Positions 1-35,959 of a DNA stretch of 35,959 nt are shown piece after piece. Each line of letters starts with the position of its first letter. The first letter of the stretch is position 1. This DNA comes from an uncultured Enterobacterales bacterium (lineage in GTDB: Bacteria; Pseudomonadota; Gammaproteobacteria; Enterobacterales; Psychrobiaceae). The notes under the pieces are model-generated. The model saw only the letters and a list, made by a program, of their open reading frames with translations. It made no database searches and was not told the origin of the DNA. The stretch is from NCBI GenBank assembly GCA_937981905.1, contig CALJMY010000039.1, forward strand, positions 1 through 35,959. The letters are read 5' to 3'. The position numbers and the translations under genes were made by a program.

Positions 1-564
1 TTCAGGAACATTAGTCATACCAACCAAGTCACATTGTGCAGCATTTTTCAAAAATAAACTCTCTGCACGAGTTCCTAAGCGAGGACCATCAACACAGGCG
101 TATGTTTTATTCCGATGAATATCAATGTCACAAGTTGCTGCAGCTTTGCTAATAGCATCAGCTAAAGCATTACACGTTGGCTCTGCGGTAGACACATGAG
201 CAACTAAACCTTGACCAAAGAATGTTTTTTCACGGGGTAATTTAACAAAATCAAAATACTGATCGGCAATCGCTAAATCACCAGGTTTAATTTCTTGTTG
301 TAAACTACCAACGGCTGAAAGCCCAATAATTTGACTAACACCCAGTGTCTTTAATGCCCAGATATTAGCGCGATAATTAACTTCCGATGGTAACAAACTA
401 TGATTATTACCATGTCGTGGTAAGAATAAAATTTCTTTACCGCAATATTCACCACGAACAATAGCGGCTGATGGATTACCATATGGCGTTTCAACATGAT
501 GTTCTTCAATGACAGTTAAACCATCAATACTGTAAATTCCGGTGCCACCAATAACTGCTAACAT
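1..564 (-). CDS. MTA/purine nucleoside phosphorylase family protein (3' end outside window)
   Basis: I translated this from the minus strand; it starts MLAVIGGTGIYS and runs off the window edge after 188 codons. The phosphate-binding GGTGIY, the RHGxxHxxxPxxxNYRAN block and the late DGPRLGTRAES...MTNVPE block are those of the 5'-methylthioadenosine phosphorylase (MTAP) branch of purine nucleoside phosphorylases. These cytosolic enzymes release adenine or hypoxanthine from a 5'-modified nucleoside, giving a 5-modified ribose-1-phosphate. AAGGA lies 6 nt before the ATG at 564, and the gene starts 9 nt after the arsenate reductase stop, so it belongs to the arsenic operon. There the substrate could be 5'-deoxy-5'-dimethylarsinoyl-adenosine, an MTA analogue and arsenosugar precursor. 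That is inference; ordinary MTA or methylthioinosine salvage is the alternative. Confidence 0.9.
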   Translation of the reverse strand, partial: MLAVIGGTGIYSIDGLTVIEEHHVETPYGNPSAAIVRGEYCGKEILFLPRHGNNHSLLPSEVNYRANIWALKTLGVSQIIGLSAVGSLQQEIKPGDLAIADQYFDFVKLPREKTFFGQGLVAHVSTAEPTCNALADAISKAAATCDIDIHRNKTYACVDGPRLGTRAESLFLKNAAQCDLVGMTNVPE

Positions 565-573
565 AGTTTTTCC

Positions 574-1014
574 TTAACTCATTTGTTCTGGTAACGATGT
601 TACCCACTGTTTTATTTCATCACGTACACGACGATAATGCGATAACGCTTCTTCATCGGTTTTGGCTTCTTTAGCCAACTTAGGTGGATCGTCAAATTGA
701 TGTGTGATTACATTAGTTTTAGCTGGGAATGTTGGACAATTACTCGCTGCATGTTCACAAACGGCCAATACATAATCAAATTGATCTTCTTCAAACTCAT
801 CAAGTGTTTGAGATTGATGTCTACTGATATCAATACCCGCTTCTTGCATCACTTTAACCGCAAACGGATTTAAACCATGAGACTCAATACCAGCGGAGTA
901 ACTAGCAAATTTACCGCCTAATATAGCGTTAGCAAAGCCGTGTGCCATTTGACTACGACAAGAGTTACCAGTACATAAAAATAAAATAGATTTCACTTTT
1001 TCTTCAGACCTCAT
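574..1014 (-). CDS. arsC: Arsenate reductase, thioredoxin-coupled LMW phosphatase type
   Basis: This 146-residue protein has the low-molecular-weight phosphatase fold signature CTGNSCR (C14 to R20, the CX5R anion loop). A second cysteine pair is at C86 and C93 in VCEHAASNCP, and the Asp-Pro motif FDDPP near residue 109 supplies the general acid. The three cysteines are the relay of thioredoxin-linked arsenate reductases (S. aureus/B. subtilis ArsC type), which reduce As(V) to As(III) in the cytosol; plain tyrosine phosphatases lack the pair. A longer reading frame begins at 1053 but would overlap the radical SAM gene. ATG 1014 has GAAGAA just upstream and is preferred, and GTG at 996 is also possible. 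It supplies arsenite to ArsM encoded in the same operon. Confidence 0.88.
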   Translation of the reverse strand: MRSEEKVKSILFLCTGNSCRSQMAHGFANAILGGKFASYSAGIESHGLNPFAVKVMQEAGIDISRHQSQTLDEFEEDQFDYVLAVCEHAASNCPTFPAKTNVITHQFDDPPKLAKEAKTDEEALSHYRRVRDEIKQWVTSLPEQMS

Positions 1015-1021
1015 AGTTTCT

Positions 1022-1939
1022 TCACATCTCGCTACAGCTGGCGCCGAAGGCAAAACAGCTATAACAACGATGGTGTTTTAGGTTAACGGTTTTTGTCATG
1101 CTTTTTGCGAGCGTTGTTGCTAAAAAATAATCTTCATCGTCATCAACAAGTGTGCAAGCGTACACTTGCATTTCATCGCCTTTCTTAATGATCATTTTCG
1201 ACGTAGCACACATATAATTCTCACGCTGGCTTTGCGTTTGATATTGCGTCATACAATTAGTTGTAATATGCGGTACATCTGCAATCGTCCCTGGTGCTTG
1301 AAAATCAGGAAACGCGACCATTGTCATATCAGTAGGTAAACCATTAAGTGAGAATAATTGTTTATATTCTTGTTCTACTTCAGGCGTTTTTTCACCTTTG
1401 GCCATGTGACGTGCAAGTGAAATATCAAACCCTTTATTGTGTAATAAACGCATACCAATAAATGCTTTAGCAAAGTTGCCTTCACCGCGGCCTTCATCAT
1501 GTATTTTTTCGATGTGCGAATCAATACTGACTCTAAAAGCAACAGGGTGTTGATTCTTAGCTTGTAATTCAATTAATGAATCAAGACGTTTAACTAACGG
1601 CTCTGTGCCGTTGGTTAAGACTAAGCACGGTTTAAAACGAGAAGCATAATCAAGAATATCAATCATATCTTTGGCTAAAAAAGGTTCGCCACCGGTAAAC
1701 GAAAACTGCTCTACGCCCATTGTTAATGCTTCATCAATAAACGGCTTAACCTCTTCAAACTTTGGCGTTAATAAACGCTTATCTGAAGGGCTTGAACCCT
1801 CAAGGCAAAAATCGCAAGATAAATTACATTTAGTACCAGTATGAAACCAAAGCTCTTTAATTGAATGGGGCTTAATATAACCACGAGGATCACCCAGTGG
1901 TGTATATTCCCAATCTTCTTGACGATTTGACTCGTCCAT
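1022..1939 (-). CDS. Radical SAM enzyme of the arsenosugar operon (ArsS-like role)
   Basis: This 305-residue protein has the radical SAM cluster CNLSCDFC (C38, C42, C45) and the SAM-binding GGEP at 83-86. A cysteine-rich C-terminus (C229, C244, C262, then C292, C295, C302 in RCYSCFAFGASC) looks like a SPASM-type auxiliary cluster site. Its ATG shares one base with the ArsM stop (TAATG), so the two are translationally coupled. In known arsenosugar pathways a radical SAM protein, ArsS, adds the 5'-deoxyadenosyl group to dimethylarsenite made by ArsM, and position and partners suggest the same job here. The N-terminal part (LWFHTGTKCNLSC) does not resemble the CNLxCxHC form I associate with classical ArsS. 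It may be a different subfamily doing an equivalent or another step. The family call is firm; the reaction is inferred. Confidence 0.8.
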   Translation of the reverse strand: MDESNRQEDWEYTPLGDPRGYIKPHSIKELWFHTGTKCNLSCDFCLEGSSPSDKRLLTPKFEEVKPFIDEALTMGVEQFSFTGGEPFLAKDMIDILDYASRFKPCLVLTNGTEPLVKRLDSLIELQAKNQHPVAFRVSIDSHIEKIHDEGRGEGNFAKAFIGMRLLHNKGFDISLARHMAKGEKTPEVEQEYKQLFSLNGLPTDMTMVAFPDFQAPGTIADVPHITTNCMTQYQTQSQRENYMCATSKMIIKKGDEMQVYACTLVDDDEDYFLATTLAKSMTKTVNLKHHRCYSCFAFGASCSEM

Positions 1940-3018
1940 TAACAGCAGCTCGATTTAGCTGGTGCAGCAGGGGCACAACAGCTTGATGTTTCGCTGTCTG
2001 AGTTATCACTCATGAAATCAAACGTATTGTCAGTTGATTCAAATAAACCAAGATGTTTATCAAAGTTCCCTTCAAATTCAAAATGCGAACTAAAACGTGA
2101 TTGTTGTAAAGTACGCAATGTATTACCACTAACCTTAGTTGATTCGTTAGCTACAAATGTAGTTGATTCATCAAGTTGAAATTCAGATTCACTTTCACCA
2201 ATACTACCAAGGTAAGTAACCGACTGACCGTAATCTTGAGCGTCTAACTCAAGACCATTAGCTTTAAATAATCGATAAGTTGCTGATGTAAATTTAATGT
2301 CTTCTAATTTATTAGCTAATTCATCATTGTCTATCGTAATTGCACGACTGCCAACAAGTCTTGGCTCTGTAAAGCCAGATTTTTTCGCTAAATTTTCAAA
2401 ATCATTCCAGTAAAGCGCACCACTTAAACATTCACCATACAATAAAGGATCTTCAACTAAATGAGCTGGTACACGTTTATCAGCATAAACATCAGAAAAA
2501 TAGATTTCTCCACCCGGTTTTAAAATTCGAAACACTTCACGCAATACAGCTTCTTTATCAGGGCTTAAGTTAATAACACAATTAGAAATAACAACATCAA
2601 TGCTGTTATCAGCAATATTTAATTCATCTAACTTTTCAATATAACCTTTTAAAAATCGAGTATTAGCTTCTTTATAACCAAATTTTTCACGGTGATATTC
2701 AATATGACGATTAGCAACTTCGAGTTGTTCATCGGTCATATCAACACCAGTAACAGAACCATTCTCACCAACCATTTGAGCAATAGCATAACAATCACGC
2801 CCTGCTCCACAGCCTAAGTCGAGTACGTCACAGTCAGTTAATAATTCTGGGGTTACTAATCCACAACCGTAATAACGCATCATTACTTCATCATGAATGT
2901 TTGATAGTATTTTTTTTATTGAGGGGGTTAAATCATCATCAGTACAACACGCATTGGTTTGTAAATCTTCTGAACCGGTTAACACATTTCCATAATAATC
3001 TTTGACAACGTTATGCAT
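1939..3018 (-). CDS. arsM: Arsenite S-adenosylmethionine methyltransferase
   Basis: This 359-residue class I methyltransferase carries the SAM-binding motif VLDLGCGAGRDCY (about 65-77). The four cysteine positions typical of ArsM are all present: C24/C25 (TNACC), C52 (YGCG), C147 (SNCVINL) and C197 (GECLSG). ArsM binds As(III) through these thiols and methylates it stepwise to mono-, di- and trimethyl arsenicals. The N-terminal KDYYGNVL is also characteristic of the family. The C-terminus ends in two CC pairs (351-352, 358-359) that could capture arsenite. The open frame extends to 3042, but ATG 3018 has AGGAG 9 nt upstream and gives the family N-terminus. It overlaps the preceding glycosyltransferase gene by 8 nt. 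Confidence 0.93.
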   Translation of the reverse strand: MHNVVKDYYGNVLTGSEDLQTNACCTDDDLTPSIKKILSNIHDEVMMRYYGCGLVTPELLTDCDVLDLGCGAGRDCYAIAQMVGENGSVTGVDMTDEQLEVANRHIEYHREKFGYKEANTRFLKGYIEKLDELNIADNSIDVVISNCVINLSPDKEAVLREVFRILKPGGEIYFSDVYADKRVPAHLVEDPLLYGECLSGALYWNDFENLAKKSGFTEPRLVGSRAITIDNDELANKLEDIKFTSATYRLFKANGLELDAQDYGQSVTYLGSIGESESEFQLDESTTFVANESTKVSGNTLRTLQQSRFSSHFEFEGNFDKHLGLFESTDNTFDFMSDNSDSETSSCCAPAAPAKSSCC

Positions 3019-3751
3019 GACTAATAACTCCTGATGTAACAAATAATTGATTGATTGTGCCTAGCAATGCTTGCCTTGCTGGGCGTGGATCGTCTTTAAG
3101 ATCGATCATTAATTTTTCTATATCGGCAATATAATCAATATCATAGCAAGGTTTTGTATAATCAACACTTAATTCATTAGCAACACAAGCGCCAGATAAC
3201 GCTTGAGATAATTCGTCTGTGCTCCATGGTAGATTGATAATATTAGGCCATGGTTTACTATTCGCCATAATAACAACACCACCATCATCAGCATGACTTA
3301 ACACGATATCGTGTTCATTTAATGAATCAATAACGGCTGTATAATGTGATTGAGTTAAAGCTGGAGCGTCTGTACCAATAGTAATTATGTTTTGATGACC
3401 TAAAGAACGTAAAACACGATCAACATAATTTAAGCGTTGCCCAAGGTTGCCTGACAATCCTGATGGTAATTGCGTAAGAACTTGAGCGTTTTTATTCAGG
3501 TCTTGTGCCCATTCAATATCATTATCATCTGAACAAGCAATAACAACAGGACCTTGCCATGCAATACTGTCTTCGATAGCACAGGCTAATAATGCTTTAG
3601 CTATAATTGATGTTTGTTCTGGACTAATAGCTTCAGCTAAACGTTGCTTCCCTTGACCAATTTTAGGACGCTTACAAAATACAACAAGTGTTGGCATCAA
3701 TTCTTTTTTAGCTCGATCACTTAGCGGCATTAATATTATATTGTCAGACAT
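3011..3751 (-). CDS. TIGR04282/DUF2064 glycosyltransferase, arsenosugar-associated
   Basis: This 246-residue protein has the GT-A/nucleotidyltransferase-like fold of the DUF2064 (TIGR04282) family. Visible signs are VVFCKRPKIGQGKQRLA, the Rossmann segment IITIGTDAPAL (the family's TDxP motif) and ADDGGVVIM. The family is routinely found beside arsM and arsS and is named for arsenosugar biosynthesis on that basis; its donor and acceptor sugars are not established. It is predicted cytosolic. No good ribosome-binding site precedes the ATG at 3751. Homology begins near residue 19 (MPTLVVFCKRP), so a start at 3697 is possible. It overlaps arsM by 8 nt and is separated from the DUF547 gene by 43 nt. 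Confidence 0.82.
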   Translation of the reverse strand: MSDNIILMPLSDRAKKELMPTLVVFCKRPKIGQGKQRLAEAISPEQTSIIAKALLACAIEDSIAWQGPVVIACSDDNDIEWAQDLNKNAQVLTQLPSGLSGNLGQRLNYVDRVLRSLGHQNIITIGTDAPALTQSHYTAVIDSLNEHDIVLSHADDGGVVIMANSKPWPNIINLPWSTDELSQALSGACVANELSVDYTKPCYDIDYIADIEKLMIDLKDDPRPARQALLGTINQLFVTSGVISHA

Positions 3752-3794
3752 ATTTTATTTCATACTCAGATGATTGTTTCAATATTAAAAGACC

Positions 3795-4625
3795 TCAATG
3801 AGGTGCATTTAATTTCCAGTTATATTCAAAATCTATATCGCCATTAAAATCATTTAATTTAGTTTTAAGGGCTGGTGTTGCATAATTACTTAAATGTTCT
3901 AATAGTGCTTGCTGTGTATCGCCAAAATCAACCGAAAACGAATTATAAATATTCGATACAATTAATTGATTATCAATAAATTGAACACCTTTAGGTTGAT
4001 TGATATACCTTGTTGCACCTTGTTCTAATTGTTGTTCAATGCTTTTACCAGATAAAGGTATTAATGGTAAATCAGGACATCCAATACTCGCGCAATTAAT
4101 AACGTAATGAATACGTTTGTCTTTCCATATACCGCGTAAAATACCGTGTTCAATATTGTTTAACGTTAATGGCTGATCAACAATAGTAATCAATTTTTTG
4201 TTCCAAGGCCCTGTGTAACCATCCCCAATATCTTTAATCGATTCTATAGGAAAATTTTTTAACACAACCTCTATTGTTAACGCATTATACAAATTAGCCC
4301 AAAAAGCTAACTGTTCATGTTTATTATAGACACGAGGATCGATATCTTTAAGCTGCGTTAAATAACCCGTCAGTAATTTTTTATCTTGCTTTGTTACTTT
4401 TTTATAATCGAATTCGTGAATATTTTTTTCAACATTATTAAATAAATATTTAGCAAGAAAATCACCCCATAATTGGTGATCAATCGATTGCCTATTCTCT
4501 TCATTACTTGTTTGCCAAAAAACAATAGGCGTTGGACTCATCGCTTCATATAGCTTGTAAACTTTAACACCACCAGCAATGGCTAAAAAAGTTAACATAA
4601 CGAGGATAATTTTTACTTTACTCAT
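3795..4625 (-). CDS. DUF547 domain protein, exported or membrane-anchored
   Basis: This 276-residue protein begins with a hydrophobic stretch (about residues 5-25), an uncleaved anchor or signal peptide, followed by a DUF547 domain. The domain is seen from FWANLYNALTI (about 109), the NIEHGILR segment and HYVINCASIGCPDL with two cysteines. DUF547 is a widespread family of unknown reaction that is usually predicted to be periplasmic. Its ATG overlaps the stop of the upstream glycosyltransferase gene as TAATG, so it is co-translated with the envelope glycosylation genes. It lies between the membrane glycosyltransferases and the ArsM/radical SAM core. A role in transfer or processing of the product outside the cytoplasm is a guess; no catalytic residues can be assigned. 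Confidence 0.8.
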   Translation of the reverse strand: MSKVKIILVMLTFLAIAGGVKVYKLYEAMSPTPIVFWQTSNEENRQSIDHQLWGDFLAKYLFNNVEKNIHEFDYKKVTKQDKKLLTGYLTQLKDIDPRVYNKHEQLAFWANLYNALTIEVVLKNFPIESIKDIGDGYTGPWNKKLITIVDQPLTLNNIEHGILRGIWKDKRIHYVINCASIGCPDLPLIPLSGKSIEQQLEQGATRYINQPKGVQFIDNQLIVSNIYNSFSVDFGDTQQALLEHLSNYATPALKTKLNDFNGDIDFEYNWKLNAPH

Positions 4626-5365
4626 TAACTTAATTTCTTCTGTTGCTCAATGATTTCAGTACGTTTAAAGAACAATTTAACAATCATTGATATAATACCG
4701 ATTCCTGCTTTTACCGAGCCTGAAACAGTACCACTAATTTTTGATTCGCCAATACGTACCTTAGAGTCCACTTTATATTCAGAAACTTGCATACCACATA
4801 TAATGGCTTTAACTTGCATTTCTACTGTCCAGCCAAAAGTCTCATCTTGCATATTAATTGCACGTAATGAATCACTTCTTATTGCTCTAAAAGGACCTAA
4901 ATCGGTAATTTTATGTCCCCATATCAAGGTAATTAAGTGACTAGCGAACCAATTACCTAATAATTGAGGTCTGGTTAATGCACCTTTTTCAATATTACCT
5001 AATGTACGGCTACCAATAGCCAAGTCATCGCCATTAATAATACCATCAAGTAGTACTTTTGCTTCTTCGATAAAACATGAATCATCGCCATCAACATACA
5101 ACACGATATCGCATTCAGGTAAACTAGCCATAGCTGTTAAGCATGCAATTCCGTAGCCTTTAATAGGCTGTGATACAACTAATGCTCCGGCTTTAGTCGC
5201 AACGTCAACAGTACTATCTGTAGATCCGTTATCACACACAACGACTTGATCAATAACTTGCTCACCGTCAGCAATTAAGCTGACTAAGCTTTTAACGACT
5301 ATCTCGATAGCTTTTTCTTCATTGAGTGCAGGAATAACTACTGCTACTTTTTGGCCTTTATACAT
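4625..5365 (-). CDS. Family 2 glycosyltransferase, polyprenyl-phosphate type (DPM1-like)
   Basis: This 246-residue GT-A enzyme starts with VAVVIPALNEEKAIE, the nucleotide-sugar site. It continues with VVCDNGSTDST, the metal-binding YVDGDDS (DxD) near residue 93, and TDLGPFRAIR near 158. These match family 2 enzymes of the dolichol/undecaprenyl-phosphate glycosyltransferase group, which load a sugar onto a lipid carrier at the inner face of the membrane. The C-terminal GIGIISMIVKLFF could contact the membrane, but there is no multi-span domain. Such enzymes often supply GT-C transferases, and the next upstream gene encodes a GT-C-like protein. Substrate unknown. The stop overlaps the DUF547 start. 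Confidence 0.85.
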   Translation of the reverse strand: MYKGQKVAVVIPALNEEKAIEIVVKSLVSLIADGEQVIDQVVVCDNGSTDSTVDVATKAGALVVSQPIKGYGIACLTAMASLPECDIVLYVDGDDSCFIEEAKVLLDGIINGDDLAIGSRTLGNIEKGALTRPQLLGNWFASHLITLIWGHKITDLGPFRAIRSDSLRAINMQDETFGWTVEMQVKAIICGMQVSEYKVDSKVRIGESKISGTVSGSVKAGIGIISMIVKLFFKRTEIIEQQKKLS

Positions 5366-5428
5366 GTTTAATCTCTAAATTTTTAATATCTGAATTGATG
5401 AAATATCAAATAGTTTTTGATTCAAAAA

Positions 5429-6826
5429 CTAACAATAATCACTGTTAACATTATTTTTACGAATATGTGGCCAGACACGATACATATAAGTAATTAACGT
5501 AAATAATGCAGTAAGCTGTAAAAAACCAATTAGCCAAATTGGCCATTGTTCTGGTTGCCAGATCTGATTACTCAGAAAAGGCCCTAACACCTCGTAAGTT
5601 AATGGCATTAATAATGTCCAACCGATAATGAAACGGTTAGGAAATAATGCGATAAGAGGAATAAGTGGCATTAAATACCATGGAAATATCACAGGGCTTA
5701 TTAATAATGGTAAAGCGACAGCTAGTTGCATTACACCAAATAATATAGATGTTTTAGATTTAAACTCATGTGTTTTCCAACATAAAAATGCCATAACACT
5801 AGACATTATGATGGCAAAAACAAGCATAAATCCTACAATAGCCTTCGGACTTAATACATTATCTAAACTCGTAAATAAAGGAGCTGCAAAACGCCATTTT
5901 TCAAAGAACACACCGATACTACCTACAGGTAAGAATCCTAAATTTATCGTTAGACCATAAATAGTAATCACAGTAACAATGGCAGATAACACTAATATAA
6001 CTGCGTTTTTAAAACGAGAAAATGTAAATACTAAAGGTAATAACAACATTAATGGCAACGCTTTAATTAACATACCAACGGCTATCACAATTCCAGTAAT
6101 AACTATTTTATGTCGTTGCCACGCATAAATAGCCCCAACTATTGCTAATGTTGATAGCGTATCTAGATGCAAGCCTACACCTGTTTCTAAAATTAATAAT
6201 GGCGATAAAGCTATTAGTGCTAAATGTTCTAATTTTTTAGCATGTTGTAAAACTTTAACCATCAAACCTAATGTAGTAAGGCCCGCGATTAATAAAATAA
6301 GTTTCCAAATAATTTCTGCATTATCAATACCGGTTGATGCAACGAAAGAAAAAAATGCTAATGCAACAGGAGGATAAAGCGTGACATACTTTGCGTGCTC
6401 TTGTGGTGGTTTCCACTGTTCACGTAAATCTTTAAGTATTGGCGCATCATGACTTACTCGATAAGGGTCTATTCCCTCAACAGCAATGCGACCATCAAAT
6501 AAATAACGGTCAACATCATTAGATGTATAAGAATCAACACCTAATAAAACGATACGAGCTAGCACAGCAACAATAAGTAATAATTTATAGTCTTTAATTA
6601 ATACTGATTGAGGAGACGTTTTCCACACAAGCAACATTAAAAGGCCCATGACACTATATTGAGTCATTGTGTAATAACCAATATAACTGATGTCAAAATT
6701 ACTTTGACCACCAGCGATATAAGATAATAAATAACTACTTAGGCTTAACAGTAATACACCAAACAAACTGCTATAAAATAACGAAGTGTTTGGTGTTCGT
6801 ACGTTAAGCCATTGCCAAAACTTCAT
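5429..6826 (-). CDS. Polytopic GT-C-type glycosyltransferase (DUF2029/mannosyltransferase-like)
   Basis: This 465-residue protein has about eleven to twelve hydrophobic segments. An extracytoplasmic loop after the second or third span contains DVDRYLFDGRIAVEGIDPYR, then the YVTLYPPVALAFF motif. Acidic residues in the first loop followed by GIDPYR are typical of GT-C enzymes (GT87/PIG-M-like) that take sugars from polyprenyl phosphate on the periplasmic side. It is separated by 2 nt from the cellulose-synthase-like gene upstream and by 63 nt from the DPM1-like gene downstream. A lipid-linked donor made by that neighbour is the natural partner. The acceptor is unknown; an arsenic-containing sugar or lipid is possible from context only. 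Confidence 0.78.
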   Translation of the reverse strand: MKFWQWLNVRTPNTSLFYSSLFGVLLLSLSSYLLSYIAGGQSNFDISYIGYYTMTQYSVMGLLMLLVWKTSPQSVLIKDYKLLLIVAVLARIVLLGVDSYTSNDVDRYLFDGRIAVEGIDPYRVSHDAPILKDLREQWKPPQEHAKYVTLYPPVALAFFSFVASTGIDNAEIIWKLILLIAGLTTLGLMVKVLQHAKKLEHLALIALSPLLILETGVGLHLDTLSTLAIVGAIYAWQRHKIVITGIVIAVGMLIKALPLMLLLPLVFTFSRFKNAVILVLSAIVTVITIYGLTINLGFLPVGSIGVFFEKWRFAAPLFTSLDNVLSPKAIVGFMLVFAIIMSSVMAFLCWKTHEFKSKTSILFGVMQLAVALPLLISPVIFPWYLMPLIPLIALFPNRFIIGWTLLMPLTYEVLGPFLSNQIWQPEQWPIWLIGFLQLTALFTLITYMYRVWPHIRKNNVNSDYC

Positions 6827-6828
6827 AA

Positions 6829-8310
6829 CTATCTGGTTAATCTGAAGTAATTATAAAAACTATGAAAAGCTGAGGTAATAAAACCAATAGTTAACAATAA
6901 TAAAAACGGTATCATAAACCAGTGTTGTTGAATAATAGCCCAGGTCAATACAGTCGCATAAATAGCGGCTATAACAAATTCAAAAATAGCACCTTTAGGA
7001 GCATCAGCTTTATATCGTTTTTCTTTAACCGGCGTATTTGTTACTACAACATCATCTTTCAATTCGCCTGTTTTAGGGGTACGAACAAACTCACTTTCAC
7101 GTCCTAATAACGCTTCTAATCCTGCTTTTGAATTATTAATCGCTAATTGAATACCTAACATAACTAAGTTTGGTACTTTTGCTAATGCTCTACTCTTAGA
7201 ACGTTTTAAAGCTATTTGGCCCCAATAGAGATAAACAAGATGTCCACCAGACGACAATAATAATAATGGAATATCTATCCACCAAATATTAAGGAAGTCA
7301 TATTTTTCTCTCAAATAAAGACTTGGTAATAAGAAGAATAAAGTATCAAGTAACATAAAAAAGTAAGCTAAGTTATTTGATAAATGAAAACTTGATTCAA
7401 TTTTTTTCGTTAGTGGCAGTTTAGATTTCCAAACTGTCGGTAACATTTTCATCATTACCTGCACGCCACCTTTAGCCCAACGATATTGCTGCGTTTTAAA
7501 AGCATTCATATCAGCAGGTAATTCACCAGGACAACCAATGTCATTTAGGTAAACCATTTTCCAGCCAGCAAGTTGTGCACGATAACTTAAATCTAAATCT
7601 TCTGTTAATGTATCAGCACTCCAATGACCAGCATCAATAATGGCAGATGTACGCCAAATACCAGCTGTACCATTAAAGTTAAACAGCATATCACTAGCAC
7701 AACGTACTTGTTGTTCAATACTAAAATGAGCATCAAGCATAACCGCTTGCGTCTTAGTCAATAAGCTACTACGACGGTTTAAATGCTCCCAACGTAATTG
7801 CACCATGGCAACATTAGATGGTGTGAAATGATTAATACTTTTTAATAATGTGTCAGGATGAGGAATGAAATCAGCATCAAAAATGGCAATAAACTCGCCT
7901 GTTGCTGTATCCATTGCTTCTTTTAAAGCACCCGCTTTAAATCCTTGACGATTGACACGCTGTACATGCTCAATGTTAATTCCTTGAGCTTTATAGAAAT
8001 TAACGCGTTCACGAATAATGTCACAGGTGTCATCAGTTGAATCATCTACTATTTGAATTTGTAAACTTTCACTTGGATACTTAAGCTTAACGATAGAGTC
8101 AACAATACGTTTAGCTACCATACGTTCATTATATAATGGAATTTGTACCGTAACTTTCGGTAATGTATCAAATATCTCGGGCGCTTTAGGCTCAAATTTT
8201 CGATATTTAAACCAACGGAACACCATCGATAAACGATGTAAACCAAACAAACATAAAATAAATAGCAGTGCAAAATGCACTGCTATCATAATTATTGCAA
8301 ATAAAGACAT
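6829..8310 (-). CDS. Processive-type family 2 glycosyltransferase (cellulose/mannan synthase-like)
   Basis: This 493-residue membrane enzyme has an N-terminal span (5-25) and a GT2 domain. The domain shows VQIPLYNERMVAKRI, IVDDSTDD (D89-D90), the FDADF metal site (D145-D147), the TED catalytic base (236-238) and QQYRW (274-278), the QxxRW acceptor motif of processive synthases. Four to five C-terminal membrane spans follow. The family includes cellulose synthase, glucomannan synthase (CslA) and beta-glucan glucosyltransferases. There is no PilZ domain and no BcsB/BcsC neighbour, so it is not a standard cellulose operon. It sits 21 nt after the beta-barrel gene in the arsenic operon. It could extend a glycan on a lipid or make a glycosyl-diglyceride; the product is not predictable. 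Confidence 0.85.
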   Translation of the reverse strand: MSLFAIIMIAVHFALLFILCLFGLHRLSMVFRWFKYRKFEPKAPEIFDTLPKVTVQIPLYNERMVAKRIVDSIVKLKYPSESLQIQIVDDSTDDTCDIIRERVNFYKAQGINIEHVQRVNRQGFKAGALKEAMDTATGEFIAIFDADFIPHPDTLLKSINHFTPSNVAMVQLRWEHLNRRSSLLTKTQAVMLDAHFSIEQQVRCASDMLFNFNGTAGIWRTSAIIDAGHWSADTLTEDLDLSYRAQLAGWKMVYLNDIGCPGELPADMNAFKTQQYRWAKGGVQVMMKMLPTVWKSKLPLTKKIESSFHLSNNLAYFFMLLDTLFFLLPSLYLREKYDFLNIWWIDIPLLLLSSGGHLVYLYWGQIALKRSKSRALAKVPNLVMLGIQLAINNSKAGLEALLGRESEFVRTPKTGELKDDVVVTNTPVKEKRYKADAPKGAIFEFVIAAIYATVLTWAIIQQHWFMIPFLLLLTIGFITSAFHSFYNYFRLTR

Positions 8311-8331
8311 TCGTTATAAACCTATTACTAC

Positions 8332-9180
8332 TTAAAAGACTTTAGTAAGACCTAGTTCAAACCTATTACCTTTCAAAATATTATCACCGTATATTTCTCG
8401 GGTATAAGTGAACTCAAGACCGTAGCCTTTTAATGCGCTACCTTGGTCAAAGCTCCAACCACTCGTAAGCTCTAGTTTACCAGCATCGAACTCTAACGGG
8501 TTAGATAAATCTGAATTTTCAGTAACAACTGTATCTGCATTCTCAACACTTAAAATACCGTCTAACTTTGCTCTGAAGTAAAGGTTTTTAGTTGCACTAA
8601 AACCATATTCAAATAAATAACGATATTCATCTGATGGAGCACCATTACGAAGTCTGTAACCAACTTCAGCGCCAAGATAACCATATTCATTTAAACTTTT
8701 ACCAATAAGTACTTTTGCTTCGTAATCATGTTGGTTATTACCTAAACCATCATCAGAATCATATAAGAAAGGGCTTTTAACTAAAAATGAAGTAGAAAGT
8801 ACGAAAGGATCTGCTTGCCATTGATAACGAACACCAAACTCAGCATCACCAAAACCATCAGTCACTGTTAGACCTACAGCACTATCTCGTTGTTCATAAT
8901 CTTGATAAAGCAAAGAACCAAATATTGAGAAATCATTACCTAAACCATATTCAGCATAGATTGATGCGCCAACGCTTTCAAAATCGATGAATGTTGGGCT
9001 AGCATCATGCGTATCATTTGAATCATAAGTTGAAGCACCTATTTTTACATAACCAGTACCTTCAGCTCCAACCCAAGCTCCAGCACTTGCATTTACTGAA
9101 AATAGCATAGTTGATAAAGCTATTGCTGTTGCTAATGGTTTTACAAGGTTATTTTTAGTAGTTCCGTGTACTTGCTTCAT
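8332..9180 (-). CDS. Outer-membrane beta-barrel protein, unknown function
   Basis: This 282-residue protein has a Sec signal peptide (hydrophobic core ATAIALSTMLFSVNASA, cleavage near residue 34). Alternating hydrophobic strands rich in Tyr, Gly and Asp follow (GAEGTGYVKIGASTYD, EYGFSATKNLYFRAK), and it ends in the C-terminal Phe (FELGLTKVF) used for BAM-dependent insertion. I do not recognise a specific family; it looks like a 12- to 14-strand barrel of the transport or porin-like class. A GTG at 9189 opens the frame, but ATG 9180 with GAGTG 6 nt upstream is preferred. It is the first gene of the arsenic operon and is 21 nt ahead of the glycosyltransferase gene. That suggests an envelope destination for the pathway product. 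Confidence 0.72.
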   Translation of the reverse strand: MKQVHGTTKNNLVKPLATAIALSTMLFSVNASAGAWVGAEGTGYVKIGASTYDSNDTHDASPTFIDFESVGASIYAEYGLGNDFSIFGSLLYQDYEQRDSAVGLTVTDGFGDAEFGVRYQWQADPFVLSTSFLVKSPFLYDSDDGLGNNQHDYEAKVLIGKSLNEYGYLGAEVGYRLRNGAPSDEYRYLFEYGFSATKNLYFRAKLDGILSVENADTVVTENSDLSNPLEFDAGKLELTSGWSFDQGSALKGYGLEFTYTREIYGDNILKGNRFELGLTKVF

Positions 9181-9275
9181 GTTAATCACTCTTTTTTAAT
9201 TAATTGGGCTAATGCAACTAAATTAATCTTATGCGATCTAAATAACAAGTCAGAAATGTCGATAAAATACAAACG

Positions 9276-9581
9276 TTAAGCTTCCGTGATAAATTTGTTA
9301 GAGATCGATTGATGGTTGTAAATAATTAAGAAAATTTGAGAAAATAACTTGTCAGGTAAAGGTAGTTCAAAGGCGTGAATGTTCGATTGTAATAAATTGG
9401 TCTTTTTATTAAAAGTAAAATTATGCAAGTAATCTAGTTGTGAATAGATTTCTCTAAGATGAGTAATACCTTCACTTATAGTAATATCAGCTGCTTTGTC
9501 GTATTGCTGGGTACAAGTATAGTTAATCACTTTGTCTCGAATTGCTTTACAACTAATGAGCTTCCATTCAAACGTGACCAT
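9276..9581 (-). CDS. Small protein of unknown function (101 aa)
   Basis: This open frame of 101 codons has no domain I recognise. It has no signal peptide or membrane span; it is rich in Ile, Asn, Lys and Tyr and has two cysteines (residues 11 and 23). The ribosome-binding site is poor (AAAGATAAG before the ATG). It lies 7 nt after the end of another small reading frame that carries an internal stop (9589-9759), so the pair may be a decayed operon or a decayed single gene. It could also be a chance ORF in an AT-rich gap. Confidence 0.35.
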   Translation of the reverse strand: MVTFEWKLISCKAIRDKVINYTCTQQYDKAADITISEGITHLREIYSQLDYLHNFTFNKKTNLLQSNIHAFELPLPDKLFSQIFLIIYNHQSISNKFITEA

Positions 9582-9588
9582 CTTATCT

Positions 9589-9759
9589 TTAATTACCTAA
9601 AAAGCGTTCGTTAAGTACCTTAAAAACTTTGAGAACTTTACTTTCAGCTTTATTAACTTGAGTTAAGGATTTTTCTATTTACTCTTCATTTCTTTCCAAT
9701 ACAACATCTTTCATTGAACGATGCATGTTTTGTATTCCAAAACCAATAGTTAATCTCAT
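9589..9759 (-). pseudogene. Small reading frame interrupted by one stop codon
   Basis: From ATG 9759 the minus strand reads MRLTIGFGIQNMHRSMKD and on to codon 26, meets TAA at 9681-9679, and continues in the same frame with IEKSLTQVNKAESKVLKVF to a stop at 9591-9589. The part after the stop is a regular amphipathic helix, which is unlikely by chance. A single change such as CAA or GAA to TAA would explain it. No family is recognised. It may be a pseudogene, or a 26-codon ORF followed by noncoding sequence. Confidence 0.3.
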
Positions 9760-9808
9760 TTTAACTGATAATGCTGAAAACTCATTCTTCTACTTAAATA
9801 TTGCTTGA

Positions 9809-12184
9809 TTAACCCATTTGGTCATTCCACATAGTTACTTGATTTCTCCCAACAGATTTCGACTCATAAAGAGCCATATCAGCTTGGTGTATTAATTCTG
9901 CTGGTGAGCCAGCACTAAAATTAATAGATGTAATACCAAAACTACAGGTTATGGCGATATCATTAAAATCGGTATTTTCAATTTTACTTCGCATAGTTTC
10001 AGCAATAGACATTGCTTGGTTTTGAGATACCTGATGTAAAACGATACAAAACTCTTCACCACCAAAACGTGACACGATGTCATTCGTCTTAACACATGTT
10101 TGTAATATATTTGCTACTCCACAAATAACAGAATCGCCAATATTGTGGCCATAATTATCATTTACGGCTTTAAAATAGTCTATATCAGCCATTATTACGC
10201 AATATTCATCAACGTGTTCAGAATTGTCAAAATCTCTATTTAACATTTCAAATAATATTCGGCGGTTATAACAATTTGTAAGAGGGTCTCGAACAACCAA
10301 ATAATCTAATTCTTTATTACGCTTTTTAGAAAGAGAAAATCGTCTATAAATAAATACAACTAACAACACACACACACCCAATAATAATATCAACGTCATA
10401 CTAGAATATTTATTTTTTAGTAATTGTAACTCAGTGATTGTTCTTGTTTGCGCAGCGATCTCTATTTCATTATTTTTTTTAGTTAATTCAAGTTGATCAT
10501 ATATCGATTTTTCTCGTAATGAATCCAGCTCTATTTCCATCTTATGCGAGTATAAATTAGCTTTAGCTAGAATAAGTTGATTATGGTCATTTTCTTGTTG
10601 AATAACGTTTGTTAATGCTATTTCCTTTTCCGCATAATATAGAGATTCAACAGCATTCCCTTGTGATTTTTCTGCTGCAAGTAACTTACGATAAGCATAT
10701 AACATTTGATTTTTGTCATCGATTTCAGTTGACAGTGAAACAGAATTTTTGAGTAAAGAAATAGCTTCTTTGGAGTCAATTCCTACAAGGACACCGCCCA
10801 ATGCAGTTTGGGCTTTAATTTGATATATTTTACTTTTAACTTCAATGGCAAAACTTAAGGACTGCCTATAATAAGAAATCGCGTTAAAGCTATCTTTTTG
10901 AGCACGGTATATGTTTCCAATAACTCGAGTAATAAGTGACGATTTTGATTTGTCATTTTCACTTTTAACTATTTCATATGCTTTTTTTGCCATTATCATC
11001 GCTGACTTATACTCACCAGAGTTTAAATCTATAACAGCCATTTCTCTTAACGCAGAAGCAAGAGTTTGTTGGTCGATTTTGTTTCCCGATAAGTCTATTG
11101 ATAACTGATAAAAATACTTTGCCTGTTCAAATTGAAGTAACCGAGTGTATATATAACCTAATTGGTTTGCACTTTTAGCTAGACCATTGATATCGTTTAT
11201 TTTCTTATAATATAAATGTGCTTCATAAATATGTTCAAGTGATTTTTCATAGCGACCAATATGTCTATATATAATACCGGCTCCCATTAATGCTTTAGTG
11301 CGGCCAACAGGATCATCAAGTTGTTTATATATTTCTAAGCCACGAATGGAATATTCGAGTGCTATGACTAAATTACCTAAATATCGTTCGGCTTCTGCAA
11401 GCGTATTTAATGTACGAGCGATTAATCTTGTCTCTCTTAAAGTAGTATAAATAGTCAATGTTTTTTTATAGAAATAAACAGTTTTTTCTCTATTTTTTAA
11501 TCGTTTATATGATTGTGCTATTTTTTTATAAGCTTCGCCTAGGTGTTTTTTCGCCTTTTTATTGTCACCTGAAAGATATTCAGAGGCATCAATATATTCT
11601 TTGATTGCATCATTAAAATATTTTTGGTGGTAAAAATTATCACCTTTAGCTATGAGTGTTAATGCTATAGGTAATGGCTTACCGTAATCTATAGCCATAG
11701 GTAACAGTTCATCGAGCATAATATCGGCTTTTTTATACTGCTTAATATCTAGTAAGATATCGATGTAACTAATTGAATATTTTATTTGGTTTGATTTATC
11801 ATTTATTTTTTCATATAACGAAGATGCTTGTGAGAAGTGATTCAACGCTACATCGACATTATTGGCTTGGTAGGTCAAAGTACCTAGAAATGCATGAACT
11901 TTTGCACTAACCAGATGATTATGATTTATTCCAGATAGACGTAAAGCTTCGTTAGCAAATAGAAAACTTTTGCTTTGGTCATCACGACTAAATAGTCTAG
12001 CTTTTTTTAAAAGTTCTAACTCAGATAATGCTTCAAATTCTATGTTGTGCTCGTCTAGTGTAGAATTTTTTGCATTTGCTGTAGATATGATACATGCGAA
12101 AAGTATTAAGAAAGAAGGATAAAAGAGTCGAATTAAATTACTTTTATATCGAAGTAAAATTAATAAATAGGCCAATAGCTGCAT
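9809..12184 (-). CDS. TPR-repeat diguanylate cyclase (GGDEF)
   Basis: This 791-residue sensor has an N-terminal signal or anchor (hydrophobic 20-38, ending STANA), then a long array of TPR-like helical pairs (about 60-540). A coiled coil (about 540-590) and a membrane span (SMTLILLLGVCVLLVVFIY, about 595-614) follow. The GGDEF domain from about 628 has the active-site motif RFGGEEF (GGEEF at 708-712) and MADIDYFKAVNDNYGH for GTP/metal binding, so it should make cyclic di-GMP. The residues five before GGEEF are KTND where the inhibitory site is RxxD, so product inhibition may be weak. The layout implies periplasmic TPR sensing and cytosolic signalling. AGGA lies about 10 nt before the ATG. It is monocistronic. 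Confidence 0.9.
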   Translation of the reverse strand: MQLLAYLLILLRYKSNLIRLFYPSFLILFACIISTANAKNSTLDEHNIEFEALSELELLKKARLFSRDDQSKSFLFANEALRLSGINHNHLVSAKVHAFLGTLTYQANNVDVALNHFSQASSLYEKINDKSNQIKYSISYIDILLDIKQYKKADIMLDELLPMAIDYGKPLPIALTLIAKGDNFYHQKYFNDAIKEYIDASEYLSGDNKKAKKHLGEAYKKIAQSYKRLKNREKTVYFYKKTLTIYTTLRETRLIARTLNTLAEAERYLGNLVIALEYSIRGLEIYKQLDDPVGRTKALMGAGIIYRHIGRYEKSLEHIYEAHLYYKKINDINGLAKSANQLGYIYTRLLQFEQAKYFYQLSIDLSGNKIDQQTLASALREMAVIDLNSGEYKSAMIMAKKAYEIVKSENDKSKSSLITRVIGNIYRAQKDSFNAISYYRQSLSFAIEVKSKIYQIKAQTALGGVLVGIDSKEAISLLKNSVSLSTEIDDKNQMLYAYRKLLAAEKSQGNAVESLYYAEKEIALTNVIQQENDHNQLILAKANLYSHKMEIELDSLREKSIYDQLELTKKNNEIEIAAQTRTITELQLLKNKYSSMTLILLLGVCVLLVVFIYRRFSLSKKRNKELDYLVVRDPLTNCYNRRILFEMLNRDFDNSEHVDEYCVIMADIDYFKAVNDNYGHNIGDSVICGVANILQTCVKTNDIVSRFGGEEFCIVLHQVSQNQAMSIAETMRSKIENTDFNDIAITCSFGITSINFSAGSPAELIHQADMALYESKSVGRNQVTMWNDQMG

Positions 12185-12611
12185 GTTTATATCCTAAGCA
12201 TTAATGTTATCACGGGGCATCCGTAAATCAATTCAATAATTATATATTGTTAATAGATAGCAGAAAATAGGTAATTATGATGAATATATCGTTTTAAATT
12301 CACATTTAATTTAACGTAATCGATTGTATCTTCTAAAAATACAACTACTAATTTAAAAATATTAGTAACACGATTAAATAGTCACGTTAAAAATTTGAAA
12401 GGGAAATGTAGTCTTAATAGATGCTGTAAATTTTAATAAGACTATAGTTTATATATAGTGGGTTACATATATTAGGCTTGTATATACTGGATTAACATGT
12501 GTTGGAATTACATTACTTATTAAGAAATATAACAACATATTGAAAAACTTATTCAACAGAATGAGTTCATTTTCTAAGAGGTATTTTTTGATAGAATCAA
12601 AAATTAAAATA
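12185..12611. other. AT-rich gap between diguanylate cyclase start and rnpB 3' end
   Basis: About 430 bases very rich in A and T. I see no convincing gene on either strand. It must hold the promoter of the diguanylate cyclase gene (minus strand) and the 3' processing or termination zone of rnpB. An AT-only hairpin, TTTTTGAT/ATCAAAAA at 12585-12592 and 12596-12603, lies just past the rnpB 3' end. Confidence 0.5.
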
Positions 12612-12990
12612 TGGTGGAAGCTGGTCGATAAGCCGGGTTTTGTCGTGGACAATCATTCGTCTAGGCCTATAATCGCTCATAGGCTCAAGCAACCTACCCG
12701 GTTTCCACGCGAGCCACGCGTTTACTATTAAAAGTAATGAAACCCTATTTGGTCTTGCTCCGGGTGGAGTTTACCCTGCAACGAACTATTACTAGTCGCC
12801 CGGTGCGCTCTTACCGCACCCTTTCAGCCTTACCTGTTCCTCACGAATGAGGCCATCGGCGGTCTTCTCTCTGCTGCACTTGTCGTGAGCTTACGCTCCC
12901 CAGGCGTTACCTGGCACCCTGCTCATTGGAGCCCGGACTTTCCTCCCCGTTAAACTTAATGTTAACGCAGCGATTGTCTGACCAACTTCC
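12612..12990 (-). ncRNA. rnpB: RNase P RNA (M1-like, class A)
   Basis: Read on the minus strand this begins GGAAGTTGGTCAGACAATCGC. It contains the hallmark blocks GAGGAAAGTCCGGGCTCC, CAGGGTGCCAGGTAACGCC, AAAGGGTGCGGTAAGAGCGC, GTAAACTCCACCCGGAGCAA and CCAAATAGGG. It ends in CCGGCTTATCGACCAGCTTCCACC, whose ACCAGCTTC pairs with the 5' GAAGTTGGT. Length (about 378 nt) and block order match the gammaproteobacterial type A RNA, the catalytic subunit that trims the 5' leader from pre-tRNA. The exact ends are estimated. It is transcribed away from the rsmI-lpoA block. Confidence 0.97.
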
Positions 12991-12997
12991 GGCGCGG

Positions 12998-13003
12998 ATT
13001 ATA
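12998..13003 (-). promoter_or_regulatory. rnpB -10 promoter element with GC-rich discriminator
   Basis: On the minus strand TATAAT is followed by CCGCGCCGGAAG, so transcription would begin 7-9 nt downstream, at the known 5' end type of RNase P RNA. The CCGCG run right after the -10 is a GC-rich discriminator as in stringently controlled promoters. No clear -35 is seen. Confidence 0.65.
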
Positions 13004-13166
13004 CGGTAAATATTTTTATATTCATATATTTTGGCTTAATTATATTTAAACATCTAAATTGTTTTAGAAAATAAGCAATAAACGCTTATAATAGCAACAG
13101 GTGCTAAACTTGTCTGGTAACATATTTTGTTACGCACTGACTTTTAAACAATATTAAGGTTTTATT

Positions 13167-13511
13167 ATGGTTATACAAAGTGAAGGTTATGCTTCATTGA
13201 TAGAATACTTATCTGAAAGCATCGTAATATTTAACCAAGGTCATACTGATGGCCACCAACCTATGACCATTAAACTGTTTATTCGTTACCAAATGGTAGA
13301 ACAGATGAGTTTATTATTCGAACAGAATAAGTTTCTCATTCCTCAAGAAAAAATTTATATCGTTGAAGAATTTGATCAAGCATTTGATGATCTTAGTGAA
13401 GTGTTAGGTAAAAATATGAATAACAAAATAACAGAAAGCCAGCGTACCTTTATTACAGATTTCGCTGGCCTTTTGAAAAACTTATTTGATTCTCAGCTCA
13501 AACCTATTTAA
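13167..13511 (+). CDS. Conserved-looking small protein of unknown function (114 aa)
   Basis: This 114-residue soluble protein has no signal peptide, membrane span or cysteine and is predicted mostly helical (for example [20 protein letters not shown]). I do not recognise a family. A good ribosome-binding site (TTAAGG, about 8 nt before the ATG) and ordinary codon use support a real gene. It is transcribed divergently from rnpB and converges on rsmI, with the two stop codons overlapping by 3 nt within 13508-13511. Confidence 0.7.
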
Positions 13512-14350
13512 AGATCTAATTCGAGGCCAAGTTTATAAAGTGCGTTCTTTTTAGCGCCATATAACTTAGCGACTAACGCAGCTGCTTTCTTTAATGGCAA
13601 TTCGCTAGCAAGTAATTTTAAAGCATCGATAACTTCAGGAACAATACCTTCATCGTCAGATTTATAACCAGAGACCATAACTACCATTTCACCACGACGA
13701 TTATTTTCATCACTATTAAGCCATTCTAATAATTCACCTGCTGGCGCACCATAAATAGTTTCAAATGTTTTTGTTACTTCTCGCGCGATAACAATATGAC
13801 GATCATCACCAAATGCTTGAGCCATATCAGTAACCGTAGACAGAATACGACGAGGTGATTCATAAAACACCATTGTTCTCGATTCACTTTTCAATGCGCT
13901 CAACTGAGCTTGACGCCCTGCTGATTTAGCGTTTAAAAAACCTTCAAAACAAAATCTATCGGTTGCAACACCTGCACCACTAAGTGCAGTTATAGCAGCG
14001 CAAGGCCCTGGTAAAGGCACAACGGCAAATCCAGCGTCTCTAATTCCATTAACTAAATGATAACCAGGATCACTAATTAACGGTGTTCCAGCATCAGACA
14101 CTAAAGCTAAAGACTGCCCTTCTTCTAATTTGGCCACTAATGTTTGAATTCTAGCGCGTTCATTATGATCATGAACAGACAACATTCGGGTTGTTATATT
14201 ATGGTGTGATAATAATTTACCTGTATGTCGCGTATCTTCAGCACAAATTAAGTCAACTTGTTCGAGTATCGTTAAGGCTCGTAATGTAATATCTGCTAAG
14301 TTCCCAATTGGGGTTGGGACGATATATAATGTTGCGCTGGATAATTCCAT
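13508..14350 (-). CDS. rsmI: 16S rRNA (cytidine-1402-2'-O)-methyltransferase
   Basis: This 280-residue SAM-dependent methyltransferase of the tetrapyrrole-methylase (SPOUT-unrelated) fold modifies C1402 in the decoding centre of 16S rRNA. Family signatures are [18 protein letters not shown] at the N-terminus, [46 protein letters not shown] and [13 protein letters not shown] 14350 with GAGGAAG just upstream is preferred; the frame opens at a TTG at 14362 inside that ribosome-binding site. It is divergent from lpoA, as in E. coli (yraL/yraM). Confidence 0.96.
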
Positions 14351-14437
14351 GAACTTCCTCAATAATTTCTGTCTTAGTTAACTATTAACGACAGATTGTT
14401 ATACACTTAACTGACTATTGTAACAGAGAGAAATATT

Positions 14438-16285
14438 GTGTTTAAACTTTCATTAAGTAAAGACTGTAAACAAATTTCAATTATCACATTAATTTGCCTA
14501 ATTGTTTGGGGTTGTGGTTCAACACCTACGACTAAAAAATCCCTCTTGAGCAATCAGGTTTCTGTTGGTCATGCCACTAATTCTTATAGCTATTATCTTA
14601 ATTTATCACAACGTTCTTCAGGTATAAATTCTCAAGCTAATCTACTATTAGCATTACGAGCTGCATTAAAAAATAATAAAATAAAAATTGCAGACAATTT
14701 ATTTACTCAGTTACCTGCTACAGAAATGTTAACTGATGATCATCGATTAGAATTACAATTATTACAAAGTATACGTTTAGCGTTCGATAACGACTTTAAG
14801 CAAGCTATTTCAGTACTAACACCTAATTCACAGTGGAAGTTATCGTCACAACGATGGATAGCTTACTATGATCAACGCGCTAAATTATTAATAAAAAATC
14901 AAGAATTAATGTTAGCAATAGAAACATTAATTCTTGCGGAGCAAACAGCAACTAATGCTGAGCAGCTTATTAATATTCAAGACTTAATATGGAAAACGTA
15001 TCAATCATTGTCTTTAGAATTACTGGAAAATATAGATACATATAATTATTCTTATCAACAACGTGGTTGGCATCAACTTGTATTATTGTCTAAAACATCA
15101 CTCAATTCGCCTGAAGTATTAACTGAAAAGCTAAAACAATGGAAAATTGATTTCAGTAGCCATTTAGCGATAAATAATTTGCCAAAACAATTATTAATGA
15201 CTGTTAATATTACCCCTTTTAATCCTCAAAAAATTGCAGTTATACTTCCTTTAACTGGCCGTTACGCCAGATTAGGCGAAGCCGTGCAAAATGGATTATT
15301 AAGTCACTTACTCACAACAAATAGCGAACAAGAAATTATTACGCTTGATAGTAATGAATTAGGTGGCGTAGGTGCTTACCAACAAGCAATAGAGTTAAAT
15401 AGTGAGTTTATTATTGGGCCCTTACTTAAAAGTAATGTTGCTGAGGTCAGTATTATTGAAACATTAATTCCGACATTATTCTTAAATACACCTAGTGATG
15501 TGGCTCGTCTTCCAAATCAATTCTATTTTTCACTTGATAAAGAAAATGAAGCAACTCAAGGCGCCCATTATATTTTCCAACAAGGAAGAAAACGACCTGT
15601 AATTGTTGCTCCAGACAATGTCAAAGGTCATCAAATGGCTAAGTTATTTCAAGAACAATGGTTAGAATTACACGATTCAGATAAACTAGCTCACGATATT
15701 GAACCTATATTTTTCGCCAATGATAATGAGCTTAAAAAATCTATTGAACAATTATTTGAGACAAACAAATCTCAAGCACGTATTAATTTAACGCGATTGT
15801 TAGTTGGCTCTAAAATGAAAAGTGAAACAAGATCACGTCGTGATATAGACGCTATCTATTTGGTTGCCAATCCAAAACAAACAGCCATGTTAATGCCTTC
15901 AGTTGAAGTAACTGTTAGCGCATTTGCCAACCAAGTTCCCGTATTTGTTGGTTCAAGCGGTAATGCTCATCGTTTTAATGATTCAGGGCTAACACATTTA
16001 AATCAATTAAACGTGAGTGAAATACCTTGGTTTTTAACATCATCAAATTTATCACCGACAGTTATTAAAAAATTATGGCCAAACATGAGCCAAAGCCAAT
16101 TACGTTTTTTCGCGATGGGGTATGATGCTTTAGCTATTATTCCTCAGTTAGCACACATGGAATACTTTCCTGAATATAGGCGTACTGGTTTAACAGGAGA
16201 TTTAAGTCTCGATGAAAATGGTCAGGTACAACGACAATTATCATGGGCACAATTCCAACGAGGACGATTAAAAAAAATACAGTAA
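14438..16285 (+). CDS. lpoA: Penicillin-binding protein activator, outer-membrane lipoprotein
   Basis: This 615-residue LppC/LpoA protein has a lipoprotein signal peptide with lipobox IVWGC (Cys26), an N-terminal TPR-like helical domain (about 50-250) and a C-terminal periplasmic-binding-protein-like domain. The latter starts at KIAVILPLTGRYARLGEAVQ (about 268) and is typical of LpoA. It is anchored in the outer membrane and reaches through the peptidoglycan to activate PBP1a. The start is GTG with GAGAG about 9 nt upstream. It leads the lpoA-yraN-diaA-dolP run, with 9 nt to yraN. Confidence 0.94.
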   Translation: MFKLSLSKDCKQISIITLICLIVWGCGSTPTTKKSLLSNQVSVGHATNSYSYYLNLSQRSSGINSQANLLLALRAALKNNKIKIADNLFTQLPATEMLTDDHRLELQLLQSIRLAFDNDFKQAISVLTPNSQWKLSSQRWIAYYDQRAKLLIKNQELMLAIETLILAEQTATNAEQLINIQDLIWKTYQSLSLELLENIDTYNYSYQQRGWHQLVLLSKTSLNSPEVLTEKLKQWKIDFSSHLAINNLPKQLLMTVNITPFNPQKIAVILPLTGRYARLGEAVQNGLLSHLLTTNSEQEIITLDSNELGGVGAYQQAIELNSEFIIGPLLKSNVAEVSIIETLIPTLFLNTPSDVARLPNQFYFSLDKENEATQGAHYIFQQGRKRPVIVAPDNVKGHQMAKLFQEQWLELHDSDKLAHDIEPIFFANDNELKKSIEQLFETNKSQARINLTRLLVGSKMKSETRSRRDIDAIYLVANPKQTAMLMPSVEVTVSAFANQVPVFVGSSGNAHRFNDSGLTHLNQLNVSEIPWFLTSSNLSPTVIKKLWPNMSQSQLRFFAMGYDALAIIPQLAHMEYFPEYRRTGLTGDLSLDENGQVQRQLSWAQFQRGRLKKIQ

Positions 16286-16294
16286 GGAAATACT

Positions 16295-17263
<969 letters not shown>

Positions 17264-17264
<1 letters not shown>

Positions 17265-17860
17265 TGATGCAATTCATTAAATTCTCGACACGTAAATCTA
17301 TAAAACTAGCAATTGTACTGACTGCTTTATTGTCACTACAAGGGTGTATTTCTGGTATTGTTTTAGGCACATTAGGCATTGCAAGTGTCGTTAATGATCG
17401 ACGTACAACTGCAACCCAGTTAGAAGATGAATCAATTGAGTTTAAAGCTAATAGTGCTATTAGTAATGACGAAGGTTTATCTAATCACAGCCATATTAAT
17501 ATTGTTAGTTATAACCGGACAACATTAATCGTAGGTCAAGTACCTAACAGTATGCTGCGTGATCGTGCAGCTAAATTAGTAGGCGATATAACCAACGTAA
17601 CTCGTGTTCATAATCAGTTACGTATTGGTAATAATTCAGCCTTAACAACACGTACAAATGACACATGGTTAACATCAAAAGTTAAACTTGCTTTAACGGG
17701 TAATGAAAAATTAAAAAGTACTCAAATTAAAGTCATTACTGAACGTGGAGAAGTTTTTTTAATGGGACTGGTTACCCAACAAGAAGGCAACTTAGCTGCT
17801 GAGCTAGCGCGTAACGTCAACAGCGTAAAACAAGTTATTAAAGCATTTGAATATCAGTAA
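17264..17860 (+). CDS. dolP: Dual BON-domain outer-membrane lipoprotein
   Basis: This 198-residue lipoprotein has a signal peptide ending in lipobox LSLQGC (Cys28 from the first ATG) and two BON domains. The first is around HINIVSYNRTTLIVGQVPN and the second around TWLTSKVKLALTGN...GEVFLMGLV. DolP (YraP) binds anionic phospholipids and supports outer-membrane integrity and BAM function. Two adjacent ATGs exist (17264 and 17267), and the first overlaps the diaA stop. Confidence 0.94.
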
Positions 17861-17871
17861 TTCTATCAATT

Positions 17872-17901
17872 AACCAACGTCAGAATTATTTGTCGTTGGT
17901 T
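17872..17901 (+). terminator. Hairpin after dolP
   Basis: AACCAACG at 17872-17879 pairs perfectly with CGTTGGTT at 17894-17901 across a 14-nt loop, 11 nt after the dolP stop. There is no strong U run after it, so it may be a weak terminator or an mRNA-end stabiliser. Confidence 0.5.
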
Positions 17902-18262
17902 GATACCCTTTCATACCGTAAAAAATAATATAAACATAACAAAAAATAAGTAGTGCAAAGCTTAATTATAGCCCTAATATATCAGCGAAAATGCTTGTAT
18001 CGTCCCACCGACAATAACTAGACAAAGTACTCTAGTCCCTTTATTTGTTAAGTTTCCAAGATTATTAATCTGTAAAATTAAAAGTAATTGGGAACATAAC
18101 TGAATTAAAAAGTCAGTAGGCAATGACACAATAAAATAAGCCTAAAAAAACGGAATCAACATTGCCTGCATATAATTCAGCGAGAATGTGTAATTTTATC
18201 AGTAGAATTAGCTGCAGTTGTTATCGCCATTTTCATTTCTCTTATTAGGTATTTAAGATTAA
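17902..18262. other. Gap without clear gene between dolP and CBM9 gene
   Basis: About 360 bases without an ORF of note. On the minus strand a 19-codon frame starts at 18236 (MKMAITTAANSTDKITHSR) with AAGAGA upstream and stops at 18179-18177. After a +1 shift the text ELYAGNVDSVFLGLFYC follows. This could be the start of a lost gene downstream of the CBM9 gene, but the evidence is thin. Confidence 0.3.
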
Positions 18263-19000
18263 CTATTTAAGTATTAAGGTGTCAAAAACATCACTTGTAA
18301 TATATCCAAGGTTTTTATCACCATTGATTGGCGTAATAACTGTTGAACCTATAAAGCTTTCTCGTTCATCACTACTATCGTTATCGCAATAGGCCAACAT
18401 AAACCCCATTATTTTGTTAGTTGTTAAAGTTACTGCTTTATTGTTTGCTTGTTGCGACAAAGAAAAAGTATTTGGATAAACCTTAACAGCAACTTCCCAG
18501 GTAATTGTATAAGGTACTTTAACGTTTCGCTTCCATTGGCTGTTTACATGGTCATTTAATAATATGAAATTAGTGCTGCCATCTTTATTATTTGGTCCGA
18601 TATCAACAACTTGATTATCCAGTGCGACATGATAAGCGAAAGCATTAAAATTAAATTGATGATTACCACCAGATCTATCTTCATCGATAAAAATCTCCAA
18701 ACAGTCATCATCCCAGTAACGATCTAATGGATTAGGATGGCTATCAAAAAGTTTATCGTCATTAATTTCAGCAAGAATATATAACTGCTCAGCATTCCAC
18801 ATCACTTTAAAGCGACCATTAAAATCCTCATGTGATGGAATAACGCCAGCCATTAATTGGTTAAGTGGATACCACTTTGCTAATAACCAGTCTTTCTCAT
18901 TCATGACACCATCGATAATAATAGTATCTTTTACTCTTTGAGCTTCTAACGCATAAATATTAGTGCTTATCGCAAAAAGCAGAATCAGTATTTTTTTCAT
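18263..19000 (-). CDS. Secreted CBM9-like carbohydrate-binding protein
   Basis: This 245-residue protein has a Sec signal peptide (MKKILILLFAISTNIYA) and a single domain of the carbohydrate-binding family 9-like type. The signs are IIIDGVMNEKDWLLAKW at the N-terminus, FKVMWNAEQLYILAEINDD in the middle, and DDDCLEIFIDEDRSGGNHQFN. CBM9 domains bind reducing ends of sugars and are found on secreted xylanases and beta-glucanases; the stand-alone form is common near glycoside hydrolase genes. It is probably periplasmic or extracellular. A perfect LacI-type operator lies 111 nt upstream, tying it to the GH3/GH1/transporter genes. Confidence 0.8.
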   Translation of the reverse strand: MKKILILLFAISTNIYALEAQRVKDTIIIDGVMNEKDWLLAKWYPLNQLMAGVIPSHEDFNGRFKVMWNAEQLYILAEINDDKLFDSHPNPLDRYWDDDCLEIFIDEDRSGGNHQFNFNAFAYHVALDNQVVDIGPNNKDGSTNFILLNDHVNSQWKRNVKVPYTITWEVAVKVYPNTFSLSQQANNKAVTLTTNKIMGFMLAYCDNDSSDERESFIGSTVITPINGDKNLGYITSDVFDTLILK

Positions 19001-19110
19001 ATCACTTCCTTATTTTAACTAAATGAGCACTCGTCTATTTAAAAAATCATCAATATTAAACAAGCTATAGCAAATCTTTCATCAATTATTTAAATAGTTC
19101 ACAAAATAAA

Positions 19111-19124
19111 TGTAAGCGCTTACA
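19111..19124. promoter_or_regulatory. LacI-family operator (perfect palindrome)
   Basis: TGTAAGCGCTTACA is a perfect 14-bp palindrome with the central AAGCGCTT typical of LacI/GalR-family sugar regulators. It lies about 110 nt upstream of the CBM9 gene start, in an AT-rich promoter zone. It differs at one position from the site at 22577-22590. Confidence 0.75.
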
Positions 19125-19296
19125 CATTATATGTTTTTTTATAAGAAACATATAACAATTACATTTAAACTTTTTAATTTTAATTTATTTCATGTTAATC
19201 ATTGTGTTAATTGTAATAAATAGCGCCACAAGTGTTATTTATAAACAATCAATTAATCTATTTTTGTGAAATCTTAATGTTTATGAAAGCGCCTAG

Positions 19297-19806
19297 ACGA
19301 AACGAAACAAAAAATGTGTGGCGTTAGGGCATACCAATCGTTTTATTGAGCCACTAGAGTCCACCAGTATTGATTTAATTCGTCTACTCCTAGCGTTTCC
19401 ATTTGAAGGTGTTACTGACAGTATTATTAATGAATACAATAAAAAGCTAGACTCTGAGTTAAATTCAATTCGTGATTCCATCTTATTGCATTACAAAATG
19501 ACGGAATGTAAAGATGACCCGTTTGCGAATTATTACCGCGCTATGGAAGTCTTAAAACCACTGTCATATAAAATTGATTAATTTAAACATAGCGGGCGCA
19601 TATTTTTGGATGACGGTGATATTTTTCGTGTCTACTCATGGACTCAAGTGATGATATGACAACGTTTAATGCCAACTCAACATCATCAAATAGGCGATAT
19701 AATGAAAGAGCATGATGTAGAAAAGTATTTAACTGGATTAAGTAATTCAATAGATAATGCCGTAATAACTCATTTCACATCAATAATTTATTACGTAATA
19801 TTGTAA
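19297..19806 (+). pseudogene. Remnant of tryptophan-halogenase-like flavoenzyme (C-terminal part)
   Basis: One frame reads RNKKCVALGHTNRFIEPLES, then TSIDLIRLLLAFPFEG, IRDSILLHYKMTECKDDPF and, past a TAA at 19579-19581, FKHSGRIFLDDGDIFRVYSW. A TGA follows, then QRLMPTQHHQIGDI and EKYLTGLSNSID. This follows the C-terminal third of the flavin-dependent tryptophan 7-halogenase family (CVALGLxxGFIEPLESTSI ... SGRIF ... SWxQVMxGQ). The FAD-binding N-terminal two thirds are gone, and the upstream frame is closed by TAG at 19294. Two point changes (a Leu codon to TAA, GGA to TGA) explain the stops without frameshift. Such halogenase-like genes often accompany TonB receptors in marine sugar-utilisation loci, so this marks a formerly larger locus. 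Confidence 0.8.
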
Positions 19807-19848
19807 ATCTATTCTTTTATAAATTTTAATCACAATCTATAAAACACA

Positions 19849-19880
19849 AAAAAGCCACTAACAAATGTTAATGGCTTTTT
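19849..19880. terminator. Bidirectional terminator after GH3 gene
   Basis: AAAAAGCCA-c-TAAC and GTTA-a-TGGCTTTTT form a stem with one mismatch and an AAAT loop, with U runs in both directions. It is about 57 nt past the GH3 stop (minus strand) and also closes the halogenase remnant side. Confidence 0.75.
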
Positions 19881-19936
19881 CATTACTGACATTGTTTAGT
19901 TAAATAAATTCATTCAACTAAATAATTTTACTCAAA

Positions 19937-22480
19937 TTAATGACATTTAAGTAATTTAACATCCGTTGTTAATTCAGATTGAGGCTGTAATTTTATACCG
20001 CTAATTCCTAAATTAATTTTACCAGCGGTGGTTAATCCAAATGGTGAAACAATACGATTAAAAGTAGCACCTTTTTGTTTGAAACATTGTAAGTCGATAG
20101 CAAATGTTAACCATTTATTCTGGCTTACAGCATTAACCATATGAGTAATATCTATATCTGTATTACATTGTTCTTCACACTTCATCGCTACATAAATTGG
20201 CGAAGTCGCTTTATCATTAATTTTGAGGTCAAATACGAGAGCTGAATTAGACTCTTCATTTGAACGTAAATCTTCAGGAAAGTTACTGATTAATTGGTAA
20301 CTAGCCGAACTTTTACCATCGAATGATAATAAACGAGCATCTTCTTGTACTTCACGATCAATCGCTTTAACGTTTATACTTTCTAAAGATTGTGTACTTG
20401 ACTCAACGGCTTCTCGTTTATCGCCAACAATTAAATAACTAGCCCATGGCATTTTAGGCGCACGTTCAAATAACACTAAAGACTTAACATCTTGAGATTG
20501 TTCAGCCACTTCGCTGAAGTTATTAGCTACTTCTACTTTATGGTTATAATCTAATCCATAGCCATAACCAAATAAACCTGTTTCTTTGTCTCCTCGGTTG
20601 ACCTGACTTTGTGTACTAGTTTTAGGCCAAGTAAAAGATAAACGCCCTTTGAAATCATGGTTAACTTTATTGTCATTTGTACGAAGAATAACATCAGCAA
20701 TACCAGCACCTTCACTACCAGGTAACCACGCTGCCACAAATGCGTCACTTGCATTTAATTCAGCGTTAACCCATAACGGTCTACCACTAATAAAGATTGA
20801 AACTACAGAAATTCCTTGTTCTTTTAACCCTTTCAATAATGCTAAGTCTTTTTTATTACCCCGTTGATATTCAATGTTATCAATATCACCATGACCTTCC
20901 GCATAAGGTTCTTCACCAAACACAACAATAGCGACATCAGGCTTTTTTTGATAAGAACCATCAACGCTTAATTCAATTTCACCATCTGCATTATCAATTA
21001 CTTTTTTAAGCCCTTGGTAAATAGAAGTACCACCTGGGAAGTCAGTATTTTTATTACCTGTTCCTTGCCAAGAAATAGTCCAACCACCTGATTGCTTAGC
21101 AATATTGTCAGCGCCATCACCAACAATCAATATATTTTGATTAGGTGACAACGGTAATAATTGATTATTATTTTTAAGTAATACTAGTGATTCACGAACC
21201 GCTTGGCGTGCAATTTCACGATTTTCTAAGGCACCAATTAATTCTGTTTTTCCAGAAAGCTTACGTTTTGCAGGGCTAGGTTTTGTAAATAATCCGGCTC
21301 TAAACTTAACGCGTAAAATACGTGTCACAGCATCATCAATACGAGACATAGCAATATCGCCACTTTTTACTTGTGCGATTAAGTTATAGTATAGCGGTTT
21401 CCATGCTTTGGTTGGCACCATAAATATGTCGAGCCCAGCATTGACGGCTTGCACGCAACTTTCATTACTACAGCCTTCTACTTGTCCATGTCCGTTCCAG
21501 TCCCCAACAACAAAACCGTCAAATCCCATTCTTGTTTTTAATACATCAGTTAGCAGGTACTTACTGCCATGATTTTTCTTTCCATGCCAACTATTAAAAG
21601 ATGCCATAACCGATTGTGCTCCAGCACTCAAGCCGCCAATATAACCTTGAGCATGCAATCTAAATAAATCTTCTTCACTGTCTATATTGTCACCTTGGTC
21701 ATCACCTTTCACTGTTCCACCATCACCTAAAAAATGTTTTACAGTACTAATAACACGGTCATCTCCCAAGAAGTCATCATCAAAACTGCCCTGCAGCCCT
21801 TTAACAACAGCTGCTGAATAAGATTTCACAATCTCAGGATCTTCAGAATAGCCTTCATAAGTACGACCCCACCTATCATCTCTCACAACTGCAACAGTAG
21901 GTGCAAATACCCAATCGATACCAGTAACCATAACTTCTTTTGCTGTAATGGCTGCAATTTTTTCAACTAAGTCAGGATTATTCATTGCTCCTAAACCTAT
22001 ATTATGTGGGAATAACGTTGCACCAATAACATTGTTATGGCCATGCACAGCATCTGTACCCCACATAGTTGGAATTGCTGAACCGTCATGGCTAGTATCA
22101 ATTGATGCTAAATACATAGCCTGCGCTAAATTAATCCAATCGGCAGGAGGAGATTTTTTATTTGCTGTCGGGAAAGATCCTCCTCCGTTTAAATAAGAGC
22201 CAAAACCATATTTACGCATATCTTCAATCGTAAAATCGCCAATCTCTGGTTGAATCATTTGTGCTATTTTTTGTTCTAACGTCATTGTTGCTAACAACGT
22301 TGATACCTTTTTTTCGACAATAGGGTCTTTCTTTACTTCAAAATTTAATCGTGGCCAAATTTTATTAAGACTATTTTTTTCACCACCTTGACCAGTCACT
22401 TGAGCACTACAATTAAATGTAGAAGTTAAAAATAAGCTCATTATGCAAGTTAATGTAGCTGTTGCTTTTTTTATAATCAT
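19937..22480 (-). CDS. Secreted GH3 beta-glucosidase/exo-beta-glucanase (ExoP-like)
   Basis: This 847-residue enzyme has a signal peptide (to about residue 27, CSA). The GH3 (alpha/beta)8 domain has GTDAVHGHNNV, VKHFLGDGG (KH near 248) and the nucleophile Asp327 in FVVGDWNGH. The GH3 C-domain has the likely acid/base Glu528 in YAEGHGDI. An extra C-terminal domain of about 200 residues (from about 645) matches the ExoP-type exo-1,3/1,4-beta-glucanases of marine gammaproteobacteria, where it is a jelly-roll module. It should release glucose from beta-glucans such as laminarin in the periplasm or outside. ATG 22480 with AAGG upstream is preferred over TTG 22489. It is divergent from GH1 over a shared operator. 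Confidence 0.92.
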   Translation of the reverse strand: MIIKKATATLTCIMSLFLTSTFNCSAQVTGQGGEKNSLNKIWPRLNFEVKKDPIVEKKVSTLLATMTLEQKIAQMIQPEIGDFTIEDMRKYGFGSYLNGGGSFPTANKKSPPADWINLAQAMYLASIDTSHDGSAIPTMWGTDAVHGHNNVIGATLFPHNIGLGAMNNPDLVEKIAAITAKEVMVTGIDWVFAPTVAVVRDDRWGRTYEGYSEDPEIVKSYSAAVVKGLQGSFDDDFLGDDRVISTVKHFLGDGGTVKGDDQGDNIDSEEDLFRLHAQGYIGGLSAGAQSVMASFNSWHGKKNHGSKYLLTDVLKTRMGFDGFVVGDWNGHGQVEGCSNESCVQAVNAGLDIFMVPTKAWKPLYYNLIAQVKSGDIAMSRIDDAVTRILRVKFRAGLFTKPSPAKRKLSGKTELIGALENREIARQAVRESLVLLKNNNQLLPLSPNQNILIVGDGADNIAKQSGGWTISWQGTGNKNTDFPGGTSIYQGLKKVIDNADGEIELSVDGSYQKKPDVAIVVFGEEPYAEGHGDIDNIEYQRGNKKDLALLKGLKEQGISVVSIFISGRPLWVNAELNASDAFVAAWLPGSEGAGIADVILRTNDNKVNHDFKGRLSFTWPKTSTQSQVNRGDKETGLFGYGYGLDYNHKVEVANNFSEVAEQSQDVKSLVLFERAPKMPWASYLIVGDKREAVESSTQSLESINVKAIDREVQEDARLLSFDGKSSASYQLISNFPEDLRSNEESNSALVFDLKINDKATSPIYVAMKCEEQCNTDIDITHMVNAVSQNKWLTFAIDLQCFKQKGATFNRIVSPFGLTTAGKINLGISGIKLQPQSELTTDVKLLKCH

Positions 22481-22576
22481 TTTTATCAACCTTATTTTAT
22501 TTACCTATCATCAACTTTATGTTTATTAACAAAACAAATTAGTTGACCTTGGCTTTAGAAAGAACTAACCTCTTAA

Positions 22577-22590
22577 TGTAAGCGCTTTCA
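22577..22590. promoter_or_regulatory. LacI-family operator between divergent GH3 and GH1 genes
   Basis: TGTAAGCGCTTTCA matches the site at 19111-19124 at 13 of 14 positions and has the AAGCGCTT core. It lies 97 nt before the GH3 start and 86 nt before the GH1 start, so one repressor could control both directions. Confidence 0.75.
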
Positions 22591-22675
22591 TGTGTTCTAA
22601 ATTTATCAGAGTTATAGGTAAAAGCGCAAGAATAAATAATGTATTAATCGTCAATTTTTAAATAGGTACTAATAA

Positions 22676-24007
22676 ATGCAAGCCACTTTATCACTCCCTT
22701 CAAGTTCAACAATGCTCAATAAAAATTTTATTTACGGTGTGGCTACCGCTTCATTTCAAATCGAAGGTGGCGCAGCGAATAGATTACCTTGTATTTGGGA
22801 TACGTTTTGTAATACTCCAGGTAAGGTATTAGATAACTCTAATGGTGATGTAGCTTGTAATCATTACAATTTATGGGAAAAAGACATAGAGTTAATAGAT
22901 TCGCTAGGTGTAGATGCTTATCGATTATCTATTTCATGGCCTCGCGTCATGACACAAAGTGGAGACTTAAACCCTGAAGGCGTTCATTATTATCTAAATA
23001 TTTTAAAACGATTAAAAGATAAAAATATTAAGGCATTTGTTACTCTATATCACTGGGACTTACCACAACACTTAGAAGATAATGGTGGCTGGTTAAATCG
23101 TGAAACCGCTTATAAATTTCAAGAATACGCTGATAAAATAAGTATCGCTTTAAAAGGTTATGTCCATTCTTACGCTACACTAAATGAACCTTTTTGTAGT
23201 GCTTATCTAGGTTATGAAGCTGGTATTCACGCACCTGGTATTAAAGGGAAAGAATACGGCAAAAAAGCCGCACATCATTTATTATTAGCGCATGGACTTG
23301 CCATGCAAGTATTAACCAAAAATAGCCCTAATACATCTAATGGTATCGTGCTTAACTTCACTCCCGCTTACCCAGCAACAGATAGCGCAGCAGATAAAGC
23401 AGCAAGTGACTATGCAGATGATTACTTTAATCAGTGGTATGCAAAACCATTATTTGATGCACAATATCCATCGATCAATGAGCAACTACCTAAAGACCAA
23501 CAACCGGTGATCTTTAAAGATGATATGGAGATCATTAGCCATCCTTTAGATTTCTTAGGTGTTAATTTTTATACGCGTGCTGTTTATAGCCATGACGATA
23601 ATGAAAAATTTAAAGAAATGCCTGCTCGTGAACCACGCACCGATATCGGCTGGGAAATATACCCAGATGCTTTCACAGCATTGTTAACGTCACTTAATGA
23701 AAAGTACATATTACCTCCTATTTACATTACTGAAAATGGCGCAGCGATGGCTGATAAAATCGTCGACGATGAAGTGCTAGATAACGATCGTATTAGCTAT
23801 TATCAATCACATTTAAATGCCGTTCATTGTGCTATTGAAAAAGGTGTTAATGTACAAGGTTACTTTGCATGGAGCCTAATGGATAATTTTGAATGGGCTG
23901 AAGGTTATACGAAACGTTTTGGTATTGTTTATGTGAATTACGAAACACAAAAGCGAACAATCAAAGCTAGTGGTCTAGCGTATAAAAACCTCATTTCAAA
24001 TAGATAA
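22676..24007 (+). CDS. GH1 beta-glucosidase, cytosolic
   Basis: This 443-residue family 1 enzyme has FIYGVATASFQIEGG at the N-terminus, the acid/base Glu171 in ATLNEPFCSAYLG, the nucleophile Glu353 in YITENGA, and WSLMDNFEWAEGYTKRFG near the end. There is no signal peptide, so it hydrolyses beta-glucosides or cellobiose/laminaribiose in the cytoplasm after uptake. AGG lies about 9 nt before the ATG. The first 12 residues precede the usual family start, so an ATG at 22712 is possible. The GPH transporter starts 12 nt after its stop, making a two-gene operon. Confidence 0.95.
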   Translation: MQATLSLPSSSTMLNKNFIYGVATASFQIEGGAANRLPCIWDTFCNTPGKVLDNSNGDVACNHYNLWEKDIELIDSLGVDAYRLSISWPRVMTQSGDLNPEGVHYYLNILKRLKDKNIKAFVTLYHWDLPQHLEDNGGWLNRETAYKFQEYADKISIALKGYVHSYATLNEPFCSAYLGYEAGIHAPGIKGKEYGKKAAHHLLLAHGLAMQVLTKNSPNTSNGIVLNFTPAYPATDSAADKAASDYADDYFNQWYAKPLFDAQYPSINEQLPKDQQPVIFKDDMEIISHPLDFLGVNFYTRAVYSHDDNEKFKEMPAREPRTDIGWEIYPDAFTALLTSLNEKYILPPIYITENGAAMADKIVDDEVLDNDRISYYQSHLNAVHCAIEKGVNVQGYFAWSLMDNFEWAEGYTKRFGIVYVNYETQKRTIKASGLAYKNLISNR

Positions 24008-24019
24008 TACTTGGTACTA

Positions 24020-25543
24020 ATGATGACTAAACTTCCACTTTACGAAAAAATTGGTTACGCAACAGGTGATGCTGCCGCTAATTTAGTATGGCGCGGTGCA
24101 CTCGCTTATTTAGCCGTATTTTATACAGATACATTTGGGCTTACAGCAAGTGCCGCAGCCATATTGTTTCTCGTTGTGAGGTTATCAGATGGTATCACCG
24201 ATATAATCATGGGGATGATTGCTGATCGCACTCAAACTCGTTGGGGGAAGTTCAGACCTTGGATTTTATTTTCAACTCCCATATTAGCACTAACTATGGT
24301 GCTATGTTTTACAACGCCAGATTTCAGTCCTACTGGTAAATTAATTTATGCTTATTTCACCTATATTGGATTAACATTAGCTTATACAGTAAATAACGTG
24401 CCTTATTCAGCGCTTATGGGTGTTATGACAGATAGTGATGTCGAACGTACCAGTTTATCAGGATTTAGATTTGCAGGTGCTTTTGCAGGTGGCTTATTAG
24501 TCATGGGGTTCTTACCGGATCTTGTCTCTTACTTTGGTCAAGGTAATGATGTAGAAGGCTATCAAACTACGATGTATCTTTTTGCTGGATTATTAATGGC
24601 TTTAATGGTTATTACGTTCACGACAACAAAAGAACGCGTAGTTTCACCACAATCAAATGATGCTTCTTTTAAAACAGAATTGAAGGATTTATTAAAAAAT
24701 CTACCGTTTATCGTTTTACCATTGTTAGCCATTAGTTTATTTTTTTATTATAGAGATATCTATACCGGACTATTCTTTGTTGCTGTATTGCTAATTATGC
24801 GATTTTTCATTAAAAAGCTATTAGCACGCACTATTGATGATCTTACTGGTACACAACAGGATATTGTAGATTTACTAACTAATAAACCTTGGCTTATTTT
24901 ACTTGGCATTGGCTTTTTAACCATGATGTTCAATGGCATAAAATATGGTGTTATCGCTTATTATTTCAAATATACAATTGGCGATGAAACCATGGCGGGT
25001 ATGTATTTTATTGGCTTGTTAAGTGTCTCTATTTTAGGTGCTTTATCGACTAGTTATCTCGCTAAGAAATGGGGAAGACAACCATTATTTATTATATCCT
25101 TACTTGCCAGCGGTATACTAACTGCATTATTTTACTGGGTAGATAATAACAATCTATATTGGGTATTTGGCCTTGGTTGTTTTGCTGAGTTTTTTGCCGC
25201 TATGATGCCAACATTATTCTTTACTATGCTAGGTGATTCAGCCGATTATTCTGAATGGAAAAACAAACGTCGAGCTACAGGACTTATTTATTCAGCTGGT
25301 ACTTTTGTTCAAAAAGCAGGCGGTGGTTTTGCTGGTGCATTAGTCCTTATTGTTTTAGCGCAATATGGTTATAACGGTATGGATGAATCTACAATTGAAG
25401 GTTCTTTACCTGCGATGCAAATTTTAATGAGCTGGATCCCTGCTACATTTGCTTTTATTGGTGCCATACTCATGTGGTTTTATCCATTAAATACTAAAAT
25501 GACACAACAAATAACGGCTGAGCTTGCATTAAGGCGCGGCTAA
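24020..25543 (+). CDS. GPH-family sugar:cation symporter (MFS)
   Basis: This 507-residue protein has about 12 membrane spans. It has the glycoside-pentoside-hexuronide family signature: KIGYATGDAAANLVWRGALA at the start, RLSDGITDIIMGMIADRT, then TRWGKFRPWILF, and GDSADYSEWKNKRRATGL in the second half. These carriers (melibiose/xyloside type) import glycosides with H+ or Na+. Pairing with GH1 suggests a beta-glucoside or cello-/laminari-disaccharide substrate. A TTG at 24011 opens the frame; ATG 24020 or 24023 is more likely, though the ribosome-binding site is weak. Confidence 0.92.
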   Translation: MMTKLPLYEKIGYATGDAAANLVWRGALAYLAVFYTDTFGLTASAAAILFLVVRLSDGITDIIMGMIADRTQTRWGKFRPWILFSTPILALTMVLCFTTPDFSPTGKLIYAYFTYIGLTLAYTVNNVPYSALMGVMTDSDVERTSLSGFRFAGAFAGGLLVMGFLPDLVSYFGQGNDVEGYQTTMYLFAGLLMALMVITFTTTKERVVSPQSNDASFKTELKDLLKNLPFIVLPLLAISLFFYYRDIYTGLFFVAVLLIMRFFIKKLLARTIDDLTGTQQDIVDLLTNKPWLILLGIGFLTMMFNGIKYGVIAYYFKYTIGDETMAGMYFIGLLSVSILGALSTSYLAKKWGRQPLFIISLLASGILTALFYWVDNNNLYWVFGLGCFAEFFAAMMPTLFFTMLGDSADYSEWKNKRRATGLIYSAGTFVQKAGGGFAGALVLIVLAQYGYNGMDESTIEGSLPAMQILMSWIPATFAFIGAILMWFYPLNTKMTQQITAELALRRG

Positions 25544-25565
25544 TTTAGCGATATACTTGATGTTA

Positions 25566-25594
25566 AAACCTATTTAATTAAATTAAATAGGTTT
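25566..25594 (+). terminator. Hairpin after the transporter gene
   Basis: AAACCTATTTAA at 25566-25577 pairs perfectly with TTAAATAGGTTT at 25583-25594 over a 5-nt loop, 23 nt after the stop codon. It is AT-rich with no long U tail beyond the stem. The rest of the gap to 25787 shows no gene. Confidence 0.6.
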
Positions 25595-25787
25595 AGACCG
25601 CTTGGCAATTATTTATGATATGTCAACACTAGCAGAGGCCCTACTCGTAACCGTATCAGCGTGATAATCAGAAACTAAAGTAAGCTAAAAATAGTTGAAT
25701 TAAATTATTATCCAAACTATTCACAATCCTTAACATCGAGCTCATACAAAGTCGTCATCGTGATGCTATCGTCATCTATATCGACAT

Positions 25788-25815
25788 AAAAAAAGGGAGC
25801 AATTGCTCCCTTTTT
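25788..25815. terminator. Bidirectional terminator after sspB
   Basis: GGGAGC-AATT-GCTCCC flanked by A7 and T5 makes a strong symmetric terminator. It sits 20 nt past the sspB stop on the minus strand and also faces the transporter operon. Confidence 0.9.
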
Positions 25816-25834
25816 ATTTATCTATTTATAATGA

Positions 25835-26278
25835 CTATTTAACGACTTTCAAAAAAGATCGATCTTTATTTGGTTGAGGCTTTTTATTTTCACTGACCTC
25901 AGCGTTGTTGGTAGTATGTTCTAACTTTATTTCATTAAGCATACTATCAACTTGCTCCACGTAAAACTCTTCTTCTTCAAACATATTGCCTGCACTATTC
26001 TCACGTGCATATATAGCCACAACCGCAGCCATAGGAACATCAAGTTGAAATGGTTTACCGCCAAAGCGTGCGCTAAACATTACTCGCTCATTAGACATTT
26101 CAATATCACCAATAGCATGAGGCGCAATATTAAGGACAATCTGTCCGTCTTGCACATGCTCTAGCGGTACATTAACACCAGGAATATCGGCGTTAACGAT
26201 TAGATGAGGCGTCAAATCATTATCAAGAAGCCATTGATAATACGCACGTAATAAATAAGGACGTTGTGGAGTCATCAT
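25835..26278 (-). CDS. sspB: ClpXP protease specificity-enhancing factor
   Basis: This 147-residue adaptor has a folded N-terminal domain (TPQRPYLLRAYYQWLLDNDL; VMFSARFGGKPFQLDVPM), an acidic linker, and a C-terminal RSFLKVVK, the ClpX-docking XB tail. It tethers ssrA-tagged proteins to ClpXP. Start ATG 26278 (or 26275); a TTG at 26281 opens the frame. AAGG of the ribosome-binding site lies right after the sspA stop, so it is cotranscribed with sspA. Confidence 0.95.
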   Translation of the reverse strand: MMTPQRPYLLRAYYQWLLDNDLTPHLIVNADIPGVNVPLEHVQDGQIVLNIAPHAIGDIEMSNERVMFSARFGGKPFQLDVPMAAVVAIYARENSAGNMFEEEEFYVEQVDSMLNEIKLEHTTNNAEVSENKKPQPNKDRSFLKVVK

Positions 26279-26286
26279 CAATAACC

Positions 26287-26916
26287 TTACCCTAGACGAA
26301 TTTCACGTTCTGAATCAGTCAATGATGCTTGGAAAGATTCACGTTCAAATACACGTTGCATATATAAACGAAGTTCTTTACTTGAATTACCAACGATATC
26401 GATACCTAATTCAGGTAAACGCCATAATAGTGGTGCTAAACAACAGTCAACAATACTGAAATCGTCACTCATAAAGTAAGGCTTTTCAGCAAAAATTGGC
26501 GCAATAGCAGTTAATTCTTCAGTTAATTGTTTGCGTGCAGCATCGCTTTTAGAACCGTCTAATTGAATTAATTCAACTAATGAGTACCAGTCTTTCTTGA
26601 TTCTATGCATCCATAAACGACTTTGAGCACGAGCAACAGGATAGACGGGCATTAGTGGTGGATGAGGAAAACGCTCATCTAAATATTCCATAACGATGTC
26701 TGCTTTATAAAGCACTAAATCACGGTCAACTAACGTTGGTACGCTGTTGTATGAGTTAACTTCGATTAATGATTCTGGCAAGTTATCTGGGTCAACTTGT
26801 TTGATTTCAACATTCACGCCTTTCTCAGCTAATACGATACGTACTTGATGACTTTTCATGTCTTTAGCGCCTGAATAAAGCGACATTACTGAACGTTTGT
26901 TAGCAGTTACAGCCAT
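26287..26916 (-). CDS. sspA: Stringent starvation protein A
   Basis: This 209-residue GST-fold protein has a thioredoxin-like N-domain (MSLYSGAKDMKSHQVRIVLAE; NSYNSVPTLVDRDLVLYKAD) and a helical C-domain (MSDDFSIVDCCLAPLLWRL). SspA binds RNA polymerase in the stationary phase and acid stress response. GGAGAAT precedes the ATG. It is 8 nt before the sspB start, the standard sspAB operon. Confidence 0.96.
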   Translation of the reverse strand: MAVTANKRSVMSLYSGAKDMKSHQVRIVLAEKGVNVEIKQVDPDNLPESLIEVNSYNSVPTLVDRDLVLYKADIVMEYLDERFPHPPLMPVYPVARAQSRLWMHRIKKDWYSLVELIQLDGSKSDAARKQLTEELTAIAPIFAEKPYFMSDDFSIVDCCLAPLLWRLPELGIDIVGNSSKELRLYMQRVFERESFQASLTDSEREIRLG

Positions 26917-27096
26917 TGATATTCTCCAAAATCTAGATTATTAATTAATAGTTTAAATAAAGAGTTACATGGCTCTTTATTTAAGCAGTATTACAGTATG
27001 TATATTATAACAGTTTGTCGTCTCAAGTGGTGATTTGCTCGTTATAACCATATAGCGACTGCCTTAGCATCTTGTCAAACTTTATTTTAAACAAAA

Positions 27097-27120
27097 AAAT
27101 GAGAGCCTAAGCTCTCATTT
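27097..27120 (-). terminator. Terminator of the pet operon
   Basis: AAATGAGAGC and GCTCTCATTT form a perfect 10-bp stem with a CTAA loop. On the minus strand it is followed by a T-rich tail and lies 20 nt past the petC stop. Confidence 0.9.
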
Positions 27121-27139
27121 ATATATACTGAATAACGTT

Positions 27140-27886
27140 CTAGTGAACATCTCTCCAATATTCTTTCTTAAGGAAATAAGCAAGAATAAAGAAGATAGCT
27201 AAGAAGCCTAATACCCATTTACCAGTATTTTGACGTTCAAGCTTTGATGGCTCGCTCGCATAAGTAAGGAAGTTAGTAATATCACGTACTGCAATATCAA
27301 ACTCATCATCACTCATTTCACCACTACCATCAGTAGTAATAATAGCCATACCATGCTCATCATGTTTTAAAACTTTCACACCATCAGCATCAGTTTCAAA
27401 TTCAGCAGTCGGCAAACCTTGTAAACTCTGAAGAACATGTGGCATACCAACATCTTTAAAGACACTGTTATTTACACCAAATGGACGTTCAGGATCAGCA
27501 TAAAAACTCTTTAAATAAGTATAAACATAGTCGATACCTTTAACACGAGTAATCATTGTAAGATCTGGAGGTGTCTGACCGAACCATTTTGCACCTTGTT
27601 CATCTTCAACTGCGTTAGTCATTAGATTACCAATTTTTACGCCAGTAAAAATAAGGTTCTCAATCATTAACTCATCAGATATTCCAATATCACGTGCAAC
27701 ACGGTTATAACGTTGATAACGCGTATCATGACAACCGAAACAATAGTTCATGAATAACTTAGCACCGTTTTGTAATGATGCATTATCTGTTAAATCAATC
27801 GGTGCATGTAACATTGGAGCACCACCACCGGCAGCATTACCCAACATTGGTAATAGAGCAACTAACGCTATAAGTAATTTTTTCAT
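27140..27886 (-). CDS. petC: Cytochrome c1 of the bc1 complex
   Basis: This 248-residue protein has a signal peptide (LLIALVALLPMLGNA), the haem c site CFGCH (C49, C52, H53), and a distal Met in VGMPHVLQ as the sixth ligand. A C-terminal membrane anchor (WVLGFLAIFFILAYFLK) ends in a short cytoplasmic tail. It passes electrons from the Rieske protein to soluble cytochrome c. Its ATG overlaps the petB stop (TAATG). Confidence 0.95.
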   Translation of the reverse strand: MKKLLIALVALLPMLGNAAGGGAPMLHAPIDLTDNASLQNGAKLFMNYCFGCHDTRYQRYNRVARDIGISDELMIENLIFTGVKIGNLMTNAVEDEQGAKWFGQTPPDLTMITRVKGIDYVYTYLKSFYADPERPFGVNNSVFKDVGMPHVLQSLQGLPTAEFETDADGVKVLKHDEHGMAIITTDGSGEMSDDEFDIAVRDITNFLTYASEPSKLERQNTGKWVLGFLAIFFILAYFLKKEYWRDVH

Positions 27887-29151
27887 TAGTGTGCAATCCT
27901 CTCTGGTAATGGTTTAGTTTTTTCATTTTTACTGTAGAAGAACAGTGCAATGAAGAAACCAAAGTAACCGACACTTGTTACCACACCTAGGAAATTATAA
28001 AGCGGTGAAGAAGCTTTAGTTCCTAAGAAACCTAAAACAAGGAAACAAATACAAAATTGAGTCATATTAATTTTATGAGCCAGTGAACGATAACGTATTG
28101 ACTTAACATGACCACGATCAAACCATGGTAATAAGAACAACATTATGATTGCACCAAACATTAATACAGCGCCAAATAGTTTATCTGGTACTACACGTAA
28201 AATAGTATAGAACGGTCCGAAATACCAAACTGGAGCAATGTGCTCTGGTGTTTTCAATGGATTTGCTGGTTCAAAGTTAGGCTTCTCTAAGAAGTAACCA
28301 CCACCTTCAGGTGCAAAGAATATAACAGCACAGAAGAAGAATAAGAAACCAACCACGCCCATAATATCTTTAACAGAGTAGTATGGATGGAATGGAACCG
28401 CATCAACAATATCGTATTTATCACTGTAATGTTTATGGTATTTAAACTTACTTAATTCTTCAGGAGCAACAGAACCTTTAGGCTTTTTAATATCAATACC
28501 TTCTGGGTTATTAGAGCCAACTTCATGTAATGCAACAATGTGCAAGAACACTAAGATAACTAAAACTAACGGCAGAGCAATAACATGTAAAGCGAAGAAA
28601 CGATTTAGCGTTGCGCCAGAAATTACATAATCACCACGGATCCACAATGTTAAATCATCACCAATTACTGGTATAGCACCAAATAAAGAAATGATTACCT
28701 GTGCGCCCCAGAACGACATATTACCCCAAGGTAATAAGTAACCCATGAAACCTTCAGCCATAAGTACTAGGTAGATGAACATACCGAACAACCACAACAG
28801 CTCACGTGGTTTTTGATAAGAACCGTATAACATTCCACGAAGCATATGTAGATATACAACGATAAAGAAAGCAGAAGCACCAGTTGAATGCATATAACGT
28901 AATAACCAGCCATATTCAACATCACGCATAATGTATTCAACAGAAGCAAAGGCATCAGCGCCAGATGGCGTGTAGTTCATTGTTAACCAAATACCCGTTA
29001 GGATTTGATTAACTAGTACTAACATGGCTAACGAACCAAAAAAATACCAAAAGTTAAAGTTAGCTGGTGCAGGATATTGACCTACATGCTTATTAAACGT
29101 ATCCGTCATTGGGATACGTTTGTCTATCCAACTTACAATATTAGCTAGCAT
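27886..29151 (-). CDS. petB: Cytochrome b of the bc1 complex
   Basis: This 421-residue protein has about eight to nine membrane spans. It shows the haem-ligand histidines in MHSTGASAFFIVVYLHMLRG and FFALHVIALPL...FLHIVALH, and the quinol-site PxW-like segment (PVWYFGPFYTILR). It is the core subunit of the Q cycle. It overlaps petA and petC by TAATG at both ends, giving a translationally coupled petABC operon. Confidence 0.96.
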   Translation of the reverse strand: MLANIVSWIDKRIPMTDTFNKHVGQYPAPANFNFWYFFGSLAMLVLVNQILTGIWLTMNYTPSGADAFASVEYIMRDVEYGWLLRYMHSTGASAFFIVVYLHMLRGMLYGSYQKPRELLWLFGMFIYLVLMAEGFMGYLLPWGNMSFWGAQVIISLFGAIPVIGDDLTLWIRGDYVISGATLNRFFALHVIALPLVLVILVFLHIVALHEVGSNNPEGIDIKKPKGSVAPEELSKFKYHKHYSDKYDIVDAVPFHPYYSVKDIMGVVGFLFFFCAVIFFAPEGGGYFLEKPNFEPANPLKTPEHIAPVWYFGPFYTILRVVPDKLFGAVLMFGAIIMLFLLPWFDRGHVKSIRYRSLAHKINMTQFCICFLVLGFLGTKASSPLYNFLGVVTSVGYFGFFIALFFYSKNEKTKPLPERIAH

Positions 29152-29744
29152 TATGCGTCTCCTTCGTCGACACCGATCAACAATGTTCCACTGTCTTTAA
29201 ACATATGAGGTGGAACTTGTAGGTTTTTAGGTGCAGGTACATTATTAAATACACGACCAGCCATATCAAACTTAGAACCATGACATGGACAGAAGAAACC
29301 GTTTTTCACGCCTTCTACTACTTCGTTAAAATCACCAGCACGATAAGTAGGTGCACACCCCAAATGAGTACATACACCTAAAACTACTAAATACTCAGGA
29401 TTAGGAGAACGGTGAGAGTTACATGCATACTCAGGCTGTTGTACTACTTTAGATTCAGGATCTTTTAATTGATCAAGATGACCATCTTTTAATTCTGCAA
29501 GTACTTCTTCAGTACGGCGAACTACATATACCGGTTTACCACGCCATTTAACCCTAACAAGTTGTCCAGGCAACATTTTAGATACATTGTGCTCAACGGG
29601 AGCACCTGCAGCTTTAGCCTTTTCACTTGGGTTCCATGATTTGATAAAAGGTACAGCAACACCTACGGTACCTGCACCACCAACCACTGCCGTAGCAAGG
29701 GTTAGAAAGCGACGGCGACCATTATTTTCTGGTGCACTACTCAT
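29151..29744 (-). CDS. petA: Ubiquinol-cytochrome c reductase Rieske iron-sulfur subunit
   Basis: This 197-residue protein has a twin-arginine signal/anchor ([17 protein letters not shown]) and the Rieske cluster motifs CTHLGC and CPCHGSKFD, binding a 2Fe-2S through two Cys and two His with a stabilising disulfide. It takes electrons from quinol. AGGAG lies 8 nt before ATG 29744 and only 2 nt before ATG 29750, so 29744 is chosen. It is first in the petABC operon. Confidence 0.96.
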
Positions 29745-30165
29745 CCACATATCTCCTGTTTAGATGCTTAGATAAAAACATCACTAAATTTACGGTTATT
29801 ATTATATATGATAGCAATCTATCGAATAAATAGATTGCACATTAACGTTTCTCTTTAAAAATAAGTAACTGCTAATGCTATTCTGCTTTATCAACAGAAA
29901 ATTTTATAAATTATAAGCGTTTTCAAATCAAAAATCACAGCTTATTAATGATTAAAATAATTTAATTTAAACTTTAGAAAGGATTTAGATTAATTTACAG
30001 TAATGGTGTGTAAAAACTAGGCAAAGGTACATAGATATAGTCAGCAATCACTAATGATAAGTTTATCTATTTAAATACAATTGGTGAGTTATAAACATGG
30101 GGGAGTAATGTTTATATTTTCGATGAATGAGCTATATATCTAAGATCCGTTTATATGTTCCAGAT
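29745..30165. other. AT-rich promoter region upstream of petABC
   Basis: About 420 bases between the petA start and the rpsI terminator with no credible ORF. It must carry the pet promoter on the minus strand. The only clear structure is the inverted repeat at 29814-29838. Confidence 0.5.
29814..29838. repeat. Perfect inverted repeat upstream of petA
   Basis: GCAATCTAT (29814-29822) and ATAGATTGC (29830-29838) form a 9-bp perfect inverted repeat with a 7-nt spacer, 70-95 nt upstream of the petA start. It could be a leader hairpin or a regulator site; no known consensus was recognised. Confidence 0.5.
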
Positions 30166-30167
30166 AT

Positions 30168-30195
30168 AAAAAAACCCAGCCTAAGCTGGGTTTTT
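30168..30195 (-). terminator. Terminator of rplM-rpsI
   Basis: AAAAACCCAGC and GCTGGGTTTTT pair with a CTAA loop. The minus-strand product has a GC-rich stem and U-rich tail, 60 nt past the rpsI stop. Confidence 0.9.
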
Positions 30196-30254
30196 GGTAA
30201 TTTGGAACTCGTAATATCTGGATAAACCAAATAATACGACATTCCAAATAACAA

Positions 30255-30647
30255 TTAACGTTTTGAGAATTGTGGCTTCTTACGTGCTTTACGTAGACCA
30301 ACTTTCTTACGTTCAACTTTACGAGCATCACGGGTAACGAAACCAGCAACACGTAATTCAGAACGAAGAGATTCATCAAATTGCATCAATGCACGAGTGA
30401 TACCGTGACGGATTGCACCAGCTTGACCAGTAGTACCACCACCAGCAACTGTAACGTTGATATCAAATTTCTCAATCATTTCAACTAATTCTAATGGCTG
30501 ACGAACAACCATACAAGAAGTTGGACGACCAAAGAATTCGTCTAGAGGACGATTATTGATAGAAATGTTACCGCTACCTGCTTTAAGGTATACACGAGCA
30601 ACTGAGCTTTTGCGACGGCCAGTGCCGTAATATTGAGTATTTGCCAT
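30255..30647 (-). CDS. rpsI: 30S ribosomal protein S9
   Basis: This 130-residue protein has the family sequence [39 protein letters not shown] and the basic C-terminal tail KPQFSKR that reaches the P-site tRNA. It lies 16 nt after rplM in the usual two-gene operon. Confidence 0.98.
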
Positions 30648-30663
30648 TGGTTAAAATCTCGTA

Positions 30664-31092
30664 TTAGATGTCTAAAACTTGAGGCTGTTGAGCAGCATGT
30701 TGATGCTCAGTCCCCGCGTATACTTTCAATTTACGGAACATTGCGCGTCCTAAAGGACCTTTTGGCAACATACCCTTAACAGCTTTCTCGATAATTTGCT
30801 CTGGAGCTTTTTCAAGTAACTTGTCGAAAGTGATAGACTTAATTCCACCAATGAAACCAGTGTGATGATAGTACGTTTTATCTGTACGTTTCGCACCAGT
30901 TACAGCAATTTTTTCACAGTTTACAACGATGATGTAATCACCAGTATCAACATGTGGAGTATACTCAGGCTTATGCTTACCACGTAAACGTGAAGCAATT
31001 TCAGTAGCCAAACGACCTAACGTTTTTCCGTCAGCATCTACAACGTACCAGTCGCGTTTTACGCTTTCTGGTTTTGCGCTAAAAGTTTTCAT
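30664..31092 (-). CDS. rplM: 50S ribosomal protein L13
   Basis: This 142-residue protein has the L13 signatures [36 protein letters not shown] and [20 protein letters not shown]. In E. coli L13 represses its own operon through the mRNA leader, and a long leader is present here too. Confidence 0.98.
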
Positions 31093-31269
31093 TATATAAA
31101 ACCCATTTAATTTTAATTTATGTTTCTGCCTAACCCTTGAAATAAAAGCAAGCTAAAAACAATGTCCAGTGTGCTAGAATTTTACCCCTTCGAGTAAACT
31201 TCGAAAGCGAGCGCCATATAATCTTGGGAAAAAGAGTATATAACTAATTTGGGCAGGTCGCGGATTATA
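31093..31269 (-). promoter_or_regulatory. rplM promoter and long leader
   Basis: On the minus strand TATAAT (31269-31264) is followed by CCGCGACC, giving a start about 165 nt before the rplM ATG. The leader holds inverted segments such as TTCGA...TCGAA near 31190-31206 that could fold. The discriminator CCGCG is the same as at rnpB. Autoregulation by L13 through this leader is inferred from E. coli. Confidence 0.55.
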
Positions 31270-31526
31270 CTAGAGGTTAGCTTAAAGATCACCTGTTAAT
31301 TGGCTATTTGTTTGTAGCAACTGATATTGATTAGGGCTTACATGTTTTTGGAAGGTGCTGCACTGCTTTAAATAGGTATTTTTTTACTTGTCACAAAAAA
31401 AATTGCACGTCCATAATTTTATAAACTGATATTTTTTATACATTTCAGATATCCAGTTTGAAAAATTCAAGTTTTTCTATTATTAACCATGTTTAATAAT
31501 AGAATTTCAAAGTTTCAATTACATTA
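31270..31526. other. Noncoding gap between rplM promoter and MITE-like element
   Basis: About 250 bases with no ORF of note. The main structure is a 12-bp perfect hairpin at 31475-31504, listed separately. The GC-poor text and position next to a MITE-like element suggest an accessory insertion zone. Confidence 0.4.
31475..31504. repeat. Perfect 12-bp inverted repeat
   Basis: TTCTATTATTAA (31475-31486) and TTAATAATAGAA (31493-31504) are exact reverse complements around CCATGT. It lies 22 nt before the MITE-like element. Its role is unknown. Confidence 0.55.
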
Positions 31527-31691
31527 TATATACCCGTGACCATTGAAAATACTGGAATTTAGGGTGTGGATAAAATGTTAGAGACAAGGCGTATGATTGA
31601 GAAATAGCTTGCTATTAAGATTGAGTACAACGCAGTAACTTACTTTTTAAACCACCATAAAATCTGCATCTTCATTGGTTACGGGTATATA
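31527..31691. mobile_element. MITE-like element with 21-bp terminal inverted repeats
   Basis: The left end TATATACCCGTGACCATTGA(A) at 31527-31547 and the right end at 31671-31691 are reverse complements with two mismatches. They bound a 165-bp noncoding unit. It carries no ORF, so it would move only with a transposase from elsewhere. The end sequence ATATACCCGT resembles short repeats I associate with Alteromonadales genomes, which cannot be checked here. No target duplication could be assigned because the ends are in a TA run. Confidence 0.65.
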
Positions 31692-31736
31692 CTCAGTAAT
31701 AATACTATTCCCGTTTAATAATTGTGCATTGAATAA

Positions 31737-32303
31737 ATGAATATAAAATTACAAAAATCAAAGCAATCTGGGTTTACACTAATAGAATTAATTATTGTTA
31801 TTATTATCTTAGGTGTTCTATCGACGACTGCACTACCCAAATTCTTAAATTTTAGCAGTGATGCAAATAAGGCTGTGCTCCAAGCAATGGGAGGGACAAT
31901 ACTGAGTTTTTCTACTCAGGTCTATGCGAAGGCAGTTATTACTAATCAACAAAATAAAGCTGCTACTAATATTGATCTAGATGGAGATAATACAGCTGAT
32001 ATTGCTATTGTTTATGGCTATCCAAGTGGCACTAGGAATGGGAATGGAACAGCTAGTGGCACTACAAGTGTTGGGAGTCTAGGAATTGCAGGTAATATGG
32101 GTAGTAGTTTCGAAACAGACTGGGCTTGGTCAGCTAATAACAATAACAGTATTCTATTCCTCACAACATCATCAATTGCGAGTACGTCAGGCCAAAAGGT
32201 AAACCGAAATCCAATATCAATAACAAACTGTTACCTTACGTATACGCAGTCCTCAGGTGTTGGAGAATTACCAGAAATTACATATTTTCTGGATGACTGC
32301 TAG
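31737..32303 (+). CDS. Orphan type IV pilin-like protein (MSHA type)
   Basis: This 188-residue prepilin has a 12-residue leader and the prepilin peptidase site G|FTLIE (Gly12, Phe13, Glu17), then the hydrophobic helix LIIVIIILGVLSTTALPKF. The following LNFSSDANKAVLQAMGG resembles MSHA-type pilins and minor pilins. Two cysteines near the end (about 164 and 188) could close the D-loop disulfide. There is no pilus assembly gene nearby, so it would depend on a pilus machine elsewhere. The ribosome-binding site is poor, and a MITE-like element ends 45 nt before the start. Confidence 0.82.
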   Translation: MNIKLQKSKQSGFTLIELIIVIIILGVLSTTALPKFLNFSSDANKAVLQAMGGTILSFSTQVYAKAVITNQQNKAATNIDLDGDNTADIAIVYGYPSGTRNGNGTASGTTSVGSLGIAGNMGSSFETDWAWSANNNNSILFLTTSSIASTSGQKVNRNPISITNCYLTYTQSSGVGELPEITYFLDDC

Positions 32304-32376
32304 TTAGAATAAGACTGCATAAATTTTTATAATTTCTGAAAAGTTCTAACCTAGCACCAAACAGAAAAGTGTAATA

Positions 32377-32406
32377 CCTAAACTACTAATGAGGGCATAG
32401 TTTAGG
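32377..32406. terminator. Hairpin between convergent pilin and zapE genes
   Basis: CCTAAACTA (32377-32385) and TAGTTTAGG (32398-32406) pair perfectly over 12 nt, between the two stop codons. There is no U run on either side, so terminator function is uncertain. Confidence 0.45.
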
Positions 32407-32423
32407 CTGATTGAACAACTAAA

Positions 32424-33533
32424 TTATGGTTTATGAGCTTCAGCTAAATAATCATGTGATTGCATTTCTTGCAAGCGACTTAGACAACGTCTAAATTCAA
32501 AGTTTAACTGTCCTGTGGTGTATAGCTCTTCCATAGCGACCTCAGCAGAAATAATAAGCTTAACGCGGCGCTCATAAAACTCGTCAACCATCGCGATGAA
32601 TCGACGAGCAATATCATCAGATGCTTGTCCCATTTGTTTTACATCACTAAGTAAAATAGAATGATAACAACGAGCAAACTCCATGTAATCTACTTGACTA
32701 CGCGGACCATCACATAACGCTTTAAAATCGACTAACAAAACACCTTCAGCTTCTAAGCGCACATTAATTTTTCGCCCTTCAATTTCAATAGCTCCTACAT
32801 CTTTTCCTGGTTCAGATGCAAGTTGCTCAAAATAGGCTAATATATTTTGATCAGCTTCTTTATCTAGTGGGTAATGGTATATTTCAGCCTGTTCTAGTGT
32901 ACGCAAGCGGTAATCAACTCCCGAATCAACATTAACAATATCAGTGTGTTCGTTAATTAAATCAATAGCTGGAACGAAACGAGCACGCTGTAATCCATTA
33001 CGATATAAGTCATTAGGAACAATATTTGACGTTGCTACCAAAATCACACCATGGCCAAATAACTCTTGGAATAGGCCACCTAAAATCATAGCATCTGTAA
33101 TATCTGAAACAAAAAATTCATCAAAACAAATAATACGTGTTTCATCTGCAAACTTTTTAGCAATAACTTTTAAAGGATCGCTTTGTCCTTGTAATAGCGT
33201 TAATTCATGATGAACACGGTGCATGAATCGATGGAAATGAACTCGCATTTTATTTTCAAATGGCAGTGCTTCATAGAATGTATCAACTAAATACGTTTTA
33301 CCACGCCCTACTCCGCCCCAAAAATATAATCCTTTGATAGATTTTTTCTTTGGTTTATTTCCAAGGAGAGATTTTAATTTATCGCCAAAACTTTTATTAT
33401 TACTTTGCGGTAAGATAAGTTCATCGTATAAACGTTGTAAATTTTTAACCGCATTTTCTTGAGCTTCGTCATAGCTGAAATCATCACGTGTTAGGTCTTG
33501 TTGATATTTTTGTAACGGGGTAAGCTGAGGCAT
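32424..33533 (-). CDS. zapE: Cell division ATPase ZapE (AFG1-like)
   Basis: This AAA-type ATPase of about 369 residues has Walker A GGVGRGKT (82-89 of the longest frame), Walker B RIICFDEFF and the sensor LVATSNIVPNDLYRNGLQ. ZapE acts at the division septum and destabilises FtsZ polymers with ATP. The frame extends to ATG 33560, but PQLTPLQKYQQDL after ATG 33533 matches the family N-terminus and AAGGA lies 12 nt ahead; the start is not certain. It is divergent from zapG. Confidence 0.93.
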   Translation of the reverse strand: MPQLTPLQKYQQDLTRDDFSYDEAQENAVKNLQRLYDELILPQSNNKSFGDKLKSLLGNKPKKKSIKGLYFWGGVGRGKTYLVDTFYEALPFENKMRVHFHRFMHRVHHELTLLQGQSDPLKVIAKKFADETRIICFDEFFVSDITDAMILGGLFQELFGHGVILVATSNIVPNDLYRNGLQRARFVPAIDLINEHTDIVNVDSGVDYRLRTLEQAEIYHYPLDKEADQNILAYFEQLASEPGKDVGAIEIEGRKINVRLEAEGVLLVDFKALCDGPRSQVDYMEFARCYHSILLSDVKQMGQASDDIARRFIAMVDEFYERRVKLIISAEVAMEELYTTGQLNFEFRRCLSRLQEMQSHDYLAEAHKP

Positions 33534-33654
33534 TAGTCGTGATATTCCTTGATATTTCATTGCGGCTATTAATTAGCAACGTAGTTTAAATAATTTCAAT
33601 CAATGATATTAACACAAGCTTTCAAGCTCGCACTATCATTCTTTAGGAGACATT

Positions 33655-34119
33655 ATGGATTTGACAATTAGTATTTTATTAATAATCATCGCTGGCGTAA
33701 TCGGATTTATTATTGGCAAGGTTATGTCAAACCGAACTGGTGATAATGTGACAGAAAAAGCTAAAAATGAACAATTACAAGCACAATTAGACCAATATAA
33801 ACAAGATGTAGAAGCACACTTTTCTACTAGTGCTGAACTTCTTGGCAGCATGGCTAAAGAATACAGTAATGTCTACAAACACATGTCAGAAGCACAACAG
33901 AGCTTATTACCTGATAGTGATGTAATAATTAAAGTTCCTTTTAAAGAACCAAAAGAAAATTCATTGGTTAAAGAAGCAATTACTGAAGTTGAATTAGAAG
34001 CTCAAATAATTTCCAATGACGAACAGAAAGTAGAATCGTCTCAACCTAATGATTATGTGCAAGGTAGTAATAATATTATTACACCAAAAATAAATAATAA
34101 CGAAAAGACATCAGCTTAA
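33655..34119 (+). CDS. zapG: Cell division/envelope protein ZapG (YhcB, DUF1043)
   Basis: This 154-residue inner-membrane protein has one N-terminal span (LTISILLIIIAGVIGFIIG), then a coiled-coil cytosolic part (KAKNEQLQAQLDQYKQDVEAHF) with the family motif STSAELLGSMAKEYSNVYKH. It has an acidic, variable tail. It links division and peptidoglycan synthesis in enterobacteria. It lies divergently beside zapE, as in E. coli. Confidence 0.93.
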   Translation: MDLTISILLIIIAGVIGFIIGKVMSNRTGDNVTEKAKNEQLQAQLDQYKQDVEAHFSTSAELLGSMAKEYSNVYKHMSEAQQSLLPDSDVIIKVPFKEPKENSLVKEAITEVELEAQIISNDEQKVESSQPNDYVQGSNNIITPKINNNEKTSA

Positions 34120-34129
34120 GTTAAGCATT

Positions 34130-34155
34130 CGCCTGCCAGTATCTACTAGCAGGTG
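34130..34155 (+). terminator. Hairpin after zapG
   Basis: CGCCTGC (34130-34136) pairs with GCAGGTG (34149-34155), one G-U, 12-nt loop, 11 nt past the stop. The downstream sequence is only moderately T-rich. Confidence 0.5.
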
Positions 34156-34286
34156 ATTCACTTCTAATAAAACACTGTTCAATTTATACTCATTCAATTC
34201 ATTAACTTCTGTCATATTTGGAACTATTAAAATTAAAGACAGTCTCTAAAATATACGTATTATTTTAGTAAGGAAATAAGATTATT

Positions 34287-35642
34287 ATGATAACCAAAAA
34301 ACTTAACTTAATTAACGCTACATTACTGGCACTTTCATTAGGTCTAACAGCCGTGCCTTCTCATGCTGCATGGCCTAGTTTTAATAGTTCTCAGAATATG
34401 CCTAGCTTAGCGCCTATGCTAGAAACGGTTACGCCAGGTGTTGTTTCAATTTCAGTTGAAGGTACGCAAAAAACAACTAGCCGTATTCCAGAAGCATTTC
34501 GTCCATTCTTAGGGCGTGGTGGACAACCCAAAGAGCAACCTTTTAAAGGATTAGGTTCTGGTGTAATTATAGATGCTAAAGCGGGTTACATACTTACTAA
34601 TCATCATGTCATCAATAATGCTGATGAAATTAAAGTATCTTTAAATGATGGTCGTAGCTTTACAGCAAAAATGATTGGTTCTGATCCACAATCAGATGTC
34701 GCTTTAATACAAATAAAAGCTGATGATTTAGTTGCTGTAAAAAAAGCTGATTCAGATAATTTACGTGTAGGTGACTACACAGTAGCTATTGGTTATCCTT
34801 TTGGTCTAGGACAAACAGTAACCTCGGGTATTGTTTCTGCACTGGGTCGCTCTGGATTGAATAGTCAAAATCTTGAAAACTTCATCCAAACAGACGCTGC
34901 AATTAATAGTGGAAACTCCGGCGGCGCGTTAATTAATCTTAACGGTGAATTGATTGGTATTAATACAGCTATTATTGCTCCATCAGGTGGCAATGTTGGT
35001 ATTGGTTTTGCGATCCCTATCAATATGGCTGATAACCTCGTCCAACAGATTATTGAATTTGGTGAAGTAAGACGCGGTGTATTAGGAATTCGAGGAGGCC
35101 AGTTAACCCAAGAGTTAGCGAAAAGCTTTGGTTTAGATACAAAGCATGGCGCTTTTGTTAGCCAAGTTATGGACGATTCTGCAGCCAAAGAAGCGGGCAT
35201 TGAAGCTGGTGATATCATTACAAAAATTAATGGTAAAACTGTTAAAGAGTTTGCAGATTTAAGAGCTCAAATTGCAACCATGGGTGCAGGTTCTAAATTA
35301 AAATTAACTATTATTCGTGATGGTGATGAAAAAGTTTTAAGTGTCACTCTTAAAAAAGGTGATGGTGATGATGTAAATGCTGGTCTTATTCACCCTGCTC
35401 TTGATGGCGCTCAGTTGTCTGACAATGATGACGGCGTCATTAAAGGGATATTGATTGATGATATTAAAGCAAATTCACCTGCTTATTTGGTCGGTTTGAA
35501 AAATAATGATGTGATTATTGGCGCTGACCGAACCCGCGTAACAACCGTTGCTGATTTGCGTGCTTACGCAAAAGAACATAGTGACGTATCTGCGTTGCGT
35601 GTAAAGCGTGGAAATAATATTCTTTATATTTTAATCAACTAG
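34287..35642 (+). CDS. degQ: Periplasmic serine protease DegQ/DegP (Do family)
   Basis: This 451-residue HtrA protease has a signal peptide (ALSLGLTAVPSHA, cleavage after about residue 27). The trypsin-like domain has His107 (LTNHHVIN), Asp137 (QSDVALIQ) and Ser211 (GNSGGALINL), and two PDZ domains follow (about 255-345 and 365-450). It degrades or refolds misfolded envelope proteins. Next to degS and lacking the long Q-linker of DegP it is best called DegQ. It ends in a TAG that starts a three-copy repeat. Confidence 0.95.
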   Translation: MITKKLNLINATLLALSLGLTAVPSHAAWPSFNSSQNMPSLAPMLETVTPGVVSISVEGTQKTTSRIPEAFRPFLGRGGQPKEQPFKGLGSGVIIDAKAGYILTNHHVINNADEIKVSLNDGRSFTAKMIGSDPQSDVALIQIKADDLVAVKKADSDNLRVGDYTVAIGYPFGLGQTVTSGIVSALGRSGLNSQNLENFIQTDAAINSGNSGGALINLNGELIGINTAIIAPSGGNVGIGFAIPINMADNLVQQIIEFGEVRRGVLGIRGGQLTQELAKSFGLDTKHGAFVSQVMDDSAAKEAGIEAGDIITKINGKTVKEFADLRAQIATMGAGSKLKLTIIRDGDEKVLSVTLKKGDGDDVNAGLIHPALDGAQLSDNDDGVIKGILIDDIKANSPAYLVGLKNNDVIIGADRTRVTTVADLRAYAKEHSDVSALRVKRGNNILYILIN

Positions 35643-35675
35643 TTACTTCTATAGTTACTTCCATAGTTACTCCCA
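35640..35675 (+). repeat. Three 12-bp tandem repeats over the degQ stop
   Basis: TAGTTACTTCTA, TAGTTACTTCCA and TAGTTACTCCCA follow each other, the first starting at the degQ stop codon. Each unit begins with an in-frame TAG. Confidence 0.85.
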
Positions 35676-35677
35676 CT

Positions 35678-35712
35678 AAAAGTGAGCTGATATAGACTAT
35701 TAGCTCACTTTT
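35678..35712 (+). terminator. Terminator after degQ
   Basis: AAAAGTGAGCT (35678-35688) pairs with AGCTCACTTTT (35702-35712) and runs into T residues, 35 nt after the stop. It separates degQ from degS. Confidence 0.85.
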
Positions 35713-35786
35713 TCATTGAACATTCTTTTACTCTTCTTATCAATTAATGTTAATCTTTCTCTTCATGATTTTAAGGTTACATTAGC

Positions 35787-35959
35787 GTGTTTAAATATAT
35801 TTATAATTCCATTAAAGCAATCTTTGTTGGCCTATTAATTGGCGCAATTGTCATTATTGCTATTCCAAATACACGTAGCAGCGTCGTAGACTCCATCAAA
35901 CAATGGCTTACTTTTCATAATACTCAAGTTTCTTATTCCTATGCGATTAAACGCTCAGC
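35787..35959 (+). CDS. degS: Site-1 protease DegS, 5' part (cut by window end)
   Basis: The first 57 codons from GTG 35787 encode a single N-terminal membrane anchor (AIFVGLLIGAIVIIAIP) followed by a periplasmic stretch ending YSYAIKRSA. This is like the DegS N-terminus and its PAVVNVYN-type start of the protease domain. DegS senses unfolded porins and cuts RseA to start the sigma-E response. AAGG lies about 10 nt upstream. Position right after degQ supports the call. Confidence 0.88.
   Translation, partial: MFKYIYNSIKAIFVGLLIGAIVIIAIPNTRSSVVDSIKQWLTFHNTQVSYSYAIKRS

Follow-up and report, generated by a model that had tools for sequence, protein, structure and literature searches.

The question raised by this locus is why genes for arsenic metabolism should lie in one row with membrane glycosyltransferases and an outer-membrane beta-barrel. 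The window, that is the whole stretch of 35,959 nucleotides that was analysed, is contig C39 of a draft genome with 255 contigs and a completeness of 82.7%, and the row occupies its minus strand, reading from 9189 to 1. All ten open reading frames were found, with junctions as described in an earlier sequence-only reading of ten same-strand genes with overlaps or short gaps:

8332..9180, minus strand: outer-membrane beta-barrel with a COG4313/FapF-like channel fold (AF2 and Foldseek), first gene of the row
6829..8310, minus strand: QxxRW GT2 of the cellulose/PgaC synthase type (Glyco_tranf_2_3, 91 bits), with about four transmembrane segments by hydropathy
5429..6826, minus strand: polytopic GT-C glycosyltransferase, assigned by fold and a match to Pfam GT87 (22.4 bits; gathering score 25)
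4625..5365, minus strand: DPM-like GT2 without a transmembrane segment (AglJ/DPM similarity)
3795..4625, minus strand: DUF547 protein (PF04784, 84 bits) with an N-terminal hydrophobic segment (4-22)
3011..3751, minus strand: TIGR04282/DUF2064 protein, predicted nucleotidyltransferase (DUF2064, CofC)
1939..3018, minus strand: ArsM-type arsenite methyltransferase (NF008823, cysteines)
1022..1939, minus strand: radical SAM protein with an ArsS-like layout (CX3CX2C), outside TIGR04167
574..1014, minus strand: ArsC, thioredoxin-type arsenate reductase (LMWPc, 71 bits, above gathering; arsC_pI258, 148 bits, below the cut-off of 174)
1..564, minus strand: MTAP-family phosphorylase, truncated by the contig end (TIGR01694, 226 bits in the partial copy)

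Gaps of 21, 2 and 63 nt separate, respectively, the barrel from the QxxRW GT2, the latter from the GT-C gene and this from the DPM-like gene. TAATG joins the DPM-like to the DUF547 gene as well as ArsM to the radical SAM gene; DUF547 and TIGR04282 lie 43 nt apart (67 nt with a later Met as start), TIGR04282 overlaps ArsM by 8 nt (ATGCATAA), and 7 nt and 9 nt precede ArsC and MTAP, respectively. Likely starts are at 9180 for the barrel, 3018 for ArsM and 1014 for ArsC. Between DUF547 and TIGR04282 the window has a hairpin resembling a terminator and a site resembling a promoter, which leave room for more than one transcript. The row had also been said to have no efflux pump, which is correct for its ten genes. 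No Acr3 was detected in the draft genome of the window, but of 17 carriers tested 8 have it at another place.

The row of ten genes thus exists as noted, and the association is a conserved one. The neighbourhood search that had been proposed for the gene set showed that the order barrel, QxxRW GT2, GT-C and DPM-like domain is kept in 19 of the 19 GT-C loci found, of which 14 run on into TIGR04282-like, ArsM, radical SAM and MTAP genes, the presence of MTAP being part of the criterion for counting these 14 as holding the ars half. DUF547 adjoins the DPM-like gene in 15 of the 19, one of these being cut by a contig end. Carriers include Cognaticolwellia mytili, Pseudocolwellia agarivorans, Parashewanella curva and Aliikangiella coralliicola. 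Within the order, GT-C and the barrel occur in the identical 8 of 394 genomes, all of them inside the 16 that have the radical SAM gene; this association is beyond chance, the co-occurrence figure of 1e-12 presuming independent genomes, which is untrue here as one genus makes up six of the eight. Trees of the GT half and the ars half of 16 clusters have 11 of 13 splits in common (distance r = 0.96). The DPM-like enzyme is fused to TIGR04282 in one genome (L049), and TIGR04282-ArsM fusions were seen in L046 and L052. That these are two unrelated gene sets and neighbours only could be argued from their ability to sit apart: G096 has both the ars core and the GT module, on separate contigs, without TIGR04283 having been found in that genome, and in G395 the two sets are also apart. 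This explanation has, however, been largely refuted already by the gene order kept in many genera, the congruence of the trees, the gene fusion and the joint occurrence of the two sets even where they are separated, and we regard it as extremely improbable.

In related gammaproteobacteria the ars genes are accompanied by a different partner. Clusters of the type TIGR04282-ArsM-radical SAM-(ArsC)-MTAP-TIGR04283, complete in L030, without ArsC in L028 and truncated at ArsM in L027, where the contig begins, resemble the row of the window in their core genes (58-61% identity for the radical SAM protein and 64-69% for MTAP) but have TIGR04283 where the window has the envelope module. TIGR04283 scored >120 bits in 8 of 8 radical SAM carriers without GT-C and was present in 2 of 19 carriers with GT-C, both times as a distant paralogue away from the ars genes. 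A cluster-type TIGR04283 together with the DPM-like gene was not found among the 27 carriers searched, the model at E 1e-15 also matching 9 of 14 control genomes and its cut-off being passed in only 2 of the 27 genomes. The envelope module occupies the place held elsewhere by TIGR04283. Being co-conserved, co-inherited and linked by fusion, the membrane glycosyltransferases and the barrel do belong with the arsenic genes, as had been suggested.

The module might nevertheless make an ordinary, non-arsenylated glycolipid or polysaccharide that protects cells against arsenic by forming a barrier or in another way. The QxxRW GT2 is similar to PgaC and cellulose synthases, its PDB matches being cellulose synthase; its DD, DxD, TED and QxxRW motifs do not vary in an alignment of 19 proteins, one from the window and the others from 18 of the 19 loci. 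L051 has the module with no radical SAM or TIGR04282 gene of the ars core found in the genome, which is, however, a 2.6-Mb draft of unknown completeness. The same two genes were not found in the genome of L042 either, where the locus is cut by a contig end. As both the DPM-TIGR04282 fusion and the replacement of TIGR04283 connect the module with activation of the arsenic sugar and not with general stress, we consider an ordinary glycan to be quite unlikely.

In the arsenic half, ArsM lies below both curated models, with 186 bits for the arsenite methyltransferase NF008823 (cut-off 263) and 94 for AsSugarArsM (cut-off 400), and exceeds the Pfam gathering score of Methyltransf_31, corresponding to a SAM methyltransferase fold. 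Its C32, C33, C60, C84, C155 and C205 (numbering from the TTG at 3042) are invariant in 16 of 16 homologues and presumably include the arsenic-binding cysteines. The radical SAM protein had been counted among the known members of the arsenosugar pathway, but it fails the ArsS model TIGR04167 (44.4 bits, cut-off 300), its top NCBIfam match is Rv1681 (115 bits, cut-off 380), and true ArsS, found in 10 of 394 genomes, occurs in none of the 16 radical SAM carriers. The cysteine layout of ArsS is nonetheless common to both: when its profile was compared with that of 8 ArsS proteins, out of 10 found, the alignment covered 258 columns at a probability of 96.6, reached the C-terminus and brought the C-terminal cysteines into register, and C38, C42, C45, C244, C262, C292, C295 and C302 are invariant in 16 of 16. 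The enzyme is predicted to transfer an adenosyl group to dimethylarsenic. Were it not an adenosyl transferase, the product would be another organoarsenical, such as an arsinothricin-like aminocarboxypropyl compound, for which the low ArsS score and the absence of true ArsS from the carriers could speak. So could the distribution of MTAP in the eight order carriers without GT-C, as it lies near the radical SAM gene in five and was not seen within the stretch covered in L032, L033 and L034. That MTAP, whose substrates are 5'-substituted adenosines, is present in those five and in all 14 ars-half loci, that the cysteine layout is shared, and that TIGR04282- or TIGR04283-like genes adjoin true ArsS in 3 of the 4 loci examined make such a product very unlikely. 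A full-length MTAP homologue in L021 (6413-7261) passes the TIGR01694 cut-off of 274.85 with 282.3 bits, and MTAP is not required for methylthioadenosine because all 11 carriers tested have MtnN at another place, in one case with a score below its cut-off.

The TIGR04282 protein, labelled a glycosyltransferase in the sequence-only reading, is more likely a nucleotidyltransferase. With the TIGR04282 model the window protein scores 112 bits and that of L049 110.6, both under the cut-off of 134, and DUF2064 (53 bits) and CofC (26.2 bits, gathering 22) are both above their Pfam gathering scores. It matches PDB 3cgx, a putative nucleotide-diphospho-sugar transferase, at 1e-22; K27, K35, R37, D128, D204 and D206 are invariant. 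We predict that it activates arsenoribose-1-phosphate.

For the GT-C protein, an AF2 model (pLDDT 87.1, pTM 0.89) gave 13 first Foldseek matches that are all GT-C proteins, with target TM values of 0.20-0.63 and of 0.5-0.63 for the better ones. E was <0.001 for one match, GPI transamidase chain U (PIG-U, a non-catalytic subunit), and 0.003-0.008 for the catalytic matches. D104 is invariant in 21 aligned proteins, and D104 and D106 are both present in the first seven. Several of the matches were solved with polyprenyl-phosphate sugars, and the modelled GT-C is expected to use such a sugar. The barrel had no match in Pfam or NCBIfam; its AF2 model (pLDDT 78.4, pTM 0.75) has FapF and the COG4313 channel 4rl8 as top Foldseek matches (target TM 0.59-0.71, identity 11-15%). 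The modelled fold is similar to that of the 4rl8 channel of Pseudomonas putida (target TM 0.71), at an identity of just 14-15% and with 13 strand elements counted in a model whose pLDDT is only 78, the COG4313 channel being a 12-stranded barrel.

The DPM-like GT2 is predicted to be a polyprenyl-phosphate arsenoribose synthase. Matches spanning most of the protein are polyprenyl-phosphate hexose enzymes, namely AglJ (113 bits, cut-off 325) and dolichyl-phosphate hexose transferase (88, cut-off 375), below both cut-offs, and DPM synthase 5mlz (residues 2-212 of 247, E 3.1e-10). The top PDB match by E is GpgS 4y6n (positions 4-94, E 1.5e-11), with 57 bits for glucosyl-3-phosphoglycerate synthase in NCBIfam, and as this E is better than that of DPM synthase, a soluble acceptor is possible. 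The enzyme could then just replace TIGR04283, a cluster-type copy of which was not found together with it in the 27 carriers searched, and give an arsenosugar phospholipid of the kind known from algae and Mono Lake biota (in passages of PMC7345539) or a small arsenosugar with glycerol or phosphoglycerol, while the QxxRW GT2, GT-C and barrel would make or export the carrier lipid and never touch arsenoribose. Against this, the partner GT-C has the fold of polyprenyl-phosphate-sugar users, GT-C and the barrel are always found with the DPM domain (19 loci), and the matches that cover most of the protein point to polyprenyl-phosphate hexose enzymes; we hold this alternative to be unlikely.

Since the matches of the GT-C, the DPM-like GT2 and the barrel make delivery to the envelope the natural reading, the earlier proposal of such delivery stands as a reading, the arsenic sugar itself being a product that we infer. 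An arsenosugar pathway coupled to an envelope glycosylation module has, in our estimate, an even chance of being correct, and its chemical steps, acceptor, flippase and direction through the barrel are put forward on that footing. ArsC would reduce arsenate, ArsM would convert arsenite to dimethylated arsenic, the ArsS-like radical SAM enzyme would place a 5'-deoxyadenosyl group onto it, and the MTAP-type phosphorylase would take adenine off to leave 5-deoxy-5-dimethylarsinoyl-ribose-1-phosphate. The CofC-like TIGR04282 protein would turn this into a nucleotide sugar, from which the DPM-like GT2 would load arsenoribose onto polyprenyl phosphate. The lipid-linked arsenoribose would be flipped, a flippase gene being absent from the ten-gene row, and the GT-C, acting at the periplasmic face, would then pass arsenoribose to an acceptor, namely a glycan or glycolipid probably made by the QxxRW GT2, with the barrel as the putative outer-membrane end of the route. 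In the ArnC/ArnT and DPM1/PMT relays a GT2 likewise makes a polyprenyl-phosphate sugar that a GT-C uses across the membrane; we know of none of this type that carries an arsenic sugar.

A related system described for extracytoplasmic pentofuranose transfer uses a polyprenyl phosphoribose synthase together with a MATE flippase and an enzyme of family GT136 (Kelly 2024, passages of PMC11127046). There, as proposed here, polyprenyl phosphate receives a pentofuranose, which is flipped and then attached on the outside by a GT-C enzyme. The window differs in that its GT2 is DPM-like, its GT-C is GT87-like and its row lacks a flippase gene, and in Pfam and NCBIfam no phosphoribose synthase or MATE match was found among its ten proteins. 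The cyanobacterial arsenosugar pathway consists of ArsM and ArsS (Xue 2019; Cheng 2021; as cited in passages of PMC8552651 and PMC12159101). As far as these describe it, it is alike in having ArsM and a radical SAM enzyme whose cysteines are laid out as in ArsS, whereas here the latter is outside TIGR04167, MTAP, ArsC and TIGR04282 are in the row, and the DPM-like GT2, GT-C, QxxRW GT2 and barrel are extra. The passages on arsenosugars name no enzyme for steps beyond ArsM and ArsS, that of the review names only cyanobacteria as bacterial producers (PMC12159101), and no similar gene set was found in the literature searched.

Both arsenosugars and arsenolipids occur widely in marine organisms, and the gene set supplies candidates for all later steps, namely phosphorolysis, activation, lipid loading, transfer and export. 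The TIGR04282 family, named arsenosugar glycosyltransferase, may be one of nucleotidyltransferases. More tentatively, it is possible that marine gammaproteobacteria put a polyprenyl-phosphate-linked arsenic ribofuranose on a surface glycan or glycolipid by means of a horizontally moving cassette, in which case arsenic would be a structural substituent of envelope sugars (an arsenoglycan). With this gene set in named strains, the assembly of arsenolipids or arsenoglycans becomes directly testable.

Ten head-to-tail open reading frames were found on the minus strand of the window, running from position 9189 to 1, in which successive frames overlap or lie no more than 63 nt apart (67 nt if the TIGR04282 gene begins at a later Met codon). 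The ten-gene operon proposed in the sequence-only reading is present as a row, and the case for it is stronger than sequence alone could show. The draft genome containing the window (3.1 Mb in 255 contigs) is 82.7% complete, and the last gene of the row is truncated at the contig end. In gene order, the row comprises:

Barrel, minus strand: no match in Pfam or NCBIfam
QxxRW GT2, minus strand: Pfam Glyco_tranf_2_3
GT-C, minus strand: Pfam GT87, below the gathering score
DPM-like GT2, minus strand: Pfam Glycos_transf_2; NCBIfam AglJ at 113 bits, short of the cut-off of 325
DUF547 protein, minus strand: DUF547
TIGR04282 protein, minus strand: DUF2064; TIGR04282 at 112 bits, short of the cut-off of 134
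ArsM-like methyltransferase, minus strand: arsenite methyltransferase at 186 bits, short of the cut-off of 263
Radical SAM protein, minus strand: radical SAM; ArsS at 44.4 bits, short of the cut-off of 300
ArsC, minus strand: LMWPc; arsC_pI258 at 148 bits, short of the cut-off of 174
MTAP, minus strand, cut by the contig end: MTAP family

Elsewhere in the window, a class A bacterial RNase P RNA lies at 12613-12989 on the minus strand, and two beta-glucosidase-like frames and one sugar-transporter-like frame, recognized from their translations, stand in tandem at 19937-25543.

Among 394 genomes of the order, the radical SAM protein matched 16 (E 1e-20) and the GT-C protein eight (E 1e-15), all of them within the 16 radical SAM carriers, and a barrel profile (E 1e-8) recovered exactly the same eight. 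These represent three genera in three families, and as six of the eight belong to the window's own genus, the value of 1e-12 computed for co-occurrence overstates the case. Class-wide, a radical SAM profile (E 1e-40) matched 6 of 312 genomes, including the window's own and G006. At three loci opened from the other four (L129, L130 and L132), the envelope genes (barrel, QxxRW GT2, GT-C and DPM-like GT2, the GT module) were absent and ArsM and/or TIGR04282/TIGR04283 genes adjoined the radical SAM gene; L131, from genome G608, stands outside the count as gene picking yielded no radical SAM frame there.

The sequence-only reading had proposed a neighbourhood search for the gene set, and this yielded barrel, GT2, GT-C and DPM-like domain in fixed order at 19 of 19 loci obtained by a GT-C alignment scan of genome contigs. 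Their titles name Cognaticolwellia, Pseudocolwellia, Colwellia, Shewanella, Parashewanella, Psychrobium, Aliikangiella, Paraglaciecola, Agaribacter, 'Endozoicomonas', an Alteromonadaceae bacterium and gammaproteobacteria; six of the loci (L036, L037, L045, L047, L048 and L050) duplicate survey contigs or genomes (G061, G152, G139, G096, G302 and G006). At 14 of the 19, the module continues into TIGR04282, ArsM, radical SAM and MTAP genes (the ars core), with ArsC also present in 11 of these, and DUF547 adjoins the DPM gene at 15 of 19. Loci L042 and L044 run off their contigs within or after DUF547, and a different contig of the L044 genome begins with an ars core. L047 comes from the same genome as G096, in which the core lies on contig C429, and in the genome of L049 fragments of ArsM and of radical SAM lie at the edges of separate contigs. 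Genome searches found neither the radical SAM protein nor TIGR04282 in the genomes of L051 and L042.

Between GT-C and DPM, 12 of the 19 loci, the window not among them, carry a fusion protein made up of a flavoprotein and a NapH-like iron-sulphur membrane part, a possible electron donor for the radical SAM step or reductant of arsenic; the flavoprotein at L038:11419-13773 is YpdA-like, with a counterpart in the same place at 11 other loci. Beside the cassette of a Paraglaciecola draft genome (L049:493-3886) lie one further DUF547-like protein and one further GT-C-like protein, each 24-25% identical to its counterpart in the window (BLAST only), together with a fatty acid hydroxylase recognized by Pfam, hinting at a lipid product. 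Among plasmids, two records (Marinobacter and Roseomonas) matched the radical SAM protein. In Marinobacter adhaerens HP15 plasmid pHP-187, tblastn split the homologue (L123:8001-8901, 50% identity) into two pieces at a place where the incomplete gene table has no entry, and it is thus perhaps broken; the cassette was not seen among the features annotated around it in that table.

The two halves of the cassette are joined both physically and in their phylogeny. L049 encodes a single protein of 489 residues that combines the DPM-like GT2 with TIGR04282, and in L046 and L052 TIGR04282 is fused to ArsM. For 16 clusters, a tree of barrel, GT2, GT-C and DPM and a tree of TIGR04282, ArsM, radical SAM and MTAP had 11 of 13 splits in common, with a distance correlation of 0.96. 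Support for the unshared splits was 0.56 and 0.95 in the former tree and, in the latter, 0.48 and 0.99, so that every conflict has one weak side. In both trees Aliikangiella groups with Agaribacter and Paraglaciecola, and C. psychrerythraea GAB14E stands apart from other Colwellia, placements which, judged from the gene trees, look like transfer of the whole cassette. Rows were omitted for L034 in the radical SAM alignment (A3), for L044 in the barrel and GT2 alignments, for L044 and L049 in the DPM alignment, and for L078 and L079, two of ten ArsS loci, in A9.

TIGR04283, a glycosyltransferase family of arsenosugar clusters lacking the GT module, exceeded 120 bits in all eight radical SAM carriers that lack GT-C, G274 encoding it on a contig of its own, and reached at least 100 bits in only 2 of 19 GT-C carriers, G000 (contig C175) and G395 (contig C159). 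The latter two proteins (G000:C175:2249-2911, L104, and G395:C159, L105) are 70% alike and distant from the ars genes. They were counted as paralogues on account of this position and of their 19-31% identity to cluster-type TIGR04283 in the longer matches, the raw count remaining 2 of 19, and matches of 59-67 bits in G000, G061, G396, G406, G039 and G017 were treated as general GT2. The model is loose at the search level used, matching in 9 of 14 control genomes, and of the 27 genomes searched only G023 and G017 passed its cut-off. As TIGR04283 occurs in radical SAM carriers without GT-C and only as distant paralogues in GT-C carriers, the GT module occupies its place. G096 has both halves, though apart, and a model search found no TIGR04283 in it. 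Directly upstream of the TIGR04283-type clusters in L028 and L030 lie LrgA/LrgB-like membrane genes, LrgB being Pfam-confirmed in L028 only.

At the DUF547/TIGR04282 junction of the window, a short terminator-like hairpin (3792-3804) is followed by a promoter-like site (3763-3735, matching at 10 of 12 positions), and separate control of the arsenic half is possible from these motifs. Among 14 tree relatives having DUF547, the longest frames overlap by 1-34 nt in five (L045, L050, L052, L053 and L054) and are separated by 4-72 nt in the other nine, and thus a terminator is no fixed feature there. Promoter-like sites in the scan were fewer than in shuffles (29 versus a mean of 43) and terminator-like sites more numerous (15 versus 4.9), most of the latter within genes. 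The opening codons of the GT2 gene contain a perfect hairpin of 12 bp, followed by a T-rich tail (8261-8287); an attenuator there was dropped as a candidate, since of 12 other loci folded L036 and L037 showed a similar strong stem, L038 a weaker one and the remaining nine none.

Both PMC12159101 and PMC8552651 assign radical SAM enzymes a part in making arsenosugars and, by aminocarboxypropyl transfer, arsinothricin; PMC12159101 gives adenosylation of arsenic as the step towards arsenosugars. Membership of the radical SAM protein in the ArsS family was rejected (44.4 of 300 bits). Of the 394 genomes, 10 had true ArsS, all of them from one genus and none among the 16 carriers, and one of 14 controls (Synechococcus elongatus) matched. 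In a profile alignment of 258 columns, eight ArsS proteins nevertheless shared the arrangement of C-terminal cysteines, and the protein probably works like ArsS while standing outside that family. ArsC, ArsM and this enzyme would then yield dimethylarsinoyl-adenosine, which MTAP would cleave by phosphorolysis to arsenoribose-1-phosphate. MtnN is the usual enzyme for methylthioadenosine and was present in 11 of 11 carriers tested (below the cut-off in G302), leaving the phosphorylase of the row free for another 5'-substituted adenosine. Among the eight radical SAM carriers of the order without GT-C, MTAP was found in the fetched stretch of five; its absence from L032, L033 and L034 counts against this step as a general rule. 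The TIGR04282 protein passed Pfam CofC and matched 3cgx, a putative nucleotide-diphospho-sugar transferase; judging from the families, the MTAP product could be the substrate for a CofC-like nucleotidyltransferase forming NDP-arsenoribose.

The DPM-like GT2 would load arsenoribose onto polyprenyl phosphate. Its positions 2-212 align with DPM synthase 5mlz (E 3e-10); a match to glucosyl-3-phosphoglycerate synthases (GpgS; positions 4-94, E 1.5e-11) counts against this route. GT-C would transfer the sugar in the periplasm to the product of the QxxRW GT2. Its sequence matched nothing in the PDB, and its model (pLDDT 87.1, pTM 0.89) best matched GPI transamidase chain U, which we take to be PIG-U, GPI mannosyltransferase I, ALG3, ALG6, ALG9 and PimE (target TM 0.29-0.63), chain U alone reaching E <0.001. 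A bound Dol-P-Man or Dol-P-Glc donor is given in several of the titles; for the remaining matches the donor type is presumed. The barrel, putatively serving the outer membrane, had no Pfam, NCBIfam or meaningful PDB match by sequence, so that fold comparison alone was informative, its model (pLDDT 78.4) resembling FapF and the COG4313 channel. The DUF547 protein matched nothing in the PDB by sequence.

The GT module of L051, where no ars core was detected, counts against such a relay, as do the hairpin and promoter-like site at the DUF547/TIGR04282 junction of the window. A Citrobacter system for plain pentofuranose offers a parallel with different enzymes, and one bacterium has two genes annotated 'arsenosugar biosynthesis glycosyltransferase', as given in PMC11127046 and PMC13077682, respectively. 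Among the matches listed, titles and abstract openings described no arsenosugar cluster with GT-C, DPM-like GT2 or barrel, most subscription papers lying outside the coverage, nor did passages of PMC12608789. The earlier proposal that an arsenic sugar is placed on a lipid or glycan and delivered to the envelope stands as a plausible prediction, with comparative support from conserved order, fusions, congruent trees and the TIGR04283 exchange. The cassette is best read as a relay from arsenate to the envelope, a predicted variation on the arsenosugar pathway.
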